From Hahella sp. HN01 (lineage in GTDB: Bacteria; Pseudomonadota; Gammaproteobacteria; Pseudomonadales; Oleiphilaceae): 54,295 nt of DNA. This document shows positions 1 through 54,295 of the stretch, in pieces; position 1 is the first letter of the stretch; each line of letters opens with the position of its first letter. Position numbers and translations under genes: made by a program. The stretch is from the NCBI RefSeq assembly GCF_018986435.1, contig NZ_JAHMIN010000020.1:66553-120847 (forward strand). The letters run 5' to 3'. The notes under the pieces are model-generated. The model saw only the letters and a list, made by a program, of their open reading frames with translations. It was not told the origin of the DNA and did no database searches.

Positions 1-1
1 A

Positions 2-31
2 AAGGAAAAGGAAAAGGAAAAGGAAAAGGAA
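2..31 (+). repeat. AAGGAA hexanucleotide microsatellite (in frame)
   Basis: Five tandem AAGGAA units, in frame with the first gene and encoding a Lys-Glu dipeptide repeat. The array runs to the left edge, so its full length is not visible. Being a multiple of three, copy-number change would alter the length of the charged stretch without a frameshift. Confidence 0.85.
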
Positions 32-655
32 CCGCACCTTGATCCTGCGCTGATCCAGAAAGACATCGCCAAAATAGAGACCGTCCTGTTCGACAAGAAG
101 GTCGTCCACAGTTATGGAATGATCCTAAAGGAAGCCTACCCGATATTACTTTTTGAAAATGGCGAAGCCTGCAAGGATATTCGAGCGTTAGTATTTCCGG
201 GCGGCGTCGACGCCCATAAAGCCAGATATCCCAAACGCTGGACCCAATGGCGCAAAAGCTGGGGCGATTATGAGTGGCTGAAAGGGGATAAGTGGAAGGC
301 GTTCGCTTACGATGAGGAATATCCGGCAATAGCAAAAGGATTTCGTATAAACAACAAATTCCACTATGTCGGCGGCTCCAGCACTGGCGATAGCACTGTG
401 GCGACAATCAAAAACTTTCAGTTTTTCTCAGACGGCAGGTTTATCAGCGGCGCGCAGGTCTACGCCAGCACGGAAATCTCTGGCGCCAGCTCGGCCTTCA
501 ACCATGTGTCCCCTGAGCAAAAGGGCCAATACGAAATCGACGGCTATCTACTGACCCTCCGATACGATAGCGGCGAGACCCGATATCGAGCCATCGTTCT
601 CGACGAAAAAGACCCCTCGCCAATATGGCTGAATGGAGACGGCTATGTGGAATAG
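2..655 (+). CDS. Unknown protein, 5'-truncated, with a Lys-Glu repeat
   Basis: The frame is open from base 2, so the gene starts before the window. The first ten visible codons alternate Lys and Glu (five KE pairs), followed by a soluble region of about 208 residues ending at a TAG stop. A complete reading frame starting at the ATG at 119 exists, but that ATG has no clear ribosome binding site and the upstream codons are protein-like, so I treat it as internal. The C-terminal third is rich in aromatic and glycine residues with alternating beta-type segments, which could be a small beta-barrel. I do not recognise the family. No membrane segment is visible in the part seen here. Confidence 0.7.
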   Translation, partial: KEKEKEKEKEPHLDPALIQKDIAKIETVLFDKKVVHSYGMILKEAYPILLFENGEACKDIRALVFPGGVDAHKARYPKRWTQWRKSWGDYEWLKGDKWKAFAYDEEYPAIAKGFRINNKFHYVGGSSTGDSTVATIKNFQFFSDGRFISGAQVYASTEISGASSAFNHVSPEQKGQYEIDGYLLTLRYDSGETRYRAIVLDEKDPSPIWLNGDGYVE

Positions 656-808
656 GATGCTGTGAGGGAGATTGGCGGCGGAGTGATATAGTGCGCTTTT
701 CCAGAGTGGCTTGGCCAATAGGGCGAGCAAAGTCGGCCGGTGAGATTTGATCAGAACAAGTTACCGCTGTGCTAAGGTTTAAGCGTTCCTGTTTATGATG
801 GAGTTCGA

Positions 809-1150
809 ATGAGATCCAGTTGCCCCGAATGCGGCTTTCTTTTTCCACGGAAGGGCCCAGAGTTGATTGTGCTCAGTAAGACTAGGATCGGAAACGCAAC
901 CTGCTTAGTGTGTCCGCACTGTCGCTCAAAACTAGTAAGAAAGCCTCGTCTTGTTGCGGTAATGCTGGCATGTATAAACCTTCTGTGTTGGTGTTTCATT
1001 GTTAGCGCATATTTGGGGATCGTCTCCGTTGGCGATGGTTTATTGATGACACTGTTCGCTGTCATTGCGGCGGTATCAGCCGCTCAGCTTCTGCTCGCTT
1101 TTAAGCAACCCGCCATATACGAAGTCTTGAGACAACAATCGGATTCCTAG
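809..1150 (+). CDS. Small zinc-ribbon membrane protein
   Basis: A 113-residue protein. The N-terminal part has two Cys pairs (CPEC near residues 5-8 and CPHC near 35-38), which is the usual spacing pattern of a zinc ribbon. A basic stretch and two hydrophobic helices (about residues 49-70 and 75-97) follow, so it should sit in the inner membrane with the zinc ribbon in the cytoplasm. I cannot assign a specific function. It stands alone between the first gene and the two YbjQ-type genes. Confidence 0.65.
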   Translation: MRSSCPECGFLFPRKGPELIVLSKTRIGNATCLVCPHCRSKLVRKPRLVAVMLACINLLCWCFIVSAYLGIVSVGDGLLMTLFAVIAAVSAAQLLLAFKQPAIYEVLRQQSDS

Positions 1151-1253
1151 ATTTTCTCAAATTACCCAACGCAAATATTTGTCCTTCCCTTTTTTAATAT
1201 TTGTGACATATTATGTCCGCAGGTGTTTCCAACAAGAGGTCTGTGGATTAGTT

Positions 1254-1568
1254 ATGTTGATCACTAATATCGAAACCATTCCTGGTAAAAATATCGTCAA
1301 ACATCTTGGTCTGGTGCAGGGTAGTACTGTGCGTTCTAAGCATGTGGGGCGCGACATCATGGCGGGCTTGAAGAATATATTCGGCGGTGAGCTGCGCGGT
1401 TATACCGAGCTGTTGGAAGACGCCCGGGGCGAAGCGCTGGAGCGGATGAAAAGACAGGCGCGCGGCATGGGCGCTAATGCGGTGATTAACGTGCGTTTCG
1501 CCACTTCGTCTGTGGCGCAGGGCGCAGCGGAGCTGTTTGTCTATGGTACGGCGGTGGTCATGGAGTAA
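1254..1568 (+). CDS. YbjQ/UPF0145 family protein
   Basis: About 104 residues. The sequence follows the YbjQ pattern: an N-terminal beta strand and IPG turn, a central 'GRDIMAGLKNIFGGEL' helix-turn with the family's GG, a long helix with repeated Arg/Glu (the region ELLEDARGEALERM), then GANAVINVRF and a final YGTAVV strand. The family is a small pentamer-forming fold of unknown biochemical role, sometimes labelled heavy-metal-binding. The frame is open further up to 1179, but the upstream codons do not match the family, so I use the ATG at 1254. A paralogue follows immediately, five bases after the stop. Confidence 0.85.
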   Translation: MLITNIETIPGKNIVKHLGLVQGSTVRSKHVGRDIMAGLKNIFGGELRGYTELLEDARGEALERMKRQARGMGANAVINVRFATSSVAQGAAELFVYGTAVVME

Positions 1569-1573
1569 CGCCC

Positions 1574-2029
1574 ATGGAAATCCTGATCAATATTGGCTTG
1601 TTTTTGCTATTGATGACGCTGGGCTATGGATTTGGGCGTCGCGCTGAGAAAGCCCACTTCAAGTCATTGCGGATTCGCGAGGCGAAGCATCGAGCGGTTA
1701 TCTTATCCATGGGGCGGCATATTCCTCCGACTCGCGCCAATGTGGAGGCGCGACTGGTAACCGGCAGCGTGGTGGTGTCCGTTGATTATTTCAAACGCTT
1801 CTTCGCCATGTTGCGACTGTTGATCGGCGGCCGCCTGTTCAGCTACGAATCCTTGATGGAAAGAGCGCGTCGAGAAGCGATTCTGCGCATGAAGGAGCAG
1901 GCCATTTCCCTTGGGTCCAAAGAAATCTACAACGTGAAACTGGAAACCTCGACCATTTCCAACGGGTTACAAAACGCCCTGGGCACAGTCGAAGTGCTGG
2001 CTTATGGAACGGCGGTCGTTGAAAAATGA
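1574..2029 (+). CDS. Membrane-anchored YbjQ-like protein
   Basis: A 151-residue paralogue of the preceding gene. It begins with a hydrophobic helix (about residues 4-20) that the first copy lacks, then a basic linker, then a YbjQ-type domain with the same landmarks: an IGGRLFSYESLMERARREA helix region and a terminal AYGTAVV strand. The start ATG lies five bases after the stop of the first copy, so the two are probably co-transcribed and translationally linked. The likely arrangement is one soluble and one membrane-tethered subunit, possibly forming mixed oligomers; that is inference. The biochemical role of the family is not known. Confidence 0.75.
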   Translation: MEILINIGLFLLLMTLGYGFGRRAEKAHFKSLRIREAKHRAVILSMGRHIPPTRANVEARLVTGSVVVSVDYFKRFFAMLRLLIGGRLFSYESLMERARREAILRMKEQAISLGSKEIYNVKLETSTISNGLQNALGTVEVLAYGTAVVEK

Positions 2030-2092
2030 GAGCCGTCGAGGCAGTGGCGTAATTCTGCGTCTGCTGCTGGTTAATACATCAAAATCCGAACC

Positions 2093-2536
2093 ATGCTAAT
2101 AAAGCGCAAAACCAACAATCTGATGTCATTGGAATGCCGTGAAGTGCGCTGGTTGCTGATTTTATTTTCAGCCGCCGCCGCGCTTGTTTCCGTTCTGCTG
2201 TACCAATCATTCAGCTGGGTGGGCGTAGCAGGTCTGGGCCTGGCCGTTCCGGTGTTTGTCTGGTTCGCAATGATTTCCGCCAACGCCAGGGTTACCTTGG
2301 ACAAAGAGCGCGATCTGTTCGTCTGCACACGAAAACGACTGTGGCGCGACGTGGAGCATTTCGAATGCCCGCTGCATGAAATTAGCGACGTGATTCTGGA
2401 AACTAATGACGACGCCACCCGTCTGGGTTTTGTTATGCAGAGCAAGACTTTGTTTCCCAGTGAAATATTCTCCTCCAGCGCTTGGAGAAGCGAGCAGCGC
2501 ATCTACCAGGAAGTGCGCGACTTTTTGTTTGGCTGA
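2093..2536 (+). CDS. Hypothetical two-helix membrane protein
   Basis: 147 residues. Two closely spaced hydrophobic helices lie at about residues 20-60, followed by a soluble C-terminal domain of about 85 residues with several short beta-like segments (ARVTLDKERDLFVCTRKRLW and on). This layout, two helices and then a small beta-rich domain, resembles the bacterial PH-like membrane proteins, but I cannot identify a diagnostic motif. It lies 63 bases after the second YbjQ-like gene on the same strand and might belong to the same transcription unit. Confidence 0.6.
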   Translation: MLIKRKTNNLMSLECREVRWLLILFSAAAALVSVLLYQSFSWVGVAGLGLAVPVFVWFAMISANARVTLDKERDLFVCTRKRLWRDVEHFECPLHEISDVILETNDDATRLGFVMQSKTLFPSEIFSSSAWRSEQRIYQEVRDFLFG

Positions 2537-2627
2537 TAGAGAGAAGTCAGTCTAAACAAATATTTACTGGATAAATCTACAACTCAACTTTAGCATTCGC
2601 CCTAGTCTTGTTGATAAATAGGGTGTT

Positions 2628-3074
2628 ATGCATATGAAGTTACGTCTGGCTTTGTGTTTGATTCTGGCTGCGCCAATGCTCGCCAATGCAGGGATCAAAG
2701 ATGAAAATTTTGGCTCTGCAACGGTTGCGCAGGTCACCAGTATTTATGATGGCGACACCTTTCGCGCCGACATCGCTGACTGGCCGGCGATTGTGGGGCA
2801 ACGTATCGGCGTGCGCATCAAACATATCGATACCCCTGAGCTGCGCGGTTCCTGCAAGAAAGAAAAGGCTTTGGCGCTGAAAGCCAAGCAGTTTCTGGTG
2901 GAGAAGCTGAGAAGAGCAAAAGAGGTGAAACTGGAAAATATCCAGCGGGATAAATATTTCCGGGTGCTGGCGGACGTCGTGGCCGACGGTGAAAGTCTGG
3001 GCCAGTCCCTGATCAAGGAAAAGCTCGCTGTGCCCTATGAAGGCGGAACCAAAATCGATTGGTGCAAAGCCTGA
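2628..3074 (+). CDS. Secreted thermonuclease-like (SNase) protein
   Basis: 148 residues with a signal peptide (hydrophobic core about residues 7-20, Ala-X-Ala end) and a staphylococcal-nuclease fold. The catalytic residues known from that family are all visible: the DGD pair at 41-43, Arg63, Asp68-Thr69-Pro70-Glu71 in the IDTPEL motif, and Arg112 in the strand after KY. The expected activity is calcium-dependent cleavage of DNA or RNA in the periplasm or outside the cell. Two in-frame ATG codons (2628 and 2634) compete for the start; the second gives MKLRLAL, an equally good signal peptide. Two Cys near residues 76 and 146 may form a disulfide in the exported protein. Confidence 0.88.
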   Translation: MHMKLRLALCLILAAPMLANAGIKDENFGSATVAQVTSIYDGDTFRADIADWPAIVGQRIGVRIKHIDTPELRGSCKKEKALALKAKQFLVEKLRRAKEVKLENIQRDKYFRVLADVVADGESLGQSLIKEKLAVPYEGGTKIDWCKA

Positions 3075-3150
3075 TCCAACGCTGGTAAAAGCTCCCGCTT
3101 TGACCAAGGCGCAATCGCAATCAGGTCAACGACTTAACTTTCAGGCGGGG

Positions 3151-3172
3151 GCGCTGGTATGCTGACCAGCGC
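3151..3172 (+). terminator. Hairpin between the nuclease and MOSC genes
   Basis: Perfect 8-bp inverted repeat GCGCTGGT / ACCAGCGC around a six-base loop. It lacks a following T run, so it could be a factor-assisted terminator of the nuclease gene or a structure in the leader of the MOSC gene. Its role is not settled by the sequence. Confidence 0.45.
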
Positions 3173-3215
3173 AGGATTATCCTGCCGAACTGAGTGAGTA
3201 AAAGGAGAGTTTACG

Positions 3216-3755
3216 TTGGCTAAAGTTCTATCTGTCAGCAAGAGCGCTGAACATACGTTTACCAAGAAACAGGTCCCCACTATTCAGCTGGTCGCCGGTG
3301 AAGGCGTCGATGGCGACGCCCACCGCGGCGCCATGGTGAAGCATATCCATCTCGTTAAGAAAGACGCGCAATCGCCCAACTTGCGTCAGGTGCATTTGAT
3401 TCATAATGAGTTGCTGGAAGAACTGCAAGGCAAAGGATTCAATGTCAGCCCCGGCGTGATCGGAGAGAATATCACCACCAGCGGTTTGGATCTGTTGTCG
3501 TTGCCGGTTGGGACGATTCTTAAATTCGGCGCGACCGCCCGTATAGAGTTGACCGGATTGCGCAGCCCTTGTTCACAGCTTGATAAGCATCAGAAAGGAC
3601 TCGTCTCCGCCGTGCTGGACCGTGACGAACGGGGTAACCTGATCCGCAAATCCGGCGTGATGGCGATTGTGCTGGAGGGCGGCCCCGTAAGCGTTGACGA
3701 CGCCATCAACGTCGAATTGCCGCCTGAGCCCTATCTGCCCCTTGCTCCCGTGTGA
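3216..3755 (+). CDS. MOSC domain-containing protein
   Basis: 179 residues, TTG start preceded by AAAGGAGAG at good spacing. The MOSC fold is recognisable: an early GVDGDAH turn, a VHLIHNELLEEL helix, a GVIGENITTSGLDL segment, and the C-terminal GLRSPCSQLDK motif, whose conserved Cys is the molybdenum-cofactor sulfur ligand in the family. Related proteins such as YiiM reduce N-hydroxylated compounds. The short form here, without other domains, is typical of stand-alone MOSC proteins. Its stop overlaps the start of the GNAT gene that follows (TGATG), so the two are probably translated together. Confidence 0.88.
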   Translation: MAKVLSVSKSAEHTFTKKQVPTIQLVAGEGVDGDAHRGAMVKHIHLVKKDAQSPNLRQVHLIHNELLEELQGKGFNVSPGVIGENITTSGLDLLSLPVGTILKFGATARIELTGLRSPCSQLDKHQKGLVSAVLDRDERGNLIRKSGVMAIVLEGGPVSVDDAINVELPPEPYLPLAPV

Positions 3756-4297
3756 TGTCGGCGGACTCCGGAATGCGTATCCGCCCCGCTACAGTGGAAG
3801 ACGCTCCAACCATCGCCGTCATCCATGTGGCGGCCTGGCGGGAAGCCTATCGCGGGCTGATGTCGAGTGAATTTCTGGCGTCTCTGTCTGTGGAAAAAAG
3901 AACGCAGCAATGGACGGCGGCGTTAGCGCAGGATAGCCCGATATTGCGTCTGGTGATTGAGCATGAGGGATGTGTCGCCGGGTTCTGCAGCAGCGGCGCG
4001 TTTCGCGACGAGCAACTCGCTAGGGAAGAGGGCGTCGAACTGTACTCCATCAATATTGATCCCAACTACTGGCGGCATGGCCTGGGTAAAGGGCTAATAG
4101 AGTATGTGAGCGACTACTATCTGCAGAAAAAAGCCAAGGCCATATACCTGTGGGTGTTGAACGGAAACCAGCGCGCCATGGCGTTTTATAAAAACTTGGG
4201 ATTTCTGCCCGACGGAAGATCCAAGGTGGATTATGGACACGCCGGCGAGCCGCTGCATGAGTTGTTGTATGTGAGAGATCTGACTACATCTACCTAA
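3755..4297 (+). CDS. GNAT family N-acetyltransferase
   Basis: About 180 residues. The GNAT fold shows in the opening beta strand MRIRPATVEDAPTIAVIH, the strand YSINIDPNYW and the acetyl-CoA loop WRHGLGKGL that follows, and the late segment NQRAMAFYKNLGF. This form is close to the common 'ribosomal-protein-alanine acetyltransferase-like' group, but the acceptor substrate cannot be read from sequence. The start ATG at 3755 overlaps the MOSC stop by one base; an alternative ATG at 3773 gives the more typical MRIRPAT beginning. Coupling to MOSC suggests a shared operon, not a shared reaction. Confidence 0.85.
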   Translation: MSADSGMRIRPATVEDAPTIAVIHVAAWREAYRGLMSSEFLASLSVEKRTQQWTAALAQDSPILRLVIEHEGCVAGFCSSGAFRDEQLAREEGVELYSINIDPNYWRHGLGKGLIEYVSDYYLQKKAKAIYLWVLNGNQRAMAFYKNLGFLPDGRSKVDYGHAGEPLHELLYVRDLTTST

Positions 4298-4313
4298 ATA
4301 GAGCAAACAAACG

Positions 4314-4472
4314 ATGAGTAAACACTATTCCAGCGAAGCAAAAATGATGTTGCTGTTTCCGGTTATCTTGTTTGCGCTGGGCATTATTGGCGTGATGGCG
4401 ATACCGAAGCTGAAACAATATCTGGCGGAGGATGACTGTTCCTCCTCTTCTTCTCCCGCCTCAAAAAACTGA
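4314..4472 (+). CDS. Small single-pass membrane protein (52 aa)
   Basis: A short frame of 52 codons from an ATG at 4314 to TGA. It encodes a polar N-terminus of about 10 residues, one hydrophobic helix (about residues 11-31), a basic patch, an acidic patch with one Cys, and a Ser-rich tail. Codon choice resembles the neighbouring genes. The start lies 16 bases after the acetyltransferase stop. The upstream region has only a weak ribosome binding site. It could be a genuine small membrane protein of the MOSC-GNAT operon or a chance frame. Confidence 0.4.
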   Translation: MSKHYSSEAKMMLLFPVILFALGIIGVMAIPKLKQYLAEDDCSSSSSPASKN

Positions 4473-4658
4473 CCTTCCAGTCAGCTCCCTTTCTCTTTTT
4501 ATCTAATATCTAATGCTTGAAATCACCTATTTGGGCGGTTTCGCGTCCGCTTTCTAACGCTTATAGTGGCCCACAGGAAATAAAAATATCCGCGTTTGGC
4601 GCAGACAGGGTCCGCCGAACGTTAAAACAAAAATAACAACGGACAAAGGTTAATCGTT

Positions 4659-5816
4659 ATGTTTTTCAAGGAAAAGCAGGGCCTTTTTTTGGCCTGCGGC
4701 GCAATAGCCGCGTTAGCATTAAGTTATTTTTTCTTTGGCGGTCAGGGCGTGGATATCCCTGACGCTGAAGCGGCGGTGACGCCTGCCGTCGAGACGCCGC
4801 CTGTCGCCGCTGCGACCGCTGCGCCAACCGGGAGCGTCGTCGCGCTATCGCAGCCGTCGCCATCCATGACGGCGGATGCCGAAGAAGAGGCAGAAGCAGG
4901 CGAGAATCCTTTCTTTGAAAAGGAAGTTAAAGCGCGCCTGACGCAGGTCGCTGATCAATATCAGGATCAGATTCAGTACCCCAGTTTTTCCAACCCGATA
5001 CGAGATAAAGAAGCGCTCGCCAAGTACCTCCCCAATAAAAGCGTTCCTGCAGGCATGCCGTTGGACTTCGAAGATCCAAACAGTCCCCGCATCAGCCTCG
5101 AAACCACGAAGAGCCAGTACTTCATCGGCGAGGACATTGTCGCGTCGGTGAGCGTCACCGGCCTGAATGCCGGATCGACAGTGGAAGCGGACGGACGTCT
5201 GGTGGAACAGGCTGAAACCTTGGCCGTCACCGAGGGCGTGCAGCGCAGCGGCTCCATGTTCAATTTAACCTTCTCTGGCGGCGATCCTGCGCTGGCGGAC
5301 GCGGGGAGCGATTTACGCGTCATCGCCAACCTGACCATCAATGGCCGCGTCTTTGAAATCGGAACGCCGGTTACCTATACCCCCAGCGTGGCGCAGGTGA
5401 CTCATGTGGATGCGGCGGAAGTGCGCGGCGCCTATTTGTATATTCCTGTGCATGTCCAGGTGAACGCCCCCGGTTTTCACGAGATCTCAGCCATTCTTTA
5501 CAGCGCTGACGCCAATGAGCCTCTAGTGCATTTATCCGCGCAGGAAGAGATTCAGGTGGAAAACGGCCTGGTGTACCTGCGGGCTCATATTGCGGCGCTG
5601 AAACAGAAAGGCAACGCCGGGCCATACCGGCTGCGGGACATTTCCTTGACCCGGATGCCGGCCCCACCCACCTATCAAACCGAATACGGAAGCGTCGCCC
5701 AGGCGTCCTTTGCGGTGAACGGTTTTCCTTTCTCTGACTATGACGATGTTCCCTATGTCGATGAAGACGCGCAAAAGCGGTTGGAGTTTCTGCGCCAGTT
5801 GGGAAGCGTGCAGTAA
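4659..5816 (+). CDS. Exported beta-rich protein linked to a lipase-like gene
   Basis: 385 residues. It opens with a hydrophobic helix (about 9-27) that may be a signal anchor, then an Ala/Pro/Thr-rich linker (about 37-72), then a folded region. The middle (about 145-255) has repeated beta-type segments, and the end (about 260-385) looks like a second beta domain with many aromatic residues. The layout, anchor plus linker plus beta domains, fits a periplasm-facing protein and resembles the 'choice-of-anchor X' type proteins, though I cannot confirm a match. It lies 76 bases upstream of the secreted hydrolase gene on the same strand, so it may be an accessory or folding partner of that enzyme. 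Confidence 0.65.
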   Translation: MFFKEKQGLFLACGAIAALALSYFFFGGQGVDIPDAEAAVTPAVETPPVAAATAAPTGSVVALSQPSPSMTADAEEEAEAGENPFFEKEVKARLTQVADQYQDQIQYPSFSNPIRDKEALAKYLPNKSVPAGMPLDFEDPNSPRISLETTKSQYFIGEDIVASVSVTGLNAGSTVEADGRLVEQAETLAVTEGVQRSGSMFNLTFSGGDPALADAGSDLRVIANLTINGRVFEIGTPVTYTPSVAQVTHVDAAEVRGAYLYIPVHVQVNAPGFHEISAILYSADANEPLVHLSAQEEIQVENGLVYLRAHIAALKQKGNAGPYRLRDISLTRMPAPPTYQTEYGSVAQASFAVNGFPFSDYDDVPYVDEDAQKRLEFLRQLGSVQ

Positions 5817-5892
5817 ACGGGCGCGACGTTGCGGACGTTAAGCCCGCAGCGCCACCGATTCTCGAAAACAAAGATAAAAAAGGAGATTTAAC

Positions 5893-6984
5893 GTGAAAAC
5901 ACTCAAGCTATGGCTGACTGCAATGTTGATGTTCGCCGCCTGCGGCGCCGCCAAGGCGCAACTGGCGGGCAAGAACGTCCTCTTGATTCAGGGCTTTTTA
6001 CCCCAGCATATTCTGTTCAACCCCACCGACCAGGGGCGGGCGGATGGCATTGGTTATTGGGACGGCTTTGACGCCTCGCTGAAAGACCCCGCCACCACCC
6101 GCATTCTTTATTGGCCTTCGCACTATCGTTTGCAGGGGGCGGGCGGTATCGCCGCATTGATCGCCAATCAGTTGCAGCCGATCCTGTCCTCCGGTTTCTG
6201 TGATAACGAATGCGTGGTCATTACCCATTCCACCGGCGACCTGGTGATGCGCTATGTGCTGTCCAACAAGAGCTCTCTGTTGGGGTCGTCCCTGGCGCAG
6301 CGTTTTAAAGTCGCCGCGGTGATCGACATGGCGGGCGCCGGCGGCGGTACTGAACTGGCTAACTTCGGGGTGGACCTGATTAATGGCGTCAACCACGGCG
6401 CAGAGGTACTGGAGGCGCTGCTGAAGTTTCTGGGCTATGAAATTCCGCTGGGCATTAATCCGGGCGTGATGATTGATCTGCAGACTTCCGTTGCGCGCAA
6501 CACCGCCGTCACTAATCTGCCCGCCATACCCCGTCTGAGAATCGCCGCTACCGGCAGCGAGTTTTACGGCTTCGCGACGCACCCCATCATTAAAGGCAGG
6601 GACGACAGCGTCGTGCCACTGCACAGCGCCTGCGGCGCCGCATATGACGGTGCGTTGGATTCCTGTGTGCGGGATTTGCGCGTGGACGGTCGCGTCACCA
6701 GCGTCAGCAAGGCGCCTTCCTTGAGTCAACTGTATGACTATCACTATCCCATCATCATGAGCGAAAAGATGGCGCACAACGAGATGCAGGCCAACAAACG
6801 CGGCCGGGATATGACCTTCGCGTTAAGCGGCGCTGATCGCTACAACGCTGGCGCGCGCACTATCGGATTGGACGTGGAGTATCACTCTGTCTACGCATGG
6901 TGGGACTGGTTCCGGGAATACCGTTACATCACTGATGCGGACGATAAAACCATGGGCCGGGTTATCATGGACTCTTTTGAATAG
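5893..6984 (+). CDS. Secreted alpha/beta hydrolase, lipase-like
   Basis: 363 residues with a clear signal peptide (MKTLKLWLTAMLMFAACGAA, cleavage likely after AKA near residue 22). The first strand of the hydrolase fold is KNVLLIQGFLP, and the nucleophile elbow is THSTG with Ser113: the usual first glycine of GxSxG is a threonine, as in the T-x-S-x-G lipases such as Candida antarctica lipase B. A GRDDSVVPLHSA segment is a good candidate for the catalytic acid region, with the catalytic His probably in the last third. Cys are paired (SSGFCDNEC, SACGAAYDGALDSC), consistent with disulfides in an exported enzyme. A strong AAAAAGGAG-type ribosome binding site precedes the ATG. Substrate unknown. 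Confidence 0.8.
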   Translation: MKTLKLWLTAMLMFAACGAAKAQLAGKNVLLIQGFLPQHILFNPTDQGRADGIGYWDGFDASLKDPATTRILYWPSHYRLQGAGGIAALIANQLQPILSSGFCDNECVVITHSTGDLVMRYVLSNKSSLLGSSLAQRFKVAAVIDMAGAGGGTELANFGVDLINGVNHGAEVLEALLKFLGYEIPLGINPGVMIDLQTSVARNTAVTNLPAIPRLRIAATGSEFYGFATHPIIKGRDDSVVPLHSACGAAYDGALDSCVRDLRVDGRVTSVSKAPSLSQLYDYHYPIIMSEKMAHNEMQANKRGRDMTFALSGADRYNAGARTIGLDVEYHSVYAWWDWFREYRYITDADDKTMGRVIMDSFE

Positions 6985-7010
6985 AACGTGTCCCTTCTGT
7001 TTTTCAGCAT

Positions 7011-7037
7011 GGCGGCCTGAGACCTTTTTGGGCCGCC
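7011..7037 (+). terminator. Hairpin downstream of the lipase-like gene
   Basis: GGCGGCC / GGCCGCC, a perfect 7-bp stem with a 13-base loop that contains a T run; there is no T run after the stem. It lies 26 bases after the stop, so it is a plausible but imperfect terminator. Confidence 0.45.
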
Positions 7038-7151
7038 TGACTGATACGCTGAACCGAAAAAGGGATATTTATTCAGTTTAAGTTCATGATTTGCCGTTAC
7101 AATGGCTTCCCTATAACTAACGAAGCGTTTCAACTGGGGAAACCATTAAAA

Positions 7152-7619
7152 ATGAAAAAAGCGATGTTGTTGGCGGTGGCGCTGGGAAGCTTAATGCAAA
7201 ACGCAGGGGCGGAAGAATTCAGAGTGCAGATGGGCGGTGAAAAGATCATCTACATTGAAACCTCAAGAGACGAGGAATTTGACCGTCGCGATTACGACCA
7301 GTATATGCGTGAGCGAGGCTACGACTATGAATCCCACTACCGCGCCAATCGCAAGCTTCGAGAGCGGGTCAGGAACCTTGAGCTGGCGGTGAGGCAGTTA
7401 CAGGATACGGTTTACGATTTACAGAACGCCGAGCCGACGCCTCCTCCAGTCACGACGCCGCAGACGCAATATTCCTGCATCCTGAAAACCCATAAAGGCA
7501 CTTTTACCGGCATTGGCCTGACCAAGCTGGAAGCCACGGGGAAGGCGGCGCAGCAATGCGAGTCTAAAATCGATGCGTTCTGGTGCGATATCGATAAAGT
7601 GAAATGCGACGCCAATTAG
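7152..7619 (+). CDS. Small secreted protein with a coiled coil
   Basis: 155 residues from the ATG at 7152, which gives a clean signal peptide (MKKAMLLAVALGSLMQNAGA). The frame is open up to 7086, but those codons do not look like protein. The mature part starts with a charged Tyr/Arg/Asp-rich segment, then a heptad-like helix at about residues 67-98 (RKLRERVRNLELAVRQLQ), a Pro/Thr linker, and a C-terminal domain of about 50 residues with four Cys (YSC, QQC, FWC, VKC) that could form two disulfides. It is probably a periplasmic or surface oligomer. I do not recognise the family. A hairpin with a T run follows the stop. Confidence 0.65.
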   Translation: MKKAMLLAVALGSLMQNAGAEEFRVQMGGEKIIYIETSRDEEFDRRDYDQYMRERGYDYESHYRANRKLRERVRNLELAVRQLQDTVYDLQNAEPTPPPVTTPQTQYSCILKTHKGTFTGIGLTKLEATGKAAQQCESKIDAFWCDIDKVKCDAN

Positions 7620-7628
7620 TCTTGCATC

Positions 7629-7665
7629 AAGCGACGGCCTCTCACGGAAGCCGCCGCTTTTTTTT
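7629..7665 (+). terminator. Rho-independent terminator between convergent genes
   Basis: A GCGACGGC / GCCGCCGC stem (one A-C mismatch) with an 11-base loop, followed by eight or more T. It ends the coiled-coil protein gene; the convergent depolymerase gene ends just after it, at 7668, so read from the other strand it has an A run on its 5' side. Confidence 0.75.
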
Positions 7666-7667
7666 CG

Positions 7668-8894
7668 CTATATGCAAGTATTGATCGATCGACAGTAATC
7701 CTTTTTATCGCAACGCAGACTGGTGCGATGAGAAGGTGAAAATCCAAGATAGTCCATAGACCCCACCGCGTAATAAAGCCCCCAGAAATACTGCGCCCGT
7801 CCAGCCAGCGAGTGGTTAAGATTTTCTTCTCGATAACAGGCCGCCGCCACAGAACCTGTCCCGTTTGTCTCCTCGCCAGTCAAACGGTCGACAATACGCT
7901 TGATGAACTGCATCTGCGGCCCTTGCTGGGTGAGGTAGTCCAGTGTGTCATGGCCTGTGTCTGCGTACCCCCACCAATCCCAACAGCCGTTCATTGGCTC
8001 ATTGCTGGTTTGCGGATACACCACAATGATGCGATTACTCTCCGCCCAGGCATTGTAGCCGGCGTGGCGGGCGAAGGTGTCTTGCAACGTCGAGCGATTC
8101 TGTTTGCAGCCATGCAGGGCGATATGCACGCGGCAGGCCGCCTGTGAGCCCCGGCAGACGTCGGGAACGTAGATATAGCCGGTTTCATCCAGATACTGCG
8201 AATAGCTCAACAGGCTCTGATCGAAAGTCAGCAGGTTTTCCGGTTTTTCCGACGCAGGGGGCGATAAAGGGCCATAGATGTGGTTCAGCAACAGGCCCGC
8301 GGCGTCATACTGACAGTCGCCGATATACGGGGAGTCGCTGTGCGTACAATCGGCGCCGAAGTTTTGCGTCGGCATGGCGTGGCCGGCGTCTACGAGGTCA
8401 ATATTGACGGAGACATTCTGAGTTCCGCTTAACCGCTGATACACCTCCGCCGCCCGCTGCGATGACGAGCTTCTAACCCGATGGTCGCTCTTGCCATGAA
8501 AGATCCATACGCGGTCGTCGCGCAAAAACGCCACGTTATCTATCTTGCCCGCGTCCGCCATGGCCTGAGTCAGCCTGACGATGGCGTCGGCGTCCGGCAA
8601 ATCTCCCTGGCTCATGCAGCGTCCGGCGGCCCGGGTCAGACTGCCTTCCGCGCAGCCATAAGGGCCGCCCGCCACCAGCCCGGCTCCCATGAAGGTTTTG
8701 GAGTAGGCCACATGCGCCTGCATGGCGGCGAAAGCGCCAGAAGATAAACCGGAGATGGAGATCTGGGCGGCGTCGACATTGAGACTGCGTAAATCAATGC
8801 TCTCCTGCCCGGGAGACACGGCCAGTCCGGCGCCGCCGGCGGCCAGTGTGGAAGTCAGAACGACTGCGCCTTTCAGCGTCATGAATCTGTTCAT
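7668..8894 (-). CDS. Secreted short-chain PHA depolymerase, type-2 catalytic domain
   Basis: 408 residues from the ATG at 8894, chosen because AAGGGG lies just upstream and a signal peptide follows (hydrophobic about residues 9-25). The lipase box is GLSSG with Ser51; Asp138 (KSDHRV) and His173 (AGHAMP) complete the expected triad. The oxyanion-hole motif LHGCKQ is at 261-266, after the lipase box, not before it. This order is the hallmark of the type-2 catalytic domain of secreted polyhydroxybutyrate depolymerases. The C-terminal part (about 350-408) is Cys- and Tyr-rich with no obvious Fn3-like linker, so the usual substrate-binding module is not obvious. The enzyme is expected to degrade extracellular poly(3-hydroxybutyrate). 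Confidence 0.88.
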   Translation of the reverse strand: MNRFMTLKGAVVLTSTLAAGGAGLAVSPGQESIDLRSLNVDAAQISISGLSSGAFAAMQAHVAYSKTFMGAGLVAGGPYGCAEGSLTRAAGRCMSQGDLPDADAIVRLTQAMADAGKIDNVAFLRDDRVWIFHGKSDHRVRSSSSQRAAEVYQRLSGTQNVSVNIDLVDAGHAMPTQNFGADCTHSDSPYIGDCQYDAAGLLLNHIYGPLSPPASEKPENLLTFDQSLLSYSQYLDETGYIYVPDVCRGSQAACRVHIALHGCKQNRSTLQDTFARHAGYNAWAESNRIIVVYPQTSNEPMNGCWDWWGYADTGHDTLDYLTQQGPQMQFIKRIVDRLTGEETNGTGSVAAACYREENLNHSLAGRAQYFWGLYYAVGSMDYLGFSPSHRTSLRCDKKDYCRSINTCI

Positions 8895-9273
8895 AGTCGG
8901 CCCCTTGAGTTGTTGTCGTGCGTCCCTGGTGAGCGTTGTCTGTTGGTCGCGACTGTCCGCGCAACAAGACACGCCGGATTTTTCTGTGTTGTATGTGTCA
9001 TTGCCATGAACGCATTCAGGGCGTATCAAATCCTGCGCCAGAATGATTAACGCCGTGAATTCAGCAGGTTGCGCGTAAGCGGGTGGGGCGTGTTCAATAA
9101 ATGTTCAGAAGAGCTGACAAGTTACGGATGCATCGCCTGAAAGCTGTCCGGCCAGCCGGACATCCAAATTTATGCGCCGCAGATTTTGCACGAATTTACA
9201 GGAGCCCCCCTAACGTCCTCGTGCGCTTGCTTTAAACTGATGCAGCCTGTTTGTGCGGGGAGGCGTGTGTCTG
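8895..9273. other. Divergent intergenic region
   Basis: 379 bases between the depolymerase (minus) and the polyamine-binding protein (plus), so both promoters must lie here. Small frames in this stretch have no ribosome binding site and no protein-like composition. I see no convincing -35/-10 pair or operator. Confidence 0.6.
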
Positions 9274-10323
9274 ATGAAACGGTCTATGGTTGCGCTTTTT
9301 TTCTTCAGTGTGCTGTCGCTGTTCAGTTTCGTCAGTCACGCGGACGCTGTTTTGCACATTTTCACCTGGGAAGACTATCTGGACCCGGAGGTTGTCGCCG
9401 AGTTCGAGAAAACCCACCATATCAAGCTGAAGTTCAGCTATTTCCAGAACGAAGAGAAGCGCGATCGTGTCATGGCTACGCGCAACGGCCAGGGTTTTGA
9501 CCTGATTCTGATGGACGGTCTGACGGCGGAAGCTTATATCAAGCTGGGCTGGGCCGCGCCGTTAAGCGAAAACGAAGTCCCCAATCTCAAATTCAATAAT
9601 GATCTGTGGCGCAGCCATCAACCGGCGTTGGTGGGTTATGTCGCTCCCTATGCCTGGGGCACGCAAGGCGTCGCCTATCGCTCTGATCTGGTGCGGCCGA
9701 TCTCCCGTTTCATGCAGTTGTTTCGTCCGGCGGATGAGCTGAAAGGCAAGATTGTGATGACGCCGCAAGCCACGGAAATGCTGCCTATCGCCCTGCAAAC
9801 CCTGGGCTACGACATGTATGACGAATCTCCCCAGGCGCTGACCCTGGCGGCGGAGCTGATCTCCGCCCAGAAGCCCCATGTGCTGACCTATCGTTCGCTC
9901 AAGACCAACGGCGAATCGCTCCTGGTGACCGGGGAAGCGGTGGCCGCCGTGGCCTACAGCGGTGATGCGCTGATGTTGAAACAGTTCAACCCGAACATTG
10001 AATACCGACTGCCGGAAGAGGGCGGTATTGTCTGGTTCGATTACTTTATCGTCAGCCGTTACGCCTCCGACCCGGAAGCCGCCTATACGTTTTTGAATTT
10101 TATCAGCGAACCCCGCAACGCCGCCCGCAATTGTGAATTCACCTATTCCGCCACCTATAATGAAGAAGCATTGAAAATTTTGCCGGAGGAACTGCTGGCC
10201 AATCAGACCGTATTTCCCGCCATCAATCCCAGGATGGGAACCCATAAAGCGCCAAGCACGCTATACAAGCGGCGCATGATGAGCATCTGGCACAATCTCG
10301 GCTTCGAACAGATTCTGCAATGA
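9274..10323 (+). CDS. Periplasmic polyamine-binding protein (PotD/NspS-like)
   Basis: About 349 residues from the ATG at 9274, which has GGGGAGG ten bases upstream. A signal peptide (MKRSMVALFFFSVLSLFSFVSHADA) leads into LHIFTWEDYLDPEVVAEFEK, the classic start of PotD/PotF-family spermidine/putrescine-binding proteins. Other matches are the segment GFDLILMDG, the APYAWGTQGVAYR segment and the VAAVAYSGDA strand. No transporter genes are nearby. Instead the stop overlaps (ATGA) the start of a membrane GGDEF-EAL gene, as in the Vibrio cholerae nspS-mbaA operon, where a PotD-like protein senses norspermidine and spermidine and controls biofilm. The ligand here cannot be read from the sequence. 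Confidence 0.85.
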   Translation: MKRSMVALFFFSVLSLFSFVSHADAVLHIFTWEDYLDPEVVAEFEKTHHIKLKFSYFQNEEKRDRVMATRNGQGFDLILMDGLTAEAYIKLGWAAPLSENEVPNLKFNNDLWRSHQPALVGYVAPYAWGTQGVAYRSDLVRPISRFMQLFRPADELKGKIVMTPQATEMLPIALQTLGYDMYDESPQALTLAAELISAQKPHVLTYRSLKTNGESLLVTGEAVAAVAYSGDALMLKQFNPNIEYRLPEEGGIVWFDYFIVSRYASDPEAAYTFLNFISEPRNAARNCEFTYSATYNEEALKILPEELLANQTVFPAINPRMGTHKAPSTLYKRRMMSIWHNLGFEQILQ

Positions 10324-12782
10324 AGTTACGCGCGCGGTTGATCATTACGCTGGTAGTGGCGACATTCACCTGCTTTTTGAGCCTGGCGACCGCGCTGTAT
10401 GTGGAGCTAACCGCGTTTTGGGAAGGCCGCAGCCGTCATTTGCTGGATGAATCCGCCTCCCTGGCGGCGGCCAATGTGAATGGCTCGGTGGAGCATACCC
10501 TGGCCAATATGCGCCTGTTGGTTTCTGAGGATGTGCTGGATCGATATTTGTCCATGGGGGAAGAGCGTTACACCCTCATGTATGACCTTTCCGCCAAGGC
10601 GTTGAGCCGTTACGCCACGCTGTTCCCCGAGTATCTGGAGATCGTCCTGCTGTTGCCTGACGGCGTCGAGGACATCCGCATCGCCGACGATATCCGCTCC
10701 CCGGAAGCGGAGCCGGCCGGGGAAAGTCTGTTTCAGCAGGCGTTGCAAGACCCCTACAACACCTACTATGACTTCATCAATCAGGAACGCTTCGACGGAC
10801 CCCACCTGACGTTTTACCGCGCGTTATACACGATTGACCGCTCCCTGGGCGCCTACGAAAACAACAAGGTAGTGAAAGGCGTGCTCAAATTCACCGTGGA
10901 CATGAACTGGTTAATGCGGCATGACCCCGGAAGCGATGCGGCGGAAGTGGACGCCACCTTTATCGCCAGCCGGGGGCGGGGCGTGATATACGCCTCGGGC
11001 CTGTCCCAAACGCAGGCGCGCGGGCTGTCGAATATTCCTGGCGCAGGCGTGGATGGGCCGAGCCAATACATGGCGCGGATGATGGGAGAAGATTATCTGG
11101 TGGATTCGCGTCCCCTGCTCGGGGATTGGCGTCTTTATAATGCGATGCCGTTTTCGGAGGCGCGCAGCGAGTTTCATCGGTTGCTGTTCACCGCCATCGT
11201 GGTGCTGGTGGTGGTGTTCGTCCTGCTGGGTTGGTTTATTTACGTGCAGATGGATCGCATGATCGTGCGACCGGTGAAAGAACTGGCCAAGGCCACCTAT
11301 CACATTCTCCATGCGCCGGACAAAGCCAAGTCGCTACGCCTGCAAAGCGGCGAAATAGGGCGTCTGCAGCAGGCGTTTCTGGAGATGGAAGGACAGATCC
11401 GTCAGTACACGCGGGAGCTGAAAACCCAGGCTTACACCGACAGCCTGACCGGTTTGCCCAACCGCCACGCCATGGCGCATATGCTGGCGCTGTTGATGCG
11501 GCGCAATGAAGAACGCGATCAATCGCTGGCGCTGCTGTTTATCGACCTGGACGGCTTCAAGCAGATCAATGACGTCTACGGTCATCAAGTGGGGGACAGC
11601 TTGCTGACCGCAGTGACCGGTCGTCTCTCTTCAGTATTGCGTCCCTCCGATGTGATTTATCAGATTTCGGAAGAAGAGGCGTTGGAGGATACGGATGAGG
11701 AGCGCAATATTCTGTTCCGCCTTGGCGGCGACGAATTCACTATTATCGTTCCCAACATCGGCGCCCGTAAGAACGCTGCGGCGGTGGCGCAACGGGTGCT
11801 GGACCAGCTGAGGCCCCCGTTCAAAGTGGAAGGGCAGGAAACCTTTATCGGCGCCAGCATCGGCATCGCAATGTGCCCGGACGACGCCGACAGCGTCAAT
11901 GATCTGATCAAATATGCGGACACCGCCATGTACTCCGCCAAGGCTCACGGCAAGATGCGTTTTGAGTTTTTCTCGCCGCAGTTGGAGCACAGCGAGCAGG
12001 CCCGTCTGGCGATGGATAACCTGATCAGCAAAGCCCTGGATAAGGATGAGTTCACGATCTGCTTCCAGCCGATCATTGATCTGCGCACCCGTCATCTCTC
12101 TGGATTTGAAGCGCTGGCGCGCCTGTATTCGGAGCAGTACGGCTGGATCAGTCCGCTGGATTTTGTGCCGGCGGCGGAGAAGCGCGGGATGATTGATCAC
12201 ATCACTTTACTGGTGGCTTCACACGCCTGCGCGTTCGTTAAATCCCTGGAAGCGAAGTATCAGTTGCAACCGAGCGTTTCCCTGAATATCACCGCCGGGC
12301 AGCTGGTGACGGGGGAGGTCTTCAACAAGATCAATCAGCTGCTGGTTGATTCCGGCATGTCCCGCAACATCTTTGAGTTTGAGGTGACGGAAAGCGCGTT
12401 GTTCGAAGATCGCAAAGGCTGCGCGATGACCCTGGACAAGCTGCGCAACCAGGGCTTCCGGGTGTCTCTGGACAACTTTGGCGTGGGCTATTCCTCCCTC
12501 AGCCATCTGAAAAAATTCTCTTTCAACACGCTGAAAATTGACCGCTCGTTCCTGCGCGACCTGCATGACGACGAAGCCGGGCAGGCCATCCTTTCCAGCA
12601 TTATCGCGATGGCCAGGAAAATGGACATGGCGGTGGTGGCGGAAGGCATTGAAACGATTCAGCAACTGGAAGTAGTGGAAAGCCTGGGCATTCATCTGGC
12701 GCAGGGCTATCTGTTTTCACCGCCGTTGCCGGCGGAAGCTGCACTGGCCCTGTATGAGCAGGACTCCGCCATTCGCTATTGA
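10320..12782 (+). CDS. Membrane GGDEF-EAL protein, MbaA-like
   Basis: 820 residues: a first TM helix (about 8-29), a periplasmic region of about 255 residues, a second TM (about 288-310), a HAMP-like segment (about 312-365), GGDEF domain (about 376-545; intact GGDEF at 469-473) and EAL domain (about 560-815; EAL at 597-599, AEGIE near the end intact). Such proteins make or break cyclic di-GMP. Two oddities: an acidic insertion of about 19 residues lies just before GGDEF, after the RPSD motif that would be the inhibitory RxxD site; and the usual DDFG of the EAL domain is Asp718-Asn719-Phe-Gly. The start overlaps the stop of the polyamine-binding protein gene, so the pair is made together and probably works as one periplasmic polyamine sensor. 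Confidence 0.88.
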   Translation: MKLRARLIITLVVATFTCFLSLATALYVELTAFWEGRSRHLLDESASLAAANVNGSVEHTLANMRLLVSEDVLDRYLSMGEERYTLMYDLSAKALSRYATLFPEYLEIVLLLPDGVEDIRIADDIRSPEAEPAGESLFQQALQDPYNTYYDFINQERFDGPHLTFYRALYTIDRSLGAYENNKVVKGVLKFTVDMNWLMRHDPGSDAAEVDATFIASRGRGVIYASGLSQTQARGLSNIPGAGVDGPSQYMARMMGEDYLVDSRPLLGDWRLYNAMPFSEARSEFHRLLFTAIVVLVVVFVLLGWFIYVQMDRMIVRPVKELAKATYHILHAPDKAKSLRLQSGEIGRLQQAFLEMEGQIRQYTRELKTQAYTDSLTGLPNRHAMAHMLALLMRRNEERDQSLALLFIDLDGFKQINDVYGHQVGDSLLTAVTGRLSSVLRPSDVIYQISEEEALEDTDEERNILFRLGGDEFTIIVPNIGARKNAAAVAQRVLDQLRPPFKVEGQETFIGASIGIAMCPDDADSVNDLIKYADTAMYSAKAHGKMRFEFFSPQLEHSEQARLAMDNLISKALDKDEFTICFQPIIDLRTRHLSGFEALARLYSEQYGWISPLDFVPAAEKRGMIDHITLLVASHACAFVKSLEAKYQLQPSVSLNITAGQLVTGEVFNKINQLLVDSGMSRNIFEFEVTESALFEDRKGCAMTLDKLRNQGFRVSLDNFGVGYSSLSHLKKFSFNTLKIDRSFLRDLHDDEAGQAILSSIIAMARKMDMAVVAEGIETIQQLEVVESLGIHLAQGYLFSPPLPAEAALALYEQDSAIRY

Positions 12783-12960
12783 GACCTGGTCGTCGACCTT
12801 GTCCGCCCCGTTGGATTTTCGCCTTCATATTGACTGTTCGTTAGTCACTGCGCGCTTGTGCATTTCGGGCCTTCTACGCCGTTGTCTTAATAGCATGAGG
12901 CGCCTATCGGCGTTATAGTGTGGGCGCTTGGCTGTCGATCTGATTTATAAGGGGAAAGTG

Positions 12961-13518
12961 GTGAGAATAGCAGTATTTTGCGGCTCCAGTATGGGAGCCA
13001 GAGAGGAATACCAAGACGCCGCCAAAGCGCTTGGGGAAGAGCTGGCGCGACGGAATATCGAACTGGTGTATGGCGGCGGCCATGTGGGCCTGATGGGCGT
13101 GATCGCTGATGCGGTGCTGGCGGCGGGCGGCAAGGTGACCGGCGTCATCCCTGTGGCGCTGAAAGAAAAGGAAATCGAGCATACCGGTTTGACCGAGCTG
13201 TTCGTGGTGGCGGATATGCACGAGCGCAAAGCGAAAATGGCGGAGCTGTCAGACGCGTTTATCGCCATGCCCGGCGGCGCCGGAACCCTGGAGGAAATCT
13301 TCGAGGTCTGGACCTGGAGCCAGTTGGGTTATCACAGCAAGCCAAGCTGTTTTTATAACGCCTTTGGCTACTACGACAAACTGCTCGACTTTATCCGCCA
13401 CATGCAGGACGAACGCTTCCTGAGTCAGGGCTATATCGACGCCCTGATCATCAAAGAAAACCCGGCGCAGTTGCTCGACGCGATACTGTCTTATCAGGCG
13501 CCTCCCGGAAAATGGTGA
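12961..13518 (+). CDS. LOG family nucleotide 5'-monophosphate nucleosidase
   Basis: 185 residues from the GTG at 12961, preceded by AAGGGG. The Rossmann-type fold starts IAVFCGSSMGA and has VYGGGHVGLMG near residues 36-46. The LOG family signature PGGAGTLEE sits at 104-112, with the MHERK motif at 86-90. The family hydrolyses nucleoside monophosphates to a base and ribose 5-phosphate; some members act on cytokinin ribotides, while bacterial members also act on purine or pyrimidine monophosphates. It is a single gene with no partner visible, and substrate preference cannot be decided here. Confidence 0.9.
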   Translation: MRIAVFCGSSMGAREEYQDAAKALGEELARRNIELVYGGGHVGLMGVIADAVLAAGGKVTGVIPVALKEKEIEHTGLTELFVVADMHERKAKMAELSDAFIAMPGGAGTLEEIFEVWTWSQLGYHSKPSCFYNAFGYYDKLLDFIRHMQDERFLSQGYIDALIIKENPAQLLDAILSYQAPPGKW

Positions 13519-13543
13519 CGCCCTGGGCGTGGGCAGTCCGCGC

Positions 13544-14431
13544 CTAAGTCTGCGGGGCCGGCTTGCGCAGCAGCGCCGGTCCCAGGGACGCCAGCAAGGC
13601 GCCGCCGACAATCAGACCGCACCCGAGCAACACCGTTACCGTGAATTCCGCTTCGCCGAAGGCGATCAACAATAGCGTGGAAATCAGCGGCGCGGCGTAT
13701 GACAAGACCCCCAATAGCTGAATATCGCCGCGTTTGACGCCATAGTCCCAGGTAAAGAACGCAATCCCCACCGGGCCCAGCCCCAATCCAATCACACCGA
13801 GCCATTGTCCGCCGCTCAGCGGCCAGACAGTTTCTTCCAGCACACCATGGCACAACGCCGCCAGCACTGACACGCCCAGACAATACAACCCCACTGCGTC
13901 AGAGGGGACCTCCGCCAGAGTGCGGGACAACACTGAATACAGCGACCAGATCAGGGCGCAGAGCAGCGCGGCTCCGTAGCCGCTCAAGTAACGCACATCA
14001 AAGCCTGCGCCGGGGCGCCATAACAACGCCCAGCAGCCCGCCAGCGTCAGCAGTCCACCCAGCCACAGGGTTTTTCCCGCAGACTCTTTCAGCAACACCG
14101 CAGAAAAACAGACGATCAGCAGCGGCCAGAGATAGGCGATCAGACTGGCTTCCACCGCTGGCGCCTGATTCAAGGCGATGAAGTAAAACAGGTGATAACC
14201 GAAAAGCCCGCCCACACCCAATAACCAGGCGCGCGCAGGCTGGCGCAACAGGCGCAACAGACTGCCTCCCTGCGCCACGGTTTTACCCAGCATCAGTAAG
14301 GCGGCGATGCAAAATGTCATCGCCAATAACTGAAAGGGAGGAACGCCTGCGCTCCAGCGCGTGAACAGCGCCAGTGCGCCCCATAAGACGACGGCGGTGA
14401 ATCCTATGGACGTAGCGGCTTGTCGGTTCAT
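13544..14431 (-). CDS. DMT superfamily (EamA/YddG-like) exporter
   Basis: 295 residues with ten hydrophobic helices in two repeated halves, as in the drug/metabolite transporter family. The opening ATSIGFTAVVLWGALALFTRW and the N-terminal half resemble YddG, an aromatic amino acid exporter; the second repeat has the typical SLYSVLSRTL and PVGIAFFTWDYGVKRGD segments. Inner membrane. The substrate cannot be fixed. An AraC-type regulator gene lies just upstream on the same strand, 105 bases away, and probably controls it. Confidence 0.85.
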   Translation of the reverse strand: MNRQAATSIGFTAVVLWGALALFTRWSAGVPPFQLLAMTFCIAALLMLGKTVAQGGSLLRLLRQPARAWLLGVGGLFGYHLFYFIALNQAPAVEASLIAYLWPLLIVCFSAVLLKESAGKTLWLGGLLTLAGCWALLWRPGAGFDVRYLSGYGAALLCALIWSLYSVLSRTLAEVPSDAVGLYCLGVSVLAALCHGVLEETVWPLSGGQWLGVIGLGLGPVGIAFFTWDYGVKRGDIQLLGVLSYAAPLISTLLLIAFGEAEFTVTVLLGCGLIVGGALLASLGPALLRKPAPQT

Positions 14432-14536
14432 GACGTTTCTTTTTTCCGTTGTATGAGGTTTTTCGTTGTATAAGAGAAAAGGTTCGGAAACGTCAGCTTA
14501 GCGTTTTACCGCGGGGGAAAATTCGTCGCTGCGGCG

Positions 14537-15268
14537 CTAGTTTTTCTCGCGCGGGCGGAAATGCTTGGGGGATTTACCGAAGTGGCGTCTGAAACGGTCA
14601 CTGAACGCGGCCTGATTCTGAAAACCGGTATCGAGCGCTATCCGTTGTATGCTGAGCTGGCTGTTTTCCAACAGCGCCAGGGCCAGTCGCATACGTTTGT
14701 CCCGCAGATAATCCATCGGCGTCATGCCGAATGCGTTTTTGAATAGATCAGAAAGGTGGCGACGGCTCAGGTTCGCCGCGCTGGCGACTTGATCGAGGGT
14801 GATCGTGTCGCCCAAGTGTGCGTCCAGAAAGTCGCGGGCGGCGAGCAGACGCTTGTCCAGATTCAACGCCGCGCCGTAGCGCTCTCGAAGCAACTGCAAC
14901 AATAAGCCGAGTATGCGCTCGCGGGATGCTTCGCCCAGGTGTCCGTGACCCAGCTCCATCGCGATAAAGTGAACGTAGGAGCGCAATCCTGGGTCCAGTT
15001 CGATGAATGCCGGTAGACGTCCCAGCGCAGGCTCCATGGACACCGGCAGATCCGCCACTACAAAGCGGTTATCCTCGCCGCCGGCGAATGCGTGATCCCG
15101 TCCAGCTTCGATCACCGCCGCAGTGCGCCGGTCCACCATCGCCCCCTGGCCCGCCACATCCAGCTCCAGGCGACCGCTGAGCGGCAGCACCAGCTGGTGA
15201 TAATCATGGCTATGGCATTGCGTTTCCGGCGAATAACGCCGCAGGTCCAAAGCGATGGGCGTCGACAT
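14537..15268 (-). CDS. AraC family transcriptional regulator
   Basis: 243 residues. The N-terminal half is a small cupin-like sensor domain (HSHDYHQLVLPLSGRLEL, then GRDHAFAGGEDNRFVVAD). The C-terminal part has two helix-turn-helix units: ITLDQVASAANLSRRHLSDLFK and SIQRIALDTGFQNQAAFSDRFRR, followed by the FGKSPKHFR tail that is the AraC signature. It is upstream of, and on the same strand as, the exporter gene, so the exporter is the likely target. The inducer is unknown. Confidence 0.9.
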   Translation of the reverse strand: MSTPIALDLRRYSPETQCHSHDYHQLVLPLSGRLELDVAGQGAMVDRRTAAVIEAGRDHAFAGGEDNRFVVADLPVSMEPALGRLPAFIELDPGLRSYVHFIAMELGHGHLGEASRERILGLLLQLLRERYGAALNLDKRLLAARDFLDAHLGDTITLDQVASAANLSRRHLSDLFKNAFGMTPMDYLRDKRMRLALALLENSQLSIQRIALDTGFQNQAAFSDRFRRHFGKSPKHFRPREKN

Positions 15269-15422
15269 GGCGCGTTTCTCTGTAACAGCTAATGGATAAT
15301 TTGGATCTCTGCGAAAGCATCAGTGTATCCCCCGGACGGCGAAAGTTCGATGGGGGAGCGCTATGTTTAGGTGTACGTATGCGTTTAAAGTGCGAATGCC
15401 TGAAGAATAGAAAATAGCCCCT

Positions 15423-15830
15423 CTATGATAACGGCCATGAACTGTAAGCCGAATCTATGATTTGCAGGCCTGATTCTGCGCCTTCAAGTAATGACTCAGG
15501 CAGCTGGGAAGAAATGTCAGTTCTTGCTTGAAGATAGTCTAAACCGGGACCAAAAAAGCATGTGTTTTCTATTGAGAGTAATTCAAAAATAATCTGGGGC
15601 AGGAGTTCATGCTGCATGGGTCTTAAAAAAACTATCCCGGAAATGGCGTCGCGGGATTCACCGAATAAGTATGCACTTTCACAGATTTCGCCAACCTTCG
15701 AGACAAACTCAAAGTCGCCATCGTCTTCGATAATCTCACCATAATTTTTTAGTACGGCATTTATTTCTTCAAACGGAATGACGCCGGCCTCACCGTTTTT
15801 GAATTTCTGAAAAAAAATTTCGTATGACAT
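15423..15830 (-). CDS. Hypothetical acidic protein (135 aa)
   Basis: A soluble acidic protein of 135 residues with no signal peptide, starting MSYEIFFQKFKNGEAGVIPFEEI. It has two helical segments and a beta segment near the middle (SGIVFLRPMQHELL). The composition and single-domain size fit many small orphan proteins, including immunity-like ones, but no motif is diagnostic. It is isolated: the AraC gene starts about 155 bases away and the helicase gene ends about 93 bases away. Confidence 0.55.
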   Translation of the reverse strand: MSYEIFFQKFKNGEAGVIPFEEINAVLKNYGEIIEDDGDFEFVSKVGEICESAYLFGESRDAISGIVFLRPMQHELLPQIIFELLSIENTCFFGPGLDYLQARTDISSQLPESLLEGAESGLQIIDSAYSSWPLS

Positions 15831-15923
15831 AGTTATTCCTGAATTTAACGAAAATATGCCGCCAGCGGCGTGCTTACTTGCGGGCGTTGTCCGCCTGATT
15901 AATAGCGCGTTGACCCAGCACTT

Positions 15924-17819
15924 CTAGACGCGCCTGAGTTCCGCAATATAGGGCGAAGGCTGCAGAGGTAACCCACGTTCGTTATATTGCGGGCAGGAGA
16001 TATGCAGTCTGCTTTTGGCCCGTGTCAGCGCCACGTAGAAAACCCGGCGTTCCTCCTCCCTGTTTTCCTCTCTCTCTTTATGCTCGGACTGGGTCGCATT
16101 GATCAGGAATACCGTATCGAATTCAGCGCCTTTTGAGGCATGAATAGTCATGAGATGAATCTTATCCGACTCGGTTTTATCGCTGTTTATTTTCAGCAGT
16201 TCCTCGGCGCTTTGTTCCAGAGGGACGCCTTTCTTCAAGCCGTCCAACAACTGCTGAATCACCACTTTGGCGGGCAGGCTCTCCATGCCCTCCCGGCTGA
16301 AATAAGTGTGGCGCAGCAGTATTTCCCATAACTGCTCTTCCGCTTGCGACGGCGGACAGTGATTCAGCTTTTTGATCAGGCGCACGTCGCGAATGATGTC
16401 CGTCGCCTTTTCGCCGAGGCTGCCATCGGCGTCGGAAATAAACTGCAGATATTTGAAGATCGCTTCGTCTTTATATTTGCCGGATTTCTTGTGTCGCCAT
16501 TGCAGATTAATCCGGCTGTTATTGAGGACGTACTCCAGGTACTTCTCCTCCAACGGACTTTCGCTGCTGGAGGGCGCAAGACACAGACTCAAAAGCATAC
16601 GCGGACCGCGCCGGCGCAGCAGCGGAACGCCTTCATTAACCAAGTAAGGGATGCGGCGGGCGATCAGCGCCTGTTCGATATGCAGACGCTGGCTGTTCTC
16701 CCTGTAGAGAACGGCGATCTCATCAGGCGGCGTTCCTGCGTTCAATAGCGTTTGAATACTCGCGGCGACTTCGTTTGACTCGGTCACGACATTGATAGGC
16801 GACGCGAACTGCACCGTGCCGTCGCCGCTTCTGTGGGCGCGCATGGCGATGTCTTCCTGCAGGCGATGAGGCATGCTGTCAGCCAGCTTATTACTGAGCT
16901 GCACCAGTTTGTTCAAGGACCGGTAGTTGGTGTCCAGCACGCAGACGCTGGGGGATTCGTACGCTTCCAGGAACGCCTGGAAAACCGACGGCTCCGAGCC
17001 CCGGAACTGGTAGATGGACTGCTTGGCGTCGCCGACGACGGTGATGGAAACGGAGTTGGAGGCCAACAGGCGTATGGCTTCAAACTGCAGGTAATTGCAG
17101 TCCTGAAACTCATCTATGATGAAGTGCTTCAAATGGTATTGCAGCGCGTCTCGCAACTCAGCGTCTTCTTTCAGCACGTGGCAGGCGATATAGAGAATAT
17201 CGTCCGCATCAATGGCGTTGAGCTTTCTTTTTTCCTCGTCCAGGTTTTTCCACAGCGCAATCATGATGCGATCGATCATGCGTTCACGATTGGTCAGCTC
17301 CATCGGCGGCGCATAGTCGTTGGAGCCGAAACCGTTGGCTCTGGCGCGGGACAGACAGGCGAGAACTTCATTGAGAGAGATGCCGTTGCGGGCGACGAAG
17401 CGCTGCTGTTCCTCGCCCAGGTTGGACCAGAATGACTCGATGAAGCTTCTGGCCTCATGTTCGCTGATCACCCGCGTTGTCTTGTTGTATCCATATTTCT
17501 GCGTGACGGGACGATCGGAACTGGGTTTCAGGATCAACTCAAGGAACAGCTTGTGAAAGGTGCCGATATGGATGATTTTAGCGATGGGGCCAATCAGCTC
17601 GCCTAGCCTCGATCGCATCTCATTCGCGGCCTTGTTAGTGAAGGTCACCAGGATAATGGATTTCGGCGGCGCTTTTTCATTCAGGATAAGGTGTGCGGCT
17701 TTGTAGGTGACCACGCGGGTCTTGCCTGAGCCGGCGCCAGCCAGAACCAGAGTGGCTCCCTCGGTGGCGCTAACGGCTTTGAACTGTTCTTCATTGAGAT
17801 AAGACAGTATATCTTTCAA
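15924..17819 (-). CDS. UvrD/Rep-like superfamily 1 helicase
   Basis: 631 residues. All core SF1 motifs can be seen: the Walker A AGAGSGKT at 27-34, motif Ia ILVTFTNKAANEM, the DEFQD Walker B (IIDEFQDCNYLQ), GDAKQSIYQFRG (motif III), the LDTNYRS of motif IV, HASKGAEFDTVFL (motif V) and YVALTRAKSRLHI (motif VI). The protein is about 90 residues shorter than typical UvrD and ends soon after motif VI, so the C-terminal tail that binds repair partners is missing. It should unwind DNA 3' to 5' in repair or replication restart. The gene stands alone on the minus strand. Confidence 0.92.
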   Translation of the reverse strand: MKDILSYLNEEQFKAVSATEGATLVLAGAGSGKTRVVTYKAAHLILNEKAPPKSIILVTFTNKAANEMRSRLGELIGPIAKIIHIGTFHKLFLELILKPSSDRPVTQKYGYNKTTRVISEHEARSFIESFWSNLGEEQQRFVARNGISLNEVLACLSRARANGFGSNDYAPPMELTNRERMIDRIMIALWKNLDEEKRKLNAIDADDILYIACHVLKEDAELRDALQYHLKHFIIDEFQDCNYLQFEAIRLLASNSVSITVVGDAKQSIYQFRGSEPSVFQAFLEAYESPSVCVLDTNYRSLNKLVQLSNKLADSMPHRLQEDIAMRAHRSGDGTVQFASPINVVTESNEVAASIQTLLNAGTPPDEIAVLYRENSQRLHIEQALIARRIPYLVNEGVPLLRRRGPRMLLSLCLAPSSSESPLEEKYLEYVLNNSRINLQWRHKKSGKYKDEAIFKYLQFISDADGSLGEKATDIIRDVRLIKKLNHCPPSQAEEQLWEILLRHTYFSREGMESLPAKVVIQQLLDGLKKGVPLEQSAEELLKINSDKTESDKIHLMTIHASKGAEFDTVFLINATQSEHKEREENREEERRVFYVALTRAKSRLHISCPQYNERGLPLQPSPYIAELRRV

Positions 17820-18045
17820 ACACTTATCCTTCTTTGACCCAAAGGTGCTTTATCACGGTGCGAACTGCTCTGTGAAAGTTGGGACGAAGCTAAACGATCA
17901 CAGGGACAAACTCAATTTCAGTTTGCCAGTTCTTGGCGGATTTTCGAGTTATGCGTCGCCAACCCCGCGCCATGCACATACAATCAGGCAGGTATTTCAG
18001 ATCCGTTGCTCAGGCGACGGCGTCCAGGATTCTGTTGAGGCATGC

Positions 18046-18936
18046 ATGATCGAAAAACTGGAAATCCACCATCTGCGGACATTGGACGCATTGTATCGCT
18101 TCGGCAATATCTCCGCTGCAGCGGAGTCCCTCGATCTGTCCCAGCAGGCGATCAGTCAACAGCTGAAAAAACTGCGGGACATTCTGGGCGACCCGTTATT
18201 CGTGCGCACTGGCCATGGCATGGCTCCGACTCCTTACGCCAAACTGATCGAGCCGCATATCCAGCAGGTGTTGACCCATCTGCACGCGATTCCGGCGCCG
18301 GAGGCGTTTTCTTTGGCCAAGGTGGAAAGAACTTTGGTGATCTCCGCCACGGATTACACCCAGAAAGTGATTGTGACAGGGCTGATCGCGGAATTACGAG
18401 AAGCCGCGCCCAGGGTGAAAGTCGTGGTCGCCAATATCGAGAGCGCCAATCTGACCCGGAAAATGCGGCAAGGGGAGATTGATCTGGCGTTCACCTCCCA
18501 TGGCTATGTGCCGGAAGGTCTGCTGTCCGAGCCATTGTTCACGGAAAGATATCTCTGCGTTTCCGCCGACGCCGGGTTGGCGGGCGAGGGAGAGATTGCT
18601 CTGGAGCGGCTGGTGGAGCGCGACTTTATTGTCACCTCGCCAGGAACTGGCGGTTTCGCCGGGTCGGCGGACGCCTGGTTTGAGCAGCAGGGGTTGCGTC
18701 GTAACGTGACGATTTCAGCGCCGTCGTTCCACATCGCCCAGGAATATTTGCAGGCGACGGATATGGTGGCCTTTATGCCGTCGCGGCTGCTGCCTTGCGC
18801 AGGCTTATTCGAGATTCCTCTCAGCAAATATCCGCCGGGATACGAAGTAGTGGCGGCCTATCATCCCAGCGCCAAGAATGATCCCCTGATCATGTGGGCG
18901 CTCGGTACCGTGAAACAGCGCCTTTCCCGCGCCTGA
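18046..18936 (+). CDS. LysR family transcriptional regulator
   Basis: 296 residues from the ATG at 18046; the upstream open frame to 17845 is not protein-like. The N-terminal winged helix-turn-helix is typical: EIHHLRTLDALYRFGNISAAAESLDLSQQAISQQLKKLRDILGD, followed by PLFVRTGHGMAPTP. The remaining part is the two-lobe effector domain (VVVANIESANLTRKMRQGEIDLAFT, ERDFIVTSPGTGGF). Its neighbour 113 bases downstream on the same strand is a RidA gene, which suggests regulation of amino-acid or imine metabolism; that is inference. Confidence 0.9.
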   Translation: MIEKLEIHHLRTLDALYRFGNISAAAESLDLSQQAISQQLKKLRDILGDPLFVRTGHGMAPTPYAKLIEPHIQQVLTHLHAIPAPEAFSLAKVERTLVISATDYTQKVIVTGLIAELREAAPRVKVVVANIESANLTRKMRQGEIDLAFTSHGYVPEGLLSEPLFTERYLCVSADAGLAGEGEIALERLVERDFIVTSPGTGGFAGSADAWFEQQGLRRNVTISAPSFHIAQEYLQATDMVAFMPSRLLPCAGLFEIPLSKYPPGYEVVAAYHPSAKNDPLIMWALGTVKQRLSRA

Positions 18937-19049
18937 TCGTATCGGTCAATCCATTGGCGCTTGTATCGGTTACAACGGCAGCTTGATCGCTCGGTCGCCT
19001 CTGAAGCTCTACTCTGACTGCACACTATTAGTCGGTTTTAGAGGTCTTT

Positions 19050-19451
19050 ATGAGCATTAGTAAAGTGAACCCCAGCGCGCTGTATGACGGTTCGCCTTTT
19101 GGGCTGTCGCAGGCGGCGGTTGATACGGAGTCAGGATTGGTGTTTGTGTCCGGACAAGTGGACTGGGACGCGGACTACGAACTGAAAAACGATACGATTG
19201 AAGCCCAGACAGCGAATGCACTGGAGAACCTGAGCATCGTGCTGAAGGAAGCGGGGTCTTCCGTCGATAACCTGCTGCAAGTGCGCATCTATGTCAGAGG
19301 AGAGCTGGCGGATTACATGGCGAAAGTGGCGCCTATTCTCGCCAACTATCTGGGAACCGTACGGCCAGCGCTGACCGGCGTGGGCGTCGCCTCACTGGCG
19401 TCGCCGGGCACATTGGTGGAAATCGAAGCGGTGGCGAAGGTCCGTCGCTAA
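19050..19451 (+). CDS. RidA family enamine/imine deaminase
   Basis: 133 residues. The family pattern is clear: the opening NPSALYDGSPFGLSQAAV, the strand GLVFVSGQVDW, the central helix EAQTANALENLSIVLKEAGSS, VRIYVRG, and the terminal PALTGVGVASLASPGTLVEIEAVA segment, where the canonical catalytic Arg of RidA (normally in R-[ST]-x-V) is not obvious. The family removes reactive enamine and imine intermediates made by PLP enzymes. It is preceded by a LysR gene on the same strand and followed by a strong hairpin. Confidence 0.85.
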   Translation: MSISKVNPSALYDGSPFGLSQAAVDTESGLVFVSGQVDWDADYELKNDTIEAQTANALENLSIVLKEAGSSVDNLLQVRIYVRGELADYMAKVAPILANYLGTVRPALTGVGVASLASPGTLVEIEAVAKVRR

Positions 19452-19471
19452 AGAGACATTTCCATCGCTAC

Positions 19472-19493
19472 AGCGCCGACGTTCGTCGGCGCT
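19472..19493 (+). terminator. Strong hairpin between convergent genes
   Basis: Perfect 10-bp stem AGCGCCGACG / CGTCGGCGCT with a two-base loop, between the RidA stop (19451) and the convergent binding-protein stop (19516). It can serve both strands, though the T tract on either side is short. Confidence 0.65.
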
Positions 19494-19515
19494 TGAATAA
19501 GCCCGATCGTGAAAA

Positions 19516-20472
19516 TCAGCGCACCTTAACGCCCAGGCTCAGCAACACTTCGCGGATATCTTTTTCCTGATTCTCCAGAAAACGATGCATGGCGTCGCCG
19601 CGATGATAAAAGTTGGACCATCCGTATTTGCTTCTTACCTGCTTCCATTGATCGCTTTGCGACAGTTTCTCCAGCATATCGGCGTATTGGGCGATGTCCT
19701 GCGCCGGCATGCCGGGGGGGCCGAAGAAGCCGCGCCAGTTGGCGAAAACCAGATCGTAACCCTGTTCCTTCATGGTGGGGATGTCAAAGCCTTCCAGGCG
19801 TTCGTCGCTGGTGACGCCGAGCAGGCGCAGTTTGCCTGACTTATAATCGTTGACCACTTCTCCCAGCCCGGTCACCAGGGCGACGCCCACTTCTTTGTAC
19901 AGCTTCTCCAGGGCGTCGCCGCCGCCGTCGCTGGGCACATAACGCATTTGATCAATGCCGATGCCGGCGGATTTAAGCAGGAGCGCGGCGGTAATGTGGT
20001 CCAGGCTTTCCTTGGATGAACCGCCGATAATCGGATTTTTCGCGGCATGGTCCCGAATCAGGTCCGCCAGCTGCGGCACTGATTGAATCGGCGAGTCCGC
20101 TTTCACCGCGACCACCTGATACTCCGCAATCACCGTAGCGATGGGCGTGATGTCGCGAAAGTCTTTGTCGATCACCCCGGTCAGACTGCGCAATATCAAT
20201 GGAGTGGATTGCACCATCAGGGTTTCCGAGTATTTGGGCGCGTTGCGCACCAGATCATCCAGGGCGCGTCCGCCGCCGCCTCCAGACAGGTTGGTGAACT
20301 TGACGTCATCCACCAGGCCGATAGTCTGCATCGTTGCGCCGGTTTCGCGGGCGGTAGTGTCCCAACCGCCGCCTTCGCCCCCGGGAATGAGAAAGGCCAG
20401 TTCTTTGGCGCCGACGAAGAGAGAAAAACCTAAAAAGAACGTAAGCCAAGACAACCGTTTTAATACGCTCAT
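19516..20472 (-). CDS. TctC/Bug-type periplasmic solute-binding protein
   Basis: 318 residues with a signal peptide (MSVLKRLSWLTFFLGFSLFVGA). The mature part begins with the typical Bug-family segment ELAFLIPGGEGGGWDTTARETGATM, and IGGSSKESLDHITAALLLKSAGI and GVTSDERL near the ligand cleft are family-like. These proteins bind carboxylates in the periplasm and feed tripartite tricarboxylate transporters. The two membrane components are not seen nearby, so this is a solitary receptor. Ligand unknown. Confidence 0.88.
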   Translation of the reverse strand: MSVLKRLSWLTFFLGFSLFVGAKELAFLIPGGEGGGWDTTARETGATMQTIGLVDDVKFTNLSGGGGGRALDDLVRNAPKYSETLMVQSTPLILRSLTGVIDKDFRDITPIATVIAEYQVVAVKADSPIQSVPQLADLIRDHAAKNPIIGGSSKESLDHITAALLLKSAGIGIDQMRYVPSDGGGDALEKLYKEVGVALVTGLGEVVNDYKSGKLRLLGVTSDERLEGFDIPTMKEQGYDLVFANWRGFFGPPGMPAQDIAQYADMLEKLSQSDQWKQVRSKYGWSNFYHRGDAMHRFLENQEKDIREVLLSLGVKVR

Positions 20473-20834
20473 CGTATATATACCTCTGCTTTATTGTTTT
20501 GCGGATCAGGCGGCTTCAAGAGAGAGGGAGTGGCGTTTCGTTTCCATGTGGGAGTTGAATGAAAAAATATCGCCTGAAATTTAACTATAGACCGGACTTT
20601 TGTTGCTGTTGGGATAATAATCAAACTGACTGAAACAGTATGAGGGCGATCATGGAAGTAAAATATTCGCCCCACAGGTGAAAAAATGTGTCATAGATAT
20701 GGAAATCCAACGTGCTCGGGAACATTATCTACTAAGCTTAAAGAGATAATTCCGGTCAACCGTGATTGGGTTGCGTTACAGCAGCTTTTCGGGCGTCGCG
20801 TTTCATCCGAAAACAACCGGTGGTAATGCCATAG
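20473..20834. other. Divergent intergenic region
   Basis: 362 bases between the TctC-type gene (minus) and the sensor GGDEF-EAL gene (plus). It should carry both promoters. Short reading frames here are not protein-like and lack ribosome binding sites. I see no clear operator. Confidence 0.6.
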
Positions 20835-23834
20835 ATGCCGAACTCATCTTCTCCTATTGGCCGTATCCGGACGATATGCTTGCTGGTTCTTTGTCTGATG
20901 ACGAGAATCTGCGGGGCGGCGGACTCAGAACTTACCCCTGTCGTTGTGCAGTTGAAGTGGCTGCATCAATTCCAATTCGCCGGCTTTTACGCCGCCATCG
21001 AAAAAGGTTTCTATCAGAAAGCCGGTTTTGACGTGACCCTGCGCGAGGCGGCGCCGGACATTAATCCTATCGACGAAGTGGTGGAGGGCAGGGCGGACTT
21101 CGGCGTCGCCAATTCTGAACTGCTGCTTTACCGCTTGCAGGGCGCGCCGGTTACCGCCGTAGCGGTGATGATCCAGCATTCGCCTCTGGTATTGGTGAGT
21201 CTGGCGGAGTCGGAGATACTCAGTCCGCAGGATCTGATCGATAGACGCGTCATGTTTCCCCATGGGCCATACGGCGCCAACACCATTGGCATTCTGCGCA
21301 AGGAAGGCGTGCTGCTCTCTCAAATCAAACAGATGCCGTTGTCTTTCAATATCAACGATCTGGTGGAGCATCGCGTGGACGCCATGGTGGGCTACGTGAC
21401 TGACCTGCCGTATCAGCTGCGTAAACGTCAGATCGCTTACAACATCATGGACCCGCGCAGTTACGGCATCGATTTCTACGGCGACACCCTTTTCACCACC
21501 GAAAATCATGCGATGAGCGATACCGAAGAGGTGGCGCGTTTCCGCGAAGCCACGATTGAAGGTTGGCGTTATGCGGTGGACAACCCGGAAGAGATCATTC
21601 GTTTGCTGCAAGGTAAATATAACTCCCGCAAAGAATACGATGAGCTTGTGTATGAAGCCCGGGAAACCATTGACCTGATCGTGCCCAAGCTGGTGGAGGT
21701 CGGGCATATGAACCCGGGGCGCTGGCGGCATATCGCGGACACCTTCGCCGCGCTGGATATGGCGTCCAGGGATTACAATCTGGAGGGCTTTATCTTCGAC
21801 TCGGACCGCAATGACGCCAGACTGGTGTTGCATACAGCGCTGTTGATTGGCGGTCTGGTGGTGATCGCCGGGGCGGTGGGCATCTTTTTATTGATGACGT
21901 TCAACAACCGGCTTAAAAACCGGGTTGAGTTGCACACCCATCAACTGCGCGAGGCCAATGAGGCGCTGTACGAGCAGACGCAGACCCTGATAGAAAAAGA
22001 GCAGGCGCTGTACAAACTGAACCATGCGCTGGAAGCCCGAGTGGAGGAGAGAACGGAGGCGTTGGCGCAGGCCAATCAGGAATTGAAGCTGGAGATTGCG
22101 GAGAGGGAGCAGCGCGAGCTGTCTTTGCGTCTTCTGTCCAAAGCGGTGGAGAGCAGTCGCAGCGGCGTCATCATCACCAATGCGGATGGCATTATCGTCT
22201 ACGTGAATAACGCGTTTCTGGCGATGTCCGGCTACGATCGCATGCAGGTGTTCGACAAACACCTATCCTCACTGGAGGAGCGTGTTTGTTTTCCGCGTCT
22301 TGATCAGATCAATTTCCGTGAGTTGCCGGAACCAATGATCCGCGATGAGTTGCACTGTTACGACGCCTCGCGCAATCAGTACTGGGTGCAGATCTCCATT
22401 TTCCCCATTTATGAACAGGCGGCGCGCAACTATGGCGTATTTCGTCCCGCGCCGGAAAAAGTCAGCCACTATGTGGTGACCTGTGAAGACATTACCCTGC
22501 TGAAAAAGAGCAAGGATGAGATGGAGCAGTTGGCGTTTTACGACCACCTGACGGGACTGGAGAGCCGGCTGCTGTTCAAGCTGCGCCTGGAAAACGCCAT
22601 TACCCGGGCCGTGCGCGACAAGTCTATGATCGCCCTCATGTTTATCGACATCGATCACTTTAAGGAGATCAACGATAACTACGGCCATGACGCTGGTGAC
22701 GAAGTGCTGAAAACCGTGGCCGCGCGCATCAAACAGAACGTGCGCAAGAACGATACGGTGGCGCGCATCAGCGGCGATGAGTTTACCGTGATTCTGTCGG
22801 ATATTAGGGGGCATGCCGACGCCCGGCGTGTGGCGCAGGGCATTCGGCGGACCTTGAACCAGCCGTTCAAGTTCGCCGGAAAAGAATATTTTGTCGGCGC
22901 CAGTATCGGCATCAGCATTGCGCCTGACGATGGCGTGGAGCTGGATGAGTTATTGAAGAACGCAGACACCGCCATGTATCAGGCCAAGCGTAATGGCCGC
23001 AACGATATCCAGTTTTTCTCTCATTCCATGAATGAGGAAGCCAAGAAGAAGCAGGCGCTGGAAGCGGAAATGATCCAGGGGCTGTCCAAGAAGCAGTTCC
23101 GCCTGGACTATCAGCCGGTGATTGACCTGGAAACCAAAAAACTGGTGGGGCTGGAGGCGCTGCTGCGCTGGAATCATCCCAGCCAGGGCATCGTTTATCC
23201 CGATCATTTTATTCCCCTGGCGGAAGAGACAGGCCTCATTGTGGAGCTGGGGAAATGGGTGATCAGCGAAGTCATTTCCGCCACCCAGGAGTTGCGCAAG
23301 ATGGGGTTCGCTGATGTCGGCGTGGCGATTAATGTGTCGGCGCGCCAATTGCGGGATAAAGGACTGATCGCGGATATCGGACGCATTGTCGCCGCCCATC
23401 GCAATGAGCCCTGCAATATTCAACTGGAGCTGACGGAATCCACCATTATTGAAGAGCTGGAGCAAAGCAACCGCAGCATCAACGATTTGAATAGGCTTGG
23501 CTTTGGTATCACCGTGGATGATTTCGGCGCGGGTTATTCTTCCATGAGCAATCTCAAGCAACTACCCATCGACTGCATCAAGATCGATAAGTCGTTCATT
23601 CACAACATGCTGAGGAAAGGCGATGATGCGGAAATCGTAAAAGCGATGATTTCCATGGCGCATAATCTAAAGCTGAAGGTGGTGGCGGTGGGTGTGGAAG
23701 ACGCCGAACAGGTGAAATTCCTGAAGGAAAACCAATGCTTCCTCGCTCAGGGATTCTATTTCTCCAAAGCTGCCGATCTACATGAAATCATCGGGAAATT
23801 CAGCGCCCCCAATGTGGTGAAGCTCACTCCCTGA
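20835..23834 (+). CDS. NMT1-type sensor fused to PAS-GGDEF-EAL
   Basis: 999 residues. Signal peptide (about 1-28), then an NMT1/THI5-like binding domain (about 34-325: VVVQLKWLHQFQFAGFYAAIEKGFY start, then the GANTIGILRKEGV segment), a transmembrane helix (about 330-357), a coiled coil (about 365-430), a PAS domain (about 435-560), GGDEF (about 565-735; the motif is SGDEF at 646-650) and EAL (about 745-990; EAL at 774-776). So a periplasmic ligand-binding protein is fused straight to a c-di-GMP output. In the EAL domain the usual VVAEGVE is VVAVGVE, with Val952 in place of the conserved Glu. That Glu (Glu352 in RocR) is needed for hydrolysis, so the phosphodiesterase is probably weak or dead and the protein more likely a cyclase or sensor. 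The ligand may be a thiamine-precursor-like or sulfonate-type molecule; it is not known. Confidence 0.88.
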   Translation: MPNSSSPIGRIRTICLLVLCLMTRICGAADSELTPVVVQLKWLHQFQFAGFYAAIEKGFYQKAGFDVTLREAAPDINPIDEVVEGRADFGVANSELLLYRLQGAPVTAVAVMIQHSPLVLVSLAESEILSPQDLIDRRVMFPHGPYGANTIGILRKEGVLLSQIKQMPLSFNINDLVEHRVDAMVGYVTDLPYQLRKRQIAYNIMDPRSYGIDFYGDTLFTTENHAMSDTEEVARFREATIEGWRYAVDNPEEIIRLLQGKYNSRKEYDELVYEARETIDLIVPKLVEVGHMNPGRWRHIADTFAALDMASRDYNLEGFIFDSDRNDARLVLHTALLIGGLVVIAGAVGIFLLMTFNNRLKNRVELHTHQLREANEALYEQTQTLIEKEQALYKLNHALEARVEERTEALAQANQELKLEIAEREQRELSLRLLSKAVESSRSGVIITNADGIIVYVNNAFLAMSGYDRMQVFDKHLSSLEERVCFPRLDQINFRELPEPMIRDELHCYDASRNQYWVQISIFPIYEQAARNYGVFRPAPEKVSHYVVTCEDITLLKKSKDEMEQLAFYDHLTGLESRLLFKLRLENAITRAVRDKSMIALMFIDIDHFKEINDNYGHDAGDEVLKTVAARIKQNVRKNDTVARISGDEFTVILSDIRGHADARRVAQGIRRTLNQPFKFAGKEYFVGASIGISIAPDDGVELDELLKNADTAMYQAKRNGRNDIQFFSHSMNEEAKKKQALEAEMIQGLSKKQFRLDYQPVIDLETKKLVGLEALLRWNHPSQGIVYPDHFIPLAEETGLIVELGKWVISEVISATQELRKMGFADVGVAINVSARQLRDKGLIADIGRIVAAHRNEPCNIQLELTESTIIEELEQSNRSINDLNRLGFGITVDDFGAGYSSMSNLKQLPIDCIKIDKSFIHNMLRKGDDAEIVKAMISMAHNLKLKVVAVGVEDAEQVKFLKENQCFLAQGFYFSKAADLHEIIGKFSAPNVVKLTP

Positions 23835-23862
23835 GCTGGTCTGATCTTCCTTTCTCAAACAA

Positions 23863-25152
23863 TCAGAGCGCTGGGCTGCCCCAGTAATACACGCTGCCGT
23901 CATCGCTGCCAGCGAAGACGGCGGTGCCCTCGGCGTTGATGGACATGGGCCAGTTCATTAGCGAGGTGGCGTATTTCCAGTACAACTCGCCGGTTTGCGC
24001 GTTAAACAGATAGAAGTTGCCGGGCGTTTCTTCCTGCGGCGAAGAGTTGCTGTCGCTGAAGATGGGCTCGCCGTCGGCGGAGGTCACATACTGCGCGTTG
24101 GCGTCCATATTCATGCCTGGGTTGGGGCAATACTCCAGCTGATTGATCCACAGGCGTTGCGGGTAGTATTCCCCGGAATCGCCGGCGTTCTTCAACATAT
24201 AGGCGAAACCGAAGCCGGGGCTGTCAGAGGCGGCTTTGGTCGCGCCGGAGCCGTCGTAATTGCCGCCGGCGCCGACATAGACCTGTCCGTTGACATTGGC
24301 GATAGCCAGGGCGTAAGTCAGTCCCAGAGACTGGTCGGAAGGCGTGTAGGACCAGAGGGGCGTGAGGCCGCTGACAGGGCTGTCCGGGGTGGCGAACAGA
24401 TAAACGTAGCCGTTCTTGGTGGAAGCGGCGAAGTAGCCTCCGTCAGCGCTGATGACCACGCGCAGAACGCCGGTGGCGGTATGAAAGCGGCCGTATTCCA
24501 CCAGGGCTCCGCTTTGATTGGCGTAGAGGATAACCAGTCCGGTGGAGCTGACTTCCGCACGTTTCGCCGGTTTACGTCCGCGGGCGAATTCGACGCTCTC
24601 CGAATAGCTGTCCAGTTCGCCGCCCACCACCACAATTTCGCCGGTGTTGCAGACGCCGCAACTGCGTAAATAGGATTCGCTGACGTTGGTTTGGGAGTCG
24701 CTATAACTTTGTCCGTTGAGAGTCAGCAGCAAGGCGTTGGCGCCTTCCACGGCGATAATGGTGGAGCCGTCGTAACTGATTTCTACTTCATTGATGCGGC
24801 TGTCTACGCTGAATTCCTGACGGCTGGAGACGCCGACGCCGACATTGTAAGTGCGCAGAAAGCCGTTGCCGCTGCCGTATTGTCCGCCAGCGGCCGCGTA
24901 AGCGCCGTTGCCGGAGACCGCGACCCAGAACACGCCCTGGGTGACGTTGTCGCCCAGTGGATCGCTCCACTGTAGTGACGGCGCGGAGCCGTCGGTGGCG
25001 TAGCTGTAAATGGCGAAGTCGCTACTCTCTCCATATTCGGAGGACGTACCGGTGATAAGTTGCGCGCCGTTGGCGGAAATGGCGGTGGTGTTGATTTGCA
25101 GTCCGGATGTTGGGGTTAGCGTCCAATTGGGCGCGAGCTGGTCTTGCGGCAT
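23863..25152 (-). CDS. Beta-propeller (PQQ/WD40-like repeat) protein
   Basis: 429 residues without a signal peptide. The sequence is made of repeated blade-like units, for example FAIYSYATDGSAPSLQWSDPLG, VFWVAVSGNGAYAAAGGQYGSG, VLRVVISADGGYFAASTKNGYVYLF, and finally SINAEGTAVFAGSDDGSVYYWG. The D-G-x-V-Y-x-W endings look like PQQ- or WD40-type blades. This architecture generally provides a binding surface and has no catalytic residues to read. It is rich in Gly, Ser and Tyr. It is an isolated gene, and I cannot say what it binds. Confidence 0.75.
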   Translation of the reverse strand: MPQDQLAPNWTLTPTSGLQINTTAISANGAQLITGTSSEYGESSDFAIYSYATDGSAPSLQWSDPLGDNVTQGVFWVAVSGNGAYAAAGGQYGSGNGFLRTYNVGVGVSSRQEFSVDSRINEVEISYDGSTIIAVEGANALLLTLNGQSYSDSQTNVSESYLRSCGVCNTGEIVVVGGELDSYSESVEFARGRKPAKRAEVSSTGLVILYANQSGALVEYGRFHTATGVLRVVISADGGYFAASTKNGYVYLFATPDSPVSGLTPLWSYTPSDQSLGLTYALAIANVNGQVYVGAGGNYDGSGATKAASDSPGFGFAYMLKNAGDSGEYYPQRLWINQLEYCPNPGMNMDANAQYVTSADGEPIFSDSNSSPQEETPGNFYLFNAQTGELYWKYATSLMNWPMSINAEGTAVFAGSDDGSVYYWGSPAL

Positions 25153-25291
25153 ACTGAGTCCTTGTTATTGGGTCATTGCCCTGCGGAGACGGGCGAAGCC
25201 TGGTTAATGGTGAATCCATGCCGAAAGTTTAGCCGACCGAGAAGTTTTGGCAATGACCCCAACGACCGATTGGCGGCCATGGCGGCTTTAT

Positions 25292-26200
25292 TCAGTGATC
25301 GTTTTTGCCGCGAATTTTCTCCAGTTCCTCAACGCTTCTTGGCCAGTCTTTTTTCAACAGACGGGACAACGCCCGATCCGCCAGTAAGCGTCCTTCTGTC
25401 TGGCAGTCAGGGCAATAGTTGGTCTCGTTGGTCGCATAGCGAATGCGTTGTACGGCTCCGCCACAGACCGGGCAGGGAAGGTTGTAACGACCATGCACCG
25501 CCATGTCTTCGCGAAAGGCGGTGACTTTTTCTGGAAAGGCGTCGCCATACTGGTCGCGCAAACGCTGCGTCCAGGTGGTCAAACTAGTGCGGCACGCCTG
25601 ATACAGCCGCTCTATCTCTTCTGGACTCAGCTTTTGAGTTTGCGCGATGGGAGACAGTCTGGCCGCATGCAGAATTTCATCGGAATAAGCGTTGCCGACG
25701 CCGCTGAAAATATGCGGATCAGTCAGCGCTCTTTTTAATGTGTGGTTATTGCGGGTCAACGCCTGTTGGAACGCGGCAAGATCCGACTCCAATATCTCCA
25801 GACCGCCCGGATTGATCTGCGCCAAGCCTGCTTCCTCTCTGACAAGATGCAGCGACGCGCGTTTCTTCGTTCCCGCTTCCGTCAAAAACAAAACGCCATT
25901 AGGGAACTGCAAGCTGATCAACGCATTTTTTCCCGGCGCTTTCTTACCCGCCTCGCGCCAATGCAACCGCCCCGCGATCATCAGGTGAAACACCATCCAG
26001 ACATCATTATCAAAGCCAATGGCGATACGCTTACCAATCCGCCGCAACTGCGTCACCTTCCCGCCAACCACCGCCTCCAAAGACGGCTCCGCCGTCCGCA
26101 ACAGAAAATAACTATGCAACTCCACCGACTCCAACACCTGGCCAAGAATACGCCGCTCCAACGCATCGATATAGACAGTAATGTCAGGATATTCAGGCAT
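25292..26200 (-). CDS. Fpg/Nei family DNA glycosylase
   Basis: 302 residues from the ATG at 26200, preceded by AGGAGG. The start is [10 protein letters not shown]: Pro2 becomes the N-terminal catalytic nucleophile after Met removal, as in MutM and Nei, and Glu3 follows. The family helix-two-turns-helix region is visible (the [21 protein letters not shown] segment), and the C-terminal zinc finger has four Cys (CPVCGG ... YCPDC). Such enzymes excise oxidised bases and cut the abasic site. It is closer to the divergent Fpg-like group than to E. coli MutM, so the preferred lesion is uncertain. The frame opens three bases earlier with a GTG, which would place an extra residue before the catalytic Pro and is less likely. 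Confidence 0.9.
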
Positions 26201-26637
26201 CACGCATCCTCCTGTTTGTTAGGGGGATTATATGTGTAATCTATATAACTTGTTGAAAGACGCGTTCGACTTTCTTGGGGAAACATTCAGAGGGCCGGGC
26301 ACTAGGGGGAATCTCCCTTCGTTTCTTGCTTGAGGTTTTATTAAAGCGGCAGGAAATTGCTTGAAATACGATCTTAGGGAAATACTCTGTAGCAGATAAT
26401 TCCCGGAAACCATGGCATTGTGGGTATTGCAGCGAATTTGAGATATTGAGTGCCATTTCCAGCTCTCATGGCAAAAAAATAGGCTCAATTACTCACCATA
26501 TAGTGCGATTTGCCTGACTTCGACACTATGTGGCCTTATCAGTATGAGCTAAAGCAATCCCCAGAGTTGTAGGGCTATGATTGGCTATAATCGACTAATG
26601 TGCCGATGAGTCCTAATCTGAATGCAAGCTTGAAACT
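26201..26637. other. AT-rich intergenic region, no convincing gene
   Basis: 437 bases upstream of the glycosylase gene. It must hold the glycosylase promoter. Open frames on the minus strand (to 26488) have no ribosome binding site and a low-quality composition. This is where the AT-rich accessory stretch begins. Confidence 0.55.
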
Positions 26638-26931
26638 ATGCTAAAACCGCTGCTTACAGCCAATATCGCTTTTGTCGTTTCTTATAATGTAGCCTTTGGG
26701 GCGGTGAATATGGGCGGCGCTTCAGTGGCTATGGCCTACATTCCTGCAGCAGTAGTTGTTTTTTTCGTTTCTCTTTATGATCTTTACTCTACCCATAAAT
26801 CTGGGAAGGCATACTTTTTTTCTGCCGTCTTTGAAAGAAGACAAAGGCCCTTCCGTTATTGGCTTTATTTTCTACTAATAATCGTATTTCTTTGTATCTC
26901 CATACGGACGATTGTTGTTTTAACTAGATAA
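26638..26931 (+). CDS. Small membrane protein (97 aa)
   Basis: 97 residues with three hydrophobic helices (about 5-22, 30-50 and 73-95), the middle loop being short and charged (YDLYSTHKSGKAYFF). Inner membrane; function not recognised. Upstream ribosome binding is weak and codon use is AT-rich like the neighbouring accessory genes, so it may be a recent acquisition. Confidence 0.5.
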   Translation: MLKPLLTANIAFVVSYNVAFGAVNMGGASVAMAYIPAAVVVFFVSLYDLYSTHKSGKAYFFSAVFERRQRPFRYWLYFLLIIVFLCISIRTIVVLTR

Positions 26932-27027
26932 CCTCTGGAATATCAGACGATTGAGTAATATAAGCAGGAGAAACCTTCCTATGATTCATTCTTCTGTGCC
27001 GATTTATTCCCGGAGGGCCATTCTTGA

Positions 27028-27144
27028 TAATCACTGCTTTCTCATTACCATGGTTTGGCAGGGGCGCATGAGTTTCTTGAAAGGGAAACCACGAGGCTAT
27101 GGGAATATGGATGTGAAGCGGAAAAGTTCAGGCTGAAATATTGA
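27028..27144 (+). pseudogene. Possible C-terminal remnant of a lost gene
   Basis: Frame 27031-27144 has no start codon but reads like the end of a protein: about 37 residues of plausible composition ending EAEKFRLKY before a TGA at 27142. It may be the surviving tail of a deleted gene, or chance. The start of the following gene lies only 12 bases away. Confidence 0.2.
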
Positions 27145-27155
27145 TGGAGAGTCTC

Positions 27156-27434
27156 ATGTTTGAAGATATTCAGTGGACTGTAGGTGATACCCCGAAAGAG
27201 CAGGGAGTGTATATCATTGCGGTTGAAACATACGGGATGGCTACAATATCTGCGTCATACTGGAACCCCGTTGATGGGTGGGACAGTGTATCCGAAGGTG
27301 ACAAGATCAAAGGATTTATTCCCTTGAATGAAGTAGCGAAAAAGCTCCCATACTTTTGGAAATCGGATGACGAACCGCCTTTGACGGAAGAGCAAATCAA
27401 AAGAGCCAAGGCACGCGGTTTCCGGATTGATTAA
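27156..27434 (+). CDS. Hypothetical small cytosolic protein
   Basis: 92 residues from the ATG at 27156, with GGAGAG upstream. The sequence starts MFEDIQWTVGDTPKEQGVYIIAVETYGMATISASYWNP and continues DGWDSVSEGDKIKGF, a beta-rich pattern of the kind seen in short orphan proteins of DUF551 type (proteins that start by describing W..GD..P). That link is a guess. The last 25 residues are helical and charged. No signal peptide. Confidence 0.55.
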   Translation: MFEDIQWTVGDTPKEQGVYIIAVETYGMATISASYWNPVDGWDSVSEGDKIKGFIPLNEVAKKLPYFWKSDDEPPLTEEQIKRAKARGFRID

Positions 27435-27776
27435 CTGGCTCTTCGGTTGGAGAAAAGTCACGAAGCATTACTCCTGCCTTTAAGTAATAGTGGCAATCCC
27501 GCCAGATCCTTTGCAGTAACACCCAGGTAAGCTCTATAAAATCGCGGGTATCGTCAGAAGGAAAAGGCGGGTTTCCTGTTGCTGGATTGGAGTAGCACGG
27601 TTCAATTTACCGATTTGATATGACAGGTGGGACGAGTCCGCTTCAATGAGTCGTGAAGACAGGTGGCGGCTTGAGCTGCAGCGCCGGCAACAACAGGTAT
27701 GAGGTGGAAAAGTAGGTTCAGCATCCGTGCGTCTTGTCATCCATTTAATGGGAAAATGGGTATGGCCAGATTGTTA
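27435..27776. other. Intergenic region with repeat unit A
   Basis: 342 bases between the 92-residue protein gene and the Imm11-type gene. It carries one copy of a diverged repeat (27451-27519). Short frames on either strand look protein-like only in fragments, and nothing of gene size is supported. Confidence 0.5.
27451..27519. repeat. Diverged intergenic repeat, copy A
   Basis: Shares two blocks with copy B at 29531-29587: AGAAAAGTCACGAAGCATT-like (about 16 of 19 bases) and CCGCCAGATCCT plus flanks. Both copies begin 16-17 bases after a stop codon. Function unknown; a mobile or regulatory element is possible. Confidence 0.5.
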
Positions 27777-28367
27777 TTAATCGAAAGAGCTTGAGCTATT
27801 CCAATCGCTTGCCTTGAAGAATCGGCATCCTTTGGGCGAAATGGAAAGAATGGCGTCTTTAACCTTCTGGTGAACAAGGAAGATAGCCGCCTTTTCATCT
27901 AACTCGAAAACCAGTCGTTTATCTTCCTCGATATCCTTGAGGACGCTCTCATCCAAGACCATCTGGTCGATTGAAAAAATTCGTGTGCCAGCTTTGTTGG
28001 TCCGGATAACTGATTTGGTCTTATCAAGGCATGCAATCCTGTTCCAGATATGTACTAAGCAGTATTTCTTAACTGGCTCGTCAAAGTCTTTTGGGTTGCG
28101 CACTAGGGCCGGTACAAGCTCCACCCCGTAGATGTTTAATCCTGCTAGAATCTCTGCAAGAGGTTCTGACACCACTGGACTGGGTAGGGCGTGATAGTCG
28201 ACCCATTTGAAACTAGCGGAAATGGGCTCACCCAAAGCTAGATGGACGGGAGCCGGGGAGTTAACCGCCTTTCCACCTCCATAGGGGCCGCTTTCCTGGT
28301 CCCAGGAAAACAAAGGGTAGTCGTCGTTGTTTTCCCGTTCGATGACATAATATTCGTCTTGTAGCAT
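27777..28367 (-). CDS. Imm11-type immunity protein family
   Basis: 196 residues. The opening YYVIERENNDDYPLFSWDQ, the mid-part PSPVVSEPLAEILAGLNIYGVELVPAL, and the later KKYCLVHIWNRIACLDKTKS fit the Imm11 (DUF1629) pattern, a family found as immunity proteins for polymorphic toxins. It is soluble and likely cytosolic. There is no clear toxin gene next to it, so it may protect against a toxin from elsewhere or be an orphan immunity gene. The family assignment is from memory of the pattern. Confidence 0.65.
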   Translation of the reverse strand: MLQDEYYVIERENNDDYPLFSWDQESGPYGGGKAVNSPAPVHLALGEPISASFKWVDYHALPSPVVSEPLAEILAGLNIYGVELVPALVRNPKDFDEPVKKYCLVHIWNRIACLDKTKSVIRTNKAGTRIFSIDQMVLDESVLKDIEEDKRLVFELDEKAAIFLVHQKVKDAILSISPKGCRFFKASDWNSSSSFD

Positions 28368-28704
28368 CTCTTACGTTCCTATTTCTGGCTGCTGCAACAC
28401 TCTCAGCAATGGAGTGGCGCCGTCAAATCAGGGCAGAAAAGCTTCTCACAGCTCGCATAGGAATTGTTGCTATCAAATCGCGTGAAAAGTCATCTGTTGA
28501 GTATATGGGCAACGCCATACGCCACGCCTGACACTTCAATCTCAGGCGCATCTAGGGACATGTGGCGCGATCAAGCTAGGGGGCAATCCCATGAGGGTTA
28601 AAAAGCACTTAAAGAAGAAGGTTTGTGTGATCTAATACATCGGAAGTATGAGTAATAACATGGCCTTATTTTAAGTGCTGTGGCTGAGCTTAATCGATTA
28701 CGGT
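28368..28704. other. Intergenic region with a long inverted repeat
   Basis: 337 bases between the two minus-strand genes. At 28604-28613 and 28670-28679 there is a perfect AGCACTTAAA / TTTAAGTGCT inverted repeat around a 56-base spacer. Otherwise no gene is supported. Confidence 0.5.
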
Positions 28705-29142
28705 CTATAAGTCTTCATAGATGTAGTGATTGTTGGTGTCTTCCGAATAATCCAGCTTAAAACCATTTTTGATGTAAAAATTATTGGCAGGGCTCTTTTC
28801 TATCGTGGCTAGTCGCACAGGAAGCATCTTATCTTTAGCTTCTCGAATGATGTTGTTCAGGATATTTGTCCCAATGCCCATCGACTGGTATTTAGGATCA
28901 ATATATAAGTGAACTAGCCAAATGTGGTCGGGCATGTTTTTAGTGCTATATAAGCCAACAACTTCACTTTTTACCAGTATTTTTGTAAAGCAAAACTCAT
29001 CATAATATTCCAGAAATTGCCGATTTAAATTTTCTGGATTGAAACGGTTTATAGTTGTTAAGCTTTCTTTGAGTGATCTCACATAGAGAGCGGCTAGTTT
29101 TTCTTTATCATGAGTCGTTGCGCTCTCTTCTGAATAATCCAT
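28705..29142 (-). CDS. GNAT family N-acetyltransferase
   Basis: 145 residues. The GNAT core is visible: the strand HLYIDPKYQ followed by the acetyl-CoA loop QSMGIGTNIL, then VRLATIEKSPANNFYIKNGFKLDY with the typical A..FY...GF helix. The substrate cannot be inferred. A lone, AT-rich gene in the accessory stretch. Confidence 0.85.
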   Translation of the reverse strand: MDYSEESATTHDKEKLAALYVRSLKESLTTINRFNPENLNRQFLEYYDEFCFTKILVKSEVVGLYSTKNMPDHIWLVHLYIDPKYQSMGIGTNILNNIIREAKDKMLPVRLATIEKSPANNFYIKNGFKLDYSEDTNNHYIYEDL

Positions 29143-29336
29143 CCGATACCTGTCTTAGTTACTTAATTGATCTGTTATATTCTATAGTTGCCGATCTTAT
29201 CATAAAATGGCTGTTCGACCTCTGAAGATTATACTCTCAAGCGCAGGCGCTCTACTTTTTTAACGTCGATAACGTCATCCTTTGGAATCCTCATCATATA
29301 GTATTTATGTGATGGCGAAAATTTCATCAACAAGGT

Positions 29337-29513
29337 ATGTGTAATGGCGAAAAATCTATTATTCCTGGTGGGCTGTCTAGTGGCGGCGGCTCGGCTTGGG
29401 GGATCTTTCAGGTATTAGGACAATACACTTTTGTTGCGATGCTTGTGATAACAATCGTCGGCCTTCTTGCAAAGGCTGGAAAGCCTAAATTTGGAAAAAA
29501 TAGCGACAAATAA
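29337..29513 (+). CDS. Possible small membrane protein (58 aa)
   Basis: A frame from ATG at 29337 to TAA. It has a Gly/Ser-rich N-terminus (residues 10-25), one hydrophobic helix (about 31-48) and a basic Lys-rich tail (PKFGKNSDK). The stop is followed after 17 bases by repeat copy B. The ribosome binding site is weak (AAGG directly before the ATG). It could be a small membrane peptide or a chance frame. Confidence 0.3.
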   Translation: MCNGEKSIIPGGLSSGGGSAWGIFQVLGQYTFVAMLVITIVGLLAKAGKPKFGKNSDK

Positions 29514-29530
29514 ACGGTTGGGCTTGATAG

Positions 29531-29587
29531 AGTAAAGTCATAAAGCATTTCCAACCGTAGTCATTCCGCCAGATCCTCTTCTGTAAT
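29531..29587. repeat. Diverged intergenic repeat, copy B
   Basis: Partner of copy A at 27451-27519, sharing AGTAAAGTCATAAAGCATT-like and CCGCCAGATCCT blocks. ACGGTTGG at 29514-29521 and CCAACCGT at about 29551-29558 are perfect inverted arms, so the unit can also fold into a hairpin. Confidence 0.5.
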
Positions 29588-29796
29588 CCTCTGACAAGCA
29601 TTCACGACTTGATAAAGATGACATTGTGTTTCAATTATTCTTCCTGTTTTCATTTATTGCTGACAGTTAATAAAAATGAGTAGATCCTGGTGAATTTTCG
29701 CCAAGAAGCAGCAGAAATACCGATATTTAAATAGGGAGAATTCTTCTATCTTTCGCTCTTTATTGTCGCCCTATTTTAGAAACATGGAGATTTTAA

Positions 29797-30969
29797 TTGG
29801 TGCTTCGACGCGTTGTATTTGTTTCACTCATTCTATTTTCCTGTGTCATCAAAGCTGAAACGGCGAATTTCTGGGACTCCCCGCAGCATGGCGCAAACAG
29901 CTTTAACCGGCTTCCACCGACTCAGGAATACTTTGACGCTCTCGCTGCCTATGGTGCGACCTGGGTTAGGTTGGCATATGACAAGTGGCCTTCTGAAGGT
30001 CGGGACTTTCTGATCGGCGATGCGGATCATTACCAGTCCCTGAACAGCACCGATCTGGCGCAACTGAAGCAGGTGCTGGACCGGGCGCACAAGGCGAATC
30101 TGAAAGTGGTCATTGCTCCATTGTCTTTGCCCAATATGCGCTGGTCGCAGAACAATAATGATGTTTTTGATGACCGGATCTGGTCGGACAAAAATAATTG
30201 GAACGACGCCAGTCGCTTCTGGAAAGATCTCGCGACAGCCTTGAAAGGGCACCCGGCCATTGCAGCTTTCAACCTCGTCAACGAACCTGCCCCGGAACGT
30301 AATAGCGACCTGAAAGAGCATGCCGATTCTGACGCAATGGTGCAGTGGTATAAGAAGAGTCGGGGAAGCTCCCGTGACCTGCGCTTGTTCTATCAATCAT
30401 TGGTCAAAACGATACGACAGGTTGATCCGAACGTAACGGTGATGCTGGATGCCGGCTGGTACGCTGCTGCGGATGCTTTTTCCTACTGGCCATCCGGGCT
30501 CGAAGATTCAAACATTCTTTATTCCTTCCATATGTATGAGCCCTATGACTTTACCAGCTCTCCCAACATTAATAGAGAAGACCGCTATGTGTATCCAGGC
30601 GATATTCCATTTGGGGAGAAAACGTCGCATTGGGGCCCGCAGCAACTAGCCGCTTATATTTCACAACCCATTAACTGGGCGAAAAAGTCGGGAGTCCCGA
30701 TAAATCGGATGGTGATGGGAGAGTTTGGCTGCGCCAGAACGATTCCCGGTTGTGGCGAATATCTGAAGGATGTTCTTGAAGCCGCTGACAGCCTTAATCT
30801 GCATTGGGCTTTCTATGCGTTTCGGGAGGACAGCTGGGATCAGATGGATTACGAACTCGGAACGAAGAAGGTGAACTGGAAATACTGGGACGCCATGGAG
30901 AAGGGTGAACCCGATCCTATAAAGCGCGAATCCAGCGCGCTCTTTGACATCATTCGCAAGCGTCTATAG
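29797..30969 (+). CDS. Secreted GH5-family glycoside hydrolase (cellulase-like)
   Basis: 390 residues with a signal peptide (MVLRRVVFVSLILFSCVIKA). The fold is that of a GH5 (beta/alpha) barrel: the segment AAYGATWVRLAYD, then FNLVNEPAPE with the acid/base Glu163, LDAGWYAA, ILYSFHMYEPYD (HxY), and the nucleophile strand MVMGEFGCAR with Glu309. Family members cut beta-glucans, mannans or related substrates; the specificity cannot be read. No binding module is attached. The start is TTG (29797) or GTG (29800), with GGAGA upstream. It sits in the AT-rich stretch, so it may have been gained. Confidence 0.88.
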   Translation: MVLRRVVFVSLILFSCVIKAETANFWDSPQHGANSFNRLPPTQEYFDALAAYGATWVRLAYDKWPSEGRDFLIGDADHYQSLNSTDLAQLKQVLDRAHKANLKVVIAPLSLPNMRWSQNNNDVFDDRIWSDKNNWNDASRFWKDLATALKGHPAIAAFNLVNEPAPERNSDLKEHADSDAMVQWYKKSRGSSRDLRLFYQSLVKTIRQVDPNVTVMLDAGWYAAADAFSYWPSGLEDSNILYSFHMYEPYDFTSSPNINREDRYVYPGDIPFGEKTSHWGPQQLAAYISQPINWAKKSGVPINRMVMGEFGCARTIPGCGEYLKDVLEAADSLNLHWAFYAFREDSWDQMDYELGTKKVNWKYWDAMEKGEPDPIKRESSALFDIIRKRL

Positions 30970-30987
30970 AACACCCTCCGCCTACAA

Positions 30988-31028
30988 GCGCCTGAAGGAA
31001 TCTGCATGCTTCAGTTTCCTACAGGCGC
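30988..31028 (+). terminator. Hairpin downstream of the GH5 gene
   Basis: A stem of 13 bp, GCGCCTGAAGGAA with TTCCTACAGGCGC, having one A-A mismatch and a 15-base loop. It starts 18 bases after the stop. There is no T run behind it, so its efficiency as an intrinsic terminator is uncertain. Confidence 0.5.
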
Positions 31029-31143
31029 CTCCAGAACTTCGTTGTATTTTCCAACATGGGGTCATAGAGGTCGTTATTCTGAATCGCTTTCGCCACAAGA
31101 CCTCTATCCGCTCTAAACTCAGTGAATACCTCGGCCAAACGAC

Positions 31144-31173
31144 TTCACGGCTTTTCGTGAATAAAGCCGTGAA
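31144..31173 (+). repeat. Perfect inverted repeat TTCACGGCTTT / AAAGCCGTGAA
   Basis: A perfect 11-bp stem with an eight-base loop, about 110 bases before the next gene. It may be a terminator-like or regulatory structure; the role is not known. Confidence 0.5.
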
Positions 31174-31284
31174 TGTCTGGCCGGCCGTACGCTGGATTCA
31201 GTAGCCTGGAGAAGGTATCTTTAGCGCCTTGAAATCAAAAGGCGCGTATGCGCGATATATAAACGTTATGTGGCGGGAGTCACC

Positions 31285-31689
31285 TTGAACTTTCTTAGTA
31301 TTCTTAAATATTCGTTGATTCTCTTTGTAGTGGGTGTCTCAATGTCCGCGGCTTACACAGTGCTTTGGGGGGAGGATTTGGCAAGCCAGTCTTCGTTGGA
31401 CTTTTTATTCTATCAATATCTACCGATAAATTTGGTGTGTTTGCTGGTGCTTTCCTACTACGCTAAAGTCCAAGTTCGCTATACGATTTTTCATTTGATA
31501 GCGGCAGTTTCGATAAGTGACCTACTTGGCGTTATCATTACGTCCATATTAATGGGGGAGTGGTTTGTTTCTCCATTATGGGTTATCGACTTTCCAGTTA
31601 CAGTGATAACAATTGGTGTTGCAATGATTATTGGTCGGAGTTTGAGGGAGGAGCCAATAGCCTCGTATAAAGTCAATGCACAAAACTGA
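31285..31689 (+). CDS. Hypothetical four-helix membrane protein
   Basis: About 134 residues from the TTG at 31285, with GGGAG seven bases upstream (a GTG at 31270 gives five more residues). Four hydrophobic helices can be read (about 5-25, 44-60, 65-85 and 97-117). Inner membrane. I do not recognise the family. It is followed 25 bases later by the lipocalin-like protein gene. Confidence 0.5.
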   Translation: MNFLSILKYSLILFVVGVSMSAAYTVLWGEDLASQSSLDFLFYQYLPINLVCLLVLSYYAKVQVRYTIFHLIAAVSISDLLGVIITSILMGEWFVSPLWVIDFPVTVITIGVAMIIGRSLREEPIASYKVNAQN

Positions 31690-31714
31690 TGACGTTTCGG
31701 TTGATTGAAGAGTT

Positions 31715-32143
31715 ATGAGTAAAATCATTCAAAGAGCGATTTTAGTTCAATGTATTATTTTTTCTCCGCTGGCGGCAGCCTACGAAGTTAGCGATCTAGT
31801 AGGAACATGGCAATCAAACGAAGAGATGACGCTGCGTAGCATGGAGGCCGCACCTGGAATTCCGGAAAAAACTCGTGCGTTCTTTAGAAGTGGATTTTTC
31901 GGGAAATTGATAGTGGTATCCAGGGAAAACGAATCTATAGCGTATTTTGTTGACGAAAAGCCAGAAAATCTTGAATTCATTCCTCACGTAATTCATAAGG
32001 TTTCTGATAAGCAATTTAGTATGGAATACCCAGGAGAAGGCGCACCTGAGCATTCAATTCGAATTATTACCCTGGATGGTGATTGTTACTCAATCAAGGA
32101 TGGTAAGTGGGAATTCTATGAGTACTTTTGCCGGGTCGAGTAA
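31715..32143 (+). CDS. Small secreted lipocalin-like protein
   Basis: 142 residues with a signal peptide (about 1-22; cleavage after AAA). The mature part starts YEVSDLVGTWQSNEEMTL, the 'G-x-W' strand typical of lipocalin-like proteins, then alternates beta strands (KLIVVSRENESIAYF) to a final Cys pair (GDCYSIKDG ... EYFC). It is probably a periplasmic beta-barrel that binds a small molecule. The ligand is unknown. Confidence 0.55.
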   Translation: MSKIIQRAILVQCIIFSPLAAAYEVSDLVGTWQSNEEMTLRSMEAAPGIPEKTRAFFRSGFFGKLIVVSRENESIAYFVDEKPENLEFIPHVIHKVSDKQFSMEYPGEGAPEHSIRIITLDGDCYSIKDGKWEFYEYFCRVE

Positions 32144-32194
32144 AACCCTGGATAAGCCAATGAGTTTTGCGACTCCACCGTTGAGCCAGACGTG

Positions 32195-32521
32195 ATGCGC
32201 CTTCCAATGGAAACTATCATCCTATCTGTAGTAGCTTTGTTTCTCTATACAGGGTTGTATTGGTATACCTGTTTACGCACCAATAAAAAGTCCGAATCAA
32301 AATGGTTTTTCTTCGGCAGCATTTTCTGCATATCCATTCTCGGTATCGGCATGTGGCTAAGTATGTTTTGGGTTTTGTTCTTGGCTGCTATTATTTTGCT
32401 CTTTGCAGCCTATTTCGGTTCAAGCTCAAAATATGCACATGGTTCGGTGTTAAAAAACGGTATCTTCGGCGGCTTCTGGCTCATGATTCCAATCTACGCG
32501 CAATTAGCATCAAAGATCTAA
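32195..32521 (+). CDS. Small membrane protein (108 aa)
   Basis: 108 residues from the ATG at 32195 (a GTG three bases earlier also reads). At least three hydrophobic helices lie at about 6-23, 37-65 and 84-102. A basic loop (RTNKKSESKW) separates the first two. Inner membrane. Not recognised. Confidence 0.5.
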   Translation: MRLPMETIILSVVALFLYTGLYWYTCLRTNKKSESKWFFFGSIFCISILGIGMWLSMFWVLFLAAIILLFAAYFGSSSKYAHGSVLKNGIFGGFWLMIPIYAQLASKI

Positions 32522-32828
32522 CAAAGTAGTCAAGTACACTTCGTCTTTTTTGCTAAGTGGGACGCACAAAGTCGAGTTATATCTGCGCTTCTTTCAGGGC
32601 GTTAACTTTGTTGTTGAGTTGGATGTTCTTGCTAGGGAACATCTGGAAAACTACCTGCGGCCGCCATTACGGCGTCAAAAGTCGGCTCAAAATGCTCATT
32701 TATTCACGATAAACTGCGCTTTTTCGCCGACTTTTTCCTTGCACTGGCGGCCTCGCCAACGTTTTTCAGAGGCTCCCTAGATGATCGAGAATAACGTGCG
32801 AATATTTGCCCGCTATTTAAGAGTATTA
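32522..32828. other. Intergenic region holding a long palindrome
   Basis: 307 bases between the membrane protein gene and the lipoprotein gene. The centre (32659-32752) is an extended imperfect palindrome. No gene is supported; a plus-strand frame through this region is the palindrome read as codons. Confidence 0.6.
32659..32752. repeat. Nested palindromic intergenic element (about 94 bp)
   Basis: Concentric inverted repeats with one centre at about 32706: outer GGCCGCCA / TGGCGGCC, inner AAAAGTCGGC / GCCGACTTTT, and a further partial match around the loop. The whole unit would fold into one long stem-loop. It resembles REP-like intergenic elements of gammaproteobacteria, but I cannot name the family. 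Confidence 0.75.
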
Positions 32829-33284
32829 TTAATACTCTATAACTGGTTTTCTTGTCGCTTCTAATACTTCTTCCTTTGTAAAAGAAATAACATTGCTCGT
32901 GTAGTCTGGAGTCAGCATTGGGTCGTACCTAAGCTGGAAGTCTATGCGGTCAAAATCAGTGTTTTCTAATGACATTAAACCTTTGTGAAAGCTCATATAG
33001 TGACGGTCGCCACCGTCTAATATGCCATTCGAAAATTCAATTTCGTCGTCGTCTTTTATTACAGATGCTCTGAATTGATTGAGAAAATCTTCTATGTCTA
33101 TAGGTGTGTCAGAGTCAAACTTCAATGCCAGATATGTACCTGTAAATAGATACGGGTCACCTTCGGAATACTCTTTTGTGCTCATGACTTCTACTGGGAA
33201 CAGTTTGGCGTTACTTAAATGAAGCTTTTCAGTGGCGCAACCTAACAAGAAGGTGGAGAGAGAAAGCAGTAAAAGTAGTCTCAT
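32829..33284 (-). CDS. Lipoprotein, possible immunity partner
   Basis: 151 residues with a signal peptide and lipobox: LLLLLSLSTFLLGC, lipidated Cys at residue 16. The mature part is a single acidic, beta-rich domain (YLFTGTYLALKFDSD, then IDFQLRYDP). Its start overlaps the stop of the adjacent hydrolase gene by one base (TAATG), so the two are translationally coupled. A lipoprotein coupled to a lipase-like gene fits the pattern of a periplasmic immunity protein for a phospholipase effector, but this is inference. Confidence 0.65.
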   Translation of the reverse strand: MRLLLLLSLSTFLLGCATEKLHLSNAKLFPVEVMSTKEYSEGDPYLFTGTYLALKFDSDTPIDIEDFLNQFRASVIKDDDEIEFSNGILDGGDRHYMSFHKGLMSLENTDFDRIDFQLRYDPMLTPDYTSNVISFTKEEVLEATRKPVIEY

Positions 33285-33955
33285 TATCTTATTCCTATAG
33301 CTTTAGGATTTAATGGTGCGTTTGCCATTTCTGCTCTTGCTTTTTTGTACATATGCATAGCATCCGCATGAGTTATATTCATTTCTATATTATGGGCTCC
33401 GTTCTCACTGCCTAATTGGCCTCCAACATTAGCTATATAGTCACTGCTGTTTGTGTCTTCTCCTGCTTGGCCAACCCAGCTAGTTAAGGCGCTCACAGCA
33501 TTTCCGATTACTGGGACAGCGCCAATAGTGTTATCCATAATTGACTGTTTACAGTAGACATTGACCCACTTTCCAGCAATGACTTTGCTAAATGGAAACA
33601 TCGAGACCGGGTCTAAAGTAATTAGTTCGTCGACTGGAATACTTGCGTGAAATAGATCTTGTGTGAGATCCATTACTGCTTGTCCGCCCCAACTGTGGCC
33701 AGTCAGCCTAATGCTTTTAAAGGCTCCTGAACGCCAATTCCCTTTTATCATAGAAAGTACTAGGTCTTGATCCTCGTGACCATAATAATAGCAGGTGATA
33801 CCTGAAGAGGAGCCTTCACGATAATCCCTTACGTCTCCCATAATTCCTGTTGCTCTAGTCACATTTGTAATCCAATCACCTTTGTCACCCCCACCACCTA
33901 TAAAAAACTCTACTTTAGGGAAGGCTCCTAGTGCTACTCCAGATTTTGGAATCAT
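33284..33955 (-). CDS. Small alpha/beta hydrolase (lipase-like)
   Basis: 223 residues, start preceded by CAGGAG. The nucleophile elbow is GHSWGG (in the strand SIRLTGHSWGGQAV), with an aspartate candidate in ELITLDPVSMFP and a His candidate in ITHADAMHMY. It lacks a signal peptide and has an unusual N-terminus (KVEFFIGGGGDKGDW). The first gene of a two-gene operon with the lipoprotein. Possible roles are a type VI secretion lipase effector (Tle-like) or a plain intracellular lipase; no secretion genes are in view. Confidence 0.75.
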   Translation of the reverse strand: MIPKSGVALGAFPKVEFFIGGGGDKGDWITNVTRATGIMGDVRDYREGSSSGITCYYYGHEDQDLVLSMIKGNWRSGAFKSIRLTGHSWGGQAVMDLTQDLFHASIPVDELITLDPVSMFPFSKVIAGKWVNVYCKQSIMDNTIGAVPVIGNAVSALTSWVGQAGEDTNSSDYIANVGGQLGSENGAHNIEMNITHADAMHMYKKARAEMANAPLNPKAIGIR

Positions 33956-34324
33956 ACATACTCCTGGAAATTGTGGTTACCCGTGACTTTAACTAAACAA
34001 AGTAAGCAAAACTCATTGCTGGCTATAAGCTTTCTGCGTTGACGAGGCTGTGCTACTAAATGTGGGGAATTCAGAACTTTGAAAATAATCATCCTTGGTT
34101 AAACTTCTTTTTGAGGTTGTAAAGTGAGAGCCCTGTTAGAGGCAGTGATTAGTGTGCTGTTGGCTGCACAGTAATCGAATAGTCTATATGGGATAACGAA
34201 GAGATTACGCGCTACAACAACGCCAAATAGCTCCTCCTAAATCTCTTCCCTCCTAAGCACAAGCTGCCAGTTTATGGCAGGATGTGCTTCATGCTTTCAG
34301 ATTCCCCTCATAGGAACACCAAAA
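33956..34324. other. Intergenic region with regulator promoter
   Basis: 369 bases between the hydrolase (minus) and the WYL regulator (plus). It contains the CTGCCA-N5-TGGCAG palindrome at 34264-34280. No other element is evident. Confidence 0.55.
34264..34280. promoter_or_regulatory. Candidate operator CTGCCA-N5-TGGCAG, copy 1
   Basis: A perfect 6-bp inverted repeat with a five-base spacer, upstream of the WYL regulator gene. The same palindrome, with longer arms, occurs at 35020-35040 before the VOC gene. Likely an autoregulatory binding site. Confidence 0.65.
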
Positions 34325-35014
34325 TTGTCACGAGCTGAACGTTTGCTTGAACTCATGCAGACTCTGCGTCGCTACCGTTATCCGGTGAGCGGTAAGCAGT
34401 TGGCGTCTGAGTTGGGCGTTAGTATTCGCACGTTGTATCGCGACATTGCTTCGTTGCAGGCTCAGGGGGCGCATATAGAGGGGGAGCCGGGCGTTGGGTA
34501 TCTGTTGCGTCCTGGCTTTATGTTGCCGCCTTTGATGTTCTCCGATGAAGAAATTGAGGCGTTAGTGTTGGGTTCCAGATGGGTGTCCCGGCGAGGCGAT
34601 GCGAAGTTGGGGGAAGCCGCCCGTAATGTGATGGCAAAAGTTGCGGCGGTGATCCCCGCCGAGTTACGGCAGGAGCTGGAGACTTCCACGCTATTGATTG
34701 GACCCGCAGCGACGCAACCCGAGGACGACAGCATACTGGAAAGAGTGCGGGCGGCGATTCGGGCTGAGCGCAAACTATGCATTGCATACGGCGACAGCGA
34801 GGGTAACCCATCCACACGGATCATCTGGCCATTCGCGGTTGGCTTTTTCGACACCATCAGAGTCGTGGTTGCATGGTGCGAACTGCGCAAAGGGTTCCGC
34901 CATTTTCGCACAGACCGTATCGGTGAACTCCACAGTCTGGAGGCTCGCATTCCCCGGCGTCGTCATGACTTGTTGAAGGAATGGCGTGAATACAAAGGCG
35001 TGGAGCCGCAATAA
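34325..35014 (+). CDS. YafY-like WYL-domain transcriptional regulator
   Basis: About 229 residues from a TTG at 34325, giving the family's usual start LSRAERLLELMQTLRRYRYPVSGKQLASELGVSIRTLYRDIASL, a DeoR-type helix-turn-helix. The C-terminal half has the WYL-type ligand domain (RAAIRAERKLCIAYGDSEG, then the RTDRIGEL segment). A longer frame from an ATG at 34274 exists, but that ATG lies inside the palindrome at 34264-34280 and its extra residues are not family-like. Such regulators often sit beside a VOC gene, and that is the case here (35143-35520). It probably controls itself and the VOC gene through the two palindromes. Confidence 0.88.
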   Translation: MSRAERLLELMQTLRRYRYPVSGKQLASELGVSIRTLYRDIASLQAQGAHIEGEPGVGYLLRPGFMLPPLMFSDEEIEALVLGSRWVSRRGDAKLGEAARNVMAKVAAVIPAELRQELETSTLLIGPAATQPEDDSILERVRAAIRAERKLCIAYGDSEGNPSTRIIWPFAVGFFDTIRVVVAWCELRKGFRHFRTDRIGELHSLEARIPRRRHDLLKEWREYKGVEPQ

Positions 35015-35019
35015 AACTC

Positions 35020-35040
35020 TACTGCCAGAAACTGGCAGTA
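35020..35040. promoter_or_regulatory. Candidate operator TACTGCCA-N5-TGGCAGTA, copy 2
   Basis: A perfect 8-bp inverted repeat with a five-base spacer, just after the regulator stop and about 103 bases before the VOC gene. A weak TAAGAT -10 candidate lies at 35049-35054, so the site overlaps the likely promoter of the VOC gene. Confidence 0.65.
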
Positions 35041-35142
35041 TGCCTGCCTAAGATGATCTCCAACGAAGCGATGGAAGCCAGAAAGCACTTCAGCTTCGCC
35101 CGATAACGGGATTCAGTGATAGATCGAATTTGGAGAACGTTT

Positions 35143-35520
35143 ATGAAAGAACCTAGCTATATCATTTTGTATGTCAGCAATATGCCAGTCAGTACGGCGT
35201 TTTACTCAAATGTATTGGGGAAAGCTCCTGTGGAATCCTCCCCAGGCTTCTCGCTGTTTGTATTGGAGTCCGGCTGGAAGCTGGGACTGTGGGCAAAACA
35301 GGAAGTGAAGCCTGCAGCGGATATGACCGGCGGTGGCGCGGAGATTGGCCTGATGCTGGATAGCAAGGAAGCTGTCGACGCAGCGTTGGAAGACTTGAGC
35401 GCGATGCAGGCGAAGGTGATACAAGCGCCCACGCAAATGGACTTCGGCTATACCTTTGTCGTTCAGGACCCGGACGGACACAGAATTCGAGTATTTTGTC
35501 CCAGTGAGATTGTGCGCTGA
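35143..35520 (+). CDS. VOC (glyoxalase/bleomycin-resistance-like) protein
   Basis: 125 residues from the ATG at 35143, with GGAG upstream (the frame is open earlier, to 35116). The VOC pattern is seen: YIILYVSNMPVSTAFYSNVLG at the start, LGLWAKQEV in the middle, and the closing FVVQDPDGHRIRVFCP motif. Such proteins either bind small molecules or carry out metal-dependent reactions on them; which one cannot be told. It is the probable target of the upstream WYL regulator. Confidence 0.88.
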   Translation: MKEPSYIILYVSNMPVSTAFYSNVLGKAPVESSPGFSLFVLESGWKLGLWAKQEVKPAADMTGGGAEIGLMLDSKEAVDAALEDLSAMQAKVIQAPTQMDFGYTFVVQDPDGHRIRVFCPSEIVR

Positions 35521-35535
35521 AGTCAGCGGCTGGAG

Positions 35536-35564
35536 ATAAAGGCGGACATCTAAACCGCCTTTAT
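35536..35564 (+). terminator. Bidirectional terminator
   Basis: Perfect 10-bp stem ATAAAGGCGG / CCGCCTTTAT with a nine-base loop, and an A/T stretch on both sides. It lies between the convergent VOC (plus) and BNR-protein (minus) genes. Confidence 0.8.
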
Positions 35565-35574
35565 TATGAAGGAC

Positions 35575-36699
35575 TTACTGCCTCAATAAGACTTGCGGGA
35601 AAGTCGGGATATTTGTTGCGATGGAGCTGACCCTGTGTGCGGTGTAAAGCGCTCCGTGAAACTCGATGAAATCAAATACGCCTTTATATTCGCTGCCGGA
35701 GTTGCCGCCGGGGCTGCCTATCTGGCCCCAGTCGTGACCGTTTTCTGTGGCCCATAAGCGACCACCATCCACCGGATTGTAGGTTCCTGCGACTAGCAGG
35801 TCTCCCCAGGGATACAGCCGATACACCTCTTTTTCATCAAGACCTACTCCCATGCCGTCACCGGTGACTTTCTCCCAGACGCGCATATCCTCTGAGCGCC
35901 AGACAGCTCCGCCAGTCGTGCTGTTTAATGTGCCCAGCCAAAATGCGCCTTGCCATTCCACCAGAGAATGCAGCGTTTCATCGCTGGCGAAAGTCGTTTC
36001 ATTCACGCGCGCCCAATTTAGTCCGTTATTCGACGCCATTACGCTGACTTCACCTGAGTACGGGAGTCCTGTCGTCAAGTACAGCGTATTCTCGTGAGCC
36101 AGTAAGGAAAAAATGCCGGTGACGCCGGGGAAGGAGGCGGCTACGTTCCAGGTGACGCCATCGCAGGAACGATAAAGCCTGGCTTCAGTGTGTTTGTCGC
36201 TGCGTCCCGCCAGATAAATACAGCCCTGAAAGGCTTCAAACCAGCGACCATATTCATCCGCCTCGGATAGTGTCTTCACCCGCGTCCAGTTATGCCGCCC
36301 ATTCAGCGAGCGATAGATTTTGGGCGTGTCGCTCTGCGTTACCGCATAGAGATATCCGTCGGGGGCGGACCAGACCCGACGGACTTCGTTATCATCTGTG
36401 CTGAAAGGCACGTCCACCTGCGCCCAATTCTCACCATCTTCACTGCGCAACAGGCGCGCGGTGGGACCTCCAGAACCATACACAGCGCGTCCGCCGGCGA
36501 AGAGCGCGTCTTTATGGACACTGAAGGAATAATAACTGTTCTGCGTCATCCCCCAGTTTTGGGCGGAATCCTTGATTCTGATTCCAAAAGCCTCCGCCAG
36601 ACAGAGCGAGGACCCTGCGCAGAAGTACAACAGCAACGGGAGGGCAAGTACGGCCCGGATTAATGACGTTGGGAATTGGGTGGCTAAGCATCCTGACAT
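35575..36699 (-). CDS. Secreted BNR/sialidase-like beta-propeller protein
   Basis: 374 residues with a strong AGGAGGAG ribosome binding site and a signal peptide (hydrophobic about 12-34). The mature part repeats the Asp-box-like motif S-x-D-G-x-x-W several times: RSEDGENWAQV, RSLNGRHNWTRV, RSCDGVTWNV, WRSEDMRVWEKV, ENGHDWGQI. This is the propeller type seen in sialidase-like and exo-glycosidase-related proteins. I do not see the Arg triad and Tyr of a true sialidase clearly, so it may be a non-enzymatic binding or surface protein. Confidence 0.75.
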   Translation of the reverse strand: MSGCLATQFPTSLIRAVLALPLLLYFCAGSSLCLAEAFGIRIKDSAQNWGMTQNSYYSFSVHKDALFAGGRAVYGSGGPTARLLRSEDGENWAQVDVPFSTDDNEVRRVWSAPDGYLYAVTQSDTPKIYRSLNGRHNWTRVKTLSEADEYGRWFEAFQGCIYLAGRSDKHTEARLYRSCDGVTWNVAASFPGVTGIFSLLAHENTLYLTTGLPYSGEVSVMASNNGLNWARVNETTFASDETLHSLVEWQGAFWLGTLNSTTGGAVWRSEDMRVWEKVTGDGMGVGLDEKEVYRLYPWGDLLVAGTYNPVDGGRLWATENGHDWGQIGSPGGNSGSEYKGVFDFIEFHGALYTAHRVSSIATNIPTFPQVLLRQ

Positions 36700-36885
36700 T
36701 GAGATTCTCCTCCTGAGAATGGGTGTTAAATATCAGATACTTCCTTGACGTGTACGGGGCGAAAGTCGCCTCTGGCTCAATTTCCGGGCTTTATTTATGG
36801 CGCAACAACGATGCAGATCCAATTCAAGAAGCAGTTTGATTAAGCATCGTTGGTCGAAATCCTAACAGACTGGCTCCAGGTGGAG

Positions 36886-37470
36886 CTATGCATTATCGAA
36901 ACCTTCCCAAGGATGAGTCGTTATCATGGGCCACCGTTTTTTAAAACTATCCACCAGAGTCATATAGTTGGCTGCGCTCATGACGGACTTGTTGGGACGT
37001 ATAACCATGTTCATGGCGTCATTCAGTCCGAAAGGCGCGAATATCTTTAGATCATCAACCTGTTTTCGCACGCCAATCGCGAATGCGGGCAGCCAGGACG
37101 AGATACCAGCTTCCGCGCTCTGATAGGGTGGGATGTCGTGTCCAAACTTGCGTGGATACCATTCGTGTAAATACACCTGATTTTTAACATCGATGGGAAT
37201 GCTATGGCGAGTCAGGCGGTTGAGCGTATTCTCATGCTCTTTTTCCAACGCTGATGCTTCATGCGCGAAATAGACCACATCGAAATCCTTCACTCTGCTT
37301 AGAGGAGCCTCTCCAAGCATGCTGTTCCAGAGCGCCTGGGTGACCGCGCCGCCAGCCAGATAGTAATCAGGCAAACCATAATTGGCGCAAGCCTCAACAG
37401 TTTTCATGATCTCGGGGACGCTCTGTATCAGAGCTTTAAAACGCGCTTCCAGCGTAAGATCTTTTTCCAT
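36886..37470 (-). CDS. Nucleotidyltransferase-like protein (NTP_transf_6 family)
   Basis: About 194 residues from the ATG at 37470. The family motif YYLAGGAVTQALWNSM, followed by VKDFDVVYF, is the nucleotidyltransferase-like core: a GG turn and the D-x-D metal-binding pair. The rest, including QVYLHEWYPRKFGHDIPPYQSAE and FAPFGLNDAMNMVIRPN, is typical of this family, whose biochemical role is not settled. The frame opens earlier, to 37611, but that part overlaps the oppositely oriented secreted protein gene (37559-37870) and is not family-like. Confidence 0.85.
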   Translation of the reverse strand: MEKDLTLEARFKALIQSVPEIMKTVEACANYGLPDYYLAGGAVTQALWNSMLGEAPLSRVKDFDVVYFAHEASALEKEHENTLNRLTRHSIPIDVKNQVYLHEWYPRKFGHDIPPYQSAEAGISSWLPAFAIGVRKQVDDLKIFAPFGLNDAMNMVIRPNKSVMSAANYMTLVDSFKKRWPMITTHPWEGFDNA

Positions 37471-37558
37471 ATGCTTGGCATGCTTTACTAGTGTAACCGT
37501 CTCATGCTCGGGCGGCTGCAGCAATGCTGTCAACTTAAATAACAAGAGGTTTTTGTCG

Positions 37559-37870
37559 GTGATAAAAGGCTGCCAATTTCTGCTATTGAGCACATTGTTT
37601 TTGTGTAGCACACACTCCTTGTCCTGTGAGTCTGATGCGCCAATTGACTCTATGGATAAGGCAAAATGCGTAGTGGAAGAAATACTCTATACCAAATCTT
37701 GCATATCAAGGGTTGGTTTTTATATAGAACTGGATCAGTTAGAAGATCGGTGGCTGGTTACTATAAAAGATAGGCGGTCTGAAACTGAATTTCGCTGCGG
37801 TGATAGAGTCTATGGCGTATGCAGCGCGTCAGGAAGTATTTTGGCAAATCCGTATGAAGATCAGTGTTAA
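37559..37870 (+). CDS. Small secreted protein of unknown function
   Basis: 103 residues from the GTG at 37559, with AGAGG upstream. A signal peptide is clear (MIKGCQFLLLSTLFLCSTHS). The mature part has six Cys over about 85 residues (CES, AKC, KSC, FRC, GVC, DQC), consistent with several disulfides, and beta-type segments (VGFYIELDQ, RWLVTIKD). It begins on the strand opposite the nucleotidyltransferase gene, with the starts divergent. I do not recognise the family. Confidence 0.6.
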   Translation: MIKGCQFLLLSTLFLCSTHSLSCESDAPIDSMDKAKCVVEEILYTKSCISRVGFYIELDQLEDRWLVTIKDRRSETEFRCGDRVYGVCSASGSILANPYEDQC

Positions 37871-37938
37871 CTCGCTGTAGCAGTAGTTTGGTGGGTGATG
37901 TCCTGATGCATACAGACTGATAGGTAAACGGGACGCCT

Positions 37939-38304
37939 ATGGAACCTAAAATCCGCGTTTTCTACAACTCCGCCTGTCCGGTGTGTGATGCTGGCATTAA
38001 ATTCCAGCAGAAAAAGGGAGCGGTCTGTGGTGTCGAATGGGAAGACGTGCATCTGGACAATGATAAGGTGAAAGATTTCAATGCGGATCTCGAATTTGTC
38101 AGAGAGCGGCTGCATGTCATCGACCTTAATGGCGATTTGCGCGTGGGATATGAAGCCTTTATCGCTATCTGGGAGGTTTCGTCGTCGGAGCAATGGAAAG
38201 CGAAGGTGTCTAAAGTTCCCGGTCTGCGTTGGCTTTTGAACAAAACTTATAATGTGTTCGCCTGGTGTTTGTACCAGTGGAATCGCGCCCTGAAGCACTG
38301 GTGA
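37939..38304 (+). CDS. DCC-family thiol-disulfide oxidoreductase
   Basis: 121 residues. The opening IRVFYNSACPVCDAGIKFQQ has the CxxC pair (Cys13-Pro-Val-Cys16), and the later VIDLNGDLRVGYEAFIAIWEV and VPGLRWLLNKTYNVFAWCLYQWNR match the DUF393/DCC family. These small proteins have a thioredoxin-like active site; their partners are generally unknown. It is the first of two genes 19 bases apart, the next encoding a YdjM-type membrane protein. Confidence 0.88.
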   Translation: MEPKIRVFYNSACPVCDAGIKFQQKKGAVCGVEWEDVHLDNDKVKDFNADLEFVRERLHVIDLNGDLRVGYEAFIAIWEVSSSEQWKAKVSKVPGLRWLLNKTYNVFAWCLYQWNRALKHW

Positions 38305-38323
38305 GTTGCGGTAACCTGAATCG

Positions 38324-38908
38324 ATGTCTTCTATATTCGGCCATGCTCTGATTGGAGCGGCGATTGGCGATAACGCCAAAGCGGAAAGTAAGTCGGAACG
38401 GTTGTTTCTGAGCTTTTTCTTTATGGGGTTGGTCGTATGCCCCGATCTGGATTATCTGCTGACATGGTGCTTCGGCGTCAATATAGCGCCCCGTTATACC
38501 CACTCCATTGGAGCGAGTCTGGTGATAGCCTGCATCGGACTGGGTTTGAAGAAGTATGTGTTCATCAGACGCTTAAGGAACGCCACCCCGCTTTTGATTT
38601 GCGCCGCTTCCATGGCTCACGTGCTCATGGATTACTGTGTCGGCGTGCATAAGAACCCCATATTCTGGCCGCTGACCGACACTGTATACACCTTTGACTA
38701 TGGCTTCCTGCCCAGCGCGGGAAAGCTCGATTTCCTTAATTTTTACTTTTGGCGAAATCTGATGATTGAAATGGGAATCCTCGTTCCGGTGGCGGCTTTT
38801 ATTTCCGCCCGAGGACGCAACGCACTAAAGAAAAGAGTTTATATCGCCATCCTGGCGACTGGCGTATTGATGGCGTGTGGCTATATCAGCGTTGGATTAT
38901 CGCGTTAA
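38324..38908 (+). CDS. YdjM-like inner membrane metal-dependent hydrolase
   Basis: 194 residues with several hydrophobic helices. The family's metal-ligand motifs are visible: IFGHALIGAAIG, VVCPDLDYLLTW, RYTHSIGASLVI and MAHVLMDYCVG, with His and Asp at the expected places (a group related to LexA-regulated YdjM). The substrate is unknown. Nineteen bases after the DCC gene on the same strand, so probably co-transcribed. Confidence 0.85.
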   Translation: MSSIFGHALIGAAIGDNAKAESKSERLFLSFFFMGLVVCPDLDYLLTWCFGVNIAPRYTHSIGASLVIACIGLGLKKYVFIRRLRNATPLLICAASMAHVLMDYCVGVHKNPIFWPLTDTVYTFDYGFLPSAGKLDFLNFYFWRNLMIEMGILVPVAAFISARGRNALKKRVYIAILATGVLMACGYISVGLSR

Positions 38909-38919
38909 CGGCGCTTTCC

Positions 38920-39225
38920 TCATTTGGCTTTTAAATAAGATAAAGCGTTGCTCGCCAAGACATACATCAGGCCAAATAAACCGACGGTTAAAAAGGCGAT
39001 GAACCCTATCGCCATATCCAACGTGATTTGTTCGCTGCGAGCATAAACTCCCAGGAGTCTCGGCGCGGCTAAGAAGATAAAAATAGCGCTAAGAATACCT
39101 GTAGCGTAGGAAAAGTATTCCGATTTGCCTAAACGTTGCAGCATCAATGCGAGCAGTGTGGTGCAGAGAGCGATGGATAGAAGCTGAAAAAACAGGTAGT
39201 ACCACGATGCCGGGATTGAGGACAT
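38920..39225 (-). CDS. Small membrane protein (101 aa)
   Basis: 101 residues with three hydrophobic helices (about 8-27, 38-57 and 70-92). Convergent with the YdjM-like gene, with only 11 bases between the stops. Inner membrane, function not recognised. Confidence 0.6.
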   Translation of the reverse strand: MSSIPASWYYLFFQLLSIALCTTLLALMLQRLGKSEYFSYATGILSAIFIFLAAPRLLGVYARSEQITLDMAIGFIAFLTVGLFGLMYVLASNALSYLKAK

Positions 39226-39317
39226 AGCGAGCCATTAATCTAATTCTGAAACGTCCCAATCATAGAGCCCGACTTCTGCAAAGAAAACGCTGTTGAGATT
39301 ACAGTGAATGCATAATT

Positions 39318-39339
39318 GGACCAGCCCTTGGGCTGGTCC
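39318..39339 (-). terminator. Perfect hairpin after the SDR gene
   Basis: Stem GGACCAGCCC / GGGCTGGTCC with a two-base loop, 11 bases beyond the stop of the minus-strand SDR gene. The T tract that would follow is weak (AATTAT), so termination may need help. Confidence 0.55.
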
Positions 39340-39350
39340 GCTGAGACCGC

Positions 39351-40109
39351 TTAGAGAAACATCCCGCCGGACGCTTCAATACGTTGAGCATTGATCCAAC
39401 GATTGTCCTCTGAGAGCAGAGAGGCGATGACGCCGCCAATGTCGTCTGGTAGGCCGACGCGTCCGAGTGCGGTTTGTGAGGCGATAAACTTGTTTATCTC
39501 CGAATTATCGCGCACCAATCCCTGACCGAAATCCGTTTCAATGGCGCCCGGCGCTACCACGTTCACCGCTATGCCCCGCGCGCCAAGTTCTTTCGCCATA
39601 TAACGGGTCAGCACCTCTACGCCGCCTTTCATCGCTGCGTACGCAGAGTAACCGGGCAGGGCGAAGCGGGCGAGGCCGGTGGAAATATTAACGATTCTGC
39701 CTCCATCTGCGATAAACGGCAGGAGTTTTTGCGTCAGAAAATACACACCCTTCAGATGAATATTCACTAACTGATCAAACTGCTCTTCCGTCGTTTCCGC
39801 GAAAGGCGCATGGATGCCGATCCCTGCGTTATTCACCAAGTAATCGAACTGCTCACGGCCCCAATTGACGCTAAGTTCCTGGGCGACTGATTTGGCAAAG
39901 TCCGCGAAACTCTTGCTTTCGGCGACATCCAGTTGCAATGCGACCGCCTTGCGGCCCATTTGACGCACCTCGCTGACGACATCCTCCGCCTCAGTGCGAT
40001 TGCTGCGATAGGTCAGAATGATATCCACGCCTTTTTGCGCCAGATGCAAGACCGTGTTTTTGCCCAGACCACGGTTTCCACCAGTGACTACTGCGATTTT
40101 GCTGCTCAT
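39351..40109 (-). CDS. SDR family oxidoreductase
   Basis: 252 residues. NAD(P) site TGGNRGLG near residues 9-16, NNAG near residue 93, and the YxxxK catalytic motif (YSAYAAMKGG). The C-terminal ASGGMFL fits the SDR end. Shine-Dalgarno GGAG is present. It is the classical SDR, probably reducing a carbonyl compound, with no partner gene to indicate which. Confidence 0.9.
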   Translation of the reverse strand: MSSKIAVVTGGNRGLGKNTVLHLAQKGVDIILTYRSNRTEAEDVVSEVRQMGRKAVALQLDVAESKSFADFAKSVAQELSVNWGREQFDYLVNNAGIGIHAPFAETTEEQFDQLVNIHLKGVYFLTQKLLPFIADGGRIVNISTGLARFALPGYSAYAAMKGGVEVLTRYMAKELGARGIAVNVVAPGAIETDFGQGLVRDNSEINKFIASQTALGRVGLPDDIGGVIASLLSEDNRWINAQRIEASGGMFL

Positions 40110-41051
40110 ATATCGTCTCCAGAGTGTAGGGTTGAAAGCCTGTTTTTCAATGTCAGGAGCAGTTTATTGGGGATGTAAGCAAGGATAAATCCACCAAGCA
40201 TGGTTAAACTGTCTACAAAATACGAACAATGGGGCGAGGAGAGATCGGCATTGACCGCGAGATGCTGATGCGCCCTTCTGTGGTAAACGTTTTCCGCTCA
40301 CTTTTCCATTGCGGTTGGACTAACGAGTAAACCGGGGACATGAAGAGCGACTTTTTCCCCTAACGCTGCAATATAGTAAAAAATACGGACTACCGGATTG
40401 AAGCGGCTAAAAAAATATATATAATCACGTTTTGTTGATTAAACATTAACAGCACTACGAGTATTACAGGATGTTGTATTATAAGCCAAAGGGGACGGCC
40501 TCTATCCGTCCGTTTATGTCCTATCCCGGCTATATTCTCTCGGGTTCTTCTCTCCACCGCTTCTTATCCCGTTTATACAAGTATAGTTAAGTGTTTAAGT
40601 GAAATTTCCACGCCTTGTTTTTAAGGACGTAGCAAAAATGACATCAACTTGTCGTTATGGAAATTATGCTGTCAGGCGCGCCAATACTTGCGCTGCATAG
40701 AGTGGTTTTCTCTTTTGTCCATACTAATCAGTGGGTTATATGGGTGCATCTTTACGGAGGAAGCGAACGCTAATGACGTTTCTTTATGTCATGCTCATGC
40801 AATCTGGCGAGCATTAAATGGTTTGCGTAAAAGATATTCTGTCTAATTAGACAACATTAACGGGAATCAGGAAGTATTAATTGTGGAAAGGGAAGTATAT
40901 GGAACCTCGCATAGACTTATTCTAGTCCGTCGATAAATACCGCTCATTATATTTTTATATAAAGCTAAACAGGCTTTATGGCCTCCTATTGTCTGGCGTT
41001 TATAAATGCGCCGGCGGAAAAGGAAATAGTAATAACTAAAGGATACAGAAA
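40110..41051. other. Long upstream region of the NRPS operon
   Basis: 942 bases between the SDR gene (minus) and the thioesterase gene (plus). It carries the promoter candidate at 40398-40425 and the hairpin GGACGG / CCGTCC at 40493-40511, both AT-rich surroundings. A 20-codon peptide frame at 40638-40700 has AAGGA before it, but nothing else supports it. A weak lipoprotein-like frame at 40649-40846 has no ribosome binding site. Confidence 0.55.
40398..40425 (+). promoter_or_regulatory. Candidate sigma-70 promoter for the NRPS operon
   Basis: TTGAAG at 40398-40403 and a perfect TATAAT at 40420-40425, 16 bases apart, in an AT-rich patch. It is over 600 bases before the first coding start, so the transcript would have a long leader, or another promoter may lie closer. 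Confidence 0.5.
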
Positions 41052-41756
41052 ATGAAAGAAGTCTCTCTGGTTAACTTGGTTTGTCTCCCCTTCGCTGGCG
41101 CGGGCGCATCGGTGTTTCACGAGTGGAAGGATTTGTCCGAGAAGCTCAATGTGATCGCTGTGCAGTTGCCAGGACGGGAGAAGCGCTTTGTGGAGCCTGC
41201 CTACACCAACGTGGCGGAAGCGGTGCAGGGAATCATGCCCGAGTTAATGGCGGAGCTGGATTTCTCCAAACCCATCGTCTTTTTTGGACACAGCCTGGGC
41301 GCCGTGCTGGCGTTTGAGCTGGCGCGCGCCATGTGCGGAGAGGAAAAGGCCAATGTGCAGGGGTTAATCGTGAGTGGCTCTCCAAGCCCATGGAACAGCA
41401 GGGAAGAGCGCGCCTCTGGATTGCCGGATGATGAATTTGTACGCCGGGTCAATGAATTTGCCGGCTACTCTCATCCCGCCCTGGAAGACCCCATCATGCG
41501 GGAAGTGTTGTTGCCGACGCTGCGCGCGGATGTGGAGATGCATGAAAGCTATCACCCTCTGGCGGATGACTCCTTGCCGATCACGGTGCTGACTATTCGC
41601 GGCAGTGACGATGAGCTGGTGACGGCTGAGGATAAAGCGCTCTGGAGCAAGGCTTCTTCCGTGCAGACCCTGCACGAAGAGCTTCCCGGCGGCCATATGT
41701 ATTTGATGGACGATCCCAAGGCGCTTATCGCCCTGATCGAAAGTGCGGTTCTTTAA
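41052..41756 (+). CDS. Type II thioesterase of the NRPS operon
   Basis: 234 residues, AAGGA upstream of the start. The TE fold starts VNLVCLPFAGAGASVFHEW, and the nucleophile elbow is GHSLG with Ser81; the later RGSDDELV gives the catalytic Asp, and GGHMYL the catalytic His. It is the separate editing thioesterase found in NRPS and PKS clusters, which clears misprimed or stalled carrier domains. First gene of the operon, followed by the SDR. Confidence 0.9.
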   Translation: MKEVSLVNLVCLPFAGAGASVFHEWKDLSEKLNVIAVQLPGREKRFVEPAYTNVAEAVQGIMPELMAELDFSKPIVFFGHSLGAVLAFELARAMCGEEKANVQGLIVSGSPSPWNSREERASGLPDDEFVRRVNEFAGYSHPALEDPIMREVLLPTLRADVEMHESYHPLADDSLPITVLTIRGSDDELVTAEDKALWSKASSVQTLHEELPGGHMYLMDDPKALIALIESAVL

Positions 41757-41798
41757 TTCTTGTTATTAGTGGATCGCAGTGTCGTCAAGGAGATAACT

Positions 41799-42623
41799 AT
41801 GAGACTAAAAGGAAAAGTAGCGCTGGTTACCGGCGCAGCCAGAGGGTTGGGGCGCGCCTGCGCCCTTGAGTTCGCCAGACAGGGGGCGGATCTGATACTG
41901 CTGGATATTGGAAGAGATATCGCCACCGTGCCTTATCCCCTCGGATCGGAGAGCCAGCTTCAATACACCGCTCAATTATGTGAAGAGCAGGGCGTGGCGG
42001 TTTTGACCGGCTTGGCGGACGTGACGCGACAAGCTGAGATCAACGCTGTCGTCGCAAAAGGACTGGATCGTTTCGGACGCATTGATGTGCTGTTGAATAA
42101 CGCAGGCATCGCCGCACCGTCTGGAAAAATCGCCCATGACATCAGTGAAGATGAATGGACGACCATGATTGACGTCGATCTTTCCGGCGCCTGGCGGATG
42201 ATTCGCGCAGTGGGCGCCGCCATGACGGCGCGTCGCTCCGGCAGCATCATTAACATTGCTTCCACGGCGGGGGTGGTCGGTTACCGCCATTTCTCCGGCT
42301 ATGTGGCGGCCAAACATGGCGTCATCGGTCTGAGCAAAGCCGTCGCTCTTGATTACGCCCCGCTTAAAGTCCGGGTCAACGCGTTATGCCCGGGGTCTGT
42401 TCGCGACGCCTCCCATGTTGAAGGTCGCATGTTGTCTGAGATCGCGCGCTCCCTGCACGTGCCCGTCTCCGAGCACGAGGACACCTTTGTGCAGGCGCAG
42501 CCCATGAATGCGCTGATCGAGCCTGAGGATATCGCCCATAGCGCTGTATGGCTGGCTTCTGACGAGTCCCGTCAGGTCACCGGAAGCGTGATCACCGTCG
42601 ACGGCGGCTTCTCCGCGCGTTAG
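41799..42623 (+). CDS. SDR oxidoreductase, nicotinoprotein-like
   Basis: 274 residues from the ATG at 41799, with AAGGAG upstream. The NAD-binding TGAARGLGR motif is at 11-19, followed by LDIGRDIATVPYPLGSESQL, an extended segment typical of the mycofactocin-coupled SDR group (carveol-dehydrogenase-like). Catalytic Ser155, Tyr168 and Lys172 are in place. In that group the cofactor is held tightly and recycled by mycofactocin, but no mycofactocin genes are visible here. Placed between the thioesterase and the first NRPS, it probably oxidises or reduces an NRPS-bound or released intermediate. Confidence 0.85.
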   Translation: MRLKGKVALVTGAARGLGRACALEFARQGADLILLDIGRDIATVPYPLGSESQLQYTAQLCEEQGVAVLTGLADVTRQAEINAVVAKGLDRFGRIDVLLNNAGIAAPSGKIAHDISEDEWTTMIDVDLSGAWRMIRAVGAAMTARRSGSIINIASTAGVVGYRHFSGYVAAKHGVIGLSKAVALDYAPLKVRVNALCPGSVRDASHVEGRMLSEIARSLHVPVSEHEDTFVQAQPMNALIEPEDIAHSAVWLASDESRQVTGSVITVDGGFSAR

Positions 42624-42686
42624 GCGGTGGAAAGAGGTCTTCGCCAAGGACTGTCCAGATTTTCTCATTCGACATAAGGCACTTCC

Positions 42687-45674
42687 ATGAAAAGCACTTT
42701 TTTGAATCACCCGGAAATGGCCGGGAATCTGAGCTCTTACCTGAGTGACGGCGATGTGGCGCCCAGCGCACTGCACGCCGCCGCCTATCGCCTGACGCAA
42801 TCCGTCAATCCTGAGTCCGTTGCGATGCGGCTAAAACACGCCCTTGCTGCACTGCCGTTTATGCAAATGGCGGCCGAGGGACGTGAGTACGTCTGGATTG
42901 AGACGCTGCATTTGCGGGCGGACAGCTATCAGGCTGCGGACCGGGTCAGAAAGGAAATGGAGAGGCCGCTGGCCGAGACGTTTCCCTATATTCGCGTGGT
43001 GTTATTAACCTACGCAGACCGCTTTGTTGATTTGGTGATTGTCGCCAATCGCGCGGTTTTTGATAAAGCATCCCTGGATGCATTCGTCTGTGCGGCGATC
43101 TCTGAGCAGGACGCCGTTTACCAGTCGCCTGCGGCGGCGTCTGGATCTGAGCCGGAGTTGTCCTCTCTGCTATCCGCCGATTTCTCACCGCTTCCGGACT
43201 GGCGGGGCAAGGGCGAAGAGGGCCTGATCAGAATGCGTCTGGGCGTTTTCAGCGGCCAGGATGACCAGCAATTGGTGGCGGGCTGGATCAGTGCGCTGGC
43301 TACGGTATGGGCTCGCTATTCTGCGACGAACGTACCCGTCGTTGCCGTTAATGACAGCCGCGTCGAGTCGGTGAGCGGCTGGTCTCTAATCGCCGCGCCG
43401 GTGCAGGAAGACGCCACAGCGCAGCGTCTTAAAGCAAACATCGAGCAGTCGTTGCAGCAACCGGTCTGGCGCTCGCAGGAGCTGGCGAATCGTCTGCAAG
43501 ACTGTGAAAACGGCGGTGAAGTGTCTCTGGCTGCGCTCATCTATGACGCCGCAGCGTCACCGCACGTCAAGGTGGCGGCATGCGACTATGCGCCATCTCT
43601 GGGAGCGCCTTATCCGCTCACGCTGCTCATTGAGAGCCAGGGGCAGGGTCGATATTGCATCAGCGGGCTGGCTGACGGCGCTTTGTTTGCCGGCGACAGC
43701 GTCGAACAGTTCTTCCAGTGCGTGCGCCGGGCCTATGAGCGGCAGCGCGAAGATGGCGAATTGCATCTGCGCAGCTTTCCGCTGCTGGATGAAAAGGCGC
43801 AGCAGGAAGTGGCTGCGTTAGGCGTGGATCGCGAGCTTGGCGATATTCCAGCAGAACGTCTGGAGGAATTGTTCGCCCGTCAGGCCGCTCAAACTCCAGA
43901 GGCCGTCGCGCTCTCCTATGAAAACGAGCAAATGACCTACGCGGAGTTAGAGCGCAAGGCGCATCTCATGGCGCTGAATCTGGTTGTGCTCAACGTCAAA
44001 CCCGGTGATCGCGTTGGTATCTGTCTGGAGCGGTCATTTGATTTGATCGCGTCTATGCTGGCGATTCTGAAAGCGGGCGCAATATATATCCCCATGGACC
44101 CGGCCTATCCGGAAGAGCGTCTGTCATATACCTGTGAGAATGCCGAGATCCGTCTGGTGATTACCGACGCAGACGCATTCCCTGTGGCGGAGGAGCGGCG
44201 GCTGATAGCGCCGTCAGAGCTGGAGCGGGATATTGACGATGCGCGGGTGACGACGCCTTCCGCAGAGCAGGTCCGCGCCGATGACGCAGCCTATGTGATT
44301 TACACCTCTGGATCGACTGGCAAACCCAAAGGCGTGGTGGTTCCTCACAAGAATGTCGTCAGCCTGCTGGCGGCGACGCAGGAGGATTTTGGCCTCAATG
44401 CGCAGGACGCCTGGACCTTTTTCCACTCCGCCGCGTTCGACTTCTCAGTGTGGGAAATATGGGGAAGTCTGCTGACGGGCGCCCATCTCGTGATCGTGCC
44501 CTATTGGGTCTCCCGCGCGCCTGACGAGTTTCTGGAGCTGGTCAGGGAGAAGCAGGTTTCGGTGCTGAACCAGACCCCTTCCGCTTTCTCCCAGTTTATG
44601 GAAATGGAGCGAAACGGCGCTGCGCTGGAGCATTTGCGACTGGTTATCTTCGGTGGCGAACCCCTCGACGCGAAGATGCTGATGAAGTGGTTCGACCGCT
44701 ACCCGGAATCCCGTTGTCGTTTGGTGAACATGTTCGGCATCACCGAAACCACGGTGCATGTCACCGCCCAGACCATTGCGCGCGCAGAGGCCATGGCCGG
44801 TTCGCGCTCTGTCGGTCCGGCGATTCCAGGCTGGCGTTTATATGTATTGGACGCCGCGCGCAATATTCTGCCGGTGGGCGTAGCGGGTGAAATTTACGTC
44901 GCGGGAGCGGGCGTCGCTTCGCAATACCTGAACCGCCCGGAATTGACGGAAGAACGCTTTATGCCTGATCCCTTTTGTGGTGGTCGCATGTATCGCAGCG
45001 GCGACAAGGGGCGTTTATTGCCATGCGGACGCCTGGAGCATTTAGGGCGCCTGGACAGTCAGGTGAAGCTGCGTGGCTTCCGCATCGAATTGGATGAAAT
45101 CCGCAAAGTCTTGCTCGGCGTCCATGGGGTAGAGGCGGCGGCGGTGGTGTTGAACCAGCCGGATAAAAACGATCCGGCTTCCGCCCGTTTGGACAGTTAT
45201 CTGGTGTTGTCGGATATCGCCGTGGAGGACGTGATCGTCAAAGCGGAGAAGATGCTGCCGACTTACATGATGCCTTCCACCTTCACCCAGGTTGACGCCA
45301 TGCCGCTGACGGCGAATGGCAAGCTGGACGTTAAGAAGCTGCCTGAGCCCAAGGCGCAGAGCAAAGCGGCGGATAAGCCTAAGGCCATGGCGGAGAGCTC
45401 TTCCGAGCCTGCTAAAACCAGCTTGGAAGAGACTGCGGCGGAGACAGAAGCCGACCGTCTCGTCGCTGACATGGTCAGGGTCTGGAGTGAAGTGCTGGGG
45501 CGTGAAGTGACCGCGGCAGACAACTTTTTCAGCCTTGGCGGCAACTCCCTTTATGCGGTCAGAATCGCCTCCGCCATGAGAGCGGCGGGTCTGCCTGCGC
45601 TTCCGATACGTGAGTTATACGTGCGGCAGACCATTGAAAAACTGGCGCCGGTAATGGTCGGCAATGGAGGTTAG
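42687..45674 (+). CDS. NRPS subunit 1: degenerate C - A(Thr) - PCP
   Basis: 995 residues. A full-size condensation-like domain (about 1-385) has lost the HHxxxDG motif; the corresponding segment reads NRAVFDK, with Arg at the catalytic His position. The adenylation domain (about 395-890) has intact cores (YTSGSTGKPKG near 538, FGITETT, NGKLD). Its specificity pocket by PheA numbering is D-F-W-N-I-G-M-V-H-K, the established threonine code. A linker rich in Ala/Glu/Lys leads to the carrier domain with FFSLGGNSL; Ser954 is the phosphopantetheine site. The product is a carrier-bound threonine. With no active condensation domain ahead of it, this is the loading module. Confidence 0.93.
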   Translation: MKSTFLNHPEMAGNLSSYLSDGDVAPSALHAAAYRLTQSVNPESVAMRLKHALAALPFMQMAAEGREYVWIETLHLRADSYQAADRVRKEMERPLAETFPYIRVVLLTYADRFVDLVIVANRAVFDKASLDAFVCAAISEQDAVYQSPAAASGSEPELSSLLSADFSPLPDWRGKGEEGLIRMRLGVFSGQDDQQLVAGWISALATVWARYSATNVPVVAVNDSRVESVSGWSLIAAPVQEDATAQRLKANIEQSLQQPVWRSQELANRLQDCENGGEVSLAALIYDAAASPHVKVAACDYAPSLGAPYPLTLLIESQGQGRYCISGLADGALFAGDSVEQFFQCVRRAYERQREDGELHLRSFPLLDEKAQQEVAALGVDRELGDIPAERLEELFARQAAQTPEAVALSYENEQMTYAELERKAHLMALNLVVLNVKPGDRVGICLERSFDLIASMLAILKAGAIYIPMDPAYPEERLSYTCENAEIRLVITDADAFPVAEERRLIAPSELERDIDDARVTTPSAEQVRADDAAYVIYTSGSTGKPKGVVVPHKNVVSLLAATQEDFGLNAQDAWTFFHSAAFDFSVWEIWGSLLTGAHLVIVPYWVSRAPDEFLELVREKQVSVLNQTPSAFSQFMEMERNGAALEHLRLVIFGGEPLDAKMLMKWFDRYPESRCRLVNMFGITETTVHVTAQTIARAEAMAGSRSVGPAIPGWRLYVLDAARNILPVGVAGEIYVAGAGVASQYLNRPELTEERFMPDPFCGGRMYRSGDKGRLLPCGRLEHLGRLDSQVKLRGFRIELDEIRKVLLGVHGVEAAAVVLNQPDKNDPASARLDSYLVLSDIAVEDVIVKAEKMLPTYMMPSTFTQVDAMPLTANGKLDVKKLPEPKAQSKAADKPKAMAESSSEPAKTSLEETAAETEADRLVADMVRVWSEVLGREVTAADNFFSLGGNSLYAVRIASAMRAAGLPALPIRELYVRQTIEKLAPVMVGNGG

Positions 45675-45678
45675 TGAT

Positions 45679-48600
45679 ATGGATTTCACCGAGCTTGAGG
45701 CGATCCGCGCGGCGGAAACCTATTGGCGGGGTCTGTTTGACGCAGAGTGGTCGCCAACGGAACTTAAAGCGCCGTCCCGCGCGGCGGAGCCTGTTGAGCG
45801 TCTGGTGGCGAGCATCCCTGTTGGCGCAGACCTGCTGAGCGCCATTGAAGGCGCCGCCGCCGAGGTGGGCGTTACGCCGCAGCAAGTGGCGCTGGCGGGG
45901 TGGTTGACGGCGTTGATGCATTTTACTGACATGGAGCGTCTGACGCTGTCAGTGCAACTCGACGACGCCACGATTATTCCGCTGATGTTCACGCTGGATT
46001 CCAGCGCCGATCTGGCCTCAGTGATTGATCTGATCGCGAAGACGATGACGGAAGCGCTGTCTCATCGCGCGTTTCCTTATCTCAAGCTTGCCGCGGAAGA
46101 GTATGGTCTTCTGCCGCCGGCGCAGGACTTGTTGACGCCCCTGTTGTTCAATCTGGGAGAGAAGGACGCTCCGCGTGCGCCCATTGTCATGGGGCTGCGC
46201 GTCACGGCGGAGGGAGCCGAGCTGCTGGTTCAGGGGGGCGGCGTGTTCGCATCCTACGGCTACCTGCGCCCTTTGTGCACTGCGGTTATGAATATTCTGG
46301 AGATGGGTTTGTTGCAGGACAAACCTTTGTCTCAGCTGGAGCTTTTAGCCCCGGATGAAATTACTGAGCGATTGGGGCGGGGAACGGCGACGGTCACCGC
46401 CTTTGATGAATACGCCAGAATTGAAGAAGCCTTTGCGGCGCGCGTGGCGGAAACCCCCAGGGCGCTGGCGATAACCCATGGAGAGGCGTCCCTTACTTAC
46501 GCTGAACTGGATGAGGTCAGCTACCAGCTCGCCCAAGCCCTGCGCGAGCTGGGCGTGCAGCCAGGACAGGTTGTCGCCATTCATACCCCGCGCAGCATCC
46601 CCATGGCGGTTTCCGCACTGGCGGCGCTCAAAGCGGGAGCCGTCTATATGCCTTTGGACCCTGACTATCCCGCTGAGCGCATTCAGTTGCTTATGGAGGA
46701 CAGTCAGGCTGCCGTGCTGATCCACAGTGAAGAAGCTCCGCCGAGCGCCCTGGTCGGTGCGACACATGCGTTGCTAGCGCTGGACATGCCTGGCGGGCGT
46801 GTGCGCGCCCTGCAAATCCAGACGCCGTCGCAGTCCGCCCCGGCGGATTTTCAGGCGGCCTATCTGATGTTTACGTCCGGCACTACCGGGCGTCCCAAAG
46901 GCGTACTTAACACGCACGCAGGCGTTCTGCGATTGGTTCGGCGCGCCACTTATCTCGACCTGCAACCCGGCGTGCGCGTCGCTCAGGCCGGCGCAACAGG
47001 ATTTGACGCCAGTGTGTTTGAAATCTGGGCGGCGCTGCTCAACGGCGGCTGCCTGCAGATTGTTGATCGGGAAGTGCTCCTGGACAGCGTTGAACTGGCG
47101 CGTTTTTTCCGGGAGCAGGAAACAGATGTTGCGTTGATTACGACCTCACTGTTTTCACAGCTGGCCAGCGATGATCCCGCCATGTTCGCGCCCTTAAGCC
47201 AGTTGCTGGTGGGCGGCGATGTGATCTCTCCGAAGCAAGTGGCGGCGGTATACGCCGCCTGTCCGGGAATCGTCATTCTGAATGCCTACGGCCCCACTGA
47301 AAACGGGGTCATATCCACGGTGCAGCGTATTGATCCCGCTCGACTGGACAGTATTTCCATTGGCGCTCCCATCAGTAATTCCGTCGCGCTGGTGCTGAAC
47401 CGGTTTGGTCGTCTGACGCCGCCGTTGTTTGAAGGCGAGCTGTATGTCGGCGGCGCTGGCTTGGCGTTAGGGTATTTGGGACGGGAAGACGAGACGAGCA
47501 AAGCATTCGTACCTCATCCTTACGCCCCGGGAAGCCGGATCTATCGCACGGGAGACCGGGCGCGCTGGAATACCGAGGATGAGCTGGAGTTTCTCGGACG
47601 CCGGGATTTTCAGATCAAAATTCGCGGTTTTCGGGTTGAGCTGGGCGAAATCGAGAAAGCGGCGCTGTCGCATCCGACGGTGAGTGAAGCCTTGGTGCTC
47701 GCGCTCAAGCCCGAAGGCGCAGCGGAATATCGGCTGCATTGCTATTTAGGCGTCGCTGATGAGTTTGATCTGGATAGTTGGCGTCAGCAACTCATCGATC
47801 AACTACCCGCGCACATGGTTCCGGCGGCGGTCTGGGCCATGCCTGAATTGCCGTTGACGGTTAATGGCAAGGTGGACCGTCGCGCCCTGGCGGAGATGAA
47901 GCAGGTAGAGTCCGGCGGCGCTGAAGCGGTGGATGATATCGAACGCGTCTTACTGGAAATAGGTCGCTCGCTTTTGAACATTGACCATCTGGCGACGGAT
48001 GACGACCTGATCAGGTTGGGCGCAAGCTCGTTAACCGCCGCCATGATCGCGTCGCGGGCGCGTCGTGACCTGGGCGTAAAAATCGCCGTCGCCGATGTTC
48101 TGCGCAGTGGCACGGTGGCGGAGTTAGCGACGTTGGTCAGAGGGCAACGGGGGCGGAGCGCCACAACGGGTGGAGTGATAGCTTCTCCAGCGCAAGCCAG
48201 CATAGAAGCGACGCCGCAACAGGTGCGTTTGTTCATCGAGCAGTCCAAGCAGGCGGACGCCTGTCATTACAATTTACCGATTTGGGTGGCGCTGCCGGCG
48301 GATATAGACCCGGTTCGCTTGCAGGAGTCCTTGCGGCGATTAGTTGATCGACACGAAATTCTCCGCACCTCGTTTGAACGCGAAGGGGAAGTTACCCGGC
48401 AGTTGATTCATGCCGACCCAGCTGTGTCGATAGCGGAGGCGCCGGCGGCTTCAGACGTATTCAATGCGCTGACTCAATTCATCCAGCCCTTTGACTTGAA
48501 GCAGGGGCCCCTGTGGCGCGCAGCGCTCTATCGCGACTCAGAGAAAACCTATCTGCTCTTCGATATTCACCATATTTTGACTGATGGCTATTCACTCCTC

Positions 48601-49509
48601 CGTTTGTTTGCGGAGTGGGAGGCGCTGTATCGCGGCGATAGTTTGTCTGCGTCGCCCCTGCAATATCGTGACTATGCGCACTGGCTGGCCAGCGACGGCG
48701 GTCAGGCCCATCTGGCGGAGCAGGAAGCCTATTGGCTGAAGATGTATGCGGAGAAGCCTGCGCTGCCGGATTTACCTACGGACTTTCCAAGATCCGGGGT
48801 GCGCAGTCTCAGTGGGGAGTTTCTTGAGTTTGATTTGGGAGAAGAGAGGACGGCGAACATTCGTCGCCTGTCCGAGCGTCTTCAGGTCAGCGTCTATCAG
48901 TTCCTGCTGTCCTGTTATGGCGTCTTCCTGGCCCAGGTTACCGGCGATGACGACGTCACCATAGGGACGCCCGTCGCAGGTCGTCTGGCCCCTGGCGTCG
49001 ACGACATTCAGGGGATGTTCGTGAATACGCTCTGTTTGAGGCTGCGACCGGCTCTGGCTGCGCGCTTTGAAGACTATTTGCGGGAGGTGGCCGACATGAC
49101 GCTGAACGCCTTCGACAACCAGGATTACCCCTTTGACCGTCTGGTGGCGCAGGTTGCTGCGGACCGCTCTTATGGCCGCTCTCCGCTGTTTGACGCCATG
49201 TTTGCGCTACAGAACACAGGGCTGAGCAGACAAACGTTTCTGGGCGGCGCGATCGTCTGGACGCCGGCGGCGACCGGTGCGGCCATCTATGACCTCAACC
49301 TGCAAATTGAAGATGGCGAAACCAGCCTGCGAGCAAGCTGGCATTTCAATCGGGATCTTTTCACCGCCAAGACAATGGCTTCTTTCCGTGATCGGCTGCT
49401 GGAGATCATTGATAAGGCGCTGAGCGATGTGAATAGCCAGATTCGAACGCTGAATCAGGACGAAGAAAGTGGCCCGGTTGCGTTACCGGAAATCGAGTTT
49501 GAATTTTAA
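45679..49509 (+). CDS. NRPS subunit 2: C-lobe - A - PCP - C
   Basis: 1276 residues from the ATG at 45679 with GGAGG upstream; a start at 45664 would overlap the previous gene. The N-terminal 240 residues match only the C-terminal lobe of a condensation domain (starting at the YWRGLFD segment, ending before the A domain); the lobe with HHxxxDG is missing. The A domain (about 250-745) has pocket D-A-F-L-L-G-A-V-I-K, not a standard code, most like hydrophobic amino acids. The carrier Ser is 784 (GASSL). A complete condensation domain follows, about 820-1250, with intact HHILTDG at 964-970. The ending lacks an epimerase or TE, so it hands over to subunit 3. Confidence 0.9.
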   Translation: MDFTELEAIRAAETYWRGLFDAEWSPTELKAPSRAAEPVERLVASIPVGADLLSAIEGAAAEVGVTPQQVALAGWLTALMHFTDMERLTLSVQLDDATIIPLMFTLDSSADLASVIDLIAKTMTEALSHRAFPYLKLAAEEYGLLPPAQDLLTPLLFNLGEKDAPRAPIVMGLRVTAEGAELLVQGGGVFASYGYLRPLCTAVMNILEMGLLQDKPLSQLELLAPDEITERLGRGTATVTAFDEYARIEEAFAARVAETPRALAITHGEASLTYAELDEVSYQLAQALRELGVQPGQVVAIHTPRSIPMAVSALAALKAGAVYMPLDPDYPAERIQLLMEDSQAAVLIHSEEAPPSALVGATHALLALDMPGGRVRALQIQTPSQSAPADFQAAYLMFTSGTTGRPKGVLNTHAGVLRLVRRATYLDLQPGVRVAQAGATGFDASVFEIWAALLNGGCLQIVDREVLLDSVELARFFREQETDVALITTSLFSQLASDDPAMFAPLSQLLVGGDVISPKQVAAVYAACPGIVILNAYGPTENGVISTVQRIDPARLDSISIGAPISNSVALVLNRFGRLTPPLFEGELYVGGAGLALGYLGREDETSKAFVPHPYAPGSRIYRTGDRARWNTEDELEFLGRRDFQIKIRGFRVELGEIEKAALSHPTVSEALVLALKPEGAAEYRLHCYLGVADEFDLDSWRQQLIDQLPAHMVPAAVWAMPELPLTVNGKVDRRALAEMKQVESGGAEAVDDIERVLLEIGRSLLNIDHLATDDDLIRLGASSLTAAMIASRARRDLGVKIAVADVLRSGTVAELATLVRGQRGRSATTGGVIASPAQASIEATPQQVRLFIEQSKQADACHYNLPIWVALPADIDPVRLQESLRRLVDRHEILRTSFEREGEVTRQLIHADPAVSIAEAPAASDVFNALTQFIQPFDLKQGPLWRAALYRDSEKTYLLFDIHHILTDGYSLLRLFAEWEALYRGDSLSASPLQYRDYAHWLASDGGQAHLAEQEAYWLKMYAEKPALPDLPTDFPRSGVRSLSGEFLEFDLGEERTANIRRLSERLQVSVYQFLLSCYGVFLAQVTGDDDVTIGTPVAGRLAPGVDDIQGMFVNTLCLRLRPALAARFEDYLREVADMTLNAFDNQDYPFDRLVAQVAADRSYGRSPLFDAMFALQNTGLSRQTFLGGAIVWTPAATGAAIYDLNLQIEDGETSLRASWHFNRDLFTAKTMASFRDRLLEIIDKALSDVNSQIRTLNQDEESGPVALPEIEFEF

Positions 49510-49528
49510 AATTTAGAGGCAGTAGGAC

Positions 49529-52500
49529 ATGCAGTCTATAGAAACCAAAGGACAATTAAAGGTTGCGGCGGCGCAGCGGCCGGAGCACGGAAAATACTGG
49601 CGCAGTCTTTTAGCTGAGCCGGTGGAGAAAAGCCTGTTTCATCCCGATAGGGTGAAGCCGTCGGGGTCGCTGAATCAACGCTATGTGCATACATTGGACG
49701 CCGACGTAAGGCAGCGCCTGCATAAGTTAAGCGGCGGCAAAACCGCGACGCGTCAAGTGGTCATGCTGGCGGCGCTGGCGGAATTGCTGCGTCGCTACAC
49801 CGGCTCCGACACGGCCTGCATCGGTCAGCCGTTGCAACCGGAGCAAACCAAACTGTCCGACTATCTGGCGCTGCGCATTCAGGCGCCGGCGCACGCGAAT
49901 TTTAAGCAGCTGCTGGGCGCGGCGCGGGACGCCATGCTTGCGGGGCTGGAATTCTGCGACTATCCGTTGACGGTGTTGGCGGATGAGTTTGGTCTGGAAG
50001 CGGAGAAGGGCGGCAATCCCTTTTTTGATGTGGCGTTGGAAGCGCTTGAGACGGCTGATGACTCAGTATCCAGTCAATTTCAGTGTCGGGTGCTGATCAG
50101 CCATTTCGTTGACGCTGAGCAAGGGGAATTGACGATTTCCTATGACGACGGTCTGTTTGATGCGGACAGCATTCAGCGTATCGCCGAACACTTTGAGAAG
50201 CTGCTGCTGGAGCTATCAAGCGCGCCTGACGCAGAGGTCACGGCGGCTTCCATCACCACGCCTGCGGATGAGGCGTTGCTGCAGCAGGTCAATGCGACTG
50301 AGCGGGAATATCGCCGGGACGTCAGACTCGAAACGGTTTTTGCTGAGCAGGTGGCGCAGACGCCGGATGCGGCGGCGGTGGTCTGTGGTCAGGACCAACT
50401 GACCTATGCGCAGCTTAATGACGCAGTGAATTCCCTGGCGGCGCAGTTGCGGGCGGCCGGCGTGGCGGAAGATCAGCTGGTGGCGGTGGCGGCCGAGCGC
50501 TCGACGCAGATGATGGTGGCGATCCTGGCGATTTTACGAGCCGGCGGGGCCTACTTGCCGATAGACCCGGGTTATCCGGCAAACCGAATTCAGTATGTGC
50601 TGGAAAACAGCGGCGCCAGCGTCATTCTGACTCACCGTAATCTGCTGCAGTTGGATACGTCCGGCTATACCGTCATCGATATTGACGAGAAAGTGCAGGG
50701 CGCAGAGCGCGCGGCGGCTGAGACGGTCGGCAGTGCGGAAAATCTCGCCTACGCCATTTACACCTCAGGCTCTACCGGTAAACCCAAGGGCGTTTTAATC
50801 GAGCATCACTCCGTCATCAACCGGATCGCCTGGATGCAGAACGCCTATCCGCTAACGGCGGAGGACGTCATCCTGCAGAAAACGCCGATTTCATTCGATG
50901 TGTCCGTGTGGGAATTGTTCTGGTGGTTCTTTACCGGTTCCCGCGTCTGCATGCTGGAGCCCGGCGGTGAGCGCGAACCGGAGAAAATCGTGGCGGCCAT
51001 TGAGGCGAATAAGGTGACGACCATGCACTTTGTGCCGTCCATGCTGAACGCCTTCCTGGATTATGTGGAGTCCACTCAGGCGGTTGCTCGTTTGCAGTCG
51101 CTGCGCAAGGTGTTTACCTCCGGCGAAGCGTTGACCCTGCATCAGGCGGAGCGTTTCAAGAAGCTGCTGCACGCGGCCAATGGAACCCGTCTGATCAACC
51201 TGTATGGCCCAACTGAGGCGACGGTGGACGTCACCCATATTGACTGCACTGCCAAAGCCACTCTGGACAAGGTTACTATCGGAAGTCCCATCGACAACAC
51301 TCAGATTCATATCGTAGACAAGCAGTTGCGCCGTCTGCCTATAGGCGTTCCCGGAGAGCTTTGCATCGCTGGCGTCGGGTTGGCGAGGGGCTATCATGCG
51401 CTGCCGGAAATGACGGCGGATCGCTTTGTCTCCAATCCTGAAAACGCATCTGAACGCTGGTATAGAACTGGCGATTTGGCGCGCTGGCTCGGCAATGGTG
51501 AAATCGAGTATCTGGGCCGTCTGGATCATCAGGTGAAAGTGCGCGGTTTTCGTATTGAACTGCAGGAAATCGACGCGGTTTTGCGTTCCCATCCCTCCGT
51601 GCGCGACGCCGTCACGCTGGTGCACCGCGCCGCCGGTCTGGACAAGCTGGTCGCCTACGTCACCGTCAGCGGCGAGCCGGAGCAAGAGACCCTGCGTCAG
51701 CATGTGGCGGGGCAGGTTCCGGCCTATATGGTTCCAGATATGGTTATCGTGCTGGAGCAAATGCCGCTGTCGCCGAACGGGAAGCTGGATCGTAAAGCGC
51801 TGCCGTCGCCGGACAGCTATTTGCAAACCGCGGAATATACTGCGCCCCGTAACCGCACCGAGGAAATTCTGGCGGACATCTGGCGCGAGGTGCTGCAGTT
51901 GCCTCGCGTTGGCGTGCACGATAACTTTTTTGCGATTGGCGGCAACTCGATTCACTTCGTCACTGTTCTCGCCAAGGCCAGAAAGTTCGATCTGGAGTTC
52001 ACCTTCCAGCAGTTGTTCGCCAACCCCACGATAGCGACGTTGGCGCAGGCGATGGAAGAAGAAAAAGGCGAGCTTCAGCAACACCGCTTTGACGCGTTTG
52101 AGCTGCTCGGCGAGCAGGACCGCCAGCGTCTGCCGCAAGGGGTTGATGACGCTTATCCGCTGTCCATGTTGCAGGCGGGACTGATATTCCAGAACGAGCT
52201 GACTTTCGGCACGGCGCAATATCACGACATTATCAGCTACATCATTGAGAGCCCGATCAATCTGGAGGTGTTCAAGCGCGCGGCGGACATTCTGGTCAAG
52301 CGTAACCCGATCTTCCGCACCAGCTATCACCTGGATGGCTTCGACGAGTATATCCAGATGGTGCATACGGACGTGGAAGCGCCGCTGTACTGTCACGACC
52401 TGCGGGGAATGAGCGAAGAAGAGCAGGAGCAGTGGCATCAGAACTGGCTGGCGGAAGAGAAAGCGTACCGTTTCGAATGGAATCAGCCCGGCCTGGTGCG

Positions 52501-54295
52501 CCTGCATGTGCATGTCCTGCGCGACAACATGTACCGCTATGTGCTTAGTCAGCATAACTCCGCCCTCGACGGCTGGAGCATCACTCTGGTGCATACGCAG
52601 CTGTTCCGCATATACAACAGGCTGCTGCAGGGCGGGACCTTTGACGAGCCGCTGGTGGACAATCACATTCGCAATTACATCGGCCTGGAAGCCCAGTCGT
52701 TGCGCTCCGTCAGTGATCGTGCGTTCTGGGAGAATATGCTGGACGGCGCGACATATACCCGTCTGCCCAAACTGGACGCCGCGCAGCCCGTCTCAGAGCT
52801 GTCCGTGCTGTTTCATGAGGTGGACATCAGCAAGCAGCTGTCCAACAGGATCATTGCGCTGGCTGACCAGTTGGCGGTTCCGGTCAAAACACTGTTGATG
52901 GCGGCGCACCTTAAATTCCTGAGCGTGGTGTCCGGCGATGCTGACGTCATGACCGGTTACGAACACAGCGGCCGTCCTGAAGCGGAAGACGCCACCAAGG
53001 CGATCGGACTTTTCCTCAACACAGTGCCGTTCCGGGTGGATGTCGATGTGGAGTCCTGGGCTGGCCTGATTCAACGCGTGTATCAAGCGGAAGCGGCGTT
53101 GTTGCCGCACCGTCGTTATCCCATGGCGCGCATGAAACAGGATATCGGGACGCAGGAGCCGCTGTTCGACACCGCTTTCAACTACACCCATTTCTATCTG
53201 TTGAAAGAACTCAAGGAAATGCCGGAGTTCAATCTGCTGGACGTGCGGGCGAACTCGGAGACGGAATTCACGATTCGGGCCGAGTTCTGCCGTCACTTCT
53301 TCACTGACGATGTGAAACTCAGCCTGCACTACCACGAGCACGCTTTCACGTCGGAGCAGGTGGAGAACTTCGCGCAATACTATCTCACTATCTTTGAGAG
53401 CATGACTCAGGACCCCAAAGCGGACCCCAGACGCCAGCCCATTCTGACGCAACAGGAACTGGCGGTTATCGCAGAGCAGGGCGCTAAAGTTCCGGTGAAT
53501 CTGGCGCAGCGTCCAGAACTGGAAAATACGGATGCGGGCGTTTATCTCCTGGGAGAATCCGGTCGCTTTATTCCTGTGGGAGCGGTCGGGGACCTGTATT
53601 TTGTGAACGCTGAAGCGGACAGACTGGAGACTGATGTTAATCCGGTCCTGAACGGCCTGGGATTGCGACCCACTGAACTTAAGGGGCGCTATGTCCAGGA
53701 TGGCGGCGTTGAGGTTGTTAACGGGATATCTGCGCTGATTTTCCGGAAGCCTGAGTTGCAGCAGAGCAAAACCGTCGACACAGCGGCGGCGCAACAGACT
53801 CCGCTGGATGCGGTGGAGAAGCGCATCGCGGCGGCCTGGGCGCAGGCGCTCAAGATTCCCCAAGAGAATATCGGACGCGACGATAACTTCTTTGACCTGG
53901 GCGGTAACTCTCTGGCGGCGATGAAAGTCACGATTCTGCTGGAAGGACTGATTTCCCTGGTGGATCTCATGCGCAACTCCACTCTGGCGCCGCTGGCGGA
54001 TGTGGCCAGAAAGAAAATGCCCGCCGACGAGGCTGACCTTCTGGTGTCGCTGACCTCTGATCGGCGTTCAGCGCCGGTCACTCTGGTGTGCTTCCCCTAT
54101 GCGGGCGGCAACGCGATTAACTTCAAGCCATTCGCCGAACGCCTTGCAGAGTTGAACGCCGAGGTGCAGGTTTTCGCCGTGGAACCTCCGGGGCATAACC
54201 TGAGCGATACCGGTGAAGCGCTGTTGTCCGTCGAGGAGTTGGCGAAGAAGGTAGCTGCGGAAATCAGCGCCAATATCAGCGGCGACGTCTTCATT
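49529..54295 (+). CDS. NRPS subunit 3 (3' cut): C-lobe - A(Ser) - PCP - C - A remnant - PCP - TE
   Basis: At least 1589 residues, open to the window edge, so the stop is missing. Like subunit 2, it starts with only the C-terminal lobe of a condensation domain (about 1-215). The A domain (about 265-765) has pocket D-V-W-H-F-S-L-V-D-K, a known serine code. The first carrier Ser is 807. The following condensation domain (about 850-1290) reads HNSALDG at 1009-1015: the second, catalytic His is Asn. Next comes a segment of about 110 residues that looks like the tail of an A domain (IPVGAVGDLYF; RYVQDGGVEVVNG) without its ATP-binding part. A second carrier domain has Ser1461, and a thioesterase begins at about 1510. 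So the last module has no functional A domain. Confidence 0.93.
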   Translation, partial: MQSIETKGQLKVAAAQRPEHGKYWRSLLAEPVEKSLFHPDRVKPSGSLNQRYVHTLDADVRQRLHKLSGGKTATRQVVMLAALAELLRRYTGSDTACIGQPLQPEQTKLSDYLALRIQAPAHANFKQLLGAARDAMLAGLEFCDYPLTVLADEFGLEAEKGGNPFFDVALEALETADDSVSSQFQCRVLISHFVDAEQGELTISYDDGLFDADSIQRIAEHFEKLLLELSSAPDAEVTAASITTPADEALLQQVNATEREYRRDVRLETVFAEQVAQTPDAAAVVCGQDQLTYAQLNDAVNSLAAQLRAAGVAEDQLVAVAAERSTQMMVAILAILRAGGAYLPIDPGYPANRIQYVLENSGASVILTHRNLLQLDTSGYTVIDIDEKVQGAERAAAETVGSAENLAYAIYTSGSTGKPKGVLIEHHSVINRIAWMQNAYPLTAEDVILQKTPISFDVSVWELFWWFFTGSRVCMLEPGGEREPEKIVAAIEANKVTTMHFVPSMLNAFLDYVESTQAVARLQSLRKVFTSGEALTLHQAERFKKLLHAANGTRLINLYGPTEATVDVTHIDCTAKATLDKVTIGSPIDNTQIHIVDKQLRRLPIGVPGELCIAGVGLARGYHALPEMTADRFVSNPENASERWYRTGDLARWLGNGEIEYLGRLDHQVKVRGFRIELQEIDAVLRSHPSVRDAVTLVHRAAGLDKLVAYVTVSGEPEQETLRQHVAGQVPAYMVPDMVIVLEQMPLSPNGKLDRKALPSPDSYLQTAEYTAPRNRTEEILADIWREVLQLPRVGVHDNFFAIGGNSIHFVTVLAKARKFDLEFTFQQLFANPTIATLAQAMEEEKGELQQHRFDAFELLGEQDRQRLPQGVDDAYPLSMLQAGLIFQNELTFGTAQYHDIISYIIESPINLEVFKRAADILVKRNPIFRTSYHLDGFDEYIQMVHTDVEAPLYCHDLRGMSEEEQEQWHQNWLAEEKAYRFEWNQPGLVRLHVHVLRDNMYRYVLSQHNSALDGWSITLVHTQLFRIYNRLLQGGTFDEPLVDNHIRNYIGLEAQSLRSVSDRAFWENMLDGATYTRLPKLDAAQPVSELSVLFHEVDISKQLSNRIIALADQLAVPVKTLLMAAHLKFLSVVSGDADVMTGYEHSGRPEAEDATKAIGLFLNTVPFRVDVDVESWAGLIQRVYQAEAALLPHRRYPMARMKQDIGTQEPLFDTAFNYTHFYLLKELKEMPEFNLLDVRANSETEFTIRAEFCRHFFTDDVKLSLHYHEHAFTSEQVENFAQYYLTIFESMTQDPKADPRRQPILTQQELAVIAEQGAKVPVNLAQRPELENTDAGVYLLGESGRFIPVGAVGDLYFVNAEADRLETDVNPVLNGLGLRPTELKGRYVQDGGVEVVNGISALIFRKPELQQSKTVDTAAAQQTPLDAVEKRIAAAWAQALKIPQENIGRDDNFFDLGGNSLAAMKVTILLEGLISLVDLMRNSTLAPLADVARKKMPADEADLLVSLTSDRRSAPVTLVCFPYAGGNAINFKPFAERLAELNAEVQVFAVEPPGHNLSDTGEALLSVEELAKKVAAEISANISGDVFI

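What the first reader, a model, noticed from the sequence alone, without database searches (positions are those of the whole stretch)
41052..54295. NRPS operon encoding a Thr-, unknown- and Ser-loading assembly line
Three consecutive subunits have pocket codes DFWNIGMVHK (Thr), DAFLLGAVIK (non-standard, probably hydrophobic) and DVWHFSLVDK (Ser), with a type II thioesterase and a dedicated SDR in front, then an A-less final module and a TE. The condensation domains are incomplete. Only the one at the end of subunit 2 has an intact motif, so a simple linear Thr-X-Ser peptide cannot be made by textbook logic. This suggests either trans-acting condensation or an unusual product such as a modified single amino acid or a short dipeptide.
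Basis: partly seen in the sequence, partly recalled or inferred. Interest (0 to 1): 0.75.

Follow-up and report, generated by a model that had tools for sequence, protein, structure and literature searches.

The report
Serine-dehydrating NRPS line loading threonine separately
These genes encode a small bacterial assembly line that probably joins one greasy amino acid to a serine turned into dehydroalanine and to a threonine brought in by a separate enzyme; the parts are of known kinds, but the product of this combination is unknown.

Summary
The window ends because the contig ends. Three of six other sampled genomes of the genus carry the cluster. There it runs on with a complete thioesterase, a ligase-like ATP-grasp enzyme, an AzlC-type exporter and a CN-hydrolase; contig C25 of the own genome matches this and adds AzlD.

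The "incomplete" C domains make sense. Two N-termini are C-lobe remnants. The C domain before the last carrier is full-length and closest to the dehydrating (CmodAA) domains of McyA and AmbE, but its second histidine is asparagine in four of four genomes. The thioesterase of the relatives has a cysteine nucleophile and an ObiF1-like triad. Most likely a short X-dehydroalanine-threonine-type compound is made, threonine being loaded in trans, as in AMB and legonmycin biosynthesis. PMC8748450 already lists a Hahella strain among such clusters. I call it a new variant of a known kind. A threonine beta-lactone is the boldest reading not excluded.

The parts
41052..41756 (+). Type II thioesterase, Ser nucleophile motif GHSLG; proposed Thr shuttle
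   Evidence: PF00975 1.7e-35; nearest solved chains 6vap and RifR; sequence
41799..42623 (+). SDR oxidoreductase (ORF from 41760, likely start ATG 41799)
   Evidence: PF13561 2.9e-54; carveol dehydrogenase 3oec 3.3e-52; dN/dS 0.013-0.028
42687..43841 (+). NRPS1 N-terminus, 385 residues, no recognisable domain
   Evidence: no C-domain match; predicted model unusable, pLDDT 37
43872..45323 (+). NRPS1 A domain, code DFWNIGMVHK (Thr)
   Evidence: code in PMC4169593
45474..45647 (+). NRPS1 T domain (GGNSL)
   Evidence: PF00550
45685..46308 (+). NRPS2 N-terminal C-lobe remnant (end approximate)
   Evidence: PF00668 positions 185-271, 7.7e-6, two stretches
46432..47871 (+). NRPS2 A domain, code DAFLLGAVIK (X, probably hydrophobic)
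47950..48138 (+). NRPS2 T domain (GASSL)
48199..49455 (+). NRPS2 C domain, intact HHILTDG, canonical type
49571..50281 (+). NRPS3 N-terminal C-lobe remnant
   Evidence: PF00668 positions 189-455, 9e-20
50339..51784 (+). NRPS3 A domain, code DVWHFSLVDK (Ser)
   Evidence: code in PMC3795760
51866..52051 (+). NRPS3 T1 (GGNSI), no amino-acid change in five pairwise comparisons of four genomes
52145..53458 (+). NRPS3 modifying (CmodAA, dehydrating type) C domain
   Evidence: McyA 5.9e-79, AmbE 9.9e-58; KTLLMAAH and HRR
52553..52573 (+). Active-site motif HNSALDG, second His replaced by Asn
   Evidence: same in 4 of 4 genomes
53816..54028 (+). NRPS3 T2 (GGNSL), with no A domain of its own
54080..54295 (+). 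Start of the thioesterase domain, cut by the contig end
   Evidence: PF00975 residues 1518-1583; contig end; rest in relatives

Best explanation
An AMB/legonmycin-style short-peptide assembly line. NRPS2 loads a hydrophobic residue X, and its canonical C domain joins X to Ser held on T1 of NRPS3. The CmodAA-type C domain of NRPS3 dehydrates the Ser to dehydroalanine. NRPS1 activates Thr, and the TEII carries it to the A-less T2, so that an X-Dha-Thr-type chain forms there. The cysteine TE releases it; the SDR oxidises an intermediate; the ATP-grasp enzyme adds or joins a further amino acid; AzlC/AzlD export the product. Shown by sequence: domain classes, pocket codes, motifs, gene order, conservation. 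Inferred: the order of steps, Thr transfer, dehydration, the substrates of SDR and ligase, and the product.
For: Architecture (A-T)-(A-T-C)-(A-T-C-T-TE), compared with AmbB A-T-C and AmbE Q-A-MT-T1-C2-T2-TE (PMC10880069). NRPS3 C is closest to McyA (269 bits) and AmbE (199 bits), then McyB (144) and others at 101 or less; NRPS2 C is closest to TycC and lists neither McyA nor AmbE at E 1e-20. NRPS3 C has the K...H and RR residues reported for CmodAA domains, NRPS2 C has not (PMC11342130 section 8). T1 has GGNSI, near the GGDSI reported for this donor type. TEII, a separate Thr-loading A-T subunit and an A-less C-T didomain are the three traits listed for LgnA-type Thr shuttling (PMC8748450). 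The CmodAA domain (dN/dS 0.02-0.06) and T1 (no amino-acid change) are more constrained than the intact C of NRPS2 (0.09-0.17). AzlC/AzlD and ATP-grasp genes follow.
Against: The second His of HHxxxDG, essential in AmbB (H953A, PMC8968710) and needed in AmbE-C (H1497A, PMC10880069), is Asn here, so this domain may not form a peptide bond. Transfer of Thr to T2 is untested and the TEII may only edit; its nearest solved relatives are 6vap and RifR, and no LgnA sequence was at hand. The SDR has no assigned step. The TE cysteine was not seen in this genome itself.
Confidence: 0.45

Rival explanations
1. AMB-like pro-drug amino acid. The modifying C domain dehydrates Ser in X-Ser but makes no new bond; the chain passes from T1 to T2 and is released as a short X-(Dha-derived) unit. 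Thr and the SDR make a separate unit that the ATP-grasp ligase attaches later.
For: Missing second His; AmbE is described as dehydrating, then transferring from T1 to T2 (PMC10880069); ligase family of BacD and DdaF next door.
Against: A whole Thr-loading NRPS subunit and an A-less carrier are then without an evident link; no oxygenase or methyltransferase as in amb was found in the NRPSs or the downstream genes that I scanned.
Confidence: 0.25
2. Conjugate addition. The modifying C domain makes Dha and then adds the amine of the T2-bound residue to its side chain instead of forming a peptide bond, giving a diaminopropionate-type product.
For: In CmodAA domains that catalyse conjugate addition (BlmVI, TlmVI, ZbmVI) the second His is lost (PMC11342130 section 8); it is lost here.
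Against: Those domains lack both His, whereas the first is kept here; the nearest solved relatives are McyA and AmbE, not bleomycin-type (none of the latter seen among the 15 PDB hits).
Confidence: 0.12
3. A decaying operon without a product.
For: C-lobe remnants at two N-termini and an altered active-site motif.
Against: The genes are open in four genomes apart from the assembly gap, the five-residue T-domain motifs with their Ser are kept in the proteins scanned, and dN/dS is at most 0.30 in all parts measured.
Confidence: 0.04

Closest known systems
AMB biosynthesis (ambABCDE), Pseudomonas aeruginosa
   Same: A-T-C subunit followed by a subunit with an N-terminal segment of unknown role, A, T, CmodAA C, A-less T and TE; an amino-acid exporter; trans-loaded last carrier (in AMB shown, here proposed)
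   Different: No MT domain in NRPS3; no AmbC/AmbD-like oxygenase among the genes scanned; AzlC/AzlD instead of a LysE-type AmbA; an additional Thr-loading NRPS, TEII, SDR and ATP-grasp gene; HN instead of HH (PMC4357302 and PMC10880069)
Legonmycin LgnA/LgnB/LgnD
   Same: TEII, separate Thr-activating A-T subunit, A-less C-T didomain and a C* (dehydrating) domain
   Different: In Lgn the A-less carrier precedes the dehydrating C domain and receives the residue to be dehydrated; here it follows it. Ours has a separate Ser A domain (PMC8748450 passages)
Albopeptide AlbA/AlbB (Val-Dha-Dhb)
   Same: Hydrophobic residue, Ser and Thr as predicted or known substrates; canonical C followed by dehydrating C
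   Different: Two dehydrating C domains in AlbB against one here; its architecture is known to me only from the review PMC10880069
ObiF1 (obafluorin) and SulM (sulfazecin) thioesterase domains
   Same: Cys nucleophile, Asp in the later position, His; Gly where most TEs have Asp (relatives of the window)
   Different: Whole assembly line differs; GHC as in ObiF1, not the QCN of SulM; ring closure untested
Bacilysin ligase BacD / dapdiamide synthase DdaF
   Same: ATP-grasp L-amino-acid ligase family
   Different: Distant: BacD chain 3wo1 2.9e-9; NCBIfam scores 40.6 and 45.2 bits against cut-offs of 850 and 840

Membership tests
CmodAA (dehydrating) condensation domain | Sequence closer to McyA/AmbE C domains than to canonical C domains | tested here: met
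   McyA 5.9e-79, AmbE 9.9e-58, next McyB 4.7e-41, PvdL about 5e-28; no tree was made
CmodAA (dehydrating) condensation domain | [K/R]SVLLAAH helix and Arg(s) at the C6 motif | tested here: met
   KTLLMAAH and HRRYP; NRPS2 C lacks both
CmodAA (dehydrating) condensation domain | HHxxxDG active site (DG strict; His variable in the class) | tested here: inconclusive
   HNSALDG in 4 of 4 genomes; 3 of 50 CmodAA domains are reported with a mutated second His (PMC11342130); 5 of 5 distant relatives keep it
AMB (amb) cluster | MT domain, two oxygenases and LysE-type exporter | tested here: not met
   No MT domain in NRPS3, none of these families among the cluster proteins scanned
LgnA-type TEII aminoacyl shuttle system | TEII + standalone A-T NRPS + extra A-less C-T didomain | tested here: met
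   NRPS1 has in addition a 385-residue N-terminus
LgnA-type TEII aminoacyl shuttle system | TEII falls in the LgnA clade and transfers Thr between carriers | not testable with these tools
   no LgnA sequence at hand; nearest solved TEIIs are 6vap and RifR
Beta-lactone/lactam-forming Cys thioesterase (ObiF1/SulM) | Cys nucleophile with Asp in the later position and Gly at the usual Asp position | tested here: met
   in the relatives: GHCVG, alignment to ObiF1 2.7e-29; not visible in the window's own genome
Beta-lactone/lactam-forming Cys thioesterase (ObiF1/SulM) | Closes a four-membered ring | not testable with these tools
   needs enzyme assay; editing TEIIs share the Asp position (PMC11298585)
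Mycofactocin-coupled SDR (TIGR03971) | Score above the family cut-off and a mycofactocin maturase in the genome | tested here: not met
   284.8 against 300 bits; no TIGR03962 match over cut-off in the own genome, five weaker radical-SAM matches
L-amino-acid ligase (BacD/DdaF) | ATP-grasp fold with LAL C-terminal domain | tested here: inconclusive
   ATP-grasp_4 2.1e-17; LAL_C2 8.8e-4, under its cut-off

The most novel reading that the evidence does not exclude
The line makes a threonine beta-lactone: Thr is shuttled by the TEII from NRPS1 to the A-less T2, joined to X-dehydroalanine by a CmodAA domain that works without its second histidine, and the cysteine TE closes the Thr hydroxyl onto its own carboxyl.
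Probability: 0.15. Interest if true: 0.75.

Novelty: new variant of a known kind. Interest (0 to 1): 0.5.

Why it matters
It is a compact, conserved system in which four unsettled NRPS features meet: possible trans-loading by a TEII, N-terminal C-lobe remnants of unknown role, a modifying C domain without its catalytic histidine, and a cysteine TE of the ring-closing type. Reconstituting it would show what the second histidine is for in CmodAA domains and could reveal a new small antimetabolite.

Tried and rejected
AlphaFold on the N-termini of NRPS1 and NRPS2 gave mean pLDDT 37.4 and 38.0, too poor for a fold search, so none was run. Profile-profile comparison with the NRPS2 C domain found the NRPS3 N-terminus (80.5%, 1.3e-5) but not those of NRPS1 (2.7%) and NRPS2 (0.7%); the four-row profiles are shallow. 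A leftover A domain in the linker between the CmodAA domain and T2 was suspected from a 24-residue match to the NRPS1 A domain (i-Evalue 0.048) but Pfam finds nothing there, so it is not claimed. Rfam at gathering threshold finds nothing in the window. Promoter-like sites upstream do not exceed shuffles (3 found, mean 2.3). Operon decay was set aside on dN/dS. Mycofactocin coupling of the SDR was set aside. A genome-contig scan with NRPS2 gave seven loci of 30-35% identity, no orthologue (near relatives may be left out by the tool).
Full report
Observation. The five genes at 41052-54295 are as described. NRPS1 (995 aa) has A and T; NRPS2 (1281 aa) A, T and C; NRPS3 (1589 aa, open) A, T, C, T and the start of a TE. 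NRPS1 and NRPS2 overlap by 11 bases; NRPS3 starts 20 bases after the last base of NRPS2. Thr and Ser codes are in print (PMC4169593 and PMC3795760, one passage each). The second code was in no paper of the library; that it is hydrophobic is my judgement from its letters.

Setting. The window is the end of contig C46 of a 7.13 Mb assembly in 134 contigs. I take the genus to be Hahella because the contig of G002 has 7,215,267 bases, the size I recall for H. chejuensis KCTC 2396; this is recall, not a tool result. The NRPS1 N-terminus has a match in 4 of 97 genomes searched, the own one included, all in the genus, of which 7 genomes were in the set. The SDR has matches of 98% identity or more in the same four; the next best is 39%.

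Completed cluster. In G001, G002 and G005 the order is TEII, SDR, NRPS1, NRPS2, NRPS3 (1756-1757 aa), a 397- or 403-residue ATP-grasp protein, a 273-residue AzlC-type protein and a CN-hydrolase (Pfam was run on the G002 copies, the others were aligned). In the own genome contig C25 starts inside the TE and continues with the ATP-grasp gene (L034 452-1645), AzlC (1668-2489), AzlD (2464-2805, PF05437 8.6e-22) and CN-hydrolase (2855-3643, PF00795 7.3e-33). AzlD was scanned only there. The ATP-grasp protein matches PF13535 (2.1e-17), LAL_C2 weakly (8.8e-4) and BacD (2.9e-9).

C domains. The N-termini of NRPS2 and NRPS3 match the C-terminal part of the Pfam model, NRPS2 below the curated cut-off. 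AmbE has a 461-residue N-terminus of unknown function (PMC4357302, passage), called Q in PMC10880069 (section 18, part 1 of 2). The internal C domain of NRPS3 is full-length and nearest to McyA and AmbE; PMC4357302 says AmbE's C groups with McyA's. NRPS2's C is nearest to TycC. No C-domain tree was built. Five distant relatives came from overlapping samples of 390, 369 and 398 genomes, in which 3, 2 and 2 genomes, the own one included, had a match at the thresholds set (the congeners with the cluster are not among those matches). Five of five keep the second His. Ours has Asn in four of four genomes. This is not decay: dN/dS (Nei-Gojobori, five of the six pairs of four genomes) is 0.02-0.06 in this domain and T1 has no amino-acid change, against 0.09-0.17 in the intact C of NRPS2 and 0.13-0.18 in the N-termini of NRPS1 and NRPS2.

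Thioesterases. The TEII has GHSLG and is closest to 6vap and RifR. The TE of NRPS3 in the three relatives has GHCVG. The G002 copy aligns to ObiF1 (2.7e-29) at the Cys, Asp (DPLTP) and His (GGHYF) of its triad, with Gly at the usual Asp place, and to the SulM TE (7.1e-20). The triad is described in PMC6668435 and PMC11298585 (passages). Both enzymes close four-membered rings, but editing TEIIs share the Asp position, so the feature is suggestive only.

How it works. Shown: domains, codes, motifs, gene order, selection. Inferred: X (NRPS2) is joined to Ser on T1; the CmodAA-type domain dehydrates Ser; Thr from NRPS1 reaches T2. This follows two published schemes: AmbB loads T2 of AmbE (PMC4357302; PMC8968710) and the TEII LgnA carries Thr from LgnB to LgnD (PMC8748450). 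PMC8748450 (passages) lists Hahella sp. KA22 among genomes with LgnA-like TEIIs, standalone LgnB-like NRPSs and extra C-T didomains. Its supplementary figure was not open to me, so whether it shows this cluster is not known. If it does, the loading idea is already in print and what remains is the HN motif, the ObiF1-like TE and the ligase and exporter context.

Against it. AmbB H953A abolishes condensation (PMC8968710) and AmbE H1497A loses product (PMC10880069), so the Asn may mean that no peptide bond is made. Then dehydration with chain transfer, or conjugate addition as in bleomycin-type domains (PMC11342130 section 8), are alternatives. The TEII may only edit. The SDR is tightly constrained (dN/dS 0.013-0.028) yet has no assigned step.

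Literature coverage. Searches, seen as listings with abstract beginnings: Hahella chejuensis with nonribosomal peptide (19 papers), AMB genes (41, 8), albopeptide (76, 4 listed of 5), LgnA/B/D (77, 5 of 6), HNxxxDG (78, 0), ObiF1 (91, 3), Hahella and related terms (92, 12 listed of 89), pocket codes (104, 5), AzlC with nonribosomal and ATP-grasp (107, 0). Nine papers were opened, for passages or one section each; none of what I saw describes a product of this cluster. Subscription papers and supplements are not covered.

Noticed in passing
41760-42623: The SDR aligns without a gap to carveol dehydrogenases of the mycofactocin-associated type (3oec, 3.3e-52) over the stretch after the Rossmann motif, although no mycofactocin maturase passes the cut-off in the genome.
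   Followed up: partly
40110-41051: About 940 bases without an ORF of 80 residues or more lie before the operon; large parts are 88-95% identical in the three relatives.
   Followed up: partly
49473-49506: NRPS2 ends in an acidic tail (LPEIEFEF) facing the N-terminal C-lobe remnant of NRPS3; it may be a docking element.
   Followed up: no
G000:C52:32565-73677: The same genome has a large NRPS locus with eleven C-domain matches on another contig.
   Followed up: no
L034:2855-3643: A CN-hydrolase (nitrilase-like) gene follows AzlD by 49 bases and is less conserved (90-91% identity between own genome and relatives) than the ligase gene; it may or may not belong to the operon.
   Followed up: partly
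20835-23834: A 999-residue protein joins an NMT1/THI5-like domain with PAS, GGDEF and EAL domains.
   Followed up: no
28001-36000: G+C falls to 45-47% here against 50-60% elsewhere in the window; a GH5 cellulase-type gene lies at 29797-30969.
   Followed up: no
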